Below, piece by piece: positions 1-64,000 of a DNA stretch of 64,000 nt. This DNA is from a virus: positions 124,001 to 188,000 of the IMG/VR virus record IMGVR_UViG_3300049460_000128; one strand, written 5' to 3'. The number at the start of each line of letters is the position of its first letter. Positions within the stretch are counted from its first letter, which is position 1. Under the pieces are notes generated by a model that was given only the letters and a program-made list of their open reading frames with translations, made no database searches and was not told the origin of the DNA. Both the position numbers and the translations under genes were made by a program.

Positions 1-1297
1 AGAAGTCCTGATGCTTCAACAGCGTATTCAGTTCCACCAATGCTTCATCGTCAATTGGCTGAAGGCCAGTGCTAGACAATGTGGTAATTTGTTCCGCGTA
101 TGGATCAACACTGCTCTCTTCCCTAAAGATCGACTCCAGGATGTTGTTGATCGTGTTTTTATGTTCCAAAGCCTGCGCGAGTGTTTGATAAACAGTGCGT
201 GGTTCGTCACCAATCGTCACCAGACCGGCGTTCAGCTCATTTATGTACTGGTATGACGCTTCCACGTCTGCAACAGCACTGGCGAGCTCTGGTTCCAACG
301 CAATTATCTGATCCTTGATATCTTGGATCATTTTGTCATGCTTGGCATCATGGATCTCTTGACCGCACGTATGGCACTTGTGCTCTTCAGCATGGGCCAA
401 GTTTGAAGCCAGTCGGCCCAACATCGTGTCTTTGTTGACCAGATCTTGCTCTTGACGACGCAAGTCTTTGCTTGCTTGGTTCAACAATCCAACGAGTGTT
501 CGATAGTCGGCCAACTTGTGGTGACTATCAATCTCGTAATCGATATTGAGGTTTTGCAGTTCTTCCAATTGACTCTCAGCCGATGCAATACGACTGTGAC
601 GTGCATTTTGCCAAGTGTTGCTCTTGTTCGTCAGGTCGTTGATCGTATTATGGATCTTTTGATTGCTGTCCTGTGCTGCCTTGATTCGATACTCTTCCTC
701 TTTGATCGAGTCTTTGGTATTCTTGATCAACTCTTTCAAGTTCTCACTACGCAGACTGATCTGAGTAATACCCAACAGCTCTTCGATCAACACTCGCTGA
801 TCACCTGGGCGCAGCTTCAGGAATGGTTCCGTGTATGTGTTCATTGCCACAATGTGACGGAACATGTCGTGACTGAAACCCAGAATCTTGTTGATTTCAA
901 CCTGAGTGTGTTTGCCCTCACCCTGACCTTCATCAGTCTCAGGTTCCATCAATTGCGTGTCATTGATAAAGTACCGGAAGAACTGTGGCTTGCGACCGCG
1001 TTCAATACGGAATTGTTTGCCATTCACTTCGAAGGAAATGTTGACAACCATATTCTTGCCGTTGATACTGTTGACCAAGTTGTCTTTCTTGATGTTGCTC
1101 AGCGGGATACCAAACAAGCCAAACGAGATGGCTTGCAGGATGGTACTTTTGCCCACGCCGTTACGGCTGTTGACACCACCAACGTCCATGTTCTCACCCA
1201 AGATCAGGGTGAGTGATTGACCGTCAAGGTCAAGTGTCTGTGGCACGTTGCCGACAGACAAGAAATTGCGCATGGTTACGCTTTTGATATTCAACAT
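1..1297 (-). CDS. 46: Recombination endonuclease subunit gp46 (SbcC/Rad50-like), partial
   Basis: The ATPase/coiled-coil subunit of the gp46-gp47 (Rad50-Mre11 type) complex, which resects DNA ends for recombination-dependent replication. Reading leftward from the ATG at 1297, the protein begins MLNIKSVTMRNFLSVG and has a Walker A (NGVGKST, about residues 46-52) shortly after a GEN motif. A long helical region then surrounds a CxxC zinc hook (CHTC, near base 370, about residue 307), the Rad50 dimerisation element. The C-terminal ATPase half lies beyond the window edge. The start codon directly abuts the stop of gp47, so the two are translationally linked. Family assignment rests on the Walker A, zinc hook and gp47 neighbour. 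Confidence 0.93.
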   Translation of the reverse strand, partial: MLNIKSVTMRNFLSVGNVPQTLDLDGQSLTLILGENMDVGGVNSRNGVGKSTILQAISFGLFGIPLSNIKKDNLVNSINGKNMVVNISFEVNGKQFRIERGRKPQFFRYFINDTQLMEPETDEGQGEGKHTQVEINKILGFSHDMFRHIVAMNTYTEPFLKLRPGDQRVLIEELLGITQISLRSENLKELIKNTKDSIKEEEYRIKAAQDSNQKIHNTINDLTNKSNTWQNARHSRIASAESQLEELQNLNIDYEIDSHHKLADYRTLVGLLNQASKDLRRQEQDLVNKDTMLGRLASNLAHAEEHKCHTCGQEIHDAKHDKMIQDIKDQIIALEPELASAVADVEASYQYINELNAGLVTIGDEPRTVYQTLAQALEHKNTINNILESIFREESSVDPYAEQITTLSSTGLQPIDDEALVELNTLLKHQDF

Positions 1298-2338
1298 TTA
1301 CAAGAGTCCTCGATAGATTTCAATCAACACCTCGTTGGAAATGCCGCCACTCTGAACGGAGTTCAGGCCAGCTTCAACAATCTGATCGATGGACTGGAAT
1401 ACAGTCGAGTCGTCAAATTCTTGATCTTCAACGTTTGCTTTGTTGATTGGTATAAAGTCGATTTTACGAGCCCTGAAGTGGGTTGTAAAAATGTCTTTAA
1501 CGAATTGTGCTTCATCGTACGACAAATCGATATCAATGCTGGCGCGGATGTAGCTTTTGTTGACCACGAATTGCTCTGGAGTTTCAATCATCTCGCTGAG
1601 TTTCATAGTGCGATATTTAGGAGCGTCTGCCCACTCCTTAAAGATCGGCTCTTGACCCCATTCCAGGAACATGGCACCACGGTCGTCATCCCAGACGTCA
1701 CCAAAATTGAATGGGAAGATGTTGCCAATGTAGATCACCTTACCGCGTGCTTGTCGCTTGTGGAAGTGACCACTAAACACATAGTCTTGATGCACAAAAT
1801 GTTCGTGATGCAGTTCGCCATGATCTGGCATTTCAGTCATACCGTTCATGAAGAAGTGCGGCAACTCAAAGTGACCGAAGATGTATTTGCTAGTGATGTT
1901 TGGAATTGCTTTCCATTCTTCATTAACCAACCACGGCATGATCGTCACATTGCCGATAGTGAGTGGTTCTTTGACCACCACACAGTTCTCAATATTACGA
2001 CCAAACTCAACCGAATTAATGCTGCGATTGGTACGATACGGCAAGTCGTGATTGCCTGTAATCATGAAGAAGGTTTTGAATTCCTTCGCAATGCGTTCGA
2101 TGTTATTCAGACTGAAATTCATAGTACCAATCGAGATGGTATTACGATGATCGTGCCAGTCACCCAAGCAGATAATCGTATCAGCCCCGAACGCCTTTGC
2201 TTCGTCGATAAACCAGGTAACGAAGTCTTCGTTATCTTGATTGGCCACTACGTCATTGCCTTTACGACCCCAGTGGACGTCTGTCAGACACGCCACTTTA
2301 CCAAATAATTGGTTTTCACCATACTGCCACAAATCCAT
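1298..2338 (-). CDS. 47: Recombination endonuclease subunit gp47 (SbcD/Mre11-like)
   Basis: Nuclease subunit of the gp46-gp47 complex, a calcineurin-type metallophosphoesterase of 346 residues, close to T4 gp47 (about 340). Metal-binding motifs are visible in order: DVHWG (D20, H22), GDWHD (about 59-63), GNHD (95-98), then the His motifs GHFELPH and SGHFHKRQ in the middle of the protein. Its start overlaps the stop of the upstream 92-residue gene by one base (TAATG), and its stop abuts the gp46 start. This makes a tight minus-strand operon for DNA end processing. Confidence 0.95.
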   Translation of the reverse strand: MDLWQYGENQLFGKVACLTDVHWGRKGNDVVANQDNEDFVTWFIDEAKAFGADTIICLGDWHDHRNTISIGTMNFSLNNIERIAKEFKTFFMITGNHDLPYRTNRSINSVEFGRNIENCVVVKEPLTIGNVTIMPWLVNEEWKAIPNITSKYIFGHFELPHFFMNGMTEMPDHGELHHEHFVHQDYVFSGHFHKRQARGKVIYIGNIFPFNFGDVWDDDRGAMFLEWGQEPIFKEWADAPKYRTMKLSEMIETPEQFVVNKSYIRASIDIDLSYDEAQFVKDIFTTHFRARKIDFIPINKANVEDQEFDDSTVFQSIDQIVEAGLNSVQSGGISNEVLIEIYRGLL

Positions 2339-2616
2339 TAATCATTACCCCATTCTTCATCAACTCCACCACATTCTTTGCACCAACCAGGACCATCACA
2401 CGCATAATCCATTTCGTAGTCGTCATCTTCTACGTCTTCCATGCTTGCATGTTGATCCAACAGGTCATTGAAGTAACGGGCTTGATCATCAGTGAGCATA
2501 GGCTCTGAGTCAATGAATGCCAGTTTCAATTCTTGATAAGTTGGGTCACTCGACACCTGAAAATTGCTTCCCAGGATGTCTTTCAATTCTGTTGCTATTG
2601 TGTTTAGTGTAGTCAT
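2338..2616 (-). CDS. Small acidic hypothetical protein with C-terminal Cys cluster
   Basis: A 92-residue protein of unknown function. The C-terminal third is very acidic (EDVEDDDYEMDY) and ends with Cys-x5-Cys-x2-Cys (CDGPGWCKEC), which could hold a metal. An AAAGGAAA ribosome site precedes the ATG. It shares the TAATG junction with gp47, so it is co-expressed with the recombination nuclease and might be an accessory factor, but nothing in the sequence proves this. Confidence 0.75.
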   Translation of the reverse strand: MTTLNTIATELKDILGSNFQVSSDPTYQELKLAFIDSEPMLTDDQARYFNDLLDQHASMEDVEDDDYEMDYACDGPGWCKECGGVDEEWGND

Positions 2617-2687
2617 GTTGATTTCCTTTTGCCAGTATTTTGCTGAAAGATACTCTACTTCGCATTATTTTTATCTGAAAACTAAAA

Positions 2688-2705
2688 AGGCCACTTACGT
2701 GGCCT
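2688..2705 (-). terminator. Rho-independent terminator after gp55
   Basis: On the minus strand a 7-bp stem (AGGCCAC/GTGGCCT, loop of 4) is followed by TTTTTAG. It lies immediately past the gp55 stop codon at 2710 and separates gp55 from the gp46/gp47 operon. Confidence 0.8.
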
Positions 2706-2709
2706 CGTA

Positions 2710-3774
2710 TTACTCTTCTTCGTCTTCGTCCGGGAATGTGATACCATTGTCAAAGTCGTCTAACTCAGCTACCTCGTCAGTGGTTTCGCTTTCTTCCAAC
2801 TCTGCGATTTTATTCAGAACATCCAGATTGAATTCATCTTCTTCGTGAATGGCAGCAACCTGATGTTCATGCTCGTAGCCTTCCATGATGGTATGAGTTA
2901 CTTCGCCGAATCCACCTTCCATATGTCGACGCATGCCGCGTTCATATTCAAGATCATTCTGGCGAGTATATGATGGGCTAGCACCATTCATAATCAGTAT
3001 ATCATCGCGCATATTTTGACCACGTTTCTCTTTATTCAACACGTGAGTAAAGCAGTTTTTGACTGTGGTGGTATAGAATGCGAATGGGTTATCAGACTTG
3101 AATTCATCAAATTGCAAGCCGATTTGGCTCAATTGAAGCAAGGCATTGTTTTTCATCTCATCCAGATATGTGTAACCGCGCCAATTGCTTAGGCGTGAAT
3201 AACGATCAACCAAAAGGATGTACATGCTGGCAAGCCGGGAGGTCATCTTGCCTTTGGTCATATTGAACTTACCGTCAGTAATTGTACCTTCCCAGTGACT
3301 GCGCAGAACTTCCACCAGTGAACCGTCATCGTCGACATAGAAGTGTTTGAACGGCAGGAAAGGTGTACGGGTGTGATTGCCATTCTCGCCCTTGCCTTTA
3401 CGTTTACGGTGTGGGTCAAGTGGGATGTGTTGGGAGGTCATGACCCTAAAGATCAGTGATTTGGCTGAGATGGATTCGGGCAATACTTCGTAGGCTTTGA
3501 TTTCAGTTTGTGATCGCCCCGCATCGCGCAGGACTTTTTTCCCCGCTTGCGTGGTCTGATGTGCTTTTTTGGCTTTGGTCTCCTCGATAAACTCGGGAGT
3601 GATATCGAACACTGATGCCACAATTGCATCATATGCGCCATGTTCGGGTTTTTCGTAGCTGCAATATGTCAGCTTACTTTTGTGAATTTCAGCAAGAAAT
3701 TCTTTGTTGGTCAAGTATTGTACTGGGGCCTTGACGGCCTCAAAGTCAACTTGAGCAGAAACGGTGTCAGTCAT
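2710..3774 (-). CDS. 55: Late-transcription sigma factor (T4 gp55-like)
   Basis: Predicted sigma factor that redirects host RNA polymerase to phage late promoters (TATAAATA). The central part (about residues 200-265: NWRGYTYLDEMKNNAL, then NPFAFYTTTVKNCFTHVLNK and a basic EKRGQNMRDD) matches the sigma region-2-like core of T4-like gp55 proteins, with the FAFYTTxxKN motif as the clearest mark. At 354 residues it is nearly twice T4 gp55 (185), with an N-terminal extension and a very acidic C-terminal tail (DEDEEE). In T4 the gp55 C-terminus binds the sliding clamp, but I cannot confirm the clamp motif here. Exact TATAAATA elements upstream of structural genes in this window support the role. 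Confidence 0.87.
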   Translation of the reverse strand: MTDTVSAQVDFEAVKAPVQYLTNKEFLAEIHKSKLTYCSYEKPEHGAYDAIVASVFDITPEFIEETKAKKAHQTTQAGKKVLRDAGRSQTEIKAYEVLPESISAKSLIFRVMTSQHIPLDPHRKRKGKGENGNHTRTPFLPFKHFYVDDDGSLVEVLRSHWEGTITDGKFNMTKGKMTSRLASMYILLVDRYSRLSNWRGYTYLDEMKNNALLQLSQIGLQFDEFKSDNPFAFYTTTVKNCFTHVLNKEKRGQNMRDDILIMNGASPSYTRQNDLEYERGMRRHMEGGFGEVTHTIMEGYEHEHQVAAIHEEDEFNLDVLNKIAELEESETTDEVAELDDFDNGITFPDEDEEE

Positions 3775-3914
3775 GGTATTTTTATTGTTGTATCCATGTG
3801 GGCACTATTGCTCACGTATTAAGATGAATATACATGAATATATACATGCCATCAATAATCATGTATCTTGAGATTAAAGCAGCACTTAAAACATCCACTA
3901 AATATGAGGTATAT
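3775..3914. other. Divergent intergenic region between gp55 and the tail operon
   Basis: 140 AT-rich bases from which gp55 is read leftward and the baseplate operon rightward. It contains an imperfect tandem repeat of ATGAATATACAT-type units (about 3823-3850). An in-frame upstream ATG at 3834 would lengthen the next gene by 27 residues, but it has no ribosome site. I see no convincing sigma70 pair. Confidence 0.45.
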
Positions 3915-4448
3915 ATGAAACACGTAGTATTCACGGTAGTTCGTTGCAACCCACCAACCCTGGGTCACCTGAAAGTTGTGCAGACGGTTGAGCAATTGGC
4001 AAAGACACTCGATTGCGACTATAAGCTGTTTACCACCAAGTCGCATGATGCCAAACGCAATCCCCTGACGGTTGACGACAAGGTTTATTTCCTGGAGCAG
4101 CTGATGCCCGGATATGAGTTCAATGTCACGGTCAATCCATTCTCAGCTTGCCGTGAACTGGCAGCAATGGGTTACGAAAGTGCCACATTGGTTGTTGGCG
4201 AAGATCGCAATTTGGATCTGGTCGTTCAACTGAAAAAATACATTGGTCACCCTGTCGCAGAACATGACATTGGCCTCAAGGAAGTAGAAGGGTACGTGAT
4301 TGAACGCTCATCTACTGACTACAGCTCGAGTACAACTCGTGCCCTGGTAGTCGAAGGAAACTTTGATGGTTTCCGCAAACAAGTCCCAAGCGCTGATCTG
4401 TCGGTCATCACTAAACTGTACGATACGATCAGGAGGAATTTAGGTTAA
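3915..4448 (+). CDS. Nucleotidyltransferase-like protein (cytidylyltransferase fold)
   Basis: A 177-residue protein with signatures of the HIGH-type nucleotidylyltransferase superfamily (NMN adenylyltransferase/cytidylyltransferase). The N-terminal strand runs into CNPPTLGHLKVV (TxGH, residues 10-21) and the C-terminal STDYSSSTTRAL resembles the ISSTxxR nucleotide-binding motif. The usual GRFNPxHxGH is altered to VRCNPPTLGH. Start chosen at 3915 because TGAGG lies just upstream; the longer frame from 3834 has no such site. It precedes the baseplate genes by 3 bases, so it belongs to that operon. The substrate is unknown; an NAD-related activity is plausible but unproven. Confidence 0.75.
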   Translation: MKHVVFTVVRCNPPTLGHLKVVQTVEQLAKTLDCDYKLFTTKSHDAKRNPLTVDDKVYFLEQLMPGYEFNVTVNPFSACRELAAMGYESATLVVGEDRNLDLVVQLKKYIGHPVAEHDIGLKEVEGYVIERSSTDYSSSTTRALVVEGNFDGFRKQVPSADLSVITKLYDTIRRNLG

Positions 4449-4451
4449 TGA

Positions 4452-5366
4452 ATGGCTGATTATCTCTCGAAACTTAGTAGTGTGTCTATCCCTTCTGGGC
4501 AAGACGCAATTGATGCCTTGCAAACATCATCCCTGAATAACATCTCGGGGATTCCAGGCAATCCTTTTAGTGGCGGTAACCCCCTGAAATCATTGGGCCC
4601 CACCGTCACCAATTTGACCAACGATGCAAAAAATAGCGCACAGGCTATTGCCACCGGGATGTCGATTCCTGGTGTAGATGCTACTGGTGCTATGCAGACC
4701 GTGGTAGTACCAGGCACACGACCAACGAGAGATTTTCGTATTCGCCTTGCACCTAAGGTGAATGCCAATCTGGCAGTATATGGTGCGAATGACGATTCAA
4801 ATATTCTGAATCCATTGCGTGGAACTCAGGGTATGATGTTTCCATTCACTCCAACTATTGACTGGGCACAATCAGTTCAATATAAAACCACATCATTGGT
4901 TCACAGCAACCAAGACTATCTGTCATACGAAAATACCCCGAGTACAAATATCAGTATCTCGGGTACTTTCGTTATTCAAAATGAAAAAGAAGCCAAATAT
5001 ATGCTGGCCTGTATTCACTTCCTTCGTGTGGTCAGCAAATCATATTTTGGTAAGGCAAGCTTCAAAGAGCCTTCTAGCGGGGAACCATCATTGGCTGGTT
5101 TGCCACCACCAGTTCTGACTCTGAATGGTTATGGTGATTATATGTTCAATGATCTACCTGTCATTGTTAAGGATCACAATTACACGTTCAAACCAGATGT
5201 CAGTTATATTGATTTCACGGTTAATGGATCACCCATCAGATTGCCAGCAATCATGGATATATCGGTGAAATTGGTGGTACAGAATACTCCAAAGCGTCTA
5301 AAGGATAAATTCGATCTTGATAAATTCCGTACTGGCGAATTGATGAAATCGAAGGGGTGGATTTAA
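4452..5366 (+). CDS. Baseplate/tail-tube junction protein (gp48/gp54-like)
   Basis: A 304-residue virion protein directly upstream of gp53. The N-terminal 100 residues are low-complexity (Ser, Asn, Gly, Pro), followed by a beta-rich core with FPFTPTIDWAQSVQYKT (about 137-153), a helix KYMLACIHFLRVVSKSYFG, and a C-terminal FKPDVSYIDF region ending in basic helices. This arrangement and the neighbours fit the proteins that cap the baseplate hub and nucleate the tail tube in T4-like phages. The specific identity (gp48 versus gp54) cannot be settled by eye. The stop overlaps the gp53 start (TAATG). Confidence 0.65.
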   Translation: MADYLSKLSSVSIPSGQDAIDALQTSSLNNISGIPGNPFSGGNPLKSLGPTVTNLTNDAKNSAQAIATGMSIPGVDATGAMQTVVVPGTRPTRDFRIRLAPKVNANLAVYGANDDSNILNPLRGTQGMMFPFTPTIDWAQSVQYKTTSLVHSNQDYLSYENTPSTNISISGTFVIQNEKEAKYMLACIHFLRVVSKSYFGKASFKEPSSGEPSLAGLPPPVLTLNGYGDYMFNDLPVIVKDHNYTFKPDVSYIDFTVNGSPIRLPAIMDISVKLVVQNTPKRLKDKFDLDKFRTGELMKSKGWI

Positions 5367-5668
5367 TGACTAAGGTAGTCTACGACCCAAGTTCTCCCTA
5401 TTATGGAACTCCACAGACCAACTGGTATTTGGGCCCAATCTCCTACCGGGAGATACCAGCGCATACCAGCGACATGTACATTCAACTCGATGCAAAGTAC
5501 GAGTACCGTCCAGATATGCTGTCCAATGACGTATACGGCACGCCCAAGTACTGGTGGACCTTTATGGTTCGCAACATTGATATAATCCGAGATCCAATCT
5601 GGGATTTGAAGGCGGGAACACTCATGTACATTCCCACGTTAGAACGTATTCAACAAATTATAGGTTAA
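5366..5668 (+). CDS. 53: Baseplate wedge subunit gp53
   Basis: A 100-residue protein matching the core of T4 gp53, which links wedges to the hub. Visible family features are LGPISYREIP, YEYRPDMLSNDVYGTPKYWW, then DPIWDLKAGTLMYIP, a LysM-like element that ends short baseplate proteins. T4 gp53 is about 196 residues, so this is a minimal version. The ATG at 5366 overlaps the previous stop; an in-frame GTG at 5357 is less likely because AAGGGG sits just before the ATG. Confidence 0.85.
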   Translation: MTKVVYDPSSPYYGTPQTNWYLGPISYREIPAHTSDMYIQLDAKYEYRPDMLSNDVYGTPKYWWTFMVRNIDIIRDPIWDLKAGTLMYIPTLERIQQIIG

Positions 5669-5669
5669 C

Positions 5670-8180
5670 ATGGCACTAACTCCAAAAGGCGTAACTGATG
5701 CAATCACTGACAAGGTAGTATCCAATCCACTCGTCAGTACAGGATCAAGTATTATCAAAGCGCCTACCAGTGTAGCGGCAATCACGCAGACATCCAAAAA
5801 CAAATTGGACAACGGTACTAGCACGGCTACATCAACTGGACAGCCAACACTCAATTCACCAAAAGACACGCTGGATTCGTTGGATGGCTGGAATGAGAAT
5901 GTCCTCAATGCCTTGCAGCAAGCCTCATATCGCATTCGCTTTTACATGGCCGAAGATAATCCCATGTTACCACAACGTTCGGCCACCTATGCTGACTTCA
6001 TCAAGCGCATGAATAGTCGTAAACAAACCACCCTAGCGGCAACTGGTGTAACGGGCATCAATATCTTGAGTCTGCAAATGACCACGATCCCAGCACCCAA
6101 TAAGCAAACTCGCAGCATGAGTGCTACCACGATGACCATGGTTTTGAAAGAGAACATGGGCGTCAACTTCATGAATGATTTGGCATTGGGTGCAAGGAAT
6201 CTGAAGATCCGCAATCTGGCACAGACTCCATATTTTATTGAGATTTCATTCCACGGTTACGCTCAAGATGGTACCATTGTGGCTAATGCGTGTGACAGTG
6301 ATGCATTTCCGAATGGTGGAGTATGGCTCTATCAAGTTGGTATTCAAAACATTGCTAGTGAGCTGGATGATAGTGGTACAAAATATACCCTGACATTGTT
6401 CCCATACGAGCAAAAGATCTACGATCAAAACAACTTGCAATTACCAGAGTCGATGTCCATTGAAGGGCGCACCATCGGTGATATTCTGAATGGTGTTGCA
6501 TCTCGATGGAATGAAAGTATCAAGCAAACTTACGGCTTCCAGGCTAATGAATACAAGTTTGTTATCCCGAAGGTTCAAACCAAAACAGGCGAGACCATTG
6601 ATGTGACGGCAGCCCCATTAGTGCCAGATCAAGACAAGTTCGCGCACAAGCGCGCCTATTCCATGGAACCTGGATCGAACGATAAGATCAAGGTACATTT
6701 GCCTAGAAACATGGCATTGAATGATATCGTGGAGATGGTGTTCGCCAATAGTAAATTGGGTAAAACACTTGGTATGGATGTGACGACCACCGAATCATTT
6801 AAAGGGGCGGTTGAGAAAGACCCCAAAGCGGCAATGCGCGAGTGCATCATCTTCCGTGCTGAATGTACCGCCGATCTTATGGGCGGCGAAGACGGAAATG
6901 ATGCATACGATTTTAGTTTGGAAAATTATATGATGAGCTACACGATTCATATTTTGCCCTACTATACGCAATTGCCGATTTTGGATCGTCAGGACGTAAT
7001 TACCTCACAGGATCCAAAAGTGCAAGCGCAGAATGGTCTCAATCTTCGCAAGCGTGGATATTTGTCCAAGCGTTACGACTATCTGTACTCGGGTCTCAAC
7101 ACTGAAGTTCAGCACGTTGATATCAAATTCAACCTGAAATGGCAAAATGCACTGCCACGTATTCTGGGTACGAATACCACGCAGGAAGCATTGGCACCGC
7201 AGGACAAAAAGAATGAAGATCCACGCGACGTATTGATCAAGCAGAAGGCTGAGTTGGATAAAGCCAATGCCGAATTGCGTAAGGTGAAAGAGAAGACTGA
7301 AGAGCACGATTTGAATCAAAGTGAAATTGCTCGTTTGACGGCCAATAATCAGAAAGAAGAAGCAGAAAAATTACGCAAGAGTGATGAAGCATCGTGGAGC
7401 TCTTTCATCAAAGATCGCGATAGTGACGAAGGTAAACAACGACTGTCGAAAGCTAAAGATATTCAAGCAAAGGCATTGGCTGAATTAGAAAAAGCACGCG
7501 CCAAGGTAAAGACTGCTAGGTTGGAACAAATCAATACTGGTGTCAAACGCACATCCTTGCATGAGTTTGGTGAAGATCAAAGCAAGGATGACACCCAATT
7601 GTCATACAAGCAACCGGTATCATTCGTGCAATCCAATAAGGATAACAAGATTGGCACCATCATGAACGATTATTACACGAATGATCGATCGGTATTTGGT
7701 GCAGTATTGGACCAACTCTATACACCAATGGCAGACGGGATGAGTCAGATAGCAATGGATGTAAGGGGTGACCCGTATTGGCTGGGTGCCAGCAATTTTG
7801 AATCCAATTATATCTTGGCTGTTCGTCCAGCCGATTCGGTAATTCGCAATTTCGATGCACCGATCCCGCAGTATATGACGCGCCCAAATTATTTGGCTGG
7901 CGATGTGATGTTCCTATTGAGTTTCAAATATCCAGCGATGGTATCTGAAACTGGTATACCTGAAGTCAAGTCAAACGAATTCTTCACGGGTGTGTATCAG
8001 ACAACCAAGATCACACATAAATTCGAGGCTGGCTATTTTAGTCAACGTCTTGAAGGCAAGCGCATGCCATTGATTGAAGTCTATAAGGCATTTGGTTATC
8101 AGGATCCGGATGATGTGAAAGCAGCCGCGCAAGCAAAAGCAGAAGCTGATGCTGCACGTGAAAAGAAAAATAAAAGCTGA
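5670..8180 (+). CDS. Baseplate hub structural protein
   Basis: An 836-residue virion protein between gp53 and the gp5-like spike, the position of central hub components. The N-terminal half is mixed alpha/beta (YRIRFYMAEDNPMLP about residue 87; PYFIEISFHGYAQDG). A Lys/Glu-rich helical stretch at about residues 510-620 (KQKAELDKANAELRKVKEK and following) is a long predicted coiled coil. The C-terminal part returns to a beta-rich fold. The tail AAAQAKAEADAAREKKNKS is charged. I infer a hub role (a gp27-type or extended hub protein) from position and size, not from a diagnostic motif. Confidence 0.65.
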   Translation: MALTPKGVTDAITDKVVSNPLVSTGSSIIKAPTSVAAITQTSKNKLDNGTSTATSTGQPTLNSPKDTLDSLDGWNENVLNALQQASYRIRFYMAEDNPMLPQRSATYADFIKRMNSRKQTTLAATGVTGINILSLQMTTIPAPNKQTRSMSATTMTMVLKENMGVNFMNDLALGARNLKIRNLAQTPYFIEISFHGYAQDGTIVANACDSDAFPNGGVWLYQVGIQNIASELDDSGTKYTLTLFPYEQKIYDQNNLQLPESMSIEGRTIGDILNGVASRWNESIKQTYGFQANEYKFVIPKVQTKTGETIDVTAAPLVPDQDKFAHKRAYSMEPGSNDKIKVHLPRNMALNDIVEMVFANSKLGKTLGMDVTTTESFKGAVEKDPKAAMRECIIFRAECTADLMGGEDGNDAYDFSLENYMMSYTIHILPYYTQLPILDRQDVITSQDPKVQAQNGLNLRKRGYLSKRYDYLYSGLNTEVQHVDIKFNLKWQNALPRILGTNTTQEALAPQDKKNEDPRDVLIKQKAELDKANAELRKVKEKTEEHDLNQSEIARLTANNQKEEAEKLRKSDEASWSSFIKDRDSDEGKQRLSKAKDIQAKALAELEKARAKVKTARLEQINTGVKRTSLHEFGEDQSKDDTQLSYKQPVSFVQSNKDNKIGTIMNDYYTNDRSVFGAVLDQLYTPMADGMSQIAMDVRGDPYWLGASNFESNYILAVRPADSVIRNFDAPIPQYMTRPNYLAGDVMFLLSFKYPAMVSETGIPEVKSNEFFTGVYQTTKITHKFEAGYFSQRLEGKRMPLIEVYKAFGYQDPDDVKAAAQAKAEADAAREKKNKS

Positions 8181-8188
8181 GGTAAAGG

Positions 8189-10123
8189 ATGTTTGGTGCA
8201 TTGGGTAGAAAGGATGATGATTCCAGCAAGATCGTCGACAGTAAGGTGTATTTGGGCTTTGTGAAGAACAATGTCGATGTGCAAAAGATGGGCCGTCTTG
8301 CGGTTTATATTCCTGAAATGGGTACTGACCCAGATGATGAGAATCAATGGTACATTGCATCATATGCGAGCCCATTTGCTGGCGCGTCGAGTATCCGTGA
8401 CACGGTGTCCAACAGCCAGAACGAGGATGGGTCACAGCACGCATATGGTTTCTGGATGATCCCACCTGATCTTGAAAATCAGGTATTGGTATTGTTCATT
8501 AACGGTGAAGTAACGAAATGCGTGTGGTTCGCATGTATGTATCAACAGAACATGAACCACATGGTGCCCGGAATAGCAAGTGATAAAAGCTTCCAGGAAG
8601 GATCGGATCAGGTATTGCCACCAGTTGTTGAGTACAACAAGGCAGATGCAAATGTTGATGCTGCTGCACCAATTAGACCACGCTTTAATGCCTTGCATGA
8701 AGGCTTGAGTGATCAAGGTCTCTATACTGACTTTGAACGTGGTCCATCGAGTGGTAGTGCTCGTCGTGAAACACCATCGAAGGTATTTGGCTTCAATACA
8801 CCAAGGGCAAATTGCATCTATATTGATGATGATCCCGCCAATGAATTGATTCGGTTGCGTACCCGTTCAGGTACTCAGATTCTCGTGCATGAAACGAACG
8901 GATATGTGTATATCAATTCTGGATCAGGCAACAGCTGGTTGGAAGTATCAGATGACGGCATCGACATCTATACAGATGGCAGTATTTCGATGCGTGCCAA
9001 GCAGGACTTCAATGTTCGTGCAGAACGCAATATCAATCTTGATGCTGCGGGTACCGTGAATATTACCGCAGGTGCGAATATTAATTCATATGCGGCTGGC
9101 ACAATGAATAATAAAGCGGGCAGCGCCATCAATGAGGATGCGGCAACAATTAATAATCATGCCAGCACACACAATACCAAAGCGAGTTCAGTGAATCGTG
9201 ATGGGCAGATCAAAGACAACAATGGTGCAGCGGCGGCAAATGCCGTGACAGCACCAAAGACTATTGCGAGGGCGGACGTGCCAAGTGGCACACTGAATAC
9301 CACCAATAGTCGTATGCCGACGCATGAGCCTTTTGCCTTACACCCTAAGAGCAAGAACCTCAAACCGCCGATTGGTGACTTACCAGCCGACGGCAGCGTG
9401 GAAACTCCTGCGGGTAGTGGGAGCAGTATGGGTAGTGGTGTGGGTCCAAGTCAGCAGAATCAGACATTTAACAATCCACCCTCTAAGAATCAAAAAACAG
9501 GAGATGGAGGAAATAACAAAGTGGTTCTCGACGACGCCTCAAAGGCAAAACTTATTTCAGCTGGTAATGCAAAAGCCAGTGAACGTGTGGTAGCGGCAAT
9601 TCGCCGTGCTTCAGATATGACTGGTGTGGACTTTGGCTATTTGATGGCCATGTGTGAAAAGGAAAGTACCTTTAACCCAAATGCACAAGCACCAACCAGC
9701 TCCGCTAAAGGGTTGTTCCAATTTACTGATGGTACGTGGGAAGCGGTACGTAAGAAATACCCACAATACAATATCGGTCCAAATGATCAATTCAACCCTG
9801 AAGCAAATGCGCTCATGGGTGCATTGTTGACAAAGGAAAATACCAAGTCATTGCAAGCTTACGGCGTGTCCGACCCAAGCCCATCTGACTTGTACTTGGC
9901 ACACTTTGCTGGTCCAAGTGGCGCTGCTAAACTGATCAAAGCACCTGCCGATGGTAATGCAGCTCAGGTTATTGGTGATAAAGCAGCCAATGCCAATAAG
10001 AGTGTGTTCTATTCCAATGGTCAACCCAAAACGGTTGCTCAGGTTACGGGCAATTTCAGTAATTTTATCACCCCACGCGCAACCGCGTATGCGGACTTCG
10101 GTAAATCAGGCACAACTGGCTAA
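8189..10123 (+). CDS. 5: Baseplate spike/tail lysozyme (gp5-like, C-terminal transglycosylase)
   Basis: A 644-residue cell-puncturing spike. Residues about 15-130 (VYLGFVKNNVDVQKMGRLAV and following) form the OB-fold typical of gp5/VgrG proteins. Residues about 240-345 carry short beta-helix repeats (ISMRAKQDFNVRAERNINLD, GTVNITAGANINSY) as in the gp5 needle. After a Gly/Ser/Pro linker, residues about 465-600 form a lytic transglycosylase (SLT) domain with the catalytic glutamate in MCEKESTFNP (E492) and the AKGLFQFTDGTWE motif. It would cut peptidoglycan locally during injection. In T4 gp5 a lysozyme sits between OB-fold and needle; here the enzyme is of another family and at the C-terminus. 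Confidence 0.88.
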   Translation: MFGALGRKDDDSSKIVDSKVYLGFVKNNVDVQKMGRLAVYIPEMGTDPDDENQWYIASYASPFAGASSIRDTVSNSQNEDGSQHAYGFWMIPPDLENQVLVLFINGEVTKCVWFACMYQQNMNHMVPGIASDKSFQEGSDQVLPPVVEYNKADANVDAAAPIRPRFNALHEGLSDQGLYTDFERGPSSGSARRETPSKVFGFNTPRANCIYIDDDPANELIRLRTRSGTQILVHETNGYVYINSGSGNSWLEVSDDGIDIYTDGSISMRAKQDFNVRAERNINLDAAGTVNITAGANINSYAAGTMNNKAGSAINEDAATINNHASTHNTKASSVNRDGQIKDNNGAAAANAVTAPKTIARADVPSGTLNTTNSRMPTHEPFALHPKSKNLKPPIGDLPADGSVETPAGSGSSMGSGVGPSQQNQTFNNPPSKNQKTGDGGNNKVVLDDASKAKLISAGNAKASERVVAAIRRASDMTGVDFGYLMAMCEKESTFNPNAQAPTSSAKGLFQFTDGTWEAVRKKYPQYNIGPNDQFNPEANALMGALLTKENTKSLQAYGVSDPSPSDLYLAHFAGPSGAAKLIKAPADGNAAQVIGDKAANANKSVFYSNGQPKTVAQVTGNFSNFITPRATAYADFGKSGTTG

Positions 10124-10159
10124 TAGTGTTCAGGTAATTAAATGCGTACTTATATCATG

Positions 10160-10167
10160 AATAAATA
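10160..10167 (+). promoter_or_regulatory. Candidate late promoter AATAAATA
   Basis: One mismatch to the T4 late promoter element TATAAATA, in the 67-base gap before the gp25 gene and 23 bases ahead of its ATG. Spacing resembles the exact element at 25655. No other feature is seen in this gap. Confidence 0.5.
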
Positions 10168-10190
10168 CTCAGATAATTACCTGGGCTCTT

Positions 10191-10580
10191 ATGCGAAATA
10201 CATTCATTGGTTACAGTACAACTGGCGGAACAAAAGCTGACGGCTTTAAGCTGTACGATGTAGATTTGGTTCGCCAGGATCTCTACAATCACTTTCATAC
10301 TCGAATCGGTGAGCGCATCATGCGCCCCGATTTTGGTTGCCGTATCTGGGACTACATCATGGAACCATTTACGGAAGAAATTCGCAACCTCGCAGAAGCA
10401 GAGGTTGTTCGAATTTGCAATTCAGATTCCCGCGTGCAATTAATTGATACTCAGGTGTATAGTCAAGACAATACCCTGATCGTTGTTGCCACTCTAAATT
10501 ATCTCCCATTTAATACCGTGGAACAATTCCGACTCAATTTCGAGAATCGCCAATCCACCACTGACTCAGAAGGATTCTAA
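10191..10580 (+). CDS. 25: Baseplate wedge subunit gp25
   Basis: A 129-residue protein (T4 gp25 is 132) of the gp25/GpW-associated family that shares a lysozyme-like fold without enzyme activity and holds the sheath to the baseplate wedge. Characteristic motifs are HFHTRIGERIMRPDFGCRIW and DYIMEPFTEE near the middle, the conserved R-x-M-x-P-x-F-G-C element. It is followed two bases later by gp6, as in many contractile tails. Confidence 0.93.
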   Translation: MRNTFIGYSTTGGTKADGFKLYDVDLVRQDLYNHFHTRIGERIMRPDFGCRIWDYIMEPFTEEIRNLAEAEVVRICNSDSRVQLIDTQVYSQDNTLIVVATLNYLPFNTVEQFRLNFENRQSTTDSEGF

Positions 10581-10582
10581 CC

Positions 10583-13500
10583 ATGGCTTCACAATCAACA
10601 CGTCAAAGCGAACTGTTCGCTGCTGAAGACTGGACGGTATTGTACCGCGCATTCACGCAAATCAACTTTAATGCCTATGACCCGGCAAGCATCAACACGG
10701 CATTGCGTGGCTATATTCAAGCCAACTATCCTGAAGAGTTCAATGACTGGAACGAGAACAGTGAATTTGTGGCTATCATTGACTTGCTGTCATGGTTGGC
10801 TGGTTCGTTGGCTTTCCGTACTGACGTCAATGCACGGGAAAACTTCCTGGAATCCGCTGAAGCACGCGAATCAGTATTGCGTCTGGCCCGCTTCCTATCA
10901 TACACGCCACGACGCGCACAATCTGCTCGTGGTCTGATTAAATTGATGTCGGTGAGCACCAATAGCCCATTGCAGGACAGCTTTGGTGTGAGTCTGAACA
11001 ATCAAACAATTCTGTGGAATGATCCGGATAATCCGGATTGGTTGGAACAATTCACCATCGTGTTGAATTCTGCTTTCCCTACTACGAATCCATTTGGTAT
11101 TCCACTGAAGACTGCCACTCTGGGTACGGCGTTAACATCACTGTACCGATTGAATTCAGATACAAATCCAAAATGCGTATATGGTTACACGGCAAAGATT
11201 GATGGTGCCTCCTATCCATTTGAGATGACCAATATCGATATTGATGCTGACTTGGGTTTCTTTGAACGTGAGCCAGATCCAAGTAATGGTTTCCACATGG
11301 TATACCGTAATGACGGTCGTGGCAACGATAGTACACGAACGGGTTTCTTCATGTTGTTCAAACAAGGATCACTCAATACATTGAATGTTGGTATAGCAAA
11401 TCCAATTGAAAATCGTTTGATCGACGTATCAACTACTGGTATCTCGGAGACTGATATCTGGACACAGACATTGAATTCTGATTCAACGATTGCAACGCAC
11501 TGGACTAAAGTGCCAGCGATCTTCAGTGAGAATATTACCTTCAACAATATCTCACCTGAAATTCGTGATATTTTCAGTGTGATTACTCGTGATCAAGATC
11601 GGGTATCGTTGCGCTTTGGTGACGGTCGTTTCGGTAATGTGCCAGTCGGCGACATTAGGATTTGGTATCGTGTCGTAAATGGTCTGCAATATCAAGTGCG
11701 GCCGCGTGACATGAGCGATGTAACGATCAATATTCCATATACGGATTCCAGTGGTCGTTCATACACATTGACAATGACATTCAACCTTCAGGAAAATGTC
11801 AACAACGCCGTGGGTCCGGAAGATCTGGAACAAATTCGTCGTCGTGCCCCACAGGTTTATGGCGCACAGAATCGTATGGTATCTGGGGAAGACTACAATG
11901 TTTTCCCATTGAGTTCCAACAATGTCATCAAGATGCGAGCCGTTAATCGAGTATATTCGGGCCACAGCCGTTTCCTGGATATCAATGATCCAACATCCAC
12001 ATATCAGGACACGGTTGTCTATAGTGATGATGGCGCCATGTATAAAGAAGACATCAGCCGTTATTTGCAAGTGCCAGTAGGTACGATATCAAACGAGCAA
12101 ATTGTATCGAGAAAAATTCAACCGATGTTGGATGATGTTTCGGTGCGTGATTACTTCAATGATATTTTTGTAGGCAGCAACCCAACATACGGCGCGGCGT
12201 TCGTGCCATATGGCACGGGTGCGAATCCTTTGGTATGGCGTTCAACTGCTGGGCTGGGCTTCAATGGCCGTGGCTATTTGCAAGTGACCTTGGATCCGGT
12301 AACGCATGCTGATCCATTGGATGAGTTCATGCCTTACTTCACCACTAATGCGTTGATTAAATTCCGCGTTACGGATGTTGATACCAACACGAGTAAATTC
12401 GTATGGGCAAAAGTATCAAGCACTGACGTTTACGATTACAACAAGGATACAATTAAGGCAGCAGGTAGTGTGGTAATTCTCAATGAAACAATTCCGGATG
12501 GTTCCGTTATTGTGAAAATTATTCCACCATTCCGTGCGACCTTGGACTCGCGTGCAATAGTGGAATTAAATGGTGAGTCAGAAACACTCATTATGCAAAA
12601 CTTGATTGCTGCTAAACGACCATTCAATCTCTGGTATATTCCTAGCCAGAAAAGTCATTTGGTCTATGGCACACAATTTGATATTGCGGGGCGTTGGGTT
12701 GCACAAGATCTCAGTGCCACTCGTCCATCCCCGGATGCTATTTTGGTAATGCAAGCAAGCTATACGAATGGTCTGTATTGGGCATTTGAAGTATTGGTTG
12801 GTCGTCGTTACATCTTCGAGAGTCTCAAGACTGTTCGTTGGCATGATCTTCAAGATCACAAAGTCCTTGATGCGACAACTGGCACACAGAAGCGCGACAC
12901 CATTAAACTGATTGCCAGTAAGCTCATGCCCGTAATTGATGCTAATACGGGAAAAGTAAAAATTGTGAATGGTAATTACCAATTTGTAACGCAAGATATT
13001 AATATTTCGTTCGACATTGTGGACAATGTATATGACCCTGACGGTTATCCTGTCTTCAAACGCATTGTGGTGTCACCTACTGACACAGACGACGATGGCT
13101 CGGTGGATAACCCAGAAGCATTCCAGGACGTGCTTGCGTTGACACCAGCAGCCACAAACGGTGAAGTTCGTCTGGTTAAGTTTGCATTGGATACAAACAG
13201 TAGTTTCAATTCGTGGGTTCCGCTCGCCGCTGACCTCCAGGATGGCTATGGTGACCCTGAAGCTTTGCCGGCAATGACAAGAGTGGGTGTACCTAACTTG
13301 AGTTTCCAATGGAAACACTATGCTGACAATGACATCAGGATCGATCCAGCAATAACGAACATCATTGACGTATTTGTCCTGACATCTGAGTATGATTTCT
13401 TGGTACGTCAATGGATTGCAGCAGGTAGTATTGAAGATGATGTGCCTGATGTACCAAGTGATTTGGATTTGAAATTAGCATTCCAGGATTTTGAACAATA

Positions 13501-13912
13501 CAAAATGTTTAGTGATCAATTGGTATGGCGTCCAGTTCAATACAAATACTTGTTTGGTAACATGGCACAAGATGAATTGAAAGCACAATTTAAGATCGTG
13601 AAATTGCCCAATAGTACGCTGAGTGATGGCGAAATTCGCAGTAAGGTAATCACCACGATCAACGATTACTTTGATGTAAATAAGTGGGAATTTGGAGAGA
13701 CATTCTTCTTCACCGAATTGGCAGCATACATTCACTTGCAGCTCGCCACTGCGATTAGTAGTGTGGCATTGGTTCCACTCTCACAAGATGGTAAATTTGG
13801 TGAATTGTTTGAGATTCGTAGCGGAAGCAACGAAGTCTTCATAAGTACAGCACAAGTAAGTGACATCATTATTATCGATAGTAATTCGATGTCGAACCTC
13901 AGGATTTCATAA
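10583..13912 (+). CDS. 6: Baseplate wedge subunit gp6 (baseplate J-like)
   Basis: A 1109-residue wedge ring protein; T4 gp6 has 660. The N-terminal block FNDWNENSEFVAIIDLLSWL, then LAFRTDVNARENFLESAEAR and ESVLRLARFLSYTPRRAQSA (about residues 50-115) is the hallmark of T4-type gp6. The middle has RRRAPQVYGAQNRMVSGEDY (about 415-435), shared with J-like baseplate proteins. gp6 forms the inner iris of the baseplate with gp7. The stop codon overlaps the start of the giant downstream gene (TAATG). The extra 400 or so residues are mostly beta-rich insertions. Confidence 0.93.
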   Translation: MASQSTRQSELFAAEDWTVLYRAFTQINFNAYDPASINTALRGYIQANYPEEFNDWNENSEFVAIIDLLSWLAGSLAFRTDVNARENFLESAEARESVLRLARFLSYTPRRAQSARGLIKLMSVSTNSPLQDSFGVSLNNQTILWNDPDNPDWLEQFTIVLNSAFPTTNPFGIPLKTATLGTALTSLYRLNSDTNPKCVYGYTAKIDGASYPFEMTNIDIDADLGFFEREPDPSNGFHMVYRNDGRGNDSTRTGFFMLFKQGSLNTLNVGIANPIENRLIDVSTTGISETDIWTQTLNSDSTIATHWTKVPAIFSENITFNNISPEIRDIFSVITRDQDRVSLRFGDGRFGNVPVGDIRIWYRVVNGLQYQVRPRDMSDVTINIPYTDSSGRSYTLTMTFNLQENVNNAVGPEDLEQIRRRAPQVYGAQNRMVSGEDYNVFPLSSNNVIKMRAVNRVYSGHSRFLDINDPTSTYQDTVVYSDDGAMYKEDISRYLQVPVGTISNEQIVSRKIQPMLDDVSVRDYFNDIFVGSNPTYGAAFVPYGTGANPLVWRSTAGLGFNGRGYLQVTLDPVTHADPLDEFMPYFTTNALIKFRVTDVDTNTSKFVWAKVSSTDVYDYNKDTIKAAGSVVILNETIPDGSVIVKIIPPFRATLDSRAIVELNGESETLIMQNLIAAKRPFNLWYIPSQKSHLVYGTQFDIAGRWVAQDLSATRPSPDAILVMQASYTNGLYWAFEVLVGRRYIFESLKTVRWHDLQDHKVLDATTGTQKRDTIKLIASKLMPVIDANTGKVKIVNGNYQFVTQDINISFDIVDNVYDPDGYPVFKRIVVSPTDTDDDGSVDNPEAFQDVLALTPAATNGEVRLVKFALDTNSSFNSWVPLAADLQDGYGDPEALPAMTRVGVPNLSFQWKHYADNDIRIDPAITNIIDVFVLTSEYDFLVRQWIAAGSIEDDVPDVPSDLDLKLAFQDFEQYKMFSDQLVWRPVQYKYLFGNMAQDELKAQFKIVKLPNSTLSDGEIRSKVITTINDYFDVNKWEFGETFFFTELAAYIHLQLATAISSVALVPLSQDGKFGELFEIRSGSNEVFISTAQVSDIIIIDSNSMSNLRIS

Positions 13913-16900
13913 TGACTAAAAGACGTTTCATTACCCAGTTACCATACGTAAATCAGACTTCAGAGCTGCGCAAGTTCTTTAGTCAAACGATTGATCAAGT
14001 ATTCCAACCGGGTGAAACACAAAGCATCAACGCTTTCATTGGTAAGAAACCATCTTACTACAATGCAGCACGAGATTTCTACAAGCCTGAAATCTCGGCT
14101 GAGCGTGCGTTCTATCAGCTGGAACCAGCGATGACGACCACGACGTCAACAGACGGATCGTTTGACGATCTTTTGTTCTATCCTGACGTCGTAAATCAAT
14201 TGCGTTTCCAGGGTGCAAACACGACCAACCACAGCCGTTTGTTCAATACTGATTACTACACTTGGTGCCCGCCAGTAAACATTCGCAAGTTGGACGCATA
14301 CCGGGAATATTACTGGTTGCCAGATGGTCCACCCATTCAACTGTATGATGTTCCAGTAGCTGGCGCATATGCGACTTATACGGGTGATGGTTTCAATAAG
14401 ACCTTCAAGATTCCTTACCAGGTTTCTGGTTTGAATGACGGTATTATTGTTGAAATTAACGGCGTGCATGTGCCTATTACCGATTACGATATCGTTGATG
14501 GTAATGTGGTTCTGCATAGTCTTACTACCACTACGCCAAATGTACCAGCTCCTGGCGTTAATGATACCGTGTTGATTATCGGCAATTCGTCGTATCGTAC
14601 AAATGGTACCCTGAATTCGTTCCTGGTGCCTAAGATCATTCCAGATTCCGTAGAAGACATGATCGTCATGATCGACGACGAGGTTATTCTCAATGGCTTC
14701 ATTTGGGATGGCAATTTAAATGATGGTCTGTTGGCTGACGGCAATGATCCCGTGGGTTTGATTGATGGTAATATTCAGGTCAGCTACACGATTACCAATG
14801 GCGTATTGTCATTCAGTGAAGTAGTGCCTGCTGGCCATCAGGTTCGTATCTGGATGAATGCGTACTTCAAACAGAATATTGTGGGTAAGAGTACCTACAT
14901 GTATCCAGTCAGCGCAATCACATATGCGTTGGAAACCATTACTGAACAATACAGCGACCCATCCGACCCTTCCATCATCTTGACTCGTCGAGTGTTGAAG
15001 AAGTATCCGGAAAAGACCTTGCCTTTGCCACCAGCATTGACGCAAGATATGCGTATTCAAATCAACGACAACGAGGGGCTGAACACCTATCAGGTTAACA
15101 TCGTTGATGGTGTGATCGAATTGCAATTGGTCAGTGAACTGATTGCAATTGATCAACACGATCCAATGTATATCCTGATTGAACGTAATGCAACCAATCA
15201 AAATGAATGGTCTACCCGTAATCACTGGTATAACCGTGAAGTACTGATCTACGGCGATTCCACGTATCAGCCAGTTCAAGCCACTCGTCCAATTTTGGAA
15301 TACTTCAACAACGTCCAATTGTTCAATTACGGCGCGTACCTGCGCGCACCTGTTGATTTGGTATTGGATGATACCGACATTGCATTGATCAATCCGAGTG
15401 CTGATGGCTACTCGTACGATATCAATATGACGTACGATGGCACGAAGCCATACGACACCATTTTGGTTGAAGGGTTGTTGGACTCTGACCTCACAATTCC
15501 AGCAGTGACTCGTGATCCTGTCCAGGAGGCGATCGACGGCGTTGCACACTTACCTTTGATTCATGGCACGTACATTCGCCCAGGCACTCGTATTCTGGTT
15601 ACTGACAATTTCGATCCATCGGTTAAAAACAATATCGCGGTTGCCCGCACTTACACGCTTACAACCCCATACGATCCAGATGAGGCCGCGGTTGTCTCCA
15701 ACTTCGATGCTGATAATCTGTGGGACAGTGTTGAAATGCTGACGTTTGATATCGAACAAACGCACGCATTGGATCAAGTAAAGCTTAACGGTACCACGAA
15801 ACAATACTGGTCAACTGGTGCCGCGTGGAAAGAAATTTCCTATTTCGTGGGCCAAGAGCCACTGTTCGACTTGTTCGATCGTAACGGCATATCGCTGAGT
15901 GACACAACAACATATCCAGCCGCTACATTTGCGGGCTCGAAGATCTTCACATACGAGCGTGATGCTACGTCAGCCCTTGACACTGTATTGAATCTGAATG
16001 TTACTCGTAACAAATATGGTCTGATTGAATTCAGAGACCACCTTGCGACTGACACGTGGACTTACCGTAATAACACGGTGCAGGGCTACACATACTTTGG
16101 TATGAGTCAAATCAATAATGCGATGGCGTCATTGACCAAACGTAATAACTGGTACTCGGCTGGTACAACCAGCCAAACGGTTAATGCTGATGGTTTGTAT
16201 TCTATTCCTACCAATCTGCAAGCCAATCCGGCGAATAAAGAGATTGAGATTATTGCCCCGAATGACTGGAAAGCACAGTTCAATGAATTGCTCGCGGGTA
16301 GCAATTGGAATCAGTCCAGTGACCAATTCAATTTGAGTTTGGGTTCGCACATTATTCAAAGTCGTGGTACCATGTTGAAAACCATGTTGCTGAGTAGTGA
16401 CACGAATCTGGACTTTATCAAGGCTGCTATCTACAACGAACACGAATACACTCGTTATCGTTTGAAGCTCGTCAACCTGTTGAAGCAATACGAAATTCAA
16501 ACTGGTTTGCAGGATATCCCAACCGCACTGACTGACATCATGAAACAATTGAAGTCAGCCAAGACCTCTGACTTCCCGTTCTACAACAACGGCGTAATTG
16601 GTGAATACTTCATTCCAGCATCGCCTGCATACTTGGGTATGACCTCGTTGTGGAAACCTGAATTGATTCTGGAAATAGGTCGTACTGGATCAATCATTCT
16701 GATCCGTGGCCACGATGGTTCCATTACTCCAGGGGCAAGTCGTTTCAATACCAAGACAATCACGATGACGCAGGATACGTCAGGCGCATACACGCTGACT
16801 GATTCTATGATCAGTGATCCGTCATTGCAACCAACTGTCGACTCCAAGGATTTGGCGTTGTTGGCATTTGAGCAAATGTACCACGATAGCACGATGACTG

Positions 16901-19900
16901 ACTTGCAAGTACAGCGTCGTCCGGTATTTGACATCCGTACATTCACTCCAAGCAAATTCCGCACAACTGAATACACTCGTGATGAATACTTGTCTATTGC
17001 CCGTCCAATCTTTGAACGTTGGGTAACCAAGACATCGCTGCGCTATCGTGAAAATACCATCTACGACGAGAACAACAAATTCACGTGGAACTACCGTGCA
17101 TTGACTGACATTGACGGCAATGCAGTCCCAGGCTTCTGGCGCGGTATGTATCAGTATTACTTTGACACCGATCGCCCGCATACGCACCCATGGGAAATGC
17201 TGGGCTTCACCAGCAAGCCACAATGGTGGGATAGCGCGTATTCTTGGACTGATGCTACCAAACGTCAAGCCCTCATCGATGCGCTTACCATGGGGCTGGT
17301 ATCGAGTCCTACAGCTATTGCTGAATACGATCCTACCTTTGCTCGTGGTGCAATCATGGATCCAACTACGCATGCGATCATTCGTCATGGTATCGAATCG
17401 TTCGTTCCAGTTGATGTGAATGGTAAACTGTTGAATCCATTTGAATGCGGCATCGTTGTTGAAGATCCGTACACTGACTACTCGGGTGACTGGGAATTTG
17501 GTGACCAAGCTCCAGTTGAATATCAGTGGGCGAGTGGCGTAAGTCGCGGCTTCATCGAGACTCAATTGTCGTACCTCATGAAGCCAGTTAAATTCCTGGA
17601 ATCGAATTGGGAAACTGCCGACGAGATCGAAGTGAACGGTTACGACTGGGTTAGTAAGACAACCGGTCGTCGCACACAGATTTCCGACTACATGATTCAC
17701 AATGAAATTGTGAGCAATGCGGCTGTGCGAGTATTGGGTCTGCAAACCTGGTTGTCAGACTATCTGCGTTCAACGGGTAAAGATGTGACTGCATACCTGG
17801 GTGATCGTGTACGTGGCCTTGGTGTTAACTTGGCTCACAAACTGGGTGGCTTCATTGATGCTGCTAGCCTGAACACCTTCACGGAAAATACTGGTTTGAT
17901 TCCACAAGAGGATGTCAAAACGGTAACCTACAACTCACCAAGTATCAGGGAAGAATTTTACGGCGGCGTGATCGTCCAATGGACTGGTCGCGGCTGGAAA
18001 GTTATGGGCTATGACGTGGTTGATCCAGCATTCAAGATTTTGCCTGTCGATCCAAATGGTAAAAAAGCTCGTGTCAATCTGGATGACGTCCAGGAAACCT
18101 CGGTTAACGATTGGCATCAAAATACCTACTACCAGATTTCGGTTGTGATTCTTTACAACGGCAACACGTATCGTTGTTTGAAAACGCACACGAGTGCGAA
18201 AGGATTTGAACCACAATTCTGGGTTGTTGACAATACGGTTTCACACGACACCGTCACGTCATTGCTGTTTTACGGCAACCACTTCACTGATGTTGAACGT
18301 GTGCCGTACAATACCGAGTTCTACTCCAAACAAGATGTGGCGGACTTCCTGTCAGGCTATCAGGCTTATTTGGTAAGTCGCGGTTGGGTATTTGATCAGT
18401 ATGACAACAATCAAAACACGGTTCTGGATTGGAAATACTCCACGAAAGAATTCCTGGCATGGACTCAAGTTCGTTGGAGTGCAAACACTTTCATCGCATT
18501 GAGCCCTGCTGCTACTCAACTGAAATTTGCAAGTGCCCATGGTACGATCCAAAATGTCGAACAATTGGTAAACGGCGTCTACAGTCTGTTGGGTAAAACC
18601 GGCCAAGCAATCGACAAACGTAATGTGTCTGCTGATCGTACCGACGATGGTATTACGGTAACGGTTGTGAATGATGCCATTTATGGTTTGCGTGTGAGTG
18701 TGAATGAAATCGAACAAGCGATTGTATTCCACAACAAGACTATTTTCAATGACGTTATCTACGAACCATTGTTTGACGTGCGTCAGAACCGTCTGCGTAT
18801 TATCACCCTGTTGACTACTGACTGGGCAGGTAAATTGGATGCGCCTGGTTTCATTATTGCTGACAACCAAGTGTTGCCAAGCTTTGAGAAACAAGTCGAA
18901 GACCTGCGCAATATGTACGACATTGAGAAGACAATCAATCTGCCATTGCGTGAAAATGCACAGCACCAGATTGGTTATCAGAATCGAACATACTTGGAAC
19001 AGTTGATGTTCAACGAAGTCAACCAGTTTGAATTCTATCAGGGTATGATTCAGCAGAAAGGTGCGCCTGGCGTATTCAACAAGCTGCTGCGTAATGACGA
19101 ACTGACTCAGTCGCGCAATTTGTCATTCTTGGAAGAATGGGCATTCCGTACTGGCGAATACGGCGGTACTGATATTAACTCGTTCTTTGAAGTTGAATTA
19201 ACTAAAGCGGATATTCAGCAGGATCCGCAACTGGTTGTATTCCGCCAAGCTGATTCATACTGGGATTTGGGTGACTTTGATAGTGAACCAACCTTACCTG
19301 CTGGTCAGTGCTTCGAGGTAGGTGTTCCCGCTAATGTTGACCCAACCAAACTCAGCTCCATGGATCCAGATGATTCAGTGGTTGAGTTGGTGTCAATCAA
19401 AGACGTCTACGATAGCCGTATCATTATGCCATACAACGGCACGCCATTTATCTTTGACAAATCGTATCTGCCTAAGAAAGGCGGCATGCCTACTGCTGGC
19501 TATGTGCGTACCGATGAAGCAACTTGGATGGCTCCAACCATTGCAAACTTCAACAAGCAGATCTTGGCTTCACCATCAAACCTGTCTCTGTCGCAACGTG
19601 TATGGATCTACAACACGGGCTTGGGTGACTGGGCAATGTATCGTGCAAGCCAGGCAAGTGCCACGGGTGCAAATCAGATCGTATCAATCTGGCCTGATGC
19701 CTATGGTATCAAGGTTGTATTCGCACAGCCACATAATTTGGCGGTTGGTGACATGGTTTACTTCAACAAGCTCATCAATGCCGTACAGGGCCCAGGCGGT
19801 ATCAATGTTGTTAATCGTACCATATTGGAAGATACTGATCTTGACGCATACTCGATCATTATTGATGGCGACATCATCAGTAAGCACGAGTACATTGATG

Positions 19901-22900
19901 AAGATCAACCAGCGGTATTGAAACTGTTCAATGTTCGTCAAGAGGTGACCGATCCAGCAATCATCACCGCGAATGCACTTACGATGAGTCAAGTGTTGGC
20001 CGCAGGTGTGACTCTGCCAGCTGGTGGTCTACTGTCGAATGAACTGTTGTACTTGGATTTGGCTCCAAGTGTGGCCATTGGACTGAGTTCTACTGTTGAA
20101 CGTTGGCGTGTGTTTATCTGGGATAGTATCGCACAAGTATTCCAGAAATACCGCACTCAACCACAACGTGTTCGCAGCGATTTGATTCGTGATGTTCGCA
20201 TCTTCGATACAACGGCTACTCGCACCAAACGTACCCTGAATGCTTATCCATTGTTGAACCAAGACATCCTGATTTTCGACCCAATTCAAGGTCTGATCCC
20301 AGGTGTGGCCAACAAGGAGGTCATGTACAAACTGGAAAGCGATCCTGCTCTCTACAATGTTGGTCCAGACGTTACTGAAATTGGTTTCGACTGGGGCGAT
20401 ACACAAGTGGGTCAACTGTGGTGGGATATGAGCACTACTCGCTTCTTGGAGTATGCAACCGATGATACGACTGATGATTCAGTGCGCATCACTGAATTGC
20501 ATTCCTTGATTGATCAGCAGCGTGCCACAGTCGGTCAATTGATTGCTGCATGGATTCCACAACCAGGTCAAACGACTGCCTATGACGATCCTAGTGTCAT
20601 GGCCGCGCAAGCTGTATTGAATCAACTATTTGATCAAGTGACTGACCGTCAAAGTGAAATCGATCGTGAAATCAAATACCGTAAAGACAATTGGGGTGGT
20701 TTGGCACCAAACTCATCCATCGATATCTACGAATGGATTCGTAGTGACTTGTCACCAAGCGATTACACGGCTGCGGCAACAGCCGGCACCAACCCAGACC
20801 TGTACGACGGTACAGTGTTGAATGCTGATGATCCAAAATGGGTTGAAGCAACTGTCTGGAATGAACTGCTTGGTACAGATCAGACCATCTATTACTTCTG
20901 GGTTAAAGGCCGTAAGACAATTCCAAGTCACAAAGACTTCCGTTCAATGTCGGCAGCAAGTGTTGCATCTATCCTGACAAACCCAGCAGATGCGGGCTTA
21001 TCGTGGGTTGCTCCGATTGCAGACAATGCCTTCGTGATCACTGGCGTACTGGAAACACTCAACACCACATCAAGCATTCAATTCAAGGTTGCTACCGTGG
21101 ATAGTGAAGTACCACGTCACGTTGAATGGGAAATCATGCGTGAAGGTGACGAACGTAGCGTACCAACCCTGCAACTGTGGAATAAACTCACACAGTCATT
21201 GACTGGTCGTGACTACAAGGGTAATTCGCTTCCAAGCGAAAGCCGTTATGTGACTGATCGTATTGGCTTCGATGTTGAACACGGTCAATCCCTGTTCAGC
21301 AACTTGACGAATGCCCGTAAACACTTGGTGCAATACTTGAACCGATTGTTCAGTGGCATCCTTATTGTTGACGAACGTCGTGACTTGAGTGTTCTGAACG
21401 TAAGCGATATGGATTCACAAGTATTGCAATGGTACCAGAAACAGGACTCATACTTCCATCAGCCGTTGCCTGATTCGCGCCTGTACAACCGCACATTCTA
21501 TACACAGGCTGACTTTGAAGATTACATCAATTCGATTGTCAACAACCTGAATACGGTTGGTTTGGTATCGCATTCAAATCGTGAAGATTCGTTCTGGTCG
21601 GTTATGGTCGCCGAGTCGACTACGCCACAATACAATGATGATGGTTCCATTATTCCATCAGGCACTACATTGGCTACCTTGTGGGATATTGAAGTAGACA
21701 CCATGGCCGAACTGCATGCCTTGTTGCCAACGGTTGATGTTACGAAGAAAGTTAAAGTCAATGGTTCGGATGATACTGGTGGCTTTGCAACCATTTGGCA
21801 ATCAAACTCGGACCGTACGGCGTTCAATCTGGTTACCACTCAGCAGTTCAAGAGCACTGACCTGTTTGACTATGTGGATTGGTATGCGACTGGCTATGTG
21901 GCCACGAACCCACCAATTCTGTCATTCCAGAACACGATCATTCGTGACGAGCAATTGGGCACTAGCCCAACAACAACCTTTGTTAAGATCTTGGATGACG
22001 GCAAAGGTCGTTGGGCATGGATGCAATACACTGATGGCACCTGGTTCACTGTAGCCAAACAAAACGGCACTATTCAGTTGACTGATGCTGTATGGAAAAA
22101 CACCGGCAACCTGTTGCCAGCATTCGCCACTCTGCCAGCTGACTTTGCAGCTCAGGTAACTGGTCGTGACCTGGGTTACGAATTGAATGCGTTCCTGAAC
22201 GGCATGCGTGACTACATCATGACCAGCACTGAGATCAACAACATGTTCTTCAGTATGGTTTCATACGTGCATACCGAACAAAGCTCGATTGACTGGTGCT
22301 TCAAGACATCGTTCATGTACGTTACTGGTTACACGGAAAAACTGCTGCAAGATCCAGTCGCATACGTGGATCGTACAAGCAACTTGTTGGAATACATCAA
22401 CGAGGTTAAACCGTACCACGTCAAGGTTCGTGACTTCATCAGCAAATACGGTGTTCAGGACACAGCAAACACCAAGGTCACTGACTTCGATTTGCCAGTC
22501 TACTATGATACTCGTTTGAGCAAGTTCCGTACCCTGAATCCATCGGTTGCATCTGATGTGGCTATCATGAAGGGTGGCGTGTGGAATGATTGGTACCAGC
22601 AATACCTGCGCAACGACAACCAGTTCGCACGTAAACTGAATATCACTATCGGTCGTTACGAGTTTGATAATACGGATGGTCAGATCATCAACGAAACAGC
22701 TCGTCTGAGTGTTGCTGAAAGTATTCGTGTACGCCTGTTCCGTCGTGGTGATGTGGGTGCATCACCAACCATGAGTCAACTGCAAACTACTTCAACGGGC
22801 GTGAATTTGATCTTGGATCAGGTTGCTCCAGAATCTGGTTCAATTGCCGTATTTGCTGATGGTTTGCGTGTTGATCCAGCAGTCGTTACGTTCGACCCAT

Positions 22901-24900
22901 ACAAGTCCAAGGTCACTACTCCTGCGAGTGCTGGTCTGCTGGTCCTGGATGGTAATCTGAATGACGGCTTGATCGTTGATACCAACAATCCGAATGACGC
23001 AATTGATGGTAATACCAATGACCCCTTCAACAAGACTTTCAACTACGAAGTTGCAAGCTTTGGTTATGGTTCGTCTGGTGTTATCCGTGACATTCGTTAC
23101 TTCCACAAGACCGCAACCACGAACACATATGACCTGGGCTATTTGAACACGTCAGTATCAGTCAGCCAGCTGCTGGTAACGGTGGCAGGTAACCGCGTAC
23201 AGTTCACAGTCAATAACGGCGTGGTGACAGTACCAAGCACGTTGCCTGACGGATTGGTGCAGATCGCTATATTGGACGCAAGCTCTAGTCGTTTCAATGC
23301 CGTGTCCACAAAACGTTTCGATGCAACGGCTATTGGTAACAACTCGTTAGCTCAATTGTACCCAGCATTGGTGGACCCAGCTCGTTGGCCAATTATGAAC
23401 AATTTCGTAATTGAAATTGATGGCTTCCGCGTGGCTCCAGAAATGTTCTATCAAGTGAACATCAACTCGTCGAATCGCATTCTGCGTATTGAGCGTGAAG
23501 TTGACATGAATACTCTGGATGTTCGTTTCAACGGTACACCAATTCAAGTTGGCACCCATTTGAAACGTCGTGTGACTATCAATGCGCAAGAACGTGAAGC
23601 AAACTTGGAACAAGGTGTTTCCATTGACTCGATCCACGTTACTGACGCACAGGGTAATGCTTTGATCGTTGGTGTATTGAACCCAAGCAACAGCATGATT
23701 GATCCTGAACATCCAGGTGTGATTGCTGCTGGCACTTACACACCCGCGAATGCAACATTGATCCTCGAAGCTGGCCACTTGATTCACATTGGTCCGATGA
23801 GTGCTAACCTTGATGTGTTTGTTGAGATCGATGGTTACATTCCACAAGACCTCACCTACTACTCATGGACGCCGTCAACTGCTCGCTTCGTGCAAGTCAA
23901 CGACGCGATTGTGAGCGTCAAGCCGGCTGACTTTGGTCTGCTGACTATTAGTGACAAGGCTATGGGGCAGATTGATATCATGGAACCAATTATCAACACG
24001 TTCTCACCAAGTGTAGTAACCATTACTGACTTCCAAGATGCACAATTGATGGGTGCGAAAACGTGGACATTCCGTACTGATGTTCAGGACTTCTTCCCAA
24101 TCAACGGCAAGCCAGTGAATGATGCTGCGGTATGGATCAACGTGAACGGTCGTCGTTTGGTTAATGGTATCGACTACAAGATAGTTGAAGTGGGTCGTCA
24201 AACTTGGAATGGTTTCACATGGGACAAGGACACCTGGGAGTCACTGGATCATGCCAACCAGGGCAATGTGATCTCTGGTAATCCAGCCTTTGATGAAATG
24301 GATTGGGATCCGTTTGGTAAGTTCGACAATCTGATCTTCGAGAAACAACTCAATGGTACTGACATTCTGTGGGATGATGAAAGCAACTACGATCTCGTGG
24401 AAGACACCAACTGGGGTATCAAACTGTTGGGTGAACATAACCTGAATGATCTCGTGGTCGCCACGGTGTTCACACAGCCACAAGCTTCATACGCACAGAC
24501 TTGGGAAATGTTTATCAAAGAACAAGTGGATCAATTATTCGATGCTACCAACTTCGATTACGAAGCATGGGATCACGACGAAGACTACACGGTTGTTCGT
24601 GAGATCACACTGTCCGATCATTACGAATTGGTTGCCAACATTGCCCACGACGACGCCGTATATTCGATTCGTCAAGCGGCTGGTCCGTTCACACGTGACA
24701 CTATCGAGGCACTCGATATTGAGAACAAGTTGTGGTTGGACCAAGAGTACGTGGTTGTGAGCGACCTTCAACCTGGAGCAGAAGCGGTTATCACTACTAC
24801 ACGTGGTGATTGCATCACGAGCAAGTTGCCACACACCACAGTTACGCCAGTTGTTGCTCCTCGAATAAAGGGTCCAGAAAGCCATTATATGCCACTATAA
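13912..24900 (+). CDS. 7: Giant baseplate wedge protein (gp7-like position), 3662 residues
   Basis: One uninterrupted reading frame of 3662 codons, directly after gp6 where T4 has gp7 (1032 residues). The N-terminus (FITQLPYVNQTSELRKFF, then KPSYYNAARDFYKPEISAER) and the YREYYWLPDGP motif (about residue 128) resemble the start of wedge initiator proteins. Most of the rest is beta-rich, Asp/Asn/Thr-rich sequence interrupted by helical blocks, consistent with many stacked domains. An element beginning DGNLNDGL occurs twice, at about residues 266 and 3020, showing internal duplication. No enzymatic motif is visible. It may combine the roles of gp7 and gp8 and extend outward as arms. The last codons overlap a TATAAATA element. 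Confidence 0.75.
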   Translation: MTKRRFITQLPYVNQTSELRKFFSQTIDQVFQPGETQSINAFIGKKPSYYNAARDFYKPEISAERAFYQLEPAMTTTTSTDGSFDDLLFYPDVVNQLRFQGANTTNHSRLFNTDYYTWCPPVNIRKLDAYREYYWLPDGPPIQLYDVPVAGAYATYTGDGFNKTFKIPYQVSGLNDGIIVEINGVHVPITDYDIVDGNVVLHSLTTTTPNVPAPGVNDTVLIIGNSSYRTNGTLNSFLVPKIIPDSVEDMIVMIDDEVILNGFIWDGNLNDGLLADGNDPVGLIDGNIQVSYTITNGVLSFSEVVPAGHQVRIWMNAYFKQNIVGKSTYMYPVSAITYALETITEQYSDPSDPSIILTRRVLKKYPEKTLPLPPALTQDMRIQINDNEGLNTYQVNIVDGVIELQLVSELIAIDQHDPMYILIERNATNQNEWSTRNHWYNREVLIYGDSTYQPVQATRPILEYFNNVQLFNYGAYLRAPVDLVLDDTDIALINPSADGYSYDINMTYDGTKPYDTILVEGLLDSDLTIPAVTRDPVQEAIDGVAHLPLIHGTYIRPGTRILVTDNFDPSVKNNIAVARTYTLTTPYDPDEAAVVSNFDADNLWDSVEMLTFDIEQTHALDQVKLNGTTKQYWSTGAAWKEISYFVGQEPLFDLFDRNGISLSDTTTYPAATFAGSKIFTYERDATSALDTVLNLNVTRNKYGLIEFRDHLATDTWTYRNNTVQGYTYFGMSQINNAMASLTKRNNWYSAGTTSQTVNADGLYSIPTNLQANPANKEIEIIAPNDWKAQFNELLAGSNWNQSSDQFNLSLGSHIIQSRGTMLKTMLLSSDTNLDFIKAAIYNEHEYTRYRLKLVNLLKQYEIQTGLQDIPTALTDIMKQLKSAKTSDFPFYNNGVIGEYFIPASPAYLGMTSLWKPELILEIGRTGSIILIRGHDGSITPGASRFNTKTITMTQDTSGAYTLTDSMISDPSLQPTVDSKDLALLAFEQMYHDSTMTDLQVQRRPVFDIRTFTPSKFRTTEYTRDEYLSIARPIFERWVTKTSLRYRENTIYDENNKFTWNYRALTDIDGNAVPGFWRGMYQYYFDTDRPHTHPWEMLGFTSKPQWWDSAYSWTDATKRQALIDALTMGLVSSPTAIAEYDPTFARGAIMDPTTHAIIRHGIESFVPVDVNGKLLNPFECGIVVEDPYTDYSGDWEFGDQAPVEYQWASGVSRGFIETQLSYLMKPVKFLESNWETADEIEVNGYDWVSKTTGRRTQISDYMIHNEIVSNAAVRVLGLQTWLSDYLRSTGKDVTAYLGDRVRGLGVNLAHKLGGFIDAASLNTFTENTGLIPQEDVKTVTYNSPSIREEFYGGVIVQWTGRGWKVMGYDVVDPAFKILPVDPNGKKARVNLDDVQETSVNDWHQNTYYQISVVILYNGNTYRCLKTHTSAKGFEPQFWVVDNTVSHDTVTSLLFYGNHFTDVERVPYNTEFYSKQDVADFLSGYQAYLVSRGWVFDQYDNNQNTVLDWKYSTKEFLAWTQVRWSANTFIALSPAATQLKFASAHGTIQNVEQLVNGVYSLLGKTGQAIDKRNVSADRTDDGITVTVVNDAIYGLRVSVNEIEQAIVFHNKTIFNDVIYEPLFDVRQNRLRIITLLTTDWAGKLDAPGFIIADNQVLPSFEKQVEDLRNMYDIEKTINLPLRENAQHQIGYQNRTYLEQLMFNEVNQFEFYQGMIQQKGAPGVFNKLLRNDELTQSRNLSFLEEWAFRTGEYGGTDINSFFEVELTKADIQQDPQLVVFRQADSYWDLGDFDSEPTLPAGQCFEVGVPANVDPTKLSSMDPDDSVVELVSIKDVYDSRIIMPYNGTPFIFDKSYLPKKGGMPTAGYVRTDEATWMAPTIANFNKQILASPSNLSLSQRVWIYNTGLGDWAMYRASQASATGANQIVSIWPDAYGIKVVFAQPHNLAVGDMVYFNKLINAVQGPGGINVVNRTILEDTDLDAYSIIIDGDIISKHEYIDEDQPAVLKLFNVRQEVTDPAIITANALTMSQVLAAGVTLPAGGLLSNELLYLDLAPSVAIGLSSTVERWRVFIWDSIAQVFQKYRTQPQRVRSDLIRDVRIFDTTATRTKRTLNAYPLLNQDILIFDPIQGLIPGVANKEVMYKLESDPALYNVGPDVTEIGFDWGDTQVGQLWWDMSTTRFLEYATDDTTDDSVRITELHSLIDQQRATVGQLIAAWIPQPGQTTAYDDPSVMAAQAVLNQLFDQVTDRQSEIDREIKYRKDNWGGLAPNSSIDIYEWIRSDLSPSDYTAAATAGTNPDLYDGTVLNADDPKWVEATVWNELLGTDQTIYYFWVKGRKTIPSHKDFRSMSAASVASILTNPADAGLSWVAPIADNAFVITGVLETLNTTSSIQFKVATVDSEVPRHVEWEIMREGDERSVPTLQLWNKLTQSLTGRDYKGNSLPSESRYVTDRIGFDVEHGQSLFSNLTNARKHLVQYLNRLFSGILIVDERRDLSVLNVSDMDSQVLQWYQKQDSYFHQPLPDSRLYNRTFYTQADFEDYINSIVNNLNTVGLVSHSNREDSFWSVMVAESTTPQYNDDGSIIPSGTTLATLWDIEVDTMAELHALLPTVDVTKKVKVNGSDDTGGFATIWQSNSDRTAFNLVTTQQFKSTDLFDYVDWYATGYVATNPPILSFQNTIIRDEQLGTSPTTTFVKILDDGKGRWAWMQYTDGTWFTVAKQNGTIQLTDAVWKNTGNLLPAFATLPADFAAQVTGRDLGYELNAFLNGMRDYIMTSTEINNMFFSMVSYVHTEQSSIDWCFKTSFMYVTGYTEKLLQDPVAYVDRTSNLLEYINEVKPYHVKVRDFISKYGVQDTANTKVTDFDLPVYYDTRLSKFRTLNPSVASDVAIMKGGVWNDWYQQYLRNDNQFARKLNITIGRYEFDNTDGQIINETARLSVAESIRVRLFRRGDVGASPTMSQLQTTSTGVNLILDQVAPESGSIAVFADGLRVDPAVVTFDPYKSKVTTPASAGLLVLDGNLNDGLIVDTNNPNDAIDGNTNDPFNKTFNYEVASFGYGSSGVIRDIRYFHKTATTNTYDLGYLNTSVSVSQLLVTVAGNRVQFTVNNGVVTVPSTLPDGLVQIAILDASSSRFNAVSTKRFDATAIGNNSLAQLYPALVDPARWPIMNNFVIEIDGFRVAPEMFYQVNINSSNRILRIEREVDMNTLDVRFNGTPIQVGTHLKRRVTINAQEREANLEQGVSIDSIHVTDAQGNALIVGVLNPSNSMIDPEHPGVIAAGTYTPANATLILEAGHLIHIGPMSANLDVFVEIDGYIPQDLTYYSWTPSTARFVQVNDAIVSVKPADFGLLTISDKAMGQIDIMEPIINTFSPSVVTITDFQDAQLMGAKTWTFRTDVQDFFPINGKPVNDAAVWINVNGRRLVNGIDYKIVEVGRQTWNGFTWDKDTWESLDHANQGNVISGNPAFDEMDWDPFGKFDNLIFEKQLNGTDILWDDESNYDLVEDTNWGIKLLGEHNLNDLVVATVFTQPQASYAQTWEMFIKEQVDQLFDATNFDYEAWDHDEDYTVVREITLSDHYELVANIAHDDAVYSIRQAAGPFTRDTIEALDIENKLWLDQEYVVVSDLQPGAEAVITTTRGDCITSKLPHTTVTPVVAPRIKGPESHYMPL

Positions 24901-24903
24901 ATA
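24896..24903 (+). promoter_or_regulatory. Late promoter TATAAATA
   Basis: Exact match to the T4 late promoter core, overlapping the stop codon of the giant wedge gene. A weaker copy, GATAAATA, follows at 24911-24918. Together they could start a late transcript for the 25053 gene. For the tiny frame beginning at 24908 such a transcript would have almost no leader. Confidence 0.65.
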
Positions 24904-24907
24904 GCTG

Positions 24908-25060
24908 ATGGATAAATATAACGACAAAAATGATGGCATAAGGGATGACCAGAACGTATACGTTACTGATCATCTCTCCATCCGCGATGTCGACACTGGC
25001 GTGGTTTTAACCAATCAGCAAGGGTCGACTCGAAATTATTCGGGAGACGTAAATGATTGA
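24908..25060 (+). CDS. 50-residue ORF resembling the N-terminus of the next gene
   Basis: ATG at 24908 opens a 50-codon frame beginning MDKYNDKNDG and ending at a TGA that overlaps the next start by 8 bases. Residues 22-35 (HLSIRDVDTGVVLT) closely match HVIIRDIDTGEILV near the start of the following protein. No good ribosome site precedes it, and a late promoter core overlaps its start. It may be a truncated tandem duplicate, a leader peptide coupling translation, or an untranslated remnant. Confidence 0.45.
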   Translation: MDKYNDKNDGIRDDQNVYVTDHLSIRDVDTGVVLTNQQGSTRNYSGDVND

Positions 25061-25643
25061 TAAAACGCGACTGCAAGTTGAGGGTCATGTGATCATTCGT
25101 GACATCGATACGGGTGAGATTTTGGTTGACCAGCACAATGACATTCACAAAGAAAACTTTAGTGAAGCTTGTGCGTTGGCGTTGGCAAATTTCGACCGTG
25201 GTGTTATCGAAGAAATTCACTTTGGTAATGGCGGTTCGGTAGTTACCAGTACGGGTGAAATTACGTATGGTCTTCCACAAGTAACGGGGCAAAACGCAGA
25301 TCTCTATAATCCAACCTACTTCAAGGTGGTTAATGATCGCAGCTCAAGATTCTCATCAGATCCTATCAAGGTGAATGTGAAAACAAATCACATTTCAAGT
25401 ACCACATACACGGATATCGTGGTTACTTGCACACTTGACTATAGTGAACCATCTGACCAACAAGCATTCGATAATGCCACGACCATGGAAGGTCTGTACA
25501 TTTTCGATGAATTGGGTCTGAAGACCTATGATAGTGATACTGGCATCAAACGTCTGTTAACGCATGTGGTGTTTCACCCTGTACAAAAGGCTTTGAATCG
25601 AGCAATCGAGGTCGTTTATACGGTTCGCATCTCAATGATGTGA
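25053..25643 (+). CDS. Virion structural protein (tail/baseplate), unknown role
   Basis: A 196-residue protein between the giant wedge protein and the fibre genes. The N-terminal motif VEGHVIIRDIDTGEILVDQH followed by N-x-IH is, to my knowledge, recurrent in small tail proteins of T4-like phages of aquatic bacteria. The protein is beta-rich with no transmembrane or enzyme motif. GGGAGA upstream of the ATG is an adequate ribosome site. Its role as a baseplate accessory or fibre-attachment protein is inferred from position only. Confidence 0.65.
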   Translation: MIDKTRLQVEGHVIIRDIDTGEILVDQHNDIHKENFSEACALALANFDRGVIEEIHFGNGGSVVTSTGEITYGLPQVTGQNADLYNPTYFKVVNDRSSRFSSDPIKVNVKTNHISSTTYTDIVVTCTLDYSEPSDQQAFDNATTMEGLYIFDELGLKTYDSDTGIKRLLTHVVFHPVQKALNRAIEVVYTVRISMM

Positions 25644-25654
25644 TAAATTCACCT

Positions 25655-25662
25655 TATAAATA
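25655..25662 (+). promoter_or_regulatory. Late promoter TATAAATA
   Basis: Exact T4-type late promoter core in the 51-base gap before the fibre gene at 25695, 32 bases ahead of its ATG. With the gp55-like gene in the window, this is the strongest single case for sigma-gp55 transcription here. Confidence 0.8.
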
Positions 25663-25694
25663 ACCATTAATTAATTTTCTTTCGGGGTTACACT

Positions 25695-26669
25695 ATGTCC
25701 AATTACGTTATTTCAACAGACGTTAACGGTTCCTTTGATGTACTTTCTGGCCTTGTCAATGACAATTTAACATCATTGAAACTCATTGGCCGTGGTGCTG
25801 CTGGCTACGGCTACGCAATTGCTGAAAATACCATCAAACAACTGCAAAATTTTGCAGGACCAAATTCACCTCTGACCCCACTTAAAGGTCAAATGTGGTT
25901 TGACTCATCAGTACAACAATTAAAGGTATACGTGAACAGCACTATCGGCTGGTCCGTTGTACCAAATGCCAACTCAGACTTGCTCGCAAGCTTTGTTACC
26001 AAAACCGACCTCTACGGTCCAGGTGGTAATGCTAGTGCTGGTCTGCCACCAAGCAAAGGTGGTACTGGCCTGACTACGGTCGGAGCTTCTGGCTATGTTC
26101 TCGCATCAAATGGCAACGGTGGCCTTATTTGGGCTGATCCGTCGACCCTTATCACAGGTTCGACTACTTTCTTGCGCCGTGACGCTTCTAGCAGCCCTAC
26201 AGTCGACAATGCCGTCGCTTTGGGTACGGCTTCGCTGCGCTTCTCTGAAGTCAATGCTCTGTTGTTCAAGGGTACTGCTGTCCAAGCACAATACGCCGAC
26301 ATTGCTGAGCGTTATGCCTCTGATTCAGTTATGAGTCCAGGCGATGTGGTTATGCTTGGTGGTGAAAACGAAATCACTCTTGCAGTCAAAGACAATAGCG
26401 TGTTTGGTGTAATCTCAACCAACCCTGCTGTGAAAATGAATGCTGATGCTGGCGATGATAACACTCACCCTTACGTGGCTTTGAGTGGTCGTGTACCAGT
26501 TAAGGTGGTTGGTAAAGTTAAGAAATTTGACCGTCTCTATGTTAGCGATACCCCGGGTGTTGCTTCCGCGAAAATGCCAAACTCTAATGCGGTGTGTATC
26601 GGCCGTGCTCTTGTGGCAAAAGACACAACGGAACAAGGCTTCGTCGAAGTCGCACTGGGAGCAAAATAA
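25695..26669 (+). CDS. Tail fibre-like structural protein with G2-like C-terminal domain
   Basis: A 324-residue virion protein. The N-terminal half has LKGQMWFDSSVQQLKVYVN, a tail-fibre element found in many T4-like phages, then a Gly-rich PPSKGGTGLTTVG segment typical of fibre linkers. The C-terminal half (YADIAERYASDSVMSPGDVV, then GVISTNPAVKMN and HPYVALSGRVPVKVVG) resembles the intramolecular-chaperone or peptidase-G2-like domains at fibre ends. I see no clear self-cleavage site. The stop overlaps the start of the next gene (TAATG). Confidence 0.7.
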   Translation: MSNYVISTDVNGSFDVLSGLVNDNLTSLKLIGRGAAGYGYAIAENTIKQLQNFAGPNSPLTPLKGQMWFDSSVQQLKVYVNSTIGWSVVPNANSDLLASFVTKTDLYGPGGNASAGLPPSKGGTGLTTVGASGYVLASNGNGGLIWADPSTLITGSTTFLRRDASSSPTVDNAVALGTASLRFSEVNALLFKGTAVQAQYADIAERYASDSVMSPGDVVMLGGENEITLAVKDNSVFGVISTNPAVKMNADAGDDNTHPYVALSGRVPVKVVGKVKKFDRLYVSDTPGVASAKMPNSNAVCIGRALVAKDTTEQGFVEVALGAK

Positions 26670-28780
26670 TGCCAGTATCAATTGGAACTAAAATCTCGGC
26701 CGCATTCTATAATGCGATCCAGACAATCATTGCGGGTATCTTGGGTCCATCTGGATACAATGGCACCGTTACGAGTTCGCAAGTAACTGCGGGTTCCGTT
26801 GATACAGCAGCTCAATGGAACAAACTCCGTACAGACATCAATGCGTGTCGGACTATTCAGGCAGGTACACCTTTCACATCCACGGAATTGCCAGTCATTT
26901 CACTCGGTGCATTGATCAAGGCATCTGATGTCAATCTCTACGAATCAACCGCCAACACGGTTTTTGCCAACTATGGTGGTAACCTGGTATTGGTCAACGG
27001 TGTATTCACTGACACTCGTACTACAACATGGACTGGTACAATCGATAACGAAGTTGTGGTTAGCTTTGCTGACCTCGCTACGGCAAATGGCTTCTTCCAG
27101 AACAGTGGTGAAGTGCGTCTGAATCTCAGTCAACCAACTAACAACAATGCACAAGATGCGTTGTGGGTTTCTAACCTGAGTAATGTTGGTACGATCTCGT
27201 TCACAAATACGGCGACTACCCGTAGCGGTACGGCTGGTATCCCGTTGGCAGTGGGTTGGTCAACCATGACATCCAACTACCAGATGATCTTCAATGGTAA
27301 CCGACTGCACTCTGGTTCATCATACACCTACGTGTCAGTTGATGATTTGTATGTCTATGCAAAATTGAATGCAAGTGGCAATGGCATCGTGATCAAAACG
27401 GTTATGACCAATGGTGATAATGGCACTATCTCGGCATCTACCTTGGCATCGTATGGTGTCAAGAAACGTGTGACTGATACTACTCCATCATTCGCATTCC
27501 TGGCAAGCAATAACTTCAATGCAGCAGTGGCTGGTTCGGGTACAACTCCAACCATTACCGCTTATACGGCATCTGGTACAACATCGTCTGCCACTACACT
27601 GAATATCACCAGTAATGTGGCTGGTTATGCATTTGCGGCCGTATTGCCAGCAGCCAGTGCCGCTCCAACGGTTGCTACTTGGCCGACCTTGCAGAACAAC
27701 ATCAACGTGGTTACCAATACGCCAACTACCTTGACTGTTCCTTTGGCTTCACCCAGCACTGCTTACAAGGTCTACACCTTCGTGGAAGATGCATTTGGTA
27801 ATGCATCAGCGGTATCAAGTGTATCTGTTACCTCTGCGAGTGGCACCGGTGTTACTGCGGCTACAATTGGACAATTCTTCAAGACAACGCCATATACGGG
27901 CTCTGGTCCTGGAAGCAATTTGAATGTGTCCAATAACATCGACTTGCTGAACAACCCAGGTTTCATGATCATGCGTAATCGTGGCAGCACTGCGAACACC
28001 TTCGTGGCACTGCAACAAAACGTGGTGAATATGCCAGGTAATCCAGCATTCAAAATGACTGGCCCTGCTGGTCCAATTGCACCGTTCTGCGGGTTCACAT
28101 CGACGGGCTTTACTGTCAACAATAGCTATGGCAATTCCGTGTTCGTAAGCGAAAATGCGCAGAACTATATCACGTGGTCATTCCGTAAATCGACCAATTT
28201 TGTTGATATCGTGACTTGGACTGGTGATGGTGCAGCAAGTCGTAATATTGCTCATACCTTGACCCAACAGCCTGGTTTGGTGTTGATTAAGGCAAATACA
28301 ACTGGTGAAATCTATGCATCGCACCGTGGTACAGGTGCAAACAATGGCTGCGCAATCACATTGACTACTGCATCTGCGGCAACAAGTACAACCGTTGCTT
28401 CGACTGCATTTAGTACGGGCACGTTTGACGTCCTGCATGGTACTGGTGGTCGTGATACCAATACGCTTGGTACAACCTATGTTGCATTCGTGTTCGCACA
28501 TGATCCATCCGCAGGCGGTGTAATTCAAACTGGTCTGGCGAGTGGTAATGGTTTGGTCTCGCTTGGTTGGACACCACAATTCATCCTGTGCAAATCAGTC
28601 AATGACTCAGGCGCATGGGTTGTTTACGATGCGTCACGTGGTATTGGCCCAACGTCGAATCCGCTTCCACTCAATAACACCACCGCTGAAACAACCACCG
28701 CGTCTATTCAGAATGGTACAAATGGATTCACGATTGCTGGTGCAACAACACCAATGATCTGGATGGCGATTAGACAGTAA
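26669..28780 (+). CDS. Large tail fibre/receptor-binding-type protein
   Basis: A 703-residue protein starting at the TAATG junction at 26669; a longer frame from 26594 would run into the previous gene. The first 280 or so residues are homologous to the whole 289-residue protein encoded at 28873. The middle has a fibronectin-like Thr/Ala/Ser-rich part. Residues about 430-700 hold two copies of a phage tail domain: WTGDGAASRNIAHTLTQQPG followed by LVLIKANTTGEIYASHRGTG, then ASGNGLVSLGWTPQFILCKS with WVVYDASRG. Such repeats are seen in distal tail fibres of cyanophages. A host-binding role is inferred. Confidence 0.7.
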   Translation: MPVSIGTKISAAFYNAIQTIIAGILGPSGYNGTVTSSQVTAGSVDTAAQWNKLRTDINACRTIQAGTPFTSTELPVISLGALIKASDVNLYESTANTVFANYGGNLVLVNGVFTDTRTTTWTGTIDNEVVVSFADLATANGFFQNSGEVRLNLSQPTNNNAQDALWVSNLSNVGTISFTNTATTRSGTAGIPLAVGWSTMTSNYQMIFNGNRLHSGSSYTYVSVDDLYVYAKLNASGNGIVIKTVMTNGDNGTISASTLASYGVKKRVTDTTPSFAFLASNNFNAAVAGSGTTPTITAYTASGTTSSATTLNITSNVAGYAFAAVLPAASAAPTVATWPTLQNNINVVTNTPTTLTVPLASPSTAYKVYTFVEDAFGNASAVSSVSVTSASGTGVTAATIGQFFKTTPYTGSGPGSNLNVSNNIDLLNNPGFMIMRNRGSTANTFVALQQNVVNMPGNPAFKMTGPAGPIAPFCGFTSTGFTVNNSYGNSVFVSENAQNYITWSFRKSTNFVDIVTWTGDGAASRNIAHTLTQQPGLVLIKANTTGEIYASHRGTGANNGCAITLTTASAATSTTVASTAFSTGTFDVLHGTGGRDTNTLGTTYVAFVFAHDPSAGGVIQTGLASGNGLVSLGWTPQFILCKSVNDSGAWVVYDASRGIGPTSNPLPLNNTTAETTTASIQNGTNGFTIAGATTPMIWMAIRQ

Positions 28781-28800
28781 CAAGTCAACACGCAACAGCA

Positions 28801-28826
28801 AGGCACACCTAGGTGTGCCTTTTCTT
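28801..28826 (+). terminator. Rho-independent terminator after the fibre gene
   Basis: A perfect 20-base palindrome (AGGCACACCT/AGGTGTGCCT) followed by TTTCTTT, 20 bases after the stop codon of the 703-residue fibre gene. Confidence 0.88.
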
Positions 28827-28839
28827 TGATTTATTAATG

Positions 28840-28847
28840 ACTAAATA
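28840..28847 (+). promoter_or_regulatory. Candidate late promoter ACTAAATA
   Basis: Two mismatches to TATAAATA, located between the terminator above and the ATG at 28873, 25 bases ahead of it. The terminator makes a new promoter here necessary unless readthrough occurs. Confidence 0.45.
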
Positions 28848-28872
28848 ATCAACATTTTATACCATAAGAGCT

Positions 28873-29742
28873 ATGACAATTAATTCAGGTTCGCCGGCCG
28901 CCGCCGCATTTTACAATTCAATTCAGTCAACCGTTGCGACGGTGCTGGGAACTGGGGGATACTATCAAACTCCTGCTAGTTCGCAACGAGTGACTGGTTC
29001 GTCAGTTACCGCGCTAGCCTGGACTCAGCTCCAAACTGATATCAATAAATGCCAAACGCATCAAACTGGTGCCGCTTTCTCAAATGCCAATTTACCCTCG
29101 GTTGTTGCTGGCGCATCAGTCAAGGCCTCTGACTTGAATTTGTATGAGACACAAGCTGGTGTCATCAATACAAATCGATATACGGCCAACGTGGCTAATA
29201 TGACCCTGACATCCAGTACATTGTCGATCGCCCGCGGCAGTATCTGGGGTAGTGGCAGCACATCAATTACAGCCGCATTCCAGGCAGACTGGGGCACGGC
29301 AGCAACCATGGCCGCATTCTTCAACACTGGTGGTGAAGTACGTTGGGTACTGGCACACAATAATATCGCGGGCCCACAGGATTCAAGTTGGCAGTCCCTA
29401 TTGAGTAGTTTGGGCCCATTTGATATTCATGGTGGCTCAGTGAACACAACCACGTCCACCACTGTGAAATTCCCGTTCAATAGTTTGACTACAACCTATC
29501 AGACTATTTTCAGCAAGACGAACACCACTGCCAGCTATACCGCCAATACGATCACCATTCAGGCAAGAATTAATGCGGCAGGCACGGGCATTAACGTGTC
29601 TGTGGTCTTGCTAGACGGTCACACAAACGCTTTCTACGACCAAGTGAGCAGTGGCACTACGCTGACGTGTAGTCACCTCAAATCGACTGTGGTGATGACT
29701 GGTATTACTTCACCAACCTACTCAGTACTTACGGCCTTCTAA
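28873..29742 (+). CDS. Virion structural protein, short paralogue of the 703-residue fibre
   Basis: A 289-residue protein that aligns along its whole length with the N-terminal portion of the protein encoded at 26669. Shared landmarks are AAFYNSIQSTV versus AAFYNAIQTII, the LG-x-GGY/SGY element, WTQLQTDINKC versus WNKLRTDINAC, and VKASDLNLYE versus IKASDVNLYE. It lacks the receptor-type repeats and so looks like a short tail decoration or fibre-base protein. The stop overlaps the next gene (TAATG). Confidence 0.7.
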   Translation: MTINSGSPAAAAFYNSIQSTVATVLGTGGYYQTPASSQRVTGSSVTALAWTQLQTDINKCQTHQTGAAFSNANLPSVVAGASVKASDLNLYETQAGVINTNRYTANVANMTLTSSTLSIARGSIWGSGSTSITAAFQADWGTAATMAAFFNTGGEVRWVLAHNNIAGPQDSSWQSLLSSLGPFDIHGGSVNTTTSTTVKFPFNSLTTTYQTIFSKTNTTASYTANTITIQARINAAGTGINVSVVLLDGHTNAFYDQVSSGTTLTCSHLKSTVVMTGITSPTYSVLTAF

Positions 29743-30224
29743 TGAGTCATGTGATTTTTATCCGCCACGGCGAGAGCCTGGGCAATGTAGACGGCTACTA
29801 TTACACGTTGCCTGATGTTGCAAATATCCTCAGTAGCAAGGGTGTGGATCAATGCGTTGAACTGAATAAGACCTTTAAGGATCAGCTTGAGCACGATTTC
29901 TACAAAACTGAAACAACTGTGATTCATAGTCGTTATCAACGCGCCAAAATTACAGCACAGATTGTCACCCACAAAAGTGGCATAATTATCCACAGTGAAG
30001 ATGCTCGTATCAATGAACAAGGGCATGACATATATGGAGTCGCGTCTGAATCTGAAGAGTCAGTTAAGACACGGGTTCGATCCATCATTGAACAATATCC
30101 ATTCAATCTGGTATTATTCACACACGGCATGCTCATGGGCGTTATTGACCCAGAACGTGGCGGTGCTCGCAATTGTGAATTACGCAAATACAGTAGAGAA
30201 GAAATCCTAGCCTTGTTGGCTTAA
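29742..30224 (+). CDS. Histidine phosphatase (phosphoglycerate mutase-like)
   Basis: A 160-residue member of the histidine phosphatase branch. The catalytic motif IRHGESLGN (R8, H9) is at the N-terminus, SRYQRAKITAQ follows (Arg that contacts phosphate, about residues 64-74), and the second His is in LFTHGMLMG (about 124-132). It would remove phosphate through a phosphohistidine intermediate; the substrate is unknown. It overlaps the structural gene before it, but its content fits the sugar-active genes after it. A sugar-phosphate or nucleotide-sugar substrate is my inference from that context. Confidence 0.85.
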   Translation: MSHVIFIRHGESLGNVDGYYYTLPDVANILSSKGVDQCVELNKTFKDQLEHDFYKTETTVIHSRYQRAKITAQIVTHKSGIIIHSEDARINEQGHDIYGVASESEESVKTRVRSIIEQYPFNLVLFTHGMLMGVIDPERGGARNCELRKYSREEILALLA

Positions 30225-30230
30225 CTCATA

Positions 30231-30259
30231 TTGAATCACAATCATAAGTAGTTCATAAT
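30231..30259 (+). promoter_or_regulatory. Sigma70-like promoter of the glycosyltransferase/radical-SAM block
   Basis: TTGAAT (30231-30236), 17-base spacer, CATAAT (30254-30259). It lies in the only sizeable gap (52 bases) between the histidine phosphatase and the following genes. The predicted start falls close to the AAAAGGAGA ribosome site, leaving a short leader. Confidence 0.42.
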
Positions 30260-30276
30260 ATCCAAAAGGAGATTTT

Positions 30277-30624
30277 ATGGACACTAGATTGGAACAAGCA
30301 CTAGAATACGCAAACTACAAAGTCACGGTATTCCAACAAAAAGAAAACCTCAAATTGCGCCTCGACAACATGTTGACATACGCGCACAACGGTGGCATTT
30401 TCAAGATCTCAGATACTCTCATTTCATTCGTTGACTCATTGCTGCGTCGCGATGTCGTGGAAGTTGTTCTGATTGATCAACGTGGAAATCCCGTAAAGGT
30501 AGTTGATCTCAAGGCTTTCCAGGAAACCATCTTCAGTCTGTATTTTGAAGCAACGAATGAATACCAGACGGAATTTGATAAACTGCGCAAAGCACGCTCA
30601 GTCAAGCAGGTGACCGGCGTATGA
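30277..30624 (+). CDS. Hypothetical helical protein
   Basis: A 115-residue protein with a strong ribosome site (AAAAGGAGA). The N-terminal 40 residues are a likely amphipathic or coiled-coil helix; the middle has DVVEVVLIDQRGNPVKVVDL; the C-terminal end is basic (KLRKARSVKQ). It is not recognised. The last codons overlap the following glycosyltransferase (start at 30621), so it is the first gene of the accessory block and may regulate or scaffold it. Confidence 0.65.
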   Translation: MDTRLEQALEYANYKVTVFQQKENLKLRLDNMLTYAHNGGIFKISDTLISFVDSLLRRDVVEVVLIDQRGNPVKVVDLKAFQETIFSLYFEATNEYQTEFDKLRKARSVKQVTGV

Positions 30625-31523
30625 GCAAAGGCTTTTTGATCTACGCGCACAACAATGAAGAAGTCGACTATGGTAAGTTGGCTCTTTGCTGTGCGCTAAT
30701 GATCAAACGCAACCTAACGGTCAATGCGACATGTCTGGTAACCGATCAAGGCACACTTGACTGGCTGCGTGCCAGTCATACCGCCGAATTGATCGAGTAT
30801 GCGTTCGATCACATCAAGGTTGTCGACTACGCGACATCCCATGGTGGCAGCAAACAAAAGAAATTCCTCGATACCAGTTCCACTAGCAAAATTCTGAGCT
30901 GGCACAATGGCTCCCGTAATACAGCCTACGAACTGACTCCATTCGACGAAACAATTATCCTCGATAGTGATGTACTGGTACAAGATAAATCGTTCGATCT
31001 GGTATGGGGGAATGATGAAGATCTGATGGTCAATAATCAAGCTATTACACTGGAACACCAGAGTCCACGGCATACTGAAGTGCGTCTCGATACAATGGGA
31101 ATTCCCATGTATTGGGCAACCATGGTATATTTCCAGAAGACACCAAGGTCGAAAATGCTCTTTGATTTGGTCTCTCATATCAAGGCACAATACGCATACT
31201 ATCAATACGTATATGAGTTCCCGGGAAAATTATATCGTAATGATTATGCGTTCTCGATTGCAATTCACATGATGAATGGCTTTTTGGAAAATAACGAAGT
31301 GAAGAATTTCCCATGTGGTAAGATCCTCAGTAGTTTCGATACCGATGAATTAATTGGCGTGAAAGAAAATGAACTCACGTTCTTGGTGCAAGATAGCCAA
31401 CAAGAATGGCGATTCTTTGTCAACAATGTTCGAGGCATTACCGTTCATGCTATGAACAAATACGCATTGCTCCGCCATGCACCTACCATAATTGACATTT
31501 ACTATGACTCAACAAAGATTTAA
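30621..31523 (+). CDS. Glycosyltransferase-like protein (GT-A fold), copy 1
   Basis: A 300-residue predicted glycosyltransferase. It starts with a nucleotide-binding-type strand (GFLIYAHNNEEVDYGKLALC), and the DxD metal/nucleotide-sugar motif is in FDETIILDSDVLV (D115-S-D117). The overall plan is shared with the adjacent copy at 31504 (about 25-30% similar by eye): YAHNNEEVDYGKLALCCAL versus FAQNGTTDYIRLAYALAL, and DETIILDSD versus RETIKLDCD. No membrane segment. The sugar donor and acceptor are unknown; a virion protein, phage DNA or host surface glycan are all possible. Confidence 0.72.
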   Translation: MSKGFLIYAHNNEEVDYGKLALCCALMIKRNLTVNATCLVTDQGTLDWLRASHTAELIEYAFDHIKVVDYATSHGGSKQKKFLDTSSTSKILSWHNGSRNTAYELTPFDETIILDSDVLVQDKSFDLVWGNDEDLMVNNQAITLEHQSPRHTEVRLDTMGIPMYWATMVYFQKTPRSKMLFDLVSHIKAQYAYYQYVYEFPGKLYRNDYAFSIAIHMMNGFLENNEVKNFPCGKILSSFDTDELIGVKENELTFLVQDSQQEWRFFVNNVRGITVHAMNKYALLRHAPTIIDIYYDSTKI

Positions 31524-32373
31524 ACGTGATCGTGGTTTTTTCACCTTTGCACAAAATGGCACAACGGATTATATTCGTCTAGCCTATGCACTGGCATTGA
31601 GTCTTAAGGCTACTCAAGTGGAAGTTCCCTATTTGTCAATTGGTGTGACGCCAGGTACCGTGGTTGACGCCAAATACGCATGGGCGTTTGATGAGATAGT
31701 GGAAATTCCATGGGGTGATGCAGCAAAGGATGCTGACTGGAAACTCCAGAATGAATGGAAAGCATATCACATGACTCCCTACAGGGAAACAATTAAGCTC
31801 GACTGTGATATGCTGTTCACGACCAATGTTGATTCATGGTGGGAAACACTCAGTCAGCAAGATGTTTGGTTCGCAACCACCGCAACCACATATCGCAATG
31901 ATGTTGTGACCTCTGATTACTATCGTAAGACATTCACGGCAAATAAATTGCCAAATGTCTATACGGCATTCTGCTATTTCAAGCATTCAGATACCGCCTA
32001 CCAGTTATTTGATATGGCTGAAATCATTTATACCAACTGGGAGAAATTCACGTTTGAATTCATGGACGAACCTCGCCCCACTGAAGTAAGTACTGACGTG
32101 GTATTTGCACTCGCGGTCAAGCTTCTGGGTATAGAAGATGAATGTACGCGCCCTGGAACCTTCCCAAGCTTCACACACATGAAGACTCAATTGCAGGGTT
32201 GGAATGTGAATCAAGTTACTGAACACTGGACTGATCATATCGGCGTATATTTCACTGACGAATTGGAATTGAAAATTGGTCGCTACCTGCAATTGGCGCC
32301 AATCCATTATCATGTCAAGAGCTTCATTACCGACGAGATGATTTCCTTGTATGAGAAGAAGGTGATGCCTTGA
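31504..32373 (+). CDS. Glycosyltransferase-like protein (GT-A fold), copy 2
   Basis: A 289-residue paralogue of the preceding gene, with the DxD motif in YRETIKLDCDMLF (D100-C-D102). ATG at 31504 is preferred; an in-frame TTG at 31492 would add four residues. The gene begins inside the end of copy 1 and overlaps the next start by four bases. Tandem duplication followed by divergence is the simplest origin. The two copies may add successive sugars or act as a heterodimer; neither is shown by the sequence. Confidence 0.72.
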   Translation: MTQQRFKRDRGFFTFAQNGTTDYIRLAYALALSLKATQVEVPYLSIGVTPGTVVDAKYAWAFDEIVEIPWGDAAKDADWKLQNEWKAYHMTPYRETIKLDCDMLFTTNVDSWWETLSQQDVWFATTATTYRNDVVTSDYYRKTFTANKLPNVYTAFCYFKHSDTAYQLFDMAEIIYTNWEKFTFEFMDEPRPTEVSTDVVFALAVKLLGIEDECTRPGTFPSFTHMKTQLQGWNVNQVTEHWTDHIGVYFTDELELKIGRYLQLAPIHYHVKSFITDEMISLYEKKVMP

Positions 32374-33293
32374 AAACGTTTTTGTATTATGACCAGTCAA
32401 CTGGTGTCATCAAGGCAATTTCGCCCGTACAATCAAGCGAATTTGACAAATGGGCATTGACTAAACTTGATATCCCGACAGCAAATAAGTTCCTGATGGG
32501 TGAATGGGATACGAATCATTGGTTCGTCAGCAGCAATACGACTGAAGACAAATGCGTGCTCTCCATGAATCAATTCGACTATTTGCCACAGACCTCCACT
32601 ACCATTGAAGTCTTGCCACGTTCAGAACACTCGCAGCATATCAAAACTGCAATCGGCGTAACGATCTACACCAAATTGCAGAAATTTGAATTGTCAGTTG
32701 CGCCTGAAGCCGCAAAGCTGGATCTCAGCAAGATAGAAGATGATACAATGGAATTCTTCATTACCAAGCGTAATGATCCATCCCATATTTTGGGTATGAT
32801 TACCACCAATGCCAAGGAATTGTTTGAGAAGGGTACGCTCATCTTCGACTTCCCCGTTGAAGGAAATGACTTCTCGGTATCCACCAAGCGACTGTTCCGT
32901 TTCTATCAGTTGACTGTACGTCGAAACAAGGTGTCCAATCGGGTCAAGCATTCGCATCATCGCTACAATACCTTGGTGCCATATACTCGCATTAAGACCA
33001 TGCAGGATGGCAAGGATGGTATCATCGTTGTCCACAATGTAAATAAAGATCAATTGGAAATCTCGCTTGATGGCGAAGTGTATGATATAACGACTGATGC
33101 CAGTTCTGAGATCGCTACGTTATTCTTGACACGAGAACGTGATCCCACTATATTGATTGACATCGTAAAGTTAGACCTTCGGGATATCGATTACAACAAG
33201 ACAGTAGTGATCCCAGTACCACATGATGCTGGTGTGGACTTTGGTATCTCGGGATTTCCTTACGTGGACAAACTTTCATTCTTGAGAAAATAA
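32370..33293 (+). CDS. Hypothetical protein of the glycosyltransferase block
   Basis: A 307-residue protein, not recognised. It uses a TTG start overlapping the previous stop (TTGA), with AAGAAGGTGA just upstream. The sequence seems to hold two related beta-rich modules: TMEFFITKRNDPSHILGMI (about 125-145) and EIATLFLTRERDPTILIDIV (about 250-270) share the pattern x-LF-x-T-x-R-x-DP, suggesting an internal repeat. No signal peptide or membrane segment. A sugar-binding or virion role is possible but unsupported. Confidence 0.6.
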   Translation: MKTFLYYDQSTGVIKAISPVQSSEFDKWALTKLDIPTANKFLMGEWDTNHWFVSSNTTEDKCVLSMNQFDYLPQTSTTIEVLPRSEHSQHIKTAIGVTIYTKLQKFELSVAPEAAKLDLSKIEDDTMEFFITKRNDPSHILGMITTNAKELFEKGTLIFDFPVEGNDFSVSTKRLFRFYQLTVRRNKVSNRVKHSHHRYNTLVPYTRIKTMQDGKDGIIVVHNVNKDQLEISLDGEVYDITTDASSEIATLFLTRERDPTILIDIVKLDLRDIDYNKTVVIPVPHDAGVDFGISGFPYVDKLSFLRK

Positions 33294-33322
33294 TGGCTTT
33301 ACAGAAATTTCCTATCACATGA
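33293..33322 (+). pseudogene. Remnant duplicate of the 5' end of the copy-3 glycosyltransferase gene
   Basis: The ten-codon frame encodes MALQKFPIT followed by TGA. The intact gene downstream (34065) begins MALEKFPIT, so this is its separated 5' end. The DNA copies differ at several silent sites (TTT/TTC, CCT/CCC, ATC/ATT), so the duplicate is not recent or came from a relative. Its ATG uses the previous stop (TAATG) and its TGA overlaps the HNH start (ATGA), making it a short leader of the homing endonuclease gene. Confidence 0.75.
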
Positions 33323-34065
33323 ATTATATAAAGCATTACGATATCTTGATAGCCCGTGCGATAGCCAGAAAGCTTTCTGGCTATTATGAAGTTCATCATA
33401 TAATTCCAAGGTGTATGGGTGGCACAAACAATGCTAATAATTTGGTCGAATTGACTCCAGCTGAACATTTTATAGCTCATTTATTACTCTGTCGCATATA
33501 TCCAAGTGTTGACGGGTTAGTGACCGCCGCATTTTTGATGTCTCACAAGGGAAAATATACAAACAAAGTATATGGTAAATTACGTGAACAATATGCTCAA
33601 ATTCGTAGTCATAATATGATTGGTGAACGTAATCATATGTATGGCAAAACACATGATATTGCAGCTCGAAATAAAGTATCACAAGCTAACACGGGGCGAA
33701 TACGATCAAGTTCGCATAGACAAGCCATAGCCAATGCACAGACTGGTAAAGTCATGAGTGCTTCAACCCGCAAATTGATAAGTGATGCTAATGTTGGTCG
33801 CATAGTGACTGATACAACAAAAGATAAATTATCCAAAGCATTGCAGGGTAAAATACGAAACCCTGATTCAATAGCAAAGCAAAGTATAACAAATACTGGT
33901 TCTGGTAATCCCAATTTTGGAAATGGCCAAGCCGTAACAGGAGCAAAGAACGGAATGTATGGTAAAAAATGGTATGTGAATGCAAAAGGTGAGCGTCGTG
34001 TGATGTTTCCCAATGACGAACGTTTACAACAAGATGACTGGCAAAATGGCAAGGAGTGGAAATAA
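33319..34065 (+). CDS. HNH homing endonuclease with NUMOD3 repeats
   Basis: A 248-residue free-standing homing endonuclease. The HNH motif is in YYEVHHIIPRCMGG, NNANNLVELT and AEHFIAHLLL (H26-H27, N41, H50, H54). Residues about 100-185 have three to four NUMOD3-type DNA-binding helices (NKVSQANTGR, RQAIANAQTGK, RKLISDANVGR, KDKLSKALQGK). The gene is visibly AT-richer than its neighbours. It sits exactly between a duplicated and an intact 5' end of a glycosyltransferase gene, and it supplies the AAGGAG ribosome site for that gene at its own 3' end. It would cut an unoccupied allele and spread the insertion. Confidence 0.9.
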   Translation: MNYIKHYDILIARAIARKLSGYYEVHHIIPRCMGGTNNANNLVELTPAEHFIAHLLLCRIYPSVDGLVTAAFLMSHKGKYTNKVYGKLREQYAQIRSHNMIGERNHMYGKTHDIAARNKVSQANTGRIRSSSHRQAIANAQTGKVMSASTRKLISDANVGRIVTDTTKDKLSKALQGKIRNPDSIAKQSITNTGSGNPNFGNGQAVTGAKNGMYGKKWYVNAKGERRVMFPNDERLQQDDWQNGKEWK

Positions 34066-34967
34066 TGGCATTAGAGAAATTCCCCATTACGACGTTTGAT
34101 GTTTTTTTCCTTAGCTACGATGAACCAAATGCAGAGAAGCATTGGGCTGACCTCCTGGACAAATGCCCTTGGGCTAAACGTGTACATGGCGTAAAGGGCT
34201 TTGATGCAGCACACCGCGAATGTGCCAATCAATCTGAAACCCCATGGTTCGTTACGGTCGATGCTGACAATATCGTGTTACCAGAATTCTTTGATATCGT
34301 GGTTGAACTTGATCCCGAGAATGCACCAAACCGCTGCTATTCCTGGAACGCAATCAATATGATGAACGGACTCATCTACGGCAATGGTGGCTTGAAATTG
34401 TGGTCGAAACAATTCGCTGCCAATATGCGTTCACATGAACTGTCGGATGATAAAGACGCGGTTGACTTCTGTTGGGAATCTGATTACAAGCAAGTTCATC
34501 GTACCTTCTCGGAAGTACACAACAATGGGTCAGCGTATCAGGCATTCCGGGTTGGCTATCGCGAAGGCATCAAACTCGCGTTAGATCGAGGCCAGCGCGT
34601 CGCACCAGAATTAATGAAGACGGTGTTGCATAACGTCAATCTTCGCAACCTACGCATATGGTCGTCAGTTGGTGCTGACGTTGAGCATGGTCTGTGGGCC
34701 ATATACGGCACTCGTATGGCATGGAGCCAAATGTGTGATCCAGATTACGACTTCACGGTCATTCGTGATTACGACTGGTTCAATGCCTTCTGGGAACAAA
34801 TCATTGGTGACTTGCCACCCGATCCCGTTGATCGTTTGAATGGATTGCCATTCTTCATCAATGTGTTGGGTGAGGATATTAAGAATAAAACGAAAATTGC
34901 TGTACCATTGCTTGATAGTGATACTAGCGAATTTTTCCGTGATACCTTCAAACTACGAAATGACTGA
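34065..34967 (+). CDS. Glycosyltransferase-like protein, copy 3
   Basis: A 300-residue protein starting at the TAATG junction with the HNH gene (AAGGAG at 34051). The N-terminus FDVFFLSYDEPNAEKHWADL and the VDADN motif (D66-A-D68) match a phage family of DxD nucleotide-sugar transferases; YGNGGLKLW and the AHRECANQS helix are also shared with the paralogue at 51491. It is unrelated in detail to copies 1 and 2. The next gene overlaps its stop. Specificity is unknown. Confidence 0.75.
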   Translation: MALEKFPITTFDVFFLSYDEPNAEKHWADLLDKCPWAKRVHGVKGFDAAHRECANQSETPWFVTVDADNIVLPEFFDIVVELDPENAPNRCYSWNAINMMNGLIYGNGGLKLWSKQFAANMRSHELSDDKDAVDFCWESDYKQVHRTFSEVHNNGSAYQAFRVGYREGIKLALDRGQRVAPELMKTVLHNVNLRNLRIWSSVGADVEHGLWAIYGTRMAWSQMCDPDYDFTVIRDYDWFNAFWEQIIGDLPPDPVDRLNGLPFFINVLGEDIKNKTKIAVPLLDSDTSEFFRDTFKLRND

Positions 34968-35283
34968 TTTCCAGGAAGCCAACCAGGTAATGATCCGGTT
35001 GGCTTCCTGCACTGTAGCACTCCGCCACGACTCAATACATGACTTCTTCGAGTCTGTATTCCTCCAAGCCTCACTCAACAAACAGTGGCGGGCTCCCTCG
35101 TATGCAAATGAAGGCCCAAAGGCAGATACCGATTATATCTTGGTATTCTTGCGTGACCTTCTGGCACTTCAATTCCCTGAACCACAAGACCCCAATCTCA
35201 TACAGATGCTGGCCGATGCCAGACTGTTGTATGAATGGGTCAGACCACAATACGAAGAAATTTTCGAGGTGCCATATGAATAA
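34960..35283 (+). CDS. Small helical protein, family A member 1
   Basis: A 107-residue protein of unknown function, first of three tandem paralogues. It begins MTDFQEANQVMIRLASCTVAL and ends with FPEPQDPNLIQMLADARLLY plus an acidic tail. The start at 34960 overlaps the glycosyltransferase stop. The shared plan of the three is an N-terminal ANQ-x2-I-x-L helix and a C-terminal P-x-x-x-DP-x-L-x-x-M helix, with variable middles. They lie between the glycosyltransferase and the radical-SAM genes. Confidence 0.7.
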   Translation: MTDFQEANQVMIRLASCTVALRHDSIHDFFESVFLQASLNKQWRAPSYANEGPKADTDYILVFLRDLLALQFPEPQDPNLIQMLADARLLYEWVRPQYEEIFEVPYE

Positions 35284-35653
35284 TTTGTCCTCCACTTGCT
35301 ACCCTATTCGCCACAAGTCGATCGTGCCACTTCCCAATTACGCCATTGAATCGTTTGATGATGCAAACCAAGCCTATATCAAACTGATGGATCTTAAAGC
35401 AACTCTGTTGCTTGGGGCCAATAATCAATTGGTGCGTTTGGCTGTCCAGCAGGTGGTGATTAATGGCATGGTTGGTCACACGTTGGTGAAATGGCAATCT
35501 GCAATCATGGCACACATTCATGCAATAAAGGATCTTATGAATGCCCACTATCCAAATGACAACGATCCTGTGCTTATCGCCATGTTGGAATCTGCAAAGA
35601 TTTCGCATGATGAGATGACACAACTCTATAACGAGCATTGTCATGCTGACTGA
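35276..35653 (+). CDS. Small helical protein, family A member 2
   Basis: A 125-residue paralogue of its neighbours, with ESFDDANQAYIKLMDLKATL near the N-terminus and YPNDNDPVLIAMLESAKISH near the C-terminus. ATG at 35276 overlaps the previous stop by eight bases. Longer frames extending upstream are excluded because they would read through the preceding gene. It has Cys residues only near both ends (TCYP and EHCHAD). Function unknown. Confidence 0.7.
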   Translation: MNNLSSTCYPIRHKSIVPLPNYAIESFDDANQAYIKLMDLKATLLLGANNQLVRLAVQQVVINGMVGHTLVKWQSAIMAHIHAIKDLMNAHYPNDNDPVLIAMLESAKISHDEMTQLYNEHCHAD

Positions 35654-35879
35654 TGCCAATTTGATCTATGCGCGTCTGTGTGGAATTAAAGTCAATACTG
35701 CGGGTGGTGTTACCTTGATTGCACGTCATACCTTTATAGACCAAACTCACCAAGCATATATAGAGTATTTGGATACAATCGTGGATGGCGTATGGCCTGA
35801 ACCTGAAGATCCAGAACTACAAGATATGATTCGACGTGCAAATATACGTAAATCAATCTTACACGCATTCAACAAATAA
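35643..35879 (+). CDS. Small helical protein, family A member 3
   Basis: A 78-residue shortened paralogue: LTDANLIYARLCGIKV at the start and WPEPEDPELQDMIRRANIRK at the end match the other two members, with the middle reduced. It overlaps the previous gene by 11 bases and ends 7 bases before the first radical-SAM gene, so it belongs to the same transcript. Confidence 0.7.
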   Translation: MLTDANLIYARLCGIKVNTAGGVTLIARHTFIDQTHQAYIEYLDTIVDGVWPEPEDPELQDMIRRANIRKSILHAFNK

Positions 35880-35886
35880 GGAACAC

Positions 35887-37320
35887 ATGAGCGACACACC
35901 AAAATCAACAAATCAACTCAACATGGAAGCCATGATGGCCCGCATGGATGACGTAAAGGCTAAGAGCGGATCATCCACCATGTGTACTGCAAAATGGTTG
36001 CAAAGCACTGTCCATTTGAGTAATGGTCACACGCACTCATGTCACCACCCTTCTATTCACAAAATTCCAATCAGTGAAATTAAACGCAATCCGGCAGCAC
36101 TGCACAATACCGAGTTCAAGATCGAACAACGTAAAAAGATGCTGGCTGGCGAGCGTCCTGCTGAATGCCAATACTGCTGGAACATTGAAGACCTGCCAGG
36201 TAATCACATCAGTGATCGCACCTACAAGAGTGCTGACCTGGGCTGGTCGTATCCAAATTTGCAAGACGTGATCGAAAGCAAGGGTGGCGAGAATATCAAT
36301 CCGTCATACCTGGAAGTCTCCTTCGATTCAACGTGTAACATGAAATGCATGTATTGCACGCCTGACGTATCCAGCAAATGGATGGAAGAAAGTAAGCAGT
36401 ACGGGCATTATCCCAATACTTCCCATTATGTGGGTGGCATTGAATGGCTCAAGCAGCAGAACAAAATGCCAATTCCGCAAAGGGAAGACAATCCATACGT
36501 GGATGCGTTCTGGGAATGGTGGCCTGATCTGTACAAGAGTCTGCATACCTTCCGCATTACGGGCGGTGAACCCCTGTTGAGCAAAAATACCTGGCGTGTG
36601 TTGGAAGAGATCAAGAACAATCCACGTTCAGACTTGACTCTTGCTATCAATATCAACATGATGGCTCCTGATGATTTAATCGATCGTTTTATTCAGTATT
36701 ACAACGACATTGCACCTAACATCAAAGAGTTCCAGGTGTACACGAGTTGTGAAGCACATGGCAAACAAGCTGACTATATTCGCACAGGACTTGACTACGA
36801 TAAATTCATGGCAAATTGCCGTAAGTTCCTGTCCAGTACTGGTGCATGGTCTCGTTTGAATTTCATGATCACATTCAACGTATTGAGCCTCAGCACCTTC
36901 AAGGAATTCCTGACTGATATCTGGACTATGCGTACCGAATTCAATGAGTCGGATGCAATCAATCGTGTGCCTATGATGATCAACTATTTGCGCTGGCCGC
37001 AATTCCAAGATGTACGAGTAGCACCAGCGGAATACAAGGAAAAATACCTGAAGGTCATTAAAGATTACGTGGAAGCACACACGCGCAATACAAGCCCGAA
37101 TAAAGCCGGTAGGTTCTATTTGGAAGAAGTAGATCAGATCAATCGTTTGGGTGAGTATATGTTCGAACCCATGGAAGCTGGACACTTGAAAATTCAACAT
37201 AAAGACTTTGGTGCCTTCTATCCAGAATTCGATCGTCGTCGTAATGTGAATTTTGCTGAAACCTTCCCGGATCTGGTGGACTTCTTGAATCAATGTATCG
37301 AGGTAAACAATGAGCAGTAA
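35887..37320 (+). CDS. Radical SAM protein 1, N-terminal Cys module
   Basis: A 477-residue radical SAM enzyme with the core CxxxCxxC at C150, C154, C157 (STCNMKCMYCTP), which holds the 4Fe-4S cluster that cleaves S-adenosylmethionine, and the SAM-binding GGEPLL at 226-231. Before the core is a second Cys set: CTAKW (C33), HSCHHPS (C52), ECQYCW (C94, C97), likely an auxiliary cluster of the twitch/SPASM type placed N-terminally. About half identical by eye to the next gene in key segments. AAGGAA precedes the ATG. Substrate unknown. Confidence 0.9.
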   Translation: MSDTPKSTNQLNMEAMMARMDDVKAKSGSSTMCTAKWLQSTVHLSNGHTHSCHHPSIHKIPISEIKRNPAALHNTEFKIEQRKKMLAGERPAECQYCWNIEDLPGNHISDRTYKSADLGWSYPNLQDVIESKGGENINPSYLEVSFDSTCNMKCMYCTPDVSSKWMEESKQYGHYPNTSHYVGGIEWLKQQNKMPIPQREDNPYVDAFWEWWPDLYKSLHTFRITGGEPLLSKNTWRVLEEIKNNPRSDLTLAININMMAPDDLIDRFIQYYNDIAPNIKEFQVYTSCEAHGKQADYIRTGLDYDKFMANCRKFLSSTGAWSRLNFMITFNVLSLSTFKEFLTDIWTMRTEFNESDAINRVPMMINYLRWPQFQDVRVAPAEYKEKYLKVIKDYVEAHTRNTSPNKAGRFYLEEVDQINRLGEYMFEPMEAGHLKIQHKDFGAFYPEFDRRRNVNFAETFPDLVDFLNQCIEVNNEQ

Positions 37321-38641
37321 AAAAACAATCTTCATCAAAAATATTACGGAAAAACTCGATGCAGTTAGCCCATCAATGTGTTTGGCAAAGTGGACACAAA
37401 CGACCACTTATCTGAATACGGGCCATACCCATTCGTGTCACCATCCTTCAGTGCATAAGATCCCCACTGAAGGCTTGGACGAACATCCTGAATGGATTCA
37501 CAATACGCCATACAAGCAACAAATCCGTCAGCAGATGCTCGACGGCATTCGCCCACCTGAGTGCGACTATTGCTGGCGCATTGAAGACTTGCCAGGTGAC
37601 CATGCAAGCGACCGTATGCTGAAATCTGCGGCACACTGGTCAGCAGATCACTATGACCAAATTGTGAAGTCTGGCACTGGACCAAACTTTGCACCAACGA
37701 TGTTGGAAGTGTCATTCGAGACCACGTGTAATTTCGCATGTTCGTATTGCCTGCCTGAAGTATCAAGCAAGATCTACGGTGAGATTCAAGCACATGGTCC
37801 CTATCAGCTGTTCAGTCGTACCATTCATACAATCAGGGAAGATCGGTCGACAACTAAACTTGATCTGAATACTCCAGGCGACAATGTGTACATCGATGCG
37901 TTCTGGAAAGCTATCCCGCAATGGTGGTCAACCCTTGATACCTTCCGTATTACTGGTGGTGAACCTCTCTTGAGCAAACACACTTGGGGTATGATGGACT
38001 TCGTGGAAGCCAATGCCAACAAGGACTTGACCTTTGCGATCAATACGAACTTGGGTGTACCGGATCAGAAAATTGATCAGTTGATCAAACGTGTGAATGA
38101 GATTGAACCAAACCTTCGTCGCTTTACCGTCTATACAAGCGTGGAGGCGACTGGTAAGCAAGCTGAATACATTCGTTACGGCATGGACTATCCGAAGTTT
38201 ATGGCAAACGTTTCGCGTGTCTTGGACGAGACCAATGCTGACTTGGCATTGATGACGACAATCAACATTTTGAGCTATTCGACATTCACCGAAGCCATTC
38301 ATCAATTCCTGGCCTTGCGTGCTCGTTATCCTAATCGTGTGAATTTGTCATTCAACTATTTGCGGCACCCAGAGTGCTTAGATATGCGCAATCTGCCCGA
38401 AGTGTTGAAACAAAAATGGGCAGCAGAATTGTATCAATTGATGGAGCATCCGTTCATTAACCAATACGAAACTATGTCCATCTCTCGGGTAATTGACTAT
38501 ATGCTGAGCAGCGTTGAACCAGCAATCCTGGAGGTCAATCAAAAGGATCTCGTCATGTATGCCCGCGAACTCGACAAACGACGCGGCCTTGACTTCCCAG
38601 GCACTTTCCCTGACCTGTTTGCATTGTTGCCAGGAGTATGA
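37310..38641 (+). CDS. Radical SAM protein 2, N-terminal Cys module
   Basis: A 443-residue close paralogue of radical SAM protein 1, overlapping it by 11 bases. The N-terminal module has C24 (CLAKW), C43 (HSCHHPS), C85 and C88 (ECDYCW); the core is C140, C144, C147 (TTCNFACSYCLP); GGEPLLS follows FRITG. Both proteins also share FTVYTSVEATGKQAEYIR-type segments and a C-terminal LDFPGTFPDL motif. The pair could act as a heterodimer or on related substrates. Confidence 0.9.
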   Translation: MSSKKTIFIKNITEKLDAVSPSMCLAKWTQTTTYLNTGHTHSCHHPSVHKIPTEGLDEHPEWIHNTPYKQQIRQQMLDGIRPPECDYCWRIEDLPGDHASDRMLKSAAHWSADHYDQIVKSGTGPNFAPTMLEVSFETTCNFACSYCLPEVSSKIYGEIQAHGPYQLFSRTIHTIREDRSTTKLDLNTPGDNVYIDAFWKAIPQWWSTLDTFRITGGEPLLSKHTWGMMDFVEANANKDLTFAINTNLGVPDQKIDQLIKRVNEIEPNLRRFTVYTSVEATGKQAEYIRYGMDYPKFMANVSRVLDETNADLALMTTINILSYSTFTEAIHQFLALRARYPNRVNLSFNYLRHPECLDMRNLPEVLKQKWAAELYQLMEHPFINQYETMSISRVIDYMLSSVEPAILEVNQKDLVMYARELDKRRGLDFPGTFPDLFALLPGV

Positions 38642-38643
38642 AA

Positions 38644-39864
38644 ATGAAAACAAAAGATTTAAACAAGTCAACAATATGCGCGCAACCATGGTTTGGGATA
38701 ACCATCAAACCAGATGGAGTAGCGGGTATTTGTTGTGAGGTGACCGAAGAATTGACGGATATGAATATCCGCACACATTCATTCGCCGAAATGCAAAGTC
38801 ATCCTATTGTGACACGAATTAAAGATGAAATGCTGGCGGGCAAAAAACCAAAAGAATGCTGGCGCTGCTGGCAGAAAGAAGCACACGGCGCCCCAAGCTT
38901 ACGCCACACATTGAATAATAGGTATGCTGAGTATAACCCAACATCTGAGGAGTTTGATCCTGAGTTGATCATACCTCAAAATCTTGAAATTGTGCTAGGT
39001 AATCTGTGTCAACTGCGATGCGTTATGTGTCACCCTAGTCGCTCACGCAAAGTTGAAAACACTTTCAAGTACATCATGATTAAAGATATGCGTGATAGCT
39101 ATGAAGGACTGGTTTCCACTTTACCACCAGAGTTCGATACCTCGTGGGTTGAAGATGAACAGCTATGGGAAAGTATTGCAGATCAAGGTAAAGAGGCCCG
39201 TCGTATATACCTCAACGGCGGTGAGCCTCTATTGGCTAAGCATCATGAAAAGGTATTGGAAAAGCTTATTGCGAGTGGTAAAGCTAAAGACACCGAACTC
39301 ATATACAGTACCAATGGCTTTTTGTTAGAAGACGAGCATATGGCGTTATGGCAAGAATTCAAACAAGTCAATATCGCCCTGTCAATTGACGATTTGGATG
39401 ATCGTAACCACTTTATTCGTAATCCATCCAATTGGGTTAAGCTAATGGAATCGGTTGATAAGGTGGTTGAATGGCAAAAAGACCCCAAGAATAAAGAAAT
39501 TTACATAGGTATCTGGTGTGCCATCAACATGTTAAGCTTCGCATACTTGCCTGACTATTTGGAATTCTTTGCAACGAAATATCCATCAATTGTGATCAAA
39601 GGTTGGCGTGCAATCCAAACACCTGAGTACTTGAATCCAGGTAATTTGCCTCTCGAATTCAAGGAACAAGTGGCAAAGGAAATCAAGAATAAGATTGCCC
39701 AATACCCGCAATTTGCACACCTGCGCAGTGACATAGACCACATTGTAAATTCACCATCTAATGAGAAGTTACTAGATGACGGCATCGCATTTATGAAGAT
39801 GAACGCAGAATGCTATAAGGTTGACTTGAATACTACGTTTGATCGTATGGGTAAATTCTTATGA
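38644..39864 (+). CDS. Radical SAM protein 3, N-terminal Cys module
   Basis: A 406-residue radical SAM protein. AGGAG ends at 38636, which favours the ATG at 38644 over that at 38638 (only one base of spacing). The module C12 (ICAQPWFG), C30-C31 (GICCEV), C72 and C75 (ECWRCW) precedes the core C122, C126, C129 (NLCQLRCVMCHP) and LNGGEPLLAKHH. This PW...CC...CxxC layout is the usual form of the N-terminal-twitch type. More distant from proteins 1 and 2 than those are from each other. Confidence 0.9.
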   Translation: MKTKDLNKSTICAQPWFGITIKPDGVAGICCEVTEELTDMNIRTHSFAEMQSHPIVTRIKDEMLAGKKPKECWRCWQKEAHGAPSLRHTLNNRYAEYNPTSEEFDPELIIPQNLEIVLGNLCQLRCVMCHPSRSRKVENTFKYIMIKDMRDSYEGLVSTLPPEFDTSWVEDEQLWESIADQGKEARRIYLNGGEPLLAKHHEKVLEKLIASGKAKDTELIYSTNGFLLEDEHMALWQEFKQVNIALSIDDLDDRNHFIRNPSNWVKLMESVDKVVEWQKDPKNKEIYIGIWCAINMLSFAYLPDYLEFFATKYPSIVIKGWRAIQTPEYLNPGNLPLEFKEQVAKEIKNKIAQYPQFAHLRSDIDHIVNSPSNEKLLDDGIAFMKMNAECYKVDLNTTFDRMGKFL

Positions 39865-40937
39865 TTAAGCCAATCATATTTCACTCACATCGAATGACTC
39901 CGGCGCAAAATATACCCGAAGTGACGTGTCGTGTGCCATATCAAAGAATGTATGTCCAAGAGCAAGGCAACCTATATCACTGTTGCACGCATTGGATGCC
40001 ATATTCAATTGGTAATATCCGAGATTCGAGCATATTGGACTATTATCAATCAACTGAATGGGAGATGATATCCAGGACGTTTGAAGATGGCTCATTTAAA
40101 TATTGCAATGCTGATCTCTGCCCGTCACTTCAGACCTATAACACTATAGGGAGCTTGTCAACGGATCTTAGACCCATACATGAGTTGGAACAGATAAAAA
40201 GCGCAAAATATCTTGAAGTAACTTTGAATTACGACACGTCGTGTAATTTGGCATGTCCATCGTGTCGTAACGAATTGCAGTTAGTGAAGAATGATCCAGT
40301 GTTGCAAAACATACATGAAAAAACACTAGCATCAGTAACTGAATTGCTGGATAATGGATATAAAGTAACACTGGCGGTAACGAGTGCCGGCGACCCATTT
40401 GCCAGTAAACTATACATTGATGCGTTGCAAAACTACCATCATGACTCTGCAAATTACGATTACTTCATAGTCACAAACGGTACGTTATTGACTCAAAAGA
40501 AACTTGAGTGGGATAATATCCGCCATCGCACTCGAGGTTTTGCTATATCGGTAGATGCAGCCACAAAAGAAACGTATGCGAAGGTTAGACGGCTTGGTGA
40601 TTTTGATCAATTGACCGCCAATCTTAAAAACTTGAATGAACAGAAACGAAATGGCTTCTTCACACTGGATCCATATATCACTGTTAACTTCGTGATATCA
40701 TCATTGAATTTTAGAGAGCTCCCGCTGTTCATGGAGCAGATGCTGGAATTGGAACAGATCTCCGAAATCTGGTTGAACCTCATTGCTGACTGGGGCCATT
40801 TGAATAATTTCAACGACTATGCTATTTGGCGTGAAGATCACCCTGATCATGAAGAATTTCTAGCCGTCATGCAGCATCCATTGTTGAAGTCGAACAAACT
40901 CAAAGCCACCAATGCCATGCGTTTCATTCATGTCTAA
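39861..40937 (+). CDS. Radical SAM protein 4, altered motifs
   Basis: A 358-residue radical SAM protein with core C128, C132, C135 (TSCNLACPSCRN). The N-terminal module is C23 (TCRVPY), C41-C42 (HCCTHW), then C82 and C87, spaced CxxxxC instead of CxxC. The SAM-binding GGEP is replaced by SAGDPFAS (about 175-182), as in some other radical SAM subfamilies. The start overlaps the previous stop (ATGA). The differences suggest a distinct reaction or substrate from the neighbours. Confidence 0.87.
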   Translation: MIKPIIFHSHRMTPAQNIPEVTCRVPYQRMYVQEQGNLYHCCTHWMPYSIGNIRDSSILDYYQSTEWEMISRTFEDGSFKYCNADLCPSLQTYNTIGSLSTDLRPIHELEQIKSAKYLEVTLNYDTSCNLACPSCRNELQLVKNDPVLQNIHEKTLASVTELLDNGYKVTLAVTSAGDPFASKLYIDALQNYHHDSANYDYFIVTNGTLLTQKKLEWDNIRHRTRGFAISVDAATKETYAKVRRLGDFDQLTANLKNLNEQKRNGFFTLDPYITVNFVISSLNFRELPLFMEQMLELEQISEIWLNLIADWGHLNNFNDYAIWREDHPDHEEFLAVMQHPLLKSNKLKATNAMRFIHV

Positions 40938-42129
40938 GATTACTTGTTTGGCGCCCTGGGTCCATGGGTTTGCCACTAATAAACTAAAGGGACTCTGCTG
41001 CATTGCAGGCAACATGCAGCCGTTCGAAGCACATTCCGAATTCTGGAATGGAGACTACATGCGTGAGGTTAGGACTAAATTCCTAGCTGGCAAAACAATA
41101 CCTGAATGCTCGCTGTGTTTCGCCCACAGTAATAGGGAAGAAGACAACCGATACTATCAGGTCTTTGATCGAGACTATGGGCACCTAGTCGATGACATCA
41201 AAACATCAACTGATGCTGAAACCGGAGCAACTACGTTTCAGCCAGTGTACTTGGATTATCGACACTCGCTATGCAATTTGAAGTGCAAGACATGTTCGTC
41301 ACATTCGTCTAGTTCAATAGCATCAACATCACGTATGATCCCCATAGTGTCATACAAGTCAGTATTCGCAGATCACCTATCGGACTTGAAAGCCGTCATC
41401 ACCGACAAGACACAGAAGATATATTGGGCTGGTGGTGAACCGTTAATGAGCCCAGTGCATTGGGAAATACTTGAACATATGAAAGACAGACAGTTTTTCA
41501 ATGCTCATATGACGTACAATACAAACGCCACCAAATTAACCAATGACGAAATGTTTGATCAAGCGGTCAATTATTTCAAAATGTTCAACTCGCATGTGGG
41601 AATAAGTGTTGACGGTATAGACGAAGTCAACGATTATATTAGAGCAGGTTCAGATTGGAAATCCATTAATGCCACGATCAAAAAGTTATTGGGAGCATTG
41701 GGACGTCATGTCATCAGTTTAGACATAACCATGACTAACCTGACCTTCCTCCAATTGCCGGCGATAATTCAATACGCAATTGATACTGGATTGGAACATT
41801 GCTATTTCAAAAACATGATTGAATTTGAAGGTGACGTTCATGATGGGCAAATATACGATGACAATACGTACTTGAGTGTCAGCCTGATTTCACCCGCAAC
41901 ATTCAACACCATATCCAATGAGGTGACTGCAATACTAGCAAATTCAACTCTCCAAACAAACATCAGTTCGTTGTTGGTCTTCATTCAGAATCAATGCATT
42001 GGGCGAGAATTTACTGACCACGAACGGCAGGCAATTGTGGACTTTGAACAACGTCACAATGACACTCTATCACTGTATGACATAGTTCGTCACCAGGCGC
42101 TGCCTGGCACGGTCGTTGACACTCTTTGA
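40930..42129 (+). CDS. Radical SAM protein 5, N-terminal Cys module
   Basis: A 399-residue protein, last of the five. ATG at 40930 overlaps the previous stop by eight bases. The module is C6 (TCLAPW), C23-C24 (GLCCIAG), C60 and C63 (ECSLCF); the core C115, C119, C122 (SLCNLKCKTCSS) is followed by a Ser-rich stretch and AGGEPLMSP. The gene ends before a strong palindromic terminator. All five being intact argues that the group is selected, not decaying. Confidence 0.9.
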   Translation: MSKITCLAPWVHGFATNKLKGLCCIAGNMQPFEAHSEFWNGDYMREVRTKFLAGKTIPECSLCFAHSNREEDNRYYQVFDRDYGHLVDDIKTSTDAETGATTFQPVYLDYRHSLCNLKCKTCSSHSSSSIASTSRMIPIVSYKSVFADHLSDLKAVITDKTQKIYWAGGEPLMSPVHWEILEHMKDRQFFNAHMTYNTNATKLTNDEMFDQAVNYFKMFNSHVGISVDGIDEVNDYIRAGSDWKSINATIKKLLGALGRHVISLDITMTNLTFLQLPAIIQYAIDTGLEHCYFKNMIEFEGDVHDGQIYDDNTYLSVSLISPATFNTISNEVTAILANSTLQTNISSLLVFIQNQCIGREFTDHERQAIVDFEQRHNDTLSLYDIVRHQALPGTVVDTL

Positions 42130-42170
42130 CGTTGGATGCACCCATGAGCCAAGTCATGGCATACAGTCGT

Positions 42171-42200
42171 AAAAAAGCCCAGGACGTCCTGGGCTTTTTT
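42171..42200. terminator. Bidirectional terminator between radical-SAM and lipoprotein genes
   Basis: A perfect 30-base palindrome: AAAAAAGCCCAGGAC and its complement. It gives a U-tract in both directions and lies between two convergent genes. It is preceded by AGTCGT, forming the AGTCGTAAAAA motif also seen at two other terminators here. Confidence 0.92.
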
Positions 42201-42213
42201 GTGATGAAGTTGC

Positions 42214-44004
42214 TTAGTTGTTGGTGATTTTGATGTTGTACGTTGCGTCGAAGCTTTCAACATCGCTACCGACTGGAATCAACCAGTTGACCCAATACAT
42301 GCCGTTCGAGTAAGTGCCCGTATGGGTGTAGGTGATCGACGAGGTCAAAGTGTTCAGGTTGATCTTCTGGATTGCCGAAGTCGTGTAGTAGTTCTTGCCG
42401 TAGTTCGCTGGGCCGCCTTCGATATTGGTGCGCAGCAGGTACATGTTGCCGCCGTTTACGACCATGTCCAGTGGGAAACCGTAGTCGATACTTGCTGGCA
42501 GTGGCGTGACCTTGGTGTTCACGAACGAGTCATTGCCGTCGTTCTGGATGATCATGGTGTTACGCACGTTCACTGCATTCGGGCCGCTGTCTTCGCCGCC
42601 AAACCACACGTCGTATTTGCCGGTGCCGAAGTTTACCAGTTCAACTGAAGCAATTGCACGTTTGGTAAAGTCTGGCAGGCGAGTTTTGTCAATTGCAAAC
42701 GTACCATCGCGGTTGTTCTTCAGGAAGAATGGGGTCAGTTGGATCGAATTGTCGGTCACCAGAATGTCCGCATAGCCGGTCGACTTCGAATCGATAGTCG
42801 CTGCTGCGTGGCAGAAGCAAGTCAGTGGCAGCGTAACGTTTTTGTAAGTGCCGTCAGCTTGCGACATCAGTACGTGTGGTTGTTCACCAGCGTATGGAGG
42901 AGCGTCAACACCATGGCAAGCAAAGAACACATCTGGTTTACCGTCGTTGTTGAGGTCAGCAACAACAGCTTTACGTGGGTGAATGCAACCTTTAGTGTCT
43001 TTCAGCAGGGCTGCGGTATTGTCGACCCATTTGCCGGCGGCGTCACGTTTGTAAAAGTGGATCGAACCGTAACGAGTAGGATCAATCTTGCCGTTCACGA
43101 AGTAGTCCAGCGTATGCGTTACCAGGGAGTACGTGCCATCCTGGAAGAAGTCCGCGAATGCTGCTGCATTGCCGCCAGCTACTTCGGCGGGCAACACTTG
43201 CGAGCCGACCGTGGCCGCTGCCGTCACTTTGTTTTCGTACGACGACATTTTCGGAGCAATGTGGCCGGTATTGAACGGGATGTAGTCGAAGCCGTTGATC
43301 AGGCCAGGGTTCACGTTGTTCTTGTTCTCGTCGCTCTCGCTGAAGCCGGTGATTACGTTGGTACGCGGAGTACCACGATCAAGAGCGGCGGTCCACCAGT
43401 CAACGCCGGCTTTCTCGCCTGTGCGATGCAGCACGTTTTGATACAGCAGGTTCGTGTACGCAACGTTGACCACGTTGTCGCCGTACGTGCGTTTGAATTC
43501 GTCGCTGTTCAAGAAACCGTTGGCGATGTCCAGCATGTCATGACCGTTTTGATTGGCGTAGATCCAGAAGCCCAGACCAGCCGGATCAGGTTTGCGGTTG
43601 AACGCCGCTTGATACAGACGGTACACTTGGCCGGCCGAGCCGTTGGTGTCGAATGTCGTGTAGTAGTCCACGAACTTGATCAGGTTGGGATTTTGGTAGG
43701 TCTGGACTTCGTTGGTGCTGTTGTTGGTCACAGTCACGACGCCCGTTTGTTGGTTCTTGTTGATGGTGTAGTTTGCGCGGTAGCCGGTAATGGTCACCAC
43801 ATCGGTTACCACTGGAGCGGCAGCAGCAGCACCTTGCATGACGCGTGGCGTGCCGCCTTGCAGCATACGTTTAATTTCTGGAGGTTGCTCTGGAGCACCT
43901 TGAACGACTTGCGAAGAGGTCGACGGAGCTTGCGAACCACCGCCACCGCAGCCTACCAGGATTGCTGCAAACATCGCGCTTACCAGCAAATTAGAACGTT
44001 TCAT
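42214..44004 (-). CDS. Outer-surface lipoprotein with DUF4214 and FG-GAP-like repeats
   Basis: A 596-residue lipoprotein. The signal MKRSNLLVSAMFAAILVGC has a lipobox LVGC (C19) followed by GGGGS. Residues about 115-235 form a DUF4214 domain (QVYRLYQAAFNRKPDPAGLG, FLNSDEFKRTYG). The rest has VCBS/FG-GAP-type elements such as VADLNNDGKPDVFFACHG. GAGGAG sits before the chosen ATG at 44004. The gene is GC-richer than its neighbours, has its own promoter and terminator, and resembles chromosomal proteins of Oxalobacteraceae, so acquisition from a host is likely. A role at the infected cell surface, for example exclusion of other phages, is speculation. Confidence 0.85.
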   Translation of the reverse strand: MKRSNLLVSAMFAAILVGCGGGGSQAPSTSSQVVQGAPEQPPEIKRMLQGGTPRVMQGAAAAAPVVTDVVTITGYRANYTINKNQQTGVVTVTNNSTNEVQTYQNPNLIKFVDYYTTFDTNGSAGQVYRLYQAAFNRKPDPAGLGFWIYANQNGHDMLDIANGFLNSDEFKRTYGDNVVNVAYTNLLYQNVLHRTGEKAGVDWWTAALDRGTPRTNVITGFSESDENKNNVNPGLINGFDYIPFNTGHIAPKMSSYENKVTAAATVGSQVLPAEVAGGNAAAFADFFQDGTYSLVTHTLDYFVNGKIDPTRYGSIHFYKRDAAGKWVDNTAALLKDTKGCIHPRKAVVADLNNDGKPDVFFACHGVDAPPYAGEQPHVLMSQADGTYKNVTLPLTCFCHAAATIDSKSTGYADILVTDNSIQLTPFFLKNNRDGTFAIDKTRLPDFTKRAIASVELVNFGTGKYDVWFGGEDSGPNAVNVRNTMIIQNDGNDSFVNTKVTPLPASIDYGFPLDMVVNGGNMYLLRTNIEGGPANYGKNYYTTSAIQKINLNTLTSSITYTHTGTYSNGMYWVNWLIPVGSDVESFDATYNIKITNN

Positions 44005-44170
44005 TTCATCTCCTCGTGTGTACAATAGTTCATATGGTACGTTCATCTAAAGAAGAAATCAAGTGCATTCATTGCTCTACTGCAAAAAGCATACACTCTT
44101 GTATTCTAAGTAAGCCTGATTTCACCAGTTTACGGGCTCCAGCTTGCATGTTCGTAGCTGGTAACGTTGT
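44005..44170. other. Intergenic region upstream of the lipoprotein gene
   Basis: 166 bases without a supported gene. It holds the putative promoter for the lipoprotein gene at its left end. A plus-strand frame here has no homology or ribosome site that I can see. Confidence 0.5.
44034..44062 (-). promoter_or_regulatory. Putative sigma70 promoter of the lipoprotein gene
   Basis: Reading leftward: TTGATT (44062-44057), 17-base spacer, TACCAT (44039-44034), about 30 bases ahead of the ATG at 44004. Four of six matches in each hexamer. Confidence 0.4.
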
Positions 44171-44707
44171 TTACATACAACAATTAATGGCTTCACTGAC
44201 CGTCAAACTTGCAAGATAATACCGGTATCCAGCTGGTTGATTACTATCTTGCATGATATTCATCATGCGGGTTGGATCATACCACTCCCGCAATTCACTA
44301 TGACGAAGACACAACATCTGCCATGGCATCACTTTCATATTCTGAAATATGGCATCACGATGATTCTCAATCAATCGATGCCTGTTCGCACTGTCAAGCA
44401 ACCATGACCAGTCACCACTAGTAAGACATGATGTGTCAAGCTGTAAAAATGGATGTTCGAGGAGCAATGAACGAATGGCATAGATATTCAGACGGCTGGT
44501 GTCAATACGATTCAACCATTTGATATCCCGACCAAGCATGATCTTGATGCCATGACTATCCATATTCTCAACCGCAACCACATGGGCAATGTCCGGATAG
44601 TCATAGGCGATGACGTCAAACTTCACATCTTCAATCTCGTTGATCACCAGCGCGGCTGCAACGGGGCCTGATGTTTCATAGATGGCTTTGAAATCACTAT
44701 ACAGCAT
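44171..44707 (-). CDS. Hypothetical protein
   Basis: A 178-residue protein, not recognised. ATG at 44707 is preferred over an in-frame GTG two codons upstream. It is soluble-looking, with helices, a WLNRIDTSRLNIYAIRSLLL segment and a C-terminal YRYYLASLTVSEAINCCM. It overlaps the end of the previous small gene, so it is the last gene of the minus-strand operon that starts with the AAA+ gene. Confidence 0.65.
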   Translation of the reverse strand: MLYSDFKAIYETSGPVAAALVINEIEDVKFDVIAYDYPDIAHVVAVENMDSHGIKIMLGRDIKWLNRIDTSRLNIYAIRSLLLEHPFLQLDTSCLTSGDWSWLLDSANRHRLIENHRDAIFQNMKVMPWQMLCLRHSELREWYDPTRMMNIMQDSNQPAGYRYYLASLTVSEAINCCM

Positions 44708-44894
44708 CGGCACGCCAACCCCTAGCTATGAATATGACCTTGGGTCCAGCATGGCCCATTGCCCCAAATAATGGTTGCCCATCCTCAGATACTACCGAGT
44801 AGTTGCCAATCCCACATGGCACATGTGCTCGATATCTCACATAGTCAAAGAACGGATCCCATGAACGACCATGCGAATTCTTTACATCAGGCAT
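44697..44894 (-). CDS. Small hypothetical protein
   Basis: A 65-residue protein beginning MPDVKNSHGRSWDPFFDYVR. ATG at 44894 is chosen because it overlaps the stop of the membrane protein before it by eight bases; a longer frame to 44978 would run inside that gene. Contains GNYSVVSEDGQPLFGAMG. Function unknown. Confidence 0.55.
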   Translation of the reverse strand: MPDVKNSHGRSWDPFFDYVRYRAHVPCGIGNYSVVSEDGQPLFGAMGHAGPKVIFIARGWRADAV

Positions 44895-45078
44895 CGTAGT
44901 CATCATCATACTCGTCGTCATCTTCGTGCTCATCTGGTGATTCAATCCAAGTAACAAACGACGTAATGAATAAGACAATGGTGGTCAACACATTACAGAC
45001 GAATACCCAACCACCATCTGATGCCGTGGACCCACTAATCCAGATCCAAATAAGACCAAGAAATCCCCAAAAGTTCAT
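44887..45078 (-). CDS. Small membrane protein, acidic tail
   Basis: A 63-residue protein with two likely membrane helices (FWGFLGLIWIWISG at 3-16 and VFVCNVLTTIVLFITSFVTW at about 25-44) and a strongly acidic C-terminus (DEHEDDDEYDDDYDA). The start overlaps the previous stop (ATGA). Part of a run of small membrane proteins; function unknown. Confidence 0.65.
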   Translation of the reverse strand: MNFWGFLGLIWIWISGSTASDGGWVFVCNVLTTIVLFITSFVTWIESPDEHEDDDEYDDDYDA

Positions 45079-45314
45079 TTCTTATCCTTCATATTATCCC
45101 ACCCACAACACATTGGATCCCAACATGCAGGGTCAGCGATCACTTCACCAGTCTTGGGATCAATACTCGCTTGACACTCATAATCATCCAACGCACCCTC
45201 AGCGATCATAGCCTCATCACTCATGCCATCATTCACCCCCTCGTAGATGGAAATCAGGTAGACCCCAACACCAACAAGCAAGACAACACCACCCACATAA
45301 AGCCCGGCACTCAT
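45075..45314 (-). CDS. Small membrane protein with C-terminal Cys motif, copy 1
   Basis: A 79-residue protein starting MSAGLYVGGVVLLVGVGVYL, a single N-terminal membrane helix, followed by a Cys-rich end: ECQASIDPKTGEVIADPACW and PMCCGWDN. The same order (acidic-Cys, TG-x-V, Cys, Cys-Cys-Gly) ends the neighbouring 99-residue protein. Start at 45314 chosen for its overlap with the previous stop. Confidence 0.65.
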   Translation of the reverse strand: MSAGLYVGGVVLLVGVGVYLISIYEGVNDGMSDEAMIAEGALDDYECQASIDPKTGEVIADPACWDPMCCGWDNMKDKK

Positions 45315-45610
45315 GGCTTCTCCCCACGATGATGCCCACAACACTTACATGTTTGATCAATGGCAACCGTACCTGAACTCTGATCCATGTAGGTCTTGCA
45401 ATCAGCCTCAAAAATCATATCAGTGATGGCCGCAACACTCGTGGGACCAATCGATGCAGGACGATTCATGAACCAAATCAAGCCGATGATGGCAAGAACC
45501 ACTCCAGCAAGAATTAACAAACAGATACCCAACATGTTATCACCTATGAAAATGAAAAAACACCCCAGCCATATGAAGACAAGGGTGCATGGAATATGCT
45601 TAGGATGCAT
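45311..45610 (-). CDS. Small membrane protein with C-terminal Cys motif, copy 2
   Basis: A 99-residue protein with two membrane helices (LVFIWLGCFFIFIG, LGICLLILAGVVLAIIGLIW) and a C-terminal DCKTYMDQSSGTVAIDQTCK then CCGHH, related to the end of copy 1. Start at 45610 overlaps the end of the preceding 85-residue gene. The four-Cys tail could bind metal or form disulfides depending on topology. Confidence 0.65.
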   Translation of the reverse strand: MHPKHIPCTLVFIWLGCFFIFIGDNMLGICLLILAGVVLAIIGLIWFMNRPASIGPTSVAAITDMIFEADCKTYMDQSSGTVAIDQTCKCCGHHRGEKP

Positions 45611-45857
45611 CAAATGATAACCTGTACAAAACCGCATCATGAGCATGTTCAAAGCGTAATACCACTTCAAACGAATCATCTGGCCCGTATAGTACGACAA
45701 ATCTAGCCAGAATCCCGCTTGAAATCAACCACGATTTTAACTCGATGTCGAATATGGGTTTCCACCCACTCTTACGAAAATACGCATGATGACAATGACG
45801 ATCCAATGGCGTCACATCATTGTCACCCCGTATATGATCCTCTAAGGCCACAACCAA
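45600..45857 (-). CDS. Small protein, family B (FxxAxDAxLYRL) member
   Basis: An 85-residue protein ending VVLRFEHAHDAVLYRLSFDA. The same ending pattern (hydrophobic strand, F-[DE]-x-A-x-DA-x-[LM]-[FY]-[KR]-L) is found in the proteins encoded at 59512 and 60466, so this is a dispersed small family in this phage. It sits exactly one base after the AAA+ gene in the same operon. Function unknown. Confidence 0.65.
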   Translation of the reverse strand: MVVALEDHIRGDNDVTPLDRHCHHAYFRKSGWKPIFDIELKSWLISSGILARFVVLYGPDDSFEVVLRFEHAHDAVLYRLSFDAS

Positions 45858-46898
45858 TTAATTGATCGAAGTCTTGGGCATCGCATGAATGCTGGCTACC
45901 TTGTTGCTCTGCTGAGCAGTGGTGAAACCAAATTGACGACTCTCATCAGTTGTAGACGACAATTGAATCTCCATCATGGCACGCAACTTCTTGGCCGCCC
46001 ACTCAACTTCACACTTGAACACACGAGTGGCAATGATAAACTCACGCATATGTGCCAACGAAAAGCCTTCCGACAAACGAACATACTCGTCAATCTCACT
46101 CTGAGTCAACGACGGCTCCTTATTGGCCAGGTAAATGGCACGAGCAGGCGCAGTAGGCATACCAACACGCATCACAGTATCAAAACGCGATGGACGATTG
46201 ATGAACCGCTTGTCAATGCGCTCCGGATAATTGGTAGTCGCCACATAAATGATGTTGTCAACCTGGTTCTCACCGTCGAGAATGGACAAATACTTGGCCT
46301 CACCATAACACGCAATCAAAGCATCCATATCCTCAAAGATGGCAACAATCTGACGGTCAGGCTCAACACGACGAATCAACTTCAAACACTCACTGGCAAT
46401 GTTGGGATCCTCCACCATATACGCAATGCCACCCATCTTGTTGATCACAATGTCAACAATCTGACTGACCGTAGATGTCTTGCCAGATCCAGGTGGACCC
46501 CACAAAAAGATACCACGCTTATACACCAAATTACGAGCCAAAAACTCACTCTTCAACTCGGCAAAACGAGTGATCTCATCCAACACCGAATCACTCGCAC
46601 TATCAGGCAAATGAATCAAGCCATCAGTGAGGTTGGCTTTCTTGTCCAAGTAATAACCAACACCCTGGCTATAATGACCCGTATACATACCCGTCGGCAA
46701 TACATTGGTGGAATCCTGAACTCCCCAATACATCGAACCACTACGCGCCCAACGCGATGGATTGCTAGAACTCGACTCAATGTCAACACCATCCTCCACC
46801 TCATCATGGTACTGATCACGACGCTTACCAATCGAATTCTCACCAGCCTCAGTACCAAATGCACTAAAGTCAGGTACCTCATTGTCCTCAACACTCAT
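45858..46898 (-). CDS. AAA+ ATPase
   Basis: A 346-residue AAA+ protein. Walker A GPPGSGKT (134-141), Walker B VAIFEDMD (about 185-192), sensor-1 VATTNYP (219-225), arginine-finger region NRPSRFD (about 234-240). An acidic, low-complexity N-terminal 60 residues precedes the ATPase. Overall it resembles the Bcs1/FtsH-type AAA module, but lacks a protease or membrane part. ATG at 46898 is preferred to that at 46922 because GAGGGA precedes it. It heads the minus-strand operon with small membrane proteins, so it may remodel a complex with them. Confidence 0.85.
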   Translation of the reverse strand: MSVEDNEVPDFSAFGTEAGENSIGKRRDQYHDEVEDGVDIESSSSNPSRWARSGSMYWGVQDSTNVLPTGMYTGHYSQGVGYYLDKKANLTDGLIHLPDSASDSVLDEITRFAELKSEFLARNLVYKRGIFLWGPPGSGKTSTVSQIVDIVINKMGGIAYMVEDPNIASECLKLIRRVEPDRQIVAIFEDMDALIACYGEAKYLSILDGENQVDNIIYVATTNYPERIDKRFINRPSRFDTVMRVGMPTAPARAIYLANKEPSLTQSEIDEYVRLSEGFSLAHMREFIIATRVFKCEVEWAAKKLRAMMEIQLSSTTDESRQFGFTTAQQSNKVASIHAMPKTSIN

Positions 46899-47208
46899 TT
46901 CACTTCCCTCACTAGTTGCCATATGCCATACTGTACTGGCATCCTATACTATCCTCAATACACAATATACCAACTACACTGCCATATTCTTAAAACTATC
47001 AAGAGATAGAAAGAAGAATAGATATGATATTCTTGACGAAATATGTCGTTTTATAGTGATTTGATGTCGTAAACTCCAGGTAGGTTTTTGAAATCTCGTC
47101 AAGAATATCGTCAGATTCACAAAATTCCATCAAGTGAACAATCACAAGATAATTTGCGAAGCCAGCACGTCATGTTAATCTGGTATCATAATAACAACAA
47201 CATGACCT
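46899..47208. other. Divergent control region between AAA+ and helicase genes
   Basis: 310 bases without a supported gene, from which transcription must leave in both directions. It contains the 14-bp inverted repeat listed separately and several AT-rich stretches. I could not find a well-spaced sigma70 pair for either gene, nor an exact late promoter. Confidence 0.5.
47026..47109. repeat. 14-bp perfect inverted repeat, 56-base spacer
   Basis: GATATTCTTGACGA at 47026-47039 and its exact complement TCGTCAAGAATATC at 47096-47109. Each arm contains TTGACG, pointing toward the other. It lies in the middle of a divergent control region and could be a regulator-binding pair. Confidence 0.7.
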
Positions 47209-48768
47209 ATGACTCCTACAGAACAACAAATCACATGCGTGGAATCACTCTCCACCAACGACTTAATTAAGATCGATGCAGTGGCCGGTAGTGGCAAAAC
47301 TTCCACCCTGGTAATGATCTCAGAGCAGTACAAACAACACTCACTCTACTGTGCCTTCAATAAAGTAACCGCAACAGAAGCCAGTCAGAAATTTGGTAAT
47401 CATGTTGTATGCCAAACTACTCACTCGATGGCCTATGCGGTCTTTGGTGGACTGCTGCGTCATAAGCTGGCTCGTCCAGTAGGCGGCTATGTGAACGTTG
47501 CTGGTACTGGTAGCGAGATTGGCAAGTATTACAAGATGATGGCTGGTACTCTGACCAAAGCTCAGTTGGGCATGTTTGTCAAGAATACCGTCGCAGCCTT
47601 TGAACAAAGCGCGGATGACTTCATCACCATGGACCACGTAGACGAATACTCGATCACGAAGGCAATCAAACGCCTGTCAGGACGTGACGATCTCAACAAG
47701 GTTGAACTCAAGTTGCTTACCTACACGAGCAAACTGGTGTTTGACACGGCTAAGTCATTGTGGTCAGCCAGAATCGATCCCAAGAGTAAAGTGTTGGCCA
47801 CGCATGACACGTACTTGAAGCTGTATCAACTGTCGAAGCCAGTTCTGGGTTACCAAATTGTTTACCTGGATGAAGCTGCGGATACCACTCCATGCGTACT
47901 TGATATCGTGATGCGTCAACAGGAGACTGCCAAGGTAGTTCTCGTGGGTGATGATCGACAGGCTATCTACCAATGGCGCGGCGCCGTAAATGCAATGTCG
48001 TTGATTCATGGTCTCACGTTGCCATTGAGTCAGTCGTTCCGTTATGGTCAAGAGATTGCTGATGTTGCAATGGCAGTATTGGGTAACACCACTAAGGTGA
48101 TTGGCAATCCAGCAATCAAGAGTAAAGCTGCTCGTGGCATTATCGACACTACCAAGCCATACACTCGTCTGTTCCGCACCAACAGTCATTTGCTGTCTGA
48201 GGCCGTTGCTGCATTGAGTCGTGGTGAGTCGCTCAACATTGAAATCGACACCAAGGACTTCATCAAGATGCTGACAAGTGCCATGGCACTGCATGGCAAT
48301 GACCTGAACAATGTCAAGCATGAGCGCATCATGCCGTTTGCCAAATGGGAAGACATGATCGAAGAAGGCCAGTATGACCGTGAGATTGGTCGTTTGGTTA
48401 AGATCATTAAAGATGGCAAAGCACAGAATATTATCAACGTGTTGACCAACTACAAACCACCGCTCAATGCCCTGATCACTATGACCACTGCGCACAAGAG
48501 CAAGGGTCGTGAATGGAAGCAAGTTCGTCTTGAGGATGACTTCCCTAGCCATCTGAAGGGCAATACCAAGGATAAGACGATCACTTGGGTGGGATTGAGT
48601 GAATCCGAGCAGAATATCCTGTACGTGGCAGTCACTCGTGCAATTGACTTCCTTGAGATCAACACCTCAGTACAAGAGGCGATCGACTTCCAGAATGGCA
48701 AGTATGACGATGACCAGCAAGCACAATGGTCTGAAGATGAATATCAACAACTGCTGTCTACCAATTGA
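47209..48768 (+). CDS. UvrD/Rep-like superfamily 1 DNA helicase
   Basis: A 519-residue SF1 helicase with motifs in order: Q-motif TPTEQQ (2-7), motif I AVAGSGKTS (24-32), motif II VYLDEAAD (about 222-229), motif III VGDDRQAIYQWRGA (about 246-259), motif IV SQSFRY, motif V TTAHKSKGREW (about 425-435) and motif VI LYVAVTRA (about 467-474). It would unwind DNA with 3'-5' polarity as UvrD relatives do, in replication or recombination. It is shorter than bacterial UvrD (about 720), fitting a phage version. Confidence 0.92.
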   Translation: MTPTEQQITCVESLSTNDLIKIDAVAGSGKTSTLVMISEQYKQHSLYCAFNKVTATEASQKFGNHVVCQTTHSMAYAVFGGLLRHKLARPVGGYVNVAGTGSEIGKYYKMMAGTLTKAQLGMFVKNTVAAFEQSADDFITMDHVDEYSITKAIKRLSGRDDLNKVELKLLTYTSKLVFDTAKSLWSARIDPKSKVLATHDTYLKLYQLSKPVLGYQIVYLDEAADTTPCVLDIVMRQQETAKVVLVGDDRQAIYQWRGAVNAMSLIHGLTLPLSQSFRYGQEIADVAMAVLGNTTKVIGNPAIKSKAARGIIDTTKPYTRLFRTNSHLLSEAVAALSRGESLNIEIDTKDFIKMLTSAMALHGNDLNNVKHERIMPFAKWEDMIEEGQYDREIGRLVKIIKDGKAQNIINVLTNYKPPLNALITMTTAHKSKGREWKQVRLEDDFPSHLKGNTKDKTITWVGLSESEQNILYVAVTRAIDFLEINTSVQEAIDFQNGKYDDDQQAQWSEDEYQQLLSTN

Positions 48769-48775
48769 GAGAAAT

Positions 48776-49336
48776 ATGAAAGTTAACCGTCAACATAAAG
48801 TCATCACACCAACAACAGCCATTGAAGTGTTTGACATCTGGGCTGACCCATCCAGTATGGACTACACATCGGGTGGTAGCATGTGTGCCAACTTTGCTGC
48901 TCAACGATATGCTGATGTCACGTATGAAGAGGCCAAGTCGTGGAGTCTGGAGTTTGTGAAGTCGGGTCATGAAGAAATGTTTGCTCAACTCAATGACGCA
49001 TACGATATGTTTACCAGCTATTCGTTGTTGTATGGTCAGGATGATCAAGATGAAGAAGGCCGGCCGGTTCGCCCGGCTGAAAATGCCATTTTGCGAGTAG
49101 CTCAGGCATTTGCCAAGAACCCAGAAAATTATAGGGTTATCGTGGATGAGAACGAAGATGGTATGCTGTTTGTTGAGCTTACGAATGCTAAACAGAATCG
49201 CTTCGCGTTCACGATTCTGGAAGACTACGAGATCTTCTGGGCATTCTACAAATGGCGTGAAACCAATTGGGCACTTCAGAAAGCTGCTGCCAAGAAAGCA
49301 AGTGCTGATCGCTTCTTGGAAGACCTCAAGGACTGA
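48776..49336 (+). CDS. Hypothetical protein downstream of helicase
   Basis: A 186-residue protein, not recognised. ATG at 48776, eight bases after the helicase stop. Mixed alpha/beta with YGQDDQDEEGRPVRPAENAI acidic loop, NRFAFTILEDYEIFWAFYKW, and a Lys/Ala-rich C-terminal helix. No catalytic motif seen. Co-transcribed with the helicase. Confidence 0.7.
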   Translation: MKVNRQHKVITPTTAIEVFDIWADPSSMDYTSGGSMCANFAAQRYADVTYEEAKSWSLEFVKSGHEEMFAQLNDAYDMFTSYSLLYGQDDQDEEGRPVRPAENAILRVAQAFAKNPENYRVIVDENEDGMLFVELTNAKQNRFAFTILEDYEIFWAFYKWRETNWALQKAAAKKASADRFLEDLKD

Positions 49337-49356
49337 CTAGGCAGTCACCAGTAAGC

Positions 49357-49381
49357 AAAGGGCCGCATCTGCGGCCCTTTT
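49357..49381. terminator. Bidirectional terminator
   Basis: A 10-bp stem AAAGGGCCGC/GCGGCCCTTT with loop ATCT, between convergent genes ending at 49336 and 49383. Short T-runs on both sides. Confidence 0.85.
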
Positions 49382-49382
49382 G

Positions 49383-49694
49383 TCATGTTGCTTCAAAGTT
49401 TCCATCCCACAAGAAATGGTATGCTTCCGCCATATTGGGAGATATGCGAGCAATTTCCATCCAGTCTTCTTCACTAAAGCGCTTGAGAGTGGTGAACATC
49501 GTCGTTATGGCACTTTGATTGTACATGTGCGCCATCCATGTTGGCGACAACGAATCCCCGAAGTTCACTGCTCGATTCCAGTCAGCATCTGACTGATCAC
49601 GATGATCTTCGAGTGTGTATGACAATTCATCGAGCCGTATTTTTGCCATAACGGGCTCAATTTCATACAGATCAATGAACTCCATTAGGGTCAT
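49383..49694 (-). CDS. Hypothetical protein
   Basis: A 103-residue acidic helical protein, not recognised. The start overlaps the stop of the gene before it (ATGA), so the two form a small operon. No motifs of known function. Confidence 0.65.
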   Translation of the reverse strand: MTLMEFIDLYEIEPVMAKIRLDELSYTLEDHRDQSDADWNRAVNFGDSLSPTWMAHMYNQSAITTMFTTLKRFSEEDWMEIARISPNMAEAYHFLWDGNFEAT

Positions 49695-49963
49695 TTTGCC
49701 ACCAGATGATGAAGCGTATTTTGTTTGGTGAGAAGTACAAGGATCTGGTCTTCGGTTATCAGATCTATGGATTCAATGTTGAAGTCTGGATATGTCTCGC
49801 TAACTTTCAGACGAGCTTCGTCTGAAGAACTGGCACTCATATAGCAAAGTGTGCCCTGAATCGTTTCAGTAGCAGACACAATGCTGCCGTGTTTTGGCTT
49901 TGGTTTGTGTTGATTGAAGCCCCAGGTCTTGCGTACGATGTGACCTTTTATGTGGTAAATCAT
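49691..49963 (-). CDS. Hypothetical protein
   Basis: A 90-residue protein beginning MIYHIKGHIVRKTWGFNQHK. ATG at 49963 is chosen because AAGGAAA lies just upstream; the open frame continues to 50089, but a promoter occupies that part. The C-terminal half (ARLKVSETYPDFNIESIDLI) has an alpha-beta pattern common in small phage proteins. Function unknown. Confidence 0.65.
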   Translation of the reverse strand: MIYHIKGHIVRKTWGFNQHKPKPKHGSIVSATETIQGTLCYMSASSSDEARLKVSETYPDFNIESIDLITEDQILVLLTKQNTLHHLVAK

Positions 49964-49987
49964 AGATGTTTCCTTTGTAAAAGCGCC

Positions 49988-50016
49988 AATATACTGCATT
50001 GAACTTTTCCCCGCAA
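49988..50016 (-). promoter_or_regulatory. Sigma70-like promoter
   Basis: Reading leftward: TTGCGG (50016-50011), 17-base spacer, TATATT (49993-49988), about 25 bases ahead of the ATG at 49963. The -10 is good, the -35 weak. Confidence 0.45.
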
Positions 50017-50125
50017 CTATATGATGAACCAGTATTTCACAGTAGAGGATCCATGAGTTGAAATCTTCTATTTTTGAACAAACTGGCAAATGTTCTACGC
50101 TGTCATTTTTACATCAAAGGACCAC

Positions 50126-51430
50126 ATGAGTAACATTGTCATCACTGATTTGTTCTACGTGAACTACAGCATTCGCAATGAGAGCGAATGGAACGCGGCC
50201 ACGCAAAAGTACGACTCCAAGAAAACGCGCTTGGGCTTTGCTACCTACTACGAAGAGAACACGGCATTCCAGAAGCGCAAAGGCACCATTGATCGTTGGT
50301 CCGACAAAGCAGATGCAGCTGATACGGTAGCAAATGCGGCGCGTACTGGTTATACGTTGGGTAATAATGTTACTCACGGTGGTGACTGGAATGCGACTTC
50401 GGTCAACTGGCGTATTGTTGATCCATTGGGCTTTGAACTGGAAATCAGTTCAGGTAATATGGCAAAAATCCTGCAACACTGTACCATCGACAAGGGTATG
50501 ATCCTTGATGAATGCGTTTGGGGTTGGGACAAAGGCAATGGTAGTAAGGTAGTGTTGGTCCCAACAGCAAGTCAAGAGTATCAAGAAGCAAAGAAGACGA
50601 CCGTTCGTCACTTTGCTGAAACAATCAGCGTCAAAGATGTTCAACTGGGTGATATGGTTGAATACAAGAACGGTGCCATGGGCCTGTATTTTGGTAAGGT
50701 TAACGTCTTGAACATCGAACGCGGTATTAGCTTCACTGAACCATTGGGTTCAATGGGTATGGATCAGTATCATGTCATGCTGACCGACGATAATGTGATC
50801 TACTTCATGAAGTCACCGAAGCTGATCGCTTGCTCTAAATCCAGCAAACGTTACACGGTCGAAGAAGCCGAAGTGTATTTGAACCAGTGCTTTAATGACA
50901 AGAAATGGACCCGCAATGCAGCTGGTTGGAGTGGTAATTTCTATTCGGCGAATATCATCACGTACGATAAGAAACCAGAGACTAAAATGCACTTGGTGCC
51001 AGTAACCACGGCATACTTGCGTTCGGCATTGCGTGACCCATACAAGCATCCTGGCTCGATGATTCACGGTTACGATTTGCAAATGCCAGATAACAAATAT
51101 GTGGTGGAAGATGCATCTGGCAAGCGCTACATCATGGGTTATCTGGTTCATGAAATTCTTGGTAGTGGTCGTCGTCACAAAGAGACTGAAGACTTCTACG
51201 AAGGTCGCAGCGACGATCTGGAATTGTACGTGGTGCCAATTGCCAACAACAACTACTTGGATGCGAACGTTGGCTTGATTCCTGAAAAGAATCCCAAATA
51301 TAATCCGAACAGCTATTACGACCGTGGGAATCAAGAAAATCGTGTGGTAATGAAGCTGAGTGAGATTGTAAATGTCTTCAAGGTTGAAGTAACTCACAAA
51401 GATTATGTGGCAACCCTGAAGACGCGTTAA
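50126..51430 (+). CDS. Hypothetical protein, 434 residues
   Basis: Not recognised. ATG at 50126 with AAAGGA upstream; an in-frame ATG at 50090 has no such site. The protein begins MSNIVITDLFYVNYSIRNES and is mixed alpha/beta, with segments such as VQLGDMVEYKNGAMGLYFGK and MHLVPVTTAYLRSALRD. No signal, membrane or catalytic motif is visible. It is transcribed alone, between two gaps, so it may be a separately regulated gene. Confidence 0.7.
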   Translation: MSNIVITDLFYVNYSIRNESEWNAATQKYDSKKTRLGFATYYEENTAFQKRKGTIDRWSDKADAADTVANAARTGYTLGNNVTHGGDWNATSVNWRIVDPLGFELEISSGNMAKILQHCTIDKGMILDECVWGWDKGNGSKVVLVPTASQEYQEAKKTTVRHFAETISVKDVQLGDMVEYKNGAMGLYFGKVNVLNIERGISFTEPLGSMGMDQYHVMLTDDNVIYFMKSPKLIACSKSSKRYTVEEAEVYLNQCFNDKKWTRNAAGWSGNFYSANIITYDKKPETKMHLVPVTTAYLRSALRDPYKHPGSMIHGYDLQMPDNKYVVEDASGKRYIMGYLVHEILGSGRRHKETEDFYEGRSDDLELYVVPIANNNYLDANVGLIPEKNPKYNPNSYYDRGNQENRVVMKLSEIVNVFKVEVTHKDYVATLKTR

Positions 51431-51490
51431 TATAGATTGTTCCCGTAAATCAGTATAGAGTCATGTTAAATATACGATTTGCGGGACACT

Positions 51491-52168
51491 ATGGCTTACG
51501 ACGTTTTCTTCCTTTCATACAATGAGCCCAATGCGGATGACAATTGGGCTCATCTCCAAACCCTATCACCAACTGCTCGTCGCCTAGACGGCATAAAGGG
51601 CTTGCGTGCGGCACATCAAGAATGTGCCAAACAGTCACGCACAAGTCACTTCTTCGTAGTTGATGCTGATAGTCAAATAACAGATCCAAACGTCTTATCA
51701 TACAAGATCTCTCCGTATGAACTCTCATATGTGCATCTCTGGTATGCCCATAATCCTGTCAATGGTTTGGAGTATGGCTGGGGTGGATTGAAACTATTTC
51801 CCAGAAACGTATTCTCAGCAGAAGCCAATACTCAGAGCATTGATATGACGACGAGCTTTGATCTGAAGATCATGCCGCAAGTGGTGAGTAGGACGATGTT
51901 CAATACCACGCCATATGACACTTGGCGGTCAGCATTCCGGGAATCGGTCAAGCTATCAAGTGGAATTATTCGAAACAAGAACATCCAGGAAAACCAAGAG
52001 CGTTTGGAGTCATGGAAGACCGCATACGTGACTGCTCCAAATGCCAAGTGGGCGATCCGTGGTGCATATGATGGTGAAGCATTTGGCCAAAATACTGACC
52101 TGACTTTAATCAATGATTGGTCTTGGCTACAGGGGGAATTTACTCGGAGGTATCCGGATGTCTCTTAA
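51491..52168 (+). CDS. Glycosyltransferase-like protein, copy 4
   Basis: A 225-residue paralogue of the protein at 34065: AYDVFFLSYNEPNADDNWAH versus FDVFFLSYDEPNAEKHWADL, AAHQECAKQSRTSHF versus AAHRECANQSETPWF, and VVDADSQI (DxD at 58-60). GLEYGWGGLKLFP matches GLIYGNGGLKLW. It lacks the C-terminal 70 or so residues of the other. The two genes are 17 kb apart, so the family has been duplicated or acquired twice. Substrate unknown. Confidence 0.75.
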   Translation: MAYDVFFLSYNEPNADDNWAHLQTLSPTARRLDGIKGLRAAHQECAKQSRTSHFFVVDADSQITDPNVLSYKISPYELSYVHLWYAHNPVNGLEYGWGGLKLFPRNVFSAEANTQSIDMTTSFDLKIMPQVVSRTMFNTTPYDTWRSAFRESVKLSSGIIRNKNIQENQERLESWKTAYVTAPNAKWAIRGAYDGEAFGQNTDLTLINDWSWLQGEFTRRYPDVS

Positions 52169-52421
52169 ATTTTCATACCTGTCAGGTAACTGTCCTGTTC
52201 AAGCTGAAGGGTACTTTGATGAATATGCGTTTTACTTTCGAGCGCGAGGACAACATTGGTCAATTGAGATAACTGACCCATGTGATATGACTCTGGTACT
52301 TGAGATGCGGGTAAAGTATTGCGAGGATACATTCAGTGCTGGATGGATGCCACATGAAGAAGCTTTTCTACTGATAGTCAGCACTTACTTTAGATGGAAG
52401 AATAACGCCATCCACCCATAA
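52158..52421 (+). CDS. Hypothetical protein
   Basis: An 87-residue protein starting MSLKFSYLSGNCPVQAEGYF at 52158, where CGGAGG is well placed; the frame extends upstream inside the glycosyltransferase gene. It overlaps that gene by 11 bases and ends at a terminator. Beta-rich N-terminal part, then DPCDMTLVLEMRVKYCEDTF. Function unknown. Confidence 0.65.
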   Translation: MSLKFSYLSGNCPVQAEGYFDEYAFYFRARGQHWSIEITDPCDMTLVLEMRVKYCEDTFSAGWMPHEEAFLLIVSTYFRWKNNAIHP

Positions 52422-52446
52422 AAAGCCCGGCACTGCCGGGCTTTTT
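52420..52446. terminator. Bidirectional terminator
   Basis: A 12-bp stem AAAAAGCCCGGC/GCCGGGCTTTTT with loop ACT, between the convergent genes ending at 52421 and 52448. U-tracts in both directions. Confidence 0.92.
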
Positions 52447-52447
52447 A

Positions 52448-53590
52448 TCATACAGCCATTGGAGCTGGCAAACTATCATAGCTGTGATAGTCGGTCAGTT
52501 TGATGTCATCCATTGTAAATTTGGTGATATCACGAATCTCTGGATTCAACCACAAGCCTGGCAATGCCATAGGTGTACGTTTCAACTGTTCAGCCACTTG
52601 GTCAAAGTGGTTATGATAGATGTGTGTGTCGCCAATCACGTGAACAAATTCACCAACACGATAGCCGCATACTTGTGCCAGCATATGGACCAACAGCGAG
52701 TATGATGCGATGTTGAATGGGATACCCAAGAAGGCATCACCCGAACGCTGATACATCTGGCACGACAGCTTATGCGTTGGCAGACCAACGTCTTCCAGAT
52801 CCTCAACGGTTTTCTTACGACTGGCTCGTGACAAACCATGACGATCCACGTCGATTACCTTGCGTTCCAAATGTCCCTTGTCGTCATACCAATCTGCATA
52901 CGATTCGTTGATCTCGTTGGAGTCCAATGGAGCAACGAAGAACTGTGCAAACATATGGCACGGTGGCAACGCCATGTTTTCCAATTCACCTGGATTCCAT
53001 GCCGACAACACATGACGCCGGCCATATGGATCATGGGTCAAACCATCAACCAAGTCCATCAGTTGATCATGAATTTCTTGCATGACGACGGTCTCTTCAC
53101 CAGTAACTGGATCTTTGCTTGAACAGATTACCTTTTCGCTCTCAACGAATTCGTTAAACGATTGTTTGTTCAACAGACCATGCTCGCGACGTTTCGCCAC
53201 GTATTCATCATGTGTGATTGTGAACAGTGGACCTTTCCACTTGCGCCACTGAACGCCGTACACGACACCAAGGTCGCCTTCAAACTTGGCTTTAGGTGTC
53301 CAATAAGGAGCATTGGCATTGCCAGACCAAATGGTTTTCTTGGGCGATTCACGATCACCGTGCAGGATTTCCTTCAAGCGTTTTTCATCGCCCGAACCTT
53401 CGATGAACCAGAGCAGTTCTGATACCATGGCTTTGAATGCCAGTTTCTTGGTGGTCACTGCTGGGAAGCCGCGAGTCAAGTCAAAGCGAAGTTGTTCGCC
53501 AAAGGTAGCACGGGTGCCCGTGCCTGTGCGATCTGGACGATCGACGCCGTCGTCCATTACCTTCTTGATGAGGTCTAAGTATTGTTTCAT
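52448..53590 (-). CDS. td: Thymidylate synthase
   Basis: Converts dUMP to dTMP with methylene-tetrahydrofolate. The folate/dUMP motifs are all present: DRTGTGTRATFG (19-31), ELLWFI (58-63), the catalytic Cys211 in LPPCHMFAQFF, Arg motif YGRRHVLSAWNP, and FLGIPFNIASYS with Asn293. Asn at this site is the dUMP-specific residue; dCMP hydroxymethylases have Asp. The length (380 versus 264 in E. coli) comes from two inserts, at about 121-168 and 223-273. The protein ends APMAV. Its start overlaps the DHFR stop (ATGA), so both are made together. Confidence 0.95.
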   Translation of the reverse strand: MKQYLDLIKKVMDDGVDRPDRTGTGTRATFGEQLRFDLTRGFPAVTTKKLAFKAMVSELLWFIEGSGDEKRLKEILHGDRESPKKTIWSGNANAPYWTPKAKFEGDLGVVYGVQWRKWKGPLFTITHDEYVAKRREHGLLNKQSFNEFVESEKVICSSKDPVTGEETVVMQEIHDQLMDLVDGLTHDPYGRRHVLSAWNPGELENMALPPCHMFAQFFVAPLDSNEINESYADWYDDKGHLERKVIDVDRHGLSRASRKKTVEDLEDVGLPTHKLSCQMYQRSGDAFLGIPFNIASYSLLVHMLAQVCGYRVGEFVHVIGDTHIYHNHFDQVAEQLKRTPMALPGLWLNPEIRDITKFTMDDIKLTDYHSYDSLPAPMAV

Positions 53591-54075
53591 GTTTTACTCC
53601 AGATTTCAAAAGATACTCCGATATCAGGATTATGGATCCTAGAGTCACACGCGAAGCCTCCCAGGATAGCCAGCATGGCATCAATATCCAGATAAGTGTC
53701 AGCTTCGACGTTTTGATGTACTCTTGTGATATACATTCTTGATACCAGCGGTGCAAAGTCGTTGTAGACCTTGGCACCACCCATGATAACGATTTCGTTA
53801 TGGGTTTTGGTTAATTGGTCAACAATCTCTTGGGCAGTTCCATTCAACACGAGGTCAGCCCCCTGAATGTCTCTACTGCTCAAAACGATGTTGGTACGAT
53901 TCGGTAATGGTTTCTTGGGCAAACTATCCCAGGTACTTGACCCCATTACTACCGTTTTGTCTTTCGTATGTTCTTTGAACCACATCATGTCTTCCTTAAT
54001 GTGGGCCCAGGGTAATTTATTCTCAATGCCAATCGCATTATTGTCAGCGACCGCGACGATCAGACTAATGGTCAT
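53587..54075 (-). CDS. frd: Dihydrofolate reductase
   Basis: A 162-residue DHFR that regenerates tetrahydrofolate consumed by thymidylate synthase. Motifs: VAVADNNAIGIENKLPWAHI (8-27), KEDMMWFKEHT, VVMGSSTWDSLP (42-53), NIVLSS, and IVIMGGAKVYNDF (about 94-106, NADPH-binding GG). It overlaps both neighbours by four bases. This is the T4 frd-td order. Confidence 0.95.
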   Translation of the reverse strand: MTISLIVAVADNNAIGIENKLPWAHIKEDMMWFKEHTKDKTVVMGSSTWDSLPKKPLPNRTNIVLSSRDIQGADLVLNGTAQEIVDQLTKTHNEIVIMGGAKVYNDFAPLVSRMYITRVHQNVEADTYLDIDAMLAILGGFACDSRIHNPDIGVSFEIWSKT

Positions 54076-54473
54076 TCGTCAGCCTCTTCCTGATAGTCAT
54101 CCCGGTGCCAATCCGCCACCATATGTTGAAGACGATCCAAGTAATCATTAGCCACTAACGTGTCAATAATTTCTTGATAACGCGGGTAGGTCAAACGCAG
54201 AGATACCTCGAGGGAATCCAGTAGCTCTTGAATCTGCGCATACTCACGCCCTGCCTGCAAGTAGACGATATGTTGAGCGGCAAAATCATACATGAACCTA
54301 TGTTCAAATTTGGCGCGTTCTAGTGAACGTTCCAGCCATTTGTTTCGGTCTTCCAGACGTCTCACGTATTCGTGATCAATCACTGGTGCTTCAACGGGAT
54401 AGCTGCCTACACTGGCTTCGCCTGTTAAGCCACCATATGCGATACTTTCATGTAAATCAGATATAGATGTCAT
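54072..54473 (-). CDS. Small coiled-coil protein, family C member 1
   Basis: A 133-residue protein with a long helical centre (RLEDRNKWLERSLERAKFEH) and a C-terminal LLDSLEVSLRLTYPRYQEII. The -LRL-x-x-P- element relates it to the following genes in this array. It overlaps DHFR and the next gene by four bases each. Function unknown. Confidence 0.65.
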   Translation of the reverse strand: MTSISDLHESIAYGGLTGEASVGSYPVEAPVIDHEYVRRLEDRNKWLERSLERAKFEHRFMYDFAAQHIVYLQAGREYAQIQELLDSLEVSLRLTYPRYQEIIDTLVANDYLDRLQHMVADWHRDDYQEEADE

Positions 54474-54775
54474 TCGTTCTCCATTAGTTTTTTCAATAAG
54501 TCTATTCGACGATCACTAACTATTTTGTCCACAATTGCCTCGAAGTCTGAACGAACGAGTTTCGTCATTGCATCAAGTGACTGTTTAACATCAGCCATAC
54601 CCACATTCTCACGGCATAATTGATCATGAATGATCTTATGCGCGGCTATGGGCAAAAGGAATTCAATCTCAGAAATCAATTCAGTAATGAGCGTCAGATC
54701 TTGCTTGCTTCGTCGTTCCAAACTATCGATTTGAGCTTGAGCAGCTTCAAGCTGAACTTCCATTACTGTCTTCAT
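54470..54775 (-). CDS. Small coiled-coil protein, possible divergent family C member
   Basis: A 101-residue, almost entirely helical protein (LEAAQAQIDSLERRSKQDLT). The C-terminal part SLDAMTKLVRSDFEAIVDKI occupies the position of the family motif but is degenerate. It overlaps both neighbours by four bases. Confidence 0.6.
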   Translation of the reverse strand: MKTVMEVQLEAAQAQIDSLERRSKQDLTLITELISEIEFLLPIAAHKIIHDQLCRENVGMADVKQSLDAMTKLVRSDFEAIVDKIVSDRRIDLLKKLMENE

Positions 54776-55095
54776 TTGCCAGTCATCTTTTGTTCAATTT
54801 CCGGATCAGCCAATCGCATGATGGCCAGGAACTCTTCGAATGCTTCGCGAACGCCGGAATATTCGCGCACACACTCCATCATTGCCCCATAGATCTTTGC
54901 TGCACTTGCATTCTCATTGACCTTATTTTCATAATGATCGGCGCGTTCGATGGCTCGAGTACGCTCATGTTCTAGTTCGGCATATTTGGCCTCGATGAGT
55001 TCAATGTTGAAGCGTGCGTCTTGAAGTTCGAAGAATCTGTTCAAGTCGAGGTTCGCTTGTGCTAGTGGTTTTGATAAGTCGTGTGAGTATGTCAT
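54772..55095 (-). CDS. Small coiled-coil protein, family C member
   Basis: A 107-residue protein: N-terminal coiled coil (AKYAELEHERTRAIERADHY) and C-terminal AFEEFLAIMRLADPEIEQKM, the clear family motif (aromatic-x-x-F-x-x-[IM]-[ML]-RL-x-[DE]-P). It overlaps both neighbours by four bases. Confidence 0.67.
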   Translation of the reverse strand: MTYSHDLSKPLAQANLDLNRFFELQDARFNIELIEAKYAELEHERTRAIERADHYENKVNENASAAKIYGAMMECVREYSGVREAFEEFLAIMRLADPEIEQKMTGK

Positions 55096-55376
55096 ATTAG
55101 TTTGTCCAGATAATGTTTTGATTGCGGGTCAACCAATCGAAGGATGACCGTGAAATTGTCCCAAGCATTTTTGGCACCTGCATGATTAGCCAACGACTCA
55201 CGTAATTGAATTACTGCTTTCATAAGCTCATGTTGGCTATCCAACTTATCTTCAAGTCGTTCAATGCGGCGTTCATAATACCTAAGTAAGGTTTGAGCCC
55301 TACGAGTATCCCAAACATGCTCGGAGTCGTCACCAGAGGTCATGGAATCAATTGGTTTGTTTGGGTCTACTGTCAT
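55092..55376 (-). CDS. Small coiled-coil protein, family C member
   Basis: A 94-residue protein with helix YERRIERLEDKLDSQHELMK and C-terminal AWDNFTVILRLVDPQSKHYL, matching the family motif. The layout of coiled coil then motif is the same as in the genes on both sides. Confidence 0.67.
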   Translation of the reverse strand: MTVDPNKPIDSMTSGDDSEHVWDTRRAQTLLRYYERRIERLEDKLDSQHELMKAVIQLRESLANHAGAKNAWDNFTVILRLVDPQSKHYLDKLI

Positions 55377-55388
55377 TGTTAGCTCTTA

Positions 55389-55670
55389 TTAAAAACGACG
55401 CCAGAGTCGATCTTCATACTTGGTGATCTCTTCTTTGATGCGAGATTCCAAATCAGGCTCGCACAAGCGCAACAGAGTCATGAATGATACCCATTCACCC
55501 TGAAGTGTTTCATGTTTGTGAATTGCAGCAGCCAATGACCGATAGAAAATCGCATCTGCGTATTTCAGTTCGAGATCGGTATTGCGATGCTGTAGTTTGA
55601 TGTTCTGAGCCCTAAGGTCAGAAATATGTTTGGCTTGGGCTTCGTATTCACGCCCGTATGATTCCATCAT
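55389..55670 (-). CDS. Small coiled-coil protein, family C member
   Basis: A 93-residue protein: helix ISDLRAQNIKLQHRNTDLEL and C-terminal EWVSFMTLLRLCEPDLESRI. A very good AAGGAGG site precedes the ATG at 55670, and a -10-like TAGAAT lies upstream, so this may begin a transcript of the array. Confidence 0.68.
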   Translation of the reverse strand: MMESYGREYEAQAKHISDLRAQNIKLQHRNTDLELKYADAIFYRSLAAAIHKHETLQGEWVSFMTLLRLCEPDLESRIKEEITKYEDRLWRRF

Positions 55671-55691
55671 AGTGATTGCCTCCTTGTCTTG

Positions 55692-55697
55692 ATTCTA
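55692..55697 (-). promoter_or_regulatory. Possible -10 element (TAGAAT)
   Basis: CTGTAGAATCA on the minus strand is identical to the -10 region of the strong promoter at 57638, but the -35 (TTGATT) is only 14 bases away. Weak evidence. Confidence 0.3.
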
Positions 55698-55721
55698 CAG
55701 TGACAGGAGGCAATCAACTAA

Positions 55722-55982
55722 TTATTCTTGACTGGCTTTTTCGAAGATGTCGTCTGTAATTTCGAGAATTTCTTGGCGTATCATGCGTACATCGAGGATG
55801 ACTTGCACATTGAAGATCAGGTCGCCGTTATCGCGCATGAAATCGTCAAATTCATCTCTCTTAACAATGGTTTCGTTTCCATCAAGCGTGCGAACTTTCG
55901 CCAGAATGATGTATTCAGTAGGGATCAGCTCAGGATCCAAGTGATTGATGATTTCATCAAGGATGTCAGGTTTGTGATTCAT
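55722..55982 (-). CDS. Hypothetical protein
   Basis: An 86-residue acidic protein (MNHKPDILDEIINHLDPELI), with a beta-hairpin-like centre (VRTLDGNETIVKRDEFDDFM). It interrupts the coiled-coil array and does not share the motif. Function unknown. Confidence 0.65.
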   Translation of the reverse strand: MNHKPDILDEIINHLDPELIPTEYIILAKVRTLDGNETIVKRDEFDDFMRDNGDLIFNVQVILDVRMIRQEILEITDDIFEKASQE

Positions 55983-56017
55983 GATTGATACTCCAAAGTG
56001 TGGTACATATATTTACA

Positions 56018-56263
56018 TCAACGTGACAATTGTCCTGCTTGGGTCAATCGCAACATCACCTGATATTCCTCCCAAGACTTCATGAGACTGGGATATTCAT
56101 TTCGTAGGGCTTCTTCTTCGTCCTGCCGTGCCATTACAATACGTGCAGTGTCGTGGAATTCCAAAATTCTTTTTTGGACTTTTTCAAGGTTCGCATAGTA
56201 ATTGTCTTTGAGTGCATGATCGCGCTCAGTGGTGTCTGGCATATTGGGAAATTTTATACACAT
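56018..56263 (-). CDS. Small coiled-coil protein, family C member
   Basis: An 81-residue protein with helices NLEKVQKRILEFHDTARIVM and the motif SWEEYQVMLRLTQAG, in which the usual acidic-Pro is lost. Start uncertain: ATG at 56263 lies 9 bases past a terminator hairpin, and ATG at 56242 (MPDTTERD) is an alternative. Neither has a strong ribosome site. Confidence 0.6.
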   Translation of the reverse strand: MCIKFPNMPDTTERDHALKDNYYANLEKVQKRILEFHDTARIVMARQDEEEALRNEYPSLMKSWEEYQVMLRLTQAGQLSR

Positions 56264-56271
56264 GATGGTAA

Positions 56272-56293
56272 AATGAGCCCTCAGGGGCTCATT
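56272..56293 (-). terminator. Rho-independent terminator
   Basis: Minus strand: AATGAGCCC/GGGCTCATT stem, loop CTGA, followed by TT and ACC. It lies just after the stop at 56295. Confidence 0.75.
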
Positions 56294-56294
56294 C

Positions 56295-56582
56295 TTATTG
56301 AAGGTCGCCTGATGCGACCAATTGATCCGTATGCTCCAAAGCTGCCAGGATGACAGCAGCGGCTTTCACCAGACTGATCTGAAAATCGTCTTGTGTTGGC
56401 AATGCACCACGGTTGAAACTTGCTGAACTTCTACGCTTTGCGGGCTCATTCAAATAATGGCCAGCAATCGCAATCCAATCGTTGATCGTATTCTTTTCGT
56501 CGAACTCTGAACCCGGCAGGGTTTTCTGCCGGTCACGCTCTTCGCGAATACGCTCCAGAAGGAGCGCAGTCTTATCAGCCAT
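56295..56582 (-). CDS. Hypothetical protein (possible all-alpha NTP-pyrophosphatase relative)
   Basis: A 95-residue protein beginning MADKTALLLERIREERDRQK at 56582, overlapping the preceding gene by eight bases. EERDRQK, NDWIAIAGHYL and SLVKAAAVILAALEH resemble small phage proteins related to MazG-type folds, but the metal-binding EExxE signature is not seen. I leave the function open. Confidence 0.6.
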   Translation of the reverse strand: MADKTALLLERIREERDRQKTLPGSEFDEKNTINDWIAIAGHYLNEPAKRRSSASFNRGALPTQDDFQISLVKAAAVILAALEHTDQLVASGDLQ

Positions 56583-57285
56583 TTGATGCCGACTTTGGTT
56601 TACGGCCACGCTTCTTTGGCGCAGGCGCCAGAGTTGCTTCGTTGACCTTAGTCATAGCAGCCTCGACGGCTACTTTGGCTTCAGCTGGGTTCATATTACC
56701 AACGTCAACACGATGTACTTGACGTGGCGCAGGACGCAATTCTGGAGCCAGACGGTACGCTTGTTCGCGTTTGCGATTTGCTTCGCCTTCCAGCATTTCT
56801 GCTTCAGCGATGAAGTTCATTGCTTGGTTGGTACGCTTCTCTTCTTCAGCCGCATTAATGTTGCTGACGATTGGATTGTACTTTACTTCTGCATTGTTGT
56901 TCGCTACCGGGGTATCTGGTACTACATCATCCAGTTTGCCCAGTTGTTGCAAAATGTCGCGCAGGGCGAATGGGGTATTCGGCTGCGGCAGCATGATTAC
57001 ATTGTCGATCGACTCGGCACGCATCAGGCCAAGGCGATGGAACTCGGTCAACACGGTATTGCCAGTTTCCTGAACAGTACGACGTGCCATGGCTGATGCC
57101 AGATCGGTTTCATGCTGGCCTTCTGCCGAGTCAACAACACTCAACAGAATCTGTTCATAACGTGGTTGCAGTGACTCAACGTCAATGATCAGTGCTTTTT
57201 GCTTGTCATCAGGCAGTTGCATGAAAACAATCACGCAGCGGGCATCGGTCGAACGAATCTTACCAACGTGTTTTTTGATTGCCAT
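56575..57285 (-). CDS. Hypothetical protein with AT-hook-like C-terminus
   Basis: A 236-residue protein. The N-terminal 100 residues are mixed alpha/beta (GKIRSTDARCVIVFMQLPDD, DKQKALIIDVESL). A helical Ala/Glu/Arg-rich part follows (NFIAEAEMLEGEANRKREQA). It ends PKKRGRKPKSASNG, which matches the R-G-R-K-P core of AT-hook DNA-binding peptides. A DNA-associated role is inferred from that tail alone. Confidence 0.68.
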   Translation of the reverse strand: MAIKKHVGKIRSTDARCVIVFMQLPDDKQKALIIDVESLQPRYEQILLSVVDSAEGQHETDLASAMARRTVQETGNTVLTEFHRLGLMRAESIDNVIMLPQPNTPFALRDILQQLGKLDDVVPDTPVANNNAEVKYNPIVSNINAAEEEKRTNQAMNFIAEAEMLEGEANRKREQAYRLAPELRPAPRQVHRVDVGNMNPAEAKVAVEAAMTKVNEATLAPAPKKRGRKPKSASNG

Positions 57286-57337
57286 ATGGGGATATCCTAT
57301 GAAAACGGGTCATGACTATCCACGACCCGCCTATCGA

Positions 57338-57595
57338 TTACTTCTTAGCTGCGGTCTTCTTCGAAGCAGGCTTCTTAGCCGGAGCAGCTGGTTCTTCTTC
57401 AACTGGCGCAGGAGCGGCAGCTTTCAGGAACGTAGCAATCTTTTCGCGAACTGCGATAACTTGCTCGATGACTTGCCAACCCTTGAATGCGCCTTGTTCG
57501 CAAGCGTAGTCAATGATTTTAACGGCATTTTGCAGGTCAGCCAGTTCAATGGATGGTGCGGCAGGGGCCGCTTGGTCTTGAGTTACGTCAGACAT
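57338..57595 (-). CDS. Small protein with Ala/Pro/Lys-rich tail
   Basis: An 85-residue protein. The folded core (LADLQNAVKIIDYACEQGAF, KGWQVIEQVIAVREKIATFL) resembles a short helical protein found widely in T4-like phages, as I recall it. The tail PAAPAKKPASKKTAAKK resembles histone H1-like tails. AAGGAA and a strong sigma70 promoter lie upstream. Confidence 0.7.
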   Translation of the reverse strand: MSDVTQDQAAPAAPSIELADLQNAVKIIDYACEQGAFKGWQVIEQVIAVREKIATFLKAAAPAPVEEEPAAPAKKPASKKTAAKK

Positions 57596-57637
57596 CGTGT
57601 ATTCCTTTTGTTATTGTTATGTGTTACTACTGCGATG

Positions 57638-57666
57638 ATTCTACAGGCTTCAAACTTGATTGTCAA
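57638..57666 (-). promoter_or_regulatory. Strong sigma70 promoter
   Basis: Reading leftward: perfect TTGACA (57666-57661), 17-base spacer, TAGAAT (57643-57638). It is about 40 bases ahead of the ATG at 57595 and sits in the 78-base gap after the HNH gene. The best host-type promoter in the window. Confidence 0.8.
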
Positions 57667-57673
57667 AATAGAT

Positions 57674-58249
57674 TTATCGTTTGTCACCAACCAGCTTGAT
57701 ATTTTCAGCTGGCCAATCCAAATACGATTGCCATGATGGATGACGTATCGTGATTGGGAACCGCTTTATCTTACTTACCATTTCACCGTATGAGGGTTTA
57801 CGGGGAGGGTTCCTGGGCTTCATTACCGTGTGGTGGGACTTTCTTTGATTACATGGACGACATGCAGCCACAATATTATCCCACTTCACTAGACCACCCA
57901 AAAACTTGGGTATAACATGTTCCTTCGTCAATTGATGTTCTGGAAACACTTCACCACAATACTGACAAGTGAAGTCGTCGCGCAGATATACATTATGACT
58001 TGAAAACCGTACCGTTCTACCTGAAGGAACCCATTTTCTAGACATCACTACTGAGGGAACCAGCATAGTGATGTTCTGACTACTTATTTGCCAATCTTCG
58101 TAGCTTTCCAGAACATCAACCTTATCCATTATCGTGTCCACAATAGCATCACGCCATATCAAGGTGCTGATAGGCATTACACTTAGGGGCTTACCATCAC
58201 AATTCAATATGAGAGTGTCTCCGCCTCTTTGCAGATTATACGTACCCAT
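57674..58249 (-). CDS. HNH endonuclease
   Basis: A 191-residue HNH nuclease. VYLRDDFTCQYCG (C95, C98), KEHVIPKFLGG (H111), DNIVAACRPCNQRKS (N125, C130, C133) form the HNH/zinc core of the common phage-bacterial type. The N-terminal 80 residues (ILNCDGKPLSVMPISTLIWR) are the usual leader domain of this family. It may be a homing enzyme or a phage DNA-processing nuclease; there is no sign of gene splitting around it. Confidence 0.9.
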   Translation of the reverse strand: MGTYNLQRGGDTLILNCDGKPLSVMPISTLIWRDAIVDTIMDKVDVLESYEDWQISSQNITMLVPSVVMSRKWVPSGRTVRFSSHNVYLRDDFTCQYCGEVFPEHQLTKEHVIPKFLGGLVKWDNIVAACRPCNQRKSHHTVMKPRNPPRKPSYGEMVSKIKRFPITIRHPSWQSYLDWPAENIKLVGDKR

Positions 58250-58265
58250 GATACTCTACTGTTCA

Positions 58266-59429
58266 TTAATGTAAGTTGAAATTTCCAACTTTGGCCGTGG
58301 TATCAGTGAAACGAATATCAACTGTACTCAAATGCCCACCTTTGCTACAACCAGTATCCATGAAAATGGCAGTACCACCCTCAGTACCAATCTGCGTCAA
58401 TGGCTCGAATGTACTTCTGATATCATGGCCGACAATCGCAATTTGATTCTCAGTCAACTTATCAACCCAGTTATACACACGATTCGGATAACCATCATCG
58501 CGCTTTACCGAGTTGTCGGTCTCTCCAAACAAGCACATCGATTCCAATGCACCTGGAAGACGCTTGGCCGTGATATCAAACAGATCCGGATGCGCGGCGC
58601 CATGTGTGAAAACAAATCCGTCAGACGACCTATGATGACGCATCAGATGGAACATGGCATTGAAGCGACTGACCCAACGATTGTAGTCAAACTTACTCAA
58701 TCCCTTTACGCGATTGATGGTTACCTTGTTCCCTTCAGACAACTTTACATGTTTGTCTGGTTGATTCAAGTATCGGAAGATCTTTCGTTCATGGTTGCCC
58801 ATTATCACTTCAGCTTCACCCCTAATAACCATTTGATAAACAACCTCAATTACTTCCAAGGAGTCTATACCATAGTCCAACAGGTCACCCAGCAACAATA
58901 CGAAATGATTACGCCCGCGTGCCCAGGATACGGCATTTCTCAACGCATTGAGATTACCATGTATATCAGGAATGGCTGTGATACCCGAGTAGCCACGTGC
59001 GCGCAAGTTGGCAAAGAAGTCTTGATCTGGTAGTAGCTTCACGATGTTATATGCACCAACGGTAAAATCAATAACTTCTGCTATTCGATCACCGCCCATA
59101 AGGTCAGGTCGTTTTGACAAGTCACCAATCAAATAGAACACATTGAAGCCACGATTTTGTGCTTCTTTGGCCATATTGATACGAGTGTTGCGTTTAAGGT
59201 GGGGGTCAGAGATGACAACACGCTCGCCCAATGCCAGTTTTGACATCATGCGTCGTTCCATCTCGGATGACACGGCATCTGTCATCTCGTGACGTTCTGG
59301 AGCATATCCCAATAGGTCAACGAGGATCTTGTTTGGTGTGAGAATTTCGTGAGGCTGAAATGCGTTCGAGATTTTATCAGGATGCAAATCAATCAGGAAG
59401 ATTACACTGTTGAGTGTTATTGTTTTCAT
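58266..59429 (-). CDS. PNKP-like phosphatase with degenerate kinase half
   Basis: A 387-residue protein. Residues about 148-387 are a calcineurin-type phosphatase: PDIHGNLNAL (D155, H157), LLGDLLDYG (D182, D185), IMGNHERK (N212, H213), FTHGAAH and VGHD. Residues 1-130 look like the P-loop kinase of bacterial polynucleotide kinase/phosphatases (QPHEILTPNKILVDLLGY, RVVISDPHLKRNTRINMAKE), but the expected GxxGxGKS is absent; the strand reads IFLIDLHPDKIS. So the phosphatase is probably active and the kinase not. It would trim DNA or RNA ends, or diadenosine compounds. Confidence 0.78.
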   Translation of the reverse strand: MKTITLNSVIFLIDLHPDKISNAFQPHEILTPNKILVDLLGYAPERHEMTDAVSSEMERRMMSKLALGERVVISDPHLKRNTRINMAKEAQNRGFNVFYLIGDLSKRPDLMGGDRIAEVIDFTVGAYNIVKLLPDQDFFANLRARGYSGITAIPDIHGNLNALRNAVSWARGRNHFVLLLGDLLDYGIDSLEVIEVVYQMVIRGEAEVIMGNHERKIFRYLNQPDKHVKLSEGNKVTINRVKGLSKFDYNRWVSRFNAMFHLMRHHRSSDGFVFTHGAAHPDLFDITAKRLPGALESMCLFGETDNSVKRDDGYPNRVYNWVDKLTENQIAIVGHDIRSTFEPLTQIGTEGGTAIFMDTGCSKGGHLSTVDIRFTDTTAKVGNFNLH

Positions 59430-59511
59430 TATTAAAATACGTAAGAGGCATTGTGCCGATGTTCCTCTTATCTATCAAACCTGAATTTGGTAGATTTACG
59501 TCTTCAACAAT

Positions 59512-59754
59512 TCAACTTAAATCTGATTCGGGAGAAAGTTTGAACATCGTTGCGTCGAACGCGTCATCAAAGCCAACGACTATGATTCGTCTATGTTCGG
59601 CGACATTCCAATTGCTGGAACAGTTCGTTTGACACCAAAACTCAATGAACCGAGCGAGCAGGTCATTCCGAGTTGCTTCATCAGTAGACAGTTTTATGAC
59701 TATCGTGATTGGAAGCTTCTCAGAACAACCAGCGGTGTATGAAGGGATATCCAT
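59512..59754 (-). CDS. Small protein, family B member
   Basis: An 80-residue protein ending RIIVVGFDDAFDATMFKLSP, which shares the family B ending with the proteins at 45600 and 60466. The N-terminal part has ITIVIKLSTDEATRNDLLAR. Upstream lies a tandem 11-base repeat. Function unknown. Confidence 0.65.
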   Translation of the reverse strand: MDIPSYTAGCSEKLPITIVIKLSTDEATRNDLLARFIEFWCQTNCSSNWNVAEHRRIIVVGFDDAFDATMFKLSPESDLS

Positions 59755-59774
59755 GCAATTACTATAGCATATCC

Positions 59775-59796
59775 CTTGTTACAAGCTTGTTACAAT
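59775..59796. repeat. Tandem 11-base repeat CTTGTTACAAG/CTTGTTACAAT
   Basis: Two adjacent copies, each near-palindromic (TTGTTACAA), between the ClpP stop and the ATG at 59754. They could be an operator, and the first base of the ClpP stop codon lies within the repeat end. Confidence 0.5.
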
Positions 59797-60404
59797 TAAG
59801 CAAGCTGACGTTTTGCAACGATTTTATCCACGATGCCGAAGTCAACAGCTTCTTGGGCGTTCATGAAGTAGTCACGCGAGCACTTCGCTTTCATTTCATC
59901 AAACGTGTGACGGCCCAGGCAGTCTTCGGTCAGGATGGTATGCAGACGATCGTTCAGCTTCTTGGTCTCGTTCAGTTGGATCTCTTGATCCATGAACGTA
60001 CCGCCGGTGCCGCTCGAAACTTGGTGAATCATCACGCGGGCATCTGGCAGAATAATGCGCTTGCCTTTTGCCCCCGAACCCAGCAGCAGGGCGCCCATCG
60101 ATGCGGCAATACCCATGCACACGGTACTGACGTCGCAGCTGATGAAGTTCATGGTGTCGCGGATTGCCAGACCCGCGGATACCGAACCGCCTGGCGAGTT
60201 AATGTACAGACTGATGTCTTTGTCTGGTGCAGCGGATTCCAGATACAGCAGTTGGGCGACGATCAAGTGCGACATTTGGTCGTTGACCGGGCCGTTCAGG
60301 AAGATCACGCGATCATTCAGCATGCGCGAGAAGATGTCGAACGAACGTTCGCCGCGAGCAGTTTGCTCAACAACCATAGGGATCAACATGTTAGTGTCAT
60401 TCAT
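59796..60404 (-). CDS. clpP: ClpP protease proteolytic subunit
   Basis: A 202-residue serine peptidase of the ClpP family, full length. The catalytic triad is visible: Ser102 ([11 protein letters not shown]), His127 ([13 protein letters not shown]) and Asp178 ([11 protein letters not shown]). [15 protein letters not shown] and [14 protein letters not shown] are the usual structural motifs. The gene looks GC-richer than its neighbours and close to bacterial ClpP, suggesting host origin. It would form 14-mers and needs a ClpX/ClpA ATPase, probably from the host; it may redirect host proteolysis or process phage proteins. Confidence 0.95.
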
Positions 60405-60465
60405 CTTTAAGTCCTTCAGTGGGTGAAATGTTGTGAGAAAACCATACAGTTAAGTACAGCTTTAT

Positions 60466-60780
60466 TTATTTGATGGCCTCTTCGAGACATTGCTTTTCGC
60501 CTTCGAGTAATTTGAACAAGATGGCGTCGCTTGCGTCTTCAAAGAATACCACAATTGTTTGCTGATTTTCAGCAATGTAGCTACCCCATTTGCCAAAAAT
60601 ATTCTGACGAATCCATGCATCGACATTATTCAGATTGCCGATGCTGTATTGGGAGCTTGTGAACTCCAAGCGTGTATAGCTACAGGGATATGGACTTTTG
60701 ACGTACCGATCGGTGTGTTCGTACAGCAAAATACTGGCATCGATCTCAGCACCAGTAAAACAAACTTTCGATGGAATCAT
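60466..60780 (-). CDS. Small protein, family B member
   Basis: A 104-residue protein whose C-terminal part QQTIVVFFEDASDAILFKLL matches the family B ending. The N-terminal half is mixed (MIPSKVCFTGAEIDASILLY). A TATAAT on the minus strand (60816-60821) lies 36 bases upstream, but without a good -35. Confidence 0.65.
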   Translation of the reverse strand: MIPSKVCFTGAEIDASILLYEHTDRYVKSPYPCSYTRLEFTSSQYSIGNLNNVDAWIRQNIFGKWGSYIAENQQTIVVFFEDASDAILFKLLEGEKQCLEEAIK

Positions 60781-60872
60781 GTATTGATCTTAACGTAAAA
60801 TGGCTAACTGAGGTCATTATACGTTATGGCAACTGGCGTTCATAGAATAAGTTTGCCAGATTATCTGACAAA

Positions 60873-61112
60873 TTACCAGTTTTTGCGAGTGAAGTATGCG
60901 ACGGGAATAAAGACAATATCAAGCTCACGACCATCACGGATATGCTCCAGGATTTCGCGAGAAGAATTGCATTGTGGCGTGTTTTCCCTAAAGATTAGGG
61001 CGCCATGAGTGGGCTCGACCAGCCACCAACGATTGACTTTGCAGATTGCTTCGTCTTGTGGGGTAGTCAGAACATCAAGCGGTATATAGCGATACTTGTC
61101 GCGATCACGCAT
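60873..61112 (-). CDS. Hypothetical protein
   Basis: A 79-residue protein beginning MRDRDKYRYIPLDVLTTPQD at 61112, where it overlaps the preceding gene by eight bases. Beta-rich with NRWWLVEPTHGALIF. Function unknown. Confidence 0.6.
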   Translation of the reverse strand: MRDRDKYRYIPLDVLTTPQDEAICKVNRWWLVEPTHGALIFRENTPQCNSSREILEHIRDGRELDIVFIPVAYFTRKNW

Positions 61113-61341
61113 GGGCGGGCATAAAGACGACTGGCTTGTACTCTTCTTCACGCATGGCGTCTATGGCACTCTGGAGAGTGTCACGACAGTTGTCGTCATG
61201 GGGGATGACGCCGCAGACAATGTTCACCATGTGATGAATTGTGAGGTCACGAGCATGGGTGACCTGAATTTTCAATGCCCGGATCTCTGCATCCTTGGCA
61301 TCCATTGCAGCTTTCATTTGAGCTTTGGATAGTTTCGACAT
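61105..61341 (-). CDS. Hypothetical protein
   Basis: A 78-residue helical protein (MSKLSKAQMKAAMDAKDAEI, short coiled coil at the N-terminus, then NCRDTLQSAIDAMREEEYKP). First gene after the promoter at 61383. Function unknown. Confidence 0.6.
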   Translation of the reverse strand: MSKLSKAQMKAAMDAKDAEIRALKIQVTHARDLTIHHMVNIVCGVIPHDDNCRDTLQSAIDAMREEEYKPVVFMPAHA

Positions 61342-61382
61342 ATTGTATCTGAATGAGCTTCTTGCAATATTTTCAATGTACC

Positions 61383-61411
61383 ATTATTGCAGGAATACTT
61401 GAAGCACTCAA
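61383..61411 (-). promoter_or_regulatory. Sigma70-like promoter
   Basis: Reading leftward: TTGAGT (61411-61406), 17-base spacer, AATAAT (61388-61383), about 42 bases ahead of the ATG at 61341. It lies in a 238-base gap (61342-61579) that otherwise holds a palindrome TTTGCTCTAGAGCAAG and a terminator. Confidence 0.5.
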
Positions 61412-61537
61412 ACTACAATCAGGTTAGTTGGTATCAACTGGTATGTGAAATTTGATGTTTGCTCTAGAGCAAGTGATGCCATGCTCAAGATCAGTCACTG
61501 GTGCGTCTTGGGGATAGTATGATGCCCATAGTCGTAA

Positions 61538-61576
61538 AAAAGACGAAAAGCGATCCTAGACCGGTTCTCGTCTTTT
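61538..61576 (-). terminator. Terminator after the multi-HTH gene
   Basis: Minus strand: AAAAGACGA ... TCGTCTTTTTT, a 9-bp stem closing a 21-base apical part, then ACGACT. It is directly after the stop at 61580. Confidence 0.7.
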
Positions 61577-61579
61577 CAT

Positions 61580-63058
61580 TTACGTGATATGATTGATAGG
61601 TTTACACGAGCTGCCCCAGATATCCCACCACTCTTTGAATGTTAGGATGAACGAACACGTGGGGTTTTCTTGTGAAATTTCATCATTGAGATATTTGTTG
61701 ATGGGCGAATCGACATCGTTATGGTCACCGTATTCTGCTATGTGCTGGCAGTATTCTTCTTTGGTCAAATTGAGTTTATCAAAATGCGTGTTGGGGTCGT
61801 TTATGACATAATTTAAAAAAAGACCTTTTGTAGGAGCACGGAGATTGGCAGGTTCAACGCAACAGGTTTGCGGGCTATATGGTGTTGCGTGGTCATGTAT
61901 CCGGATGATTTTGAATACGCCATTTGCCAAACCGTTCTCGTCCCAGTGCCCATATCGTTCCAGCATACCAAGCCAAGTTTCAAAGGTGAAGTACCAGCTT
62001 TGATGGCCAATATGGGCATTATGGCGTTGTTTCAAATATTTTGCCATGTTACTGTTTCCAGTTAGTGGACCATGCTTTTCCACCAGAGCCAAATATGCAT
62101 CACCGGTACAACCCCATAATTTTTCATTATTTTCCGATTTACGCTCGGCTGCTTCTCGCTTCTTACGATCAGCGGTTTTTTCCGGCATCTTACGATCAGA
62201 ATACGTAATGCCATATTTGTTCAATATCTGCCCAACACGGGACCTGGACACTCCGAAAAATTCAGCAATTTGACGATACGTTGATCCGGCTTTATATGCC
62301 GAAATCATTTCGGCAGTTCGTGGGTTTTCTGGTACGGATGGGATGATTTTTGGAGCGAGTTTCAAAGCTAATGCTTTGGCTTTGTTGAACACGATTTTTT
62401 CTTGACGGACTCGTTCTTTTTTACGTTCGGCCGCTTCTTTTTTACGTTCGGCTCTACGGGCGGCAGCTAGTTGCAGCGCGATTTGCAATGGTGTTGGGTT
62501 GGCGGGTTTAGTCGGTTTGACGATAGACTTGATCGGTTTACCAATGCCGTTTTTTCGCAAAATGAGACCAATACTCTGCGGATTCATACCAAACTCAGCC
62601 CCTAACTCACCATGAGTTTTTCCCATATTGTAGCCAGCAATGATGCGTTGATCACGTTCAGCATTCTTCAATTTGAGCCCGACTGGCTCTTTGTATTTCT
62701 GAACTTTCAGAGGAACTGGTGACTCCTCAGTAACCTTGCTTGGTTCCAGCAAGGGGATAAACGACCTGATCCTGTCCTTTTCCAGTTCAGCATCAACATG
62801 TTTTCCATACTGACAAATGGCTTGATGGACCGTTACTTTGATCCCTTCAGTGACGGGGCCTTTATCGACATAGCATCCGCCTTCGTCAGCCTTGATACGA
62901 TGCAACCGAAGCAGTTTTAGGAAACCTGCGGAGTCGAAGCCATACTCATCACGTAGTTGGGGAAAGTTTTCACCTGCTAGAAACCGTTCAAGTACCGTAC
63001 GAATCTGATTTTTATCCAACGCGAAAATTGGGATGATTCGTGATTGTTTGTTAGCCAT
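61580..63058 (-). CDS. DNA-binding protein with three helix-turn-helix units
   Basis: A 492-residue protein. Three similar HTH units are visible: residues about 18-55 (IRTVLERFLAGENFPQLRDE), 134-172 (RIIAGYNMGKTHGELGAEFG) and 247-284 (MISAYKAGSTYRQIAEFFGV then SRSRVGQILNKYGI), the last a classic resolvase-type HTH. Basic linkers (ERKKEAAERKKERVRQEK) join them. The C-terminal part has TFETWLGMLERYGHW and HDHATPYSPQTCCVEPANLR, which resembles the ends of some homing-endonuclease-like proteins (GPYSPxNC). It may be a phage regulator or a homing enzyme that lost its HNH. Confidence 0.72.
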   Translation of the reverse strand: MANKQSRIIPIFALDKNQIRTVLERFLAGENFPQLRDEYGFDSAGFLKLLRLHRIKADEGGCYVDKGPVTEGIKVTVHQAICQYGKHVDAELEKDRIRSFIPLLEPSKVTEESPVPLKVQKYKEPVGLKLKNAERDQRIIAGYNMGKTHGELGAEFGMNPQSIGLILRKNGIGKPIKSIVKPTKPANPTPLQIALQLAAARRAERKKEAAERKKERVRQEKIVFNKAKALALKLAPKIIPSVPENPRTAEMISAYKAGSTYRQIAEFFGVSRSRVGQILNKYGITYSDRKMPEKTADRKKREAAERKSENNEKLWGCTGDAYLALVEKHGPLTGNSNMAKYLKQRHNAHIGHQSWYFTFETWLGMLERYGHWDENGLANGVFKIIRIHDHATPYSPQTCCVEPANLRAPTKGLFLNYVINDPNTHFDKLNLTKEEYCQHIAEYGDHNDVDSPINKYLNDEISQENPTCSFILTFKEWWDIWGSSCKPINHIT

Positions 63059-63094
63059 TCCAGGGATACTTTCGTTAGCTCTCTTGATGTTGGT

Positions 63095-63123
63095 ATTATA
63101 GTGAAATATTCACCACCACGCAA
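63095..63123 (-). promoter_or_regulatory. Sigma70 promoter of the multi-HTH gene
   Basis: Reading leftward: TTGCGT (63123-63118), 17-base spacer, perfect TATAAT (63100-63095), about 37 bases ahead of the ATG at 63058. Confidence 0.65.
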
Positions 63124-63150
63124 GTGAACCATCTAGATATCTCTGAATGT

Positions 63151-63387
63151 TTATGACAAACTGGCGCGCAGATTTGCTAAGGAGTGTTCAACTGCCTGAA
63201 TTTGATTCAGGACTGTGTTCTTTTGCTCAGTCAACATGCCGGCTGGGCCGCGCTGGGCGATCATTTCCAGTTCATCGGCAATAGAGAAGTACATGCGCTC
63301 GCGGAACGATGCAGCCAAGCGCATCAAGTCCTGATACACTTCATCAGCAAACTCGTTGTCTGCTGGTTGAATGAATTGCTGGGTCAT
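63151..63387 (-). CDS. Hypothetical protein
   Basis: A 78-residue helical protein (DEVYQDLMRLAASFRERMYF, ending AVEHSLANLRASLS). The start overlaps the previous stop by four bases. Function unknown. Confidence 0.65.
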   Translation of the reverse strand: MTQQFIQPADNEFADEVYQDLMRLAASFRERMYFSIADELEMIAQRGPAGMLTEQKNTVLNQIQAVEHSLANLRASLS

Positions 63388-63719
63388 ACATTCCCTTTAA
63401 AACGCACTTCAACACGCAGATGGCCTTCATTGGTGCCCTTGATGCACAGTTCAGCCGAACGATCGGCAACCGTCACATACGCGACGATCAGCTTGTTGCG
63501 ATTGCATGCATCGGGTGTACCACTGCCGATCAGACCTTTCTTCTTGGCTGACCGCACGAAGCTGGTTGGGCTGATCAAACGCTTGGGGTGCATGACCATA
63601 CATTCGACCACTACACCAAGACCATTGCCCACGTCATATTGACGAGAACTCAGCACCATCGAACCGGTTACCAGCTCGTGAATGTGACTATGTGCAGCTA
63701 GGATGTAATCGACTGTCAT
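63384..63719 (-). CDS. Hypothetical protein
   Basis: A 111-residue protein starting MTVDYILAAHSHIHELVTGS at 63719, with GAGAGAAA upstream; the open frame continues to 63776 across the promoter. Beta-rich C-terminal end (GHLRVEVRFKGNV). Function unknown. Confidence 0.65.
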   Translation of the reverse strand: MTVDYILAAHSHIHELVTGSMVLSSRQYDVGNGLGVVVECMVMHPKRLISPTSFVRSAKKKGLIGSGTPDACNRNKLIVAYVTVADRSAELCIKGTNEGHLRVEVRFKGNV

Positions 63720-63747
63720 TTTGTTTCTCTCGTTATATCGTAGCAAC

Positions 63748-63776
63748 ATGATACAACCAAATGAACTAAAGGTCAA
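63748..63776 (-). promoter_or_regulatory. Sigma70 promoter
   Basis: Reading leftward: TTGACC (63776-63771), 17-base spacer, TATCAT (63753-63748), about 29 bases ahead of the ATG at 63719. Confidence 0.68.
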
Positions 63777-63797
63777 GTATAATGCACAGTCGTAAAA

Positions 63798-63818
63798 ATG
63801 CCCGGACTAGCCGGGCAT
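63798..63818 (-). terminator. Terminator after the VWA-like gene
   Basis: An 8-bp stem ATGCCCGG/CCGGGCAT with a 5-base loop, followed on the minus strand by TTTTTACGACT. It directly follows the stop codon at 63823. Confidence 0.88.
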
Positions 63819-63822
63819 TCAT

Positions 63823-64000
63823 TTAACTACCAGTACCTTCAGCGTTCTTGTCGTAGTACGCTGTGATGCCGAACGGAGCAACGATTTGGTCATTGCCGTG
63901 GATGACGAACAACGTGTCGCAGTAGTTGTCATCGCCCCAGCTACCACCTGGATAACCGTCGGTGAACATAACTAAGCGTTGAGGCTCGATGCCCTCGCGT
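63823..64000 (-). CDS. VWA-like metallopeptidase-type protein, C-terminal part
   Basis: The last 58 residues of a gene that enters from the right edge. REGIEPQRLVMFTDGYPGG, SWGD, CDTLFVIHGND and APFGITAYY match the C-terminal VWA-like domain of the putative metallopeptidases (DUF2201 type) found in T4-like phages. The metal-site half lies outside the window. Confidence 0.75.
   Translation of the reverse strand, partial: REGIEPQRLVMFTDGYPGGSWGDDNYCDTLFVIHGNDQIVAPFGITAYYDKNAEGTGS

Follow-up and report, generated by a model that had tools for sequence, protein, structure and literature searches.

The window analyzed here comprises 64,000 nucleotides of the virus record IMGVR_UViG_3300049460_000128, and the source of the array described below is a very large bacterial virus. 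At 35887–42129, five intact open reading frames follow one another on the + strand, with neighbors overlapping by 4–26 bases. They encode enzyme 1 (35887–37320, 477 aa), enzyme 2 (37310–38641, 443 aa), enzyme 3 (38638–39864, 408 aa), enzyme 4 (39861–40937, 358 aa) and enzyme 5 (40912–42129, 405 aa), the last of which starts within the enzyme 4 gene. Enzymes 1, 2, 3 and 5 match the NCBIfam profile NF033640 (N_Twi_rSAM, twitch domain-containing radical SAM protein) over nearly the full model length with 318.8, 303.1, 275.4 and 211.4 bits, respectively, above its curated cut-off of 170 bits. Enzyme 4 remains below the cut-off (49.5 bits). The pattern as a whole is not attributable to chance. In Pfam, the N-terminus of enzyme 4 matches SPASM (PF13186) with 32.7 bits (cut-off 21.5), and the protein also matches Radical_SAM (31.4 bits, cut-off 29.5).

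All five proteins carry the CxxxCxxC core, exactly as proposed in the first-pass annotation, and all five fit the form of the earlier cysteine set described there: CTAKW..CH..CX2C, CLAKW..CH..CX2C and CAQPW..CC..CX2C in enzymes 1–3, CRVPY..CC..CX4C in enzyme 4 and CLAPW..CC..CX2C in enzyme 5. In enzyme 1, these residues are C33/C52/C94/C97 (twitch) and C150/C154/C157 (core), followed by the SAM-binding motif GGEP at 226–229. GGEP is also found in enzymes 2, 3 and 5 and is replaced by GDP in enzyme 4. Judged by their sequences, the five proteins are radical-SAM enzymes of the N-terminal-twitch type, as the same annotation had suspected, with enzyme 4 as a divergent cousin of N_Twi_rSAM.

Pairwise identity among the five enzymes is 20–44%, with enzymes 1 and 2 sharing 43–44% (blastp). 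In the tree, enzymes 1, 2 and 3 each fall within their own well-supported small clade alongside genes of other phages, and an ortholog of enzyme 3 (55%) was found in another locus, L007; enzyme 4 forms an orphan long branch. The low identities and the separate clades of enzymes 1–3 indicate that none of the genes is a recent duplicate of another, which makes a multi-enzyme set likely.

Twitch module and predicted fold

A family alignment of 62 sequences shows six of the seven cysteines to be invariant, the core cysteines among them. C52, the seventh, occurs in 61 sequences and its sole exception is an alignment gap; the twitch spacing CX17-18CX41CX2C is likewise kept in 61 of 62. The AlphaFold model of enzyme 1 (pLDDT 95.6) consists of one helix, followed by the twitch, the barrel and an all-helical tail. 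In this model, cysteines are predicted on either side of a β-hairpin and two more after a helix, an order and secondary structure that match BtrN and recur in MoaA and other twitch enzymes (PMC6231123, PMC9012708). In these enzymes the twitch is C-terminal, whereas in the array proteins it is placed ahead of the barrel; apart from the barrel, the sequences show negligible similarity. The layout of N-terminal twitch and barrel is identical to that of NF033640, which names a domain layout without an assigned reaction.

A fold search with the enzyme 1 model returned SkfB (peptide), BlsE (sugar nucleoside) and SuiB (peptide) as top PDB matches, with a TM-score of about 0.33 over the query; viperin and QueE were also among the matches. 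As the top folds mix peptide and sugar-nucleoside enzymes, no sugar-acting enzyme is singled out. The model contains no domain of the size of a RiPP recognition element (RRE).

The surrounding glycosyltransferase cassette

Upstream of the array, a series of + strand genes starts with c8 (25053–25643), the conserved first gene of a syntenic block, which matches phrog_11259 (E 3e-70, no function assigned). It is followed by the tail-fiber protein c5 (25695–26669), recognized by a PHROG tail-fiber match and present in 40 of 62 locus groups, and by a tail-fiber-like protein of 728 aa (26594–28780; PHROG 24898 tail fiber, E 4e-10). Alignments identify the conserved and structural-looking protein c4 (28873–29742; 40/62 groups), for which no match was found among the PHROG profiles, and the 115-aa protein c3 (30277–30624; 42/62). 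In some relatives, c4 is rich in Gly and Tyr. Then come two copies of c2, a putative glycogenin-like (GT8-type) glycosyltransferase: the first (30621–31523; 44/62) matches the glycogenin profile with E ~1e-3, and the second (31492–32373) belongs to the same family and was covered by the same profile search. The conserved protein c6 (32370–33293; 26/62, by alignment) precedes c1 (34056–34967), which, based on its predicted structure, is a GT2-like glycosyltransferase of the GT-A fold with a conserved DxD (D69, D71). The best PDB matches of the c1 model in Foldseek, SunS, the PBCV-1 capsid glycosyltransferase and WrtF, are all glycosyltransferases. A second member of the c1 family (229 aa, 51479–52168, + strand) was recognized by a profile score of 192.7 bits and by clustering with c1.

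Between c1 and enzyme 1 lie three small + strand genes, s1 (34960–35283, 107 aa), s2 (35276–35653, ~125 aa) and s3 (35643–35879, 78 aa), which a shuffle test and alignment identify as distant tandem paralogs. They are absent from this position in most relatives, and the contigs examined yielded no relatives of these proteins; in one locus, L008, an unrelated pair of small proteins occupies their place. No transmembrane-like stretch was detected in any cassette protein. The GalE and GalU of the phage pass curated cut-offs and are encoded outside the cassette, 45–115 kb away. Accessory glycan enzymes near such cassettes include an epimerase, a UDP-sugar dehydrogenase, a carbamoyltransferase, a GDSL/SGNH-type hydrolase and NeuB. 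The GtrA flippase (PF04138), which acts with GtrB and a Gtr transferase in Gtr-type O-antigen modification, was not found in 11 viral contigs. Rfam gave no match in the segment at 24–48 kb. Two exact T4 late-promoter motifs are located directly ahead of tail-fiber genes; as their count is at chance level, late co-transcription of the array with the tail fibers is left without support. A dedicated Fe-S supply was rejected, since neither an A-type carrier (PF01521) nor a flavodoxin was found in the contig of the phage.

In most of the 62 locus groups, the block is arranged on one strand in the order tail fiber, c4, c3, two glycosyltransferases, c6 in some cases, a third glycosyltransferase and radical-SAM genes. 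In 42 of 61 groups, a glycosyltransferase lies directly 5' of a radical-SAM gene, frequently with overlap, and in 10 contigs (3 non-redundant groups) a c1-type glycosyltransferase domain and an N_Twi_rSAM domain form a single open reading frame, as at L133:7036–8964, a fusion that points to a common substrate. In a reciprocal scan starting from the glycosyltransferase, 52 of 54 non-redundant loci contained glycogenin-like glycosyltransferases and 36 a radical-SAM gene, which indicates that the glycosyltransferase core is constant and the radical-SAM genes are add-ons. From their distribution, the latter appear to behave as optional tailoring genes would.

Relation to known phage gene sets

N_Twi_rSAM genes are abundant in uncultivated T4-like phages, where arrays of variable make-up comprise 1–21 radical-SAM genes per contig. 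The maximum occurs in one 519-kb viral contig with 21 matches (16 above the NF033640 cut-off), so the five-gene array is not extreme. The exact five-gene set was not found elsewhere in peptide-pattern scans, which detect near relatives only. A genome-contig scan gave no close bacterial homologs among the matches listed. Among cultured phages, the Vibrio phages K566/K567 are relatives that carry radical-SAM genes in clusters. The first-pass annotation had inferred a multi-step or multi-substrate pathway from the five genes; while the multi-enzyme set stands as likely, the variable array size and the failure to find the exact set elsewhere make a fixed five-step pathway unlikely. Instead, the pattern fits pick-and-mix tailoring enzymes on a conserved glycosyltransferase core.

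To our knowledge, no product of such radical-SAM sets has been characterized. The earlier remark that single radical-SAM genes occur in phages understates the published record. The T4-like marine genome TARA_ERS488813_N000010 encodes 12 radical-SAM genes (PMC5332604). These resemble the present case in their number within one phage; unlike here, where no A-type carrier (PF01521) was found in the contig, they were read as iron-sulfur metabolism. According to another report, pelagimyophages carry radical-SAM cassettes inside a 'host recognition cluster', a hypervariable T4-like island with tail fibers and GT8-type glycosyltransferases, and the latter are regarded by the authors as modifiers of the host O-chain (PMC7029224). 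The present cassette shares with this cluster the tail-fiber neighbors, the GT8-like glycosyltransferases and the T4-like phage background. However, the part of that report considered here mentions the cassettes in passing and describes no syntenic glycosyltransferase/radical-SAM block, fusion or five genes in a row. Tandem radical-SAM sets and cassettes in host recognition clusters are already published without assigned function. The finding extends a known kind; what is new is the context, in which the array extends a syntenic tail-fiber/glycosyltransferase cassette. With the chlorovirus PBCV-1, the phage shares virus-encoded glycosyltransferases, which in PBCV-1 serve its own capsid, and the c1 model matches the fold of the PBCV-1 enzyme. 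PBCV-1, unlike the present virus, infects eukaryotic algae, and we know of no radical-SAM enzymes in its glycosylation pathway.

Proposed glycan tailoring and its alternatives

We consider it about an even chance (roughly 50%) that the five enzymes are tailoring enzymes that edit a phage-made glycan, probably on tail-fiber proteins. Cytosolic GT-A glycosyltransferases (two glycogenin-like and at least one GT2-like) would use UDP-sugars to assemble a short glycan, and GalU and GalE of the phage may help to supply these sugars. The radical-SAM enzymes could then edit the glycan via 5'-deoxyadenosyl-radical chemistry (oxidation, epimerization, deoxygenation or a similar reaction), while the N-terminal twitch cluster may accept or donate electrons or play a structural part. 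The likeliest carrier would be a tail-fiber or baseplate protein encoded directly upstream, and the phage would thereby change its own receptor-binding parts at their surface. This reading draws on the synteny, the fusion, the reciprocal scan, the fold matches of the glycosyltransferase, the accessory glycan genes and GalE/GalU. It is further favored by the lack of transmembrane-like stretches, of GtrA in the 11 contigs and of room for an RRE, and by BtrN as precedent for a twitch enzyme acting on a sugar-like substrate (PMC9012708). Counted against it are the mixed fold matches, the distance of GalU and GalE, the published O-chain reading, the late promoters at chance level and s1–s3, which could be peptide substrates.

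The O-chain reading leads to an alternative in which the glycosyltransferases add sugars to a host surface polysaccharide such as the LPS O-chain and the radical-SAM enzymes edit them, thus excluding other phages. The UDP-sugar dehydrogenase, NeuB and epimerases are typical surface-polysaccharide genes and agree with this view, as does the interpretation published for the pelagimyophage glycosyltransferases (PMC7029224). However, the glycosyltransferases and radical-SAM proteins look soluble, the flippase was not found in the 11 contigs and the cassette genes form a single run with the tail-fiber genes. We regard host remodeling as rather unlikely. A comparably low probability applies to direct modification of side chains in tail fibers or in s1–s3 through crosslinks, epimerization or thioethers, similar to RiPP maturases, with the glycosyltransferases adding separate sugars. 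SPASM/twitch enzymes commonly act on peptides, the maturases SkfB and SuiB are among the top fold matches, and s1–s3 are placed between glycosyltransferase and radical-SAM genes, with the unrelated pair of L008 at the equivalent position. Yet the confident enzyme 1 model offers no room for an RRE, the small proteins are lineage-specific, and the fusion argues for a substrate shared with the glycosyltransferase. No conserved precursor gene was found beside the array in relatives. On account of the lineage-specific small genes and the missing RRE, a RiPP pathway with a conserved precursor was dropped as first choice.

Two further explanations appear far less probable. Formation of a modified nucleotide or phage DNA base, or of an antiviral nucleotide like that of viperin, would be in line with viperin and QueE among the fold matches and with a thymidylate synthase gene in the phage. 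This option was rejected because NCBIfam calls the synthase an ordinary thymidylate synthase and the five enzymes score only 17–38 bits with the viperin profile NF038283 (cut-off 180); moreover, the neighbors are tail fibers and glycosyltransferases rather than DNA-metabolism genes. The idea that the array is an accumulation of drifting copies of little functional value, as the wide variation in array size and content might suggest, is hardly credible in view of the five intact reading frames with complete catalytic cysteines, the orthologous small clades of enzymes 1–3 and the essentially invariant ligand cysteines in 62 sequences.

Returning to glycan tailoring, a broader version, held somewhat more tentatively, is that large T4-like phages possess a modular, rapidly reshuffled radical-enzyme system that equips their own receptor-binding proteins with unusual, chemically edited glycans, with every phage combining its own set of N-twitch enzymes with the conserved glycosyltransferase core. 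The question can be put directly to the test, given the glycosyltransferase–radical-SAM fusion and the relatives among cultured Vibrio phages. If glycan tailoring is correct, uncultured phages edit the sugars of their attachment proteins by radical chemistry, which could change the hosts that are gripped or hide the particle, and a function would be assigned to a large family of viral enzymes that so far carries a name without a reaction. The modular system, if also real, would represent a novel biological role of radical SAM enzymes and a novel way for virion surfaces to become diverse.

Organization and divergence of the radical-SAM array

The source contig of the window is viral (296.6 kb, with the window corresponding to its bases 124001-188000), and its gene content, including genes for a baseplate wedge, a tail lysozyme, a late sigma factor, an SbcD-like nuclease subunit and a DNA helicase, places it among the large T4-like phages. 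The array occupies 35887-42129 on the + strand and consists of five genes (35887-37320, 37310-38641, 38638-39864, 39861-40937 and 40912-42129), whose neighbors overlap by 4-26 bases. The first-pass annotation had described five consecutive radical-SAM genes, each with a Cys module before the core. This is confirmed by the presence of CxxxCxxC and an earlier four-Cys set in each of the five proteins, as well as by profile matches: genes 1, 2, 3 and 5 exceed the curated cut-off of NF033640 (twitch domain-containing radical SAM protein, N_Twi_rSAM), and gene 4, which lies below it, matches Pfam SPASM at its N-terminus in addition to Radical_SAM.

Pairwise identity among the five enzymes is 20-44% over aligned regions. 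A tree of 78 sequences places enzymes 1, 2 and 3 each in a small, well-supported group of its own together with genes of other phages; enzyme 5 sits on a long branch in a wider group, and enzyme 4, with a very long branch, is an orphan. Hence, the array does not result from recent tandem duplication. A 62-sequence alignment shows no variation at six of the seven Cys; the seventh is absent from one sequence, at an alignment gap, and the twitch spacing CX17-18CX41CX2C is found in 61 of the 62 sequences. In the AlphaFold model of enzyme 1 (mean pLDDT 95.6), the first Cys precedes and the second follows a β-hairpin, with the CX2C pair located after helices; this predicted order is the one given for the BtrN twitch (PMC6231123). 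Fold searches with enzyme 1 returned SkfB, BlsE, SuiB, viperin and NifB from the PDB, i.e. matches generic for the superfamily. Among viral models the matches were full-length, to unnamed radical-SAM proteins of Caudovirales (TM 0.76 query, 0.87 target) and, less strongly, to Vibrio phages phi-pp2 and KVP40.

Just past the array, a 610-aa lipoprotein-like ORF (42214-44046, - strand) with DUF4214 and FG-GAP repeats lies in a region of locally high GC (0.51-0.55) and is possibly cargo of bacterial origin. Further downstream, the profile match of a thymidylate synthase (52448-53590) is split over three stretches in 380 aa, as if the gene carried insertions.

Occurrence and array size

Relatives in IMG/VR numbered 487 in one alignment-based scan and at least 557 in another; from each scan, the best 80 were carried forward. 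A tblastn search of 50,697 phage records gave no match to enzyme 1. Enzyme 3 had weak matches (19-34%) in 26 Vibrio phage records and in a single marine fragment. Vibrio phage K566 harbors one cluster with three annotated radical-SAM genes. Among the matches listed, bacterial and archaeal genomes gave only distant ones. One or two N-twitch genes lie within reach in most of 60 locus groups, and runs of five occur in four groups; a run of five is thus unusual, yet not unique. The highest whole-contig count was obtained for a 519-kb virus (L101, 518,643 bases), with 21 N_Twi_rSAM matches on one contig, 16 of them above the cut-off, in several clusters.

An associated glycosyltransferase cassette

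When 2,503 ORFs, taken from the window and 133 loci, were clustered, a block on one strand emerged that retains its order in most locus groups: c8, the tail-fibre protein c5, the structural-looking c4, the 115-aa c3, two copies of the glycosyltransferase c2, c6, the glycosyltransferase c1 and radical-SAM. In the window, c8 to c1 span 25053-34967. The c2 proteins (30621-31523, 31492-32373) match glycogenin at E about 1e-3. For c1 (34056-34967), which has a conserved DxD and a confident model (pLDDT 92.3), the best PDB matches are SunS, the PBCV-1 capsid glycosyltransferase and WrtF; since the TM-scores are modest (about 0.3), c1 is predicted to be a glycosyltransferase at fold level. Some c1-type glycosyltransferases (L223:5035-7926 and L255:3425-5431) are extended at the N-terminus by about 300-440 aa; these extensions resemble repeated degenerate modules and have no Pfam match. 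An HNH-like endonuclease ORF (33319-34065, 248 aa, judged by eye from the translation) separates c6 from c1; its GC is lower (0.39), and it resembles a homing-type insertion. The ORF immediately before the cassette (13912-24900) is a single one of 3662 aa; relatives encode a protein of about 1000 aa at this place, and the longer version may be a baseplate or adhesin protein that has become enlarged.

A radical-SAM gene follows c1 immediately on its 3' side in 42 of 61 groups. In one relative, both are combined in a 642-aa ORF (radical-SAM half 364 bits), and a further scan identified c1-N_Twi_rSAM fusions in 10 contigs forming 3 non-redundant groups, which therefore do not represent one assembly error. 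Because these loci had been picked by radical-SAM, a reciprocal scan was conducted with c1; it used the top 80 among more than 595 matches, so that its fractions apply to near relatives of the c1 in the window. The scan left 54 non-redundant loci in which 3 kb or more follow c1; among these, c2 was present in 52, c3 in 48, c4 in 43 and a radical-SAM gene in 36 (14 directly 3' of c1). In 50 of the 80, the gene after c1 fell into a cluster made up of second c1-type transferases; in 18, it was a radical-SAM gene. Accordingly, the glycosyltransferase core is constant and the radical-SAM genes are optional among these near relatives.

Proposed substrate and function

Taken together, fusion, adjacency and the constant-core pattern support that the glycosyltransferases and radical-SAM enzymes may share a substrate. 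With a probability of roughly one half, the glycosyltransferases would assemble a glycan in the cytosol that the radical-SAM enzymes then edit, its carrier being a tail-fibre or baseplate protein. That the substrate would be a sugar is suggested by the transferases and by accessory genes recurrent near arrays, i.e. carbamoyltransferase, NAD-dependent epimerase, UDP-sugar dehydrogenase, GDSL/SGNH-type hydrolases and, in one instance, NeuB, all typical glycan-tailoring enzymes. GalE and GalU, both above curated cut-offs, are encoded elsewhere in the genome of the window's phage; neither an A-type carrier nor a flavodoxin was found in its contig. The proposed virion location is suggested by synteny. 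Some c4 proteins, those of L022 and L036, contain long Gly-Tyr repeats (GYGYGYG...). As a tyrosine is the residue that glycogenin glucosylates, these repeats may be an attachment region for the glycogenin-like transferases.

The main rivals to such glycan editing, each clearly less likely than it, are remodelling of host-surface glycans and direct modification of a peptide. Against the former, no GtrA was detected in 11 contigs and no transmembrane-like stretch in any cassette protein. The interval between c1 and enzyme 1 (34960-35879) holds three small ORFs, of 107, about 125 and 78 aa. By their sequences they seem to be distantly paralogous, pairwise scores being reached by 0, 1 and 0 of 500 shuffles, and they had no relatives in the contigs examined. 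The equivalent place in another locus (L008:9465-10001) holds two 84-aa tandem paralogs, 45% identical and unrelated to these three. Possibly, the small tandem proteins are a substrate, or the place is an insertion hotspot.

Nishimura et al. (2017) described 12 radical-SAM genes in one T4-like marine genome, which they tied to Fe-S metabolism (PMC5332604). A 2020 account of pelagimyophages reports a host recognition cluster in which tail fibres occur with GT8 transferases and radical-SAM cassettes; for the transferases, it proposes a host O-chain change (PMC7029224). No account of the fusion, the syntenic core or a function of viral N-twitch enzymes was found in searches of an open-access library. 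The array is real and extends a kind that was already known.
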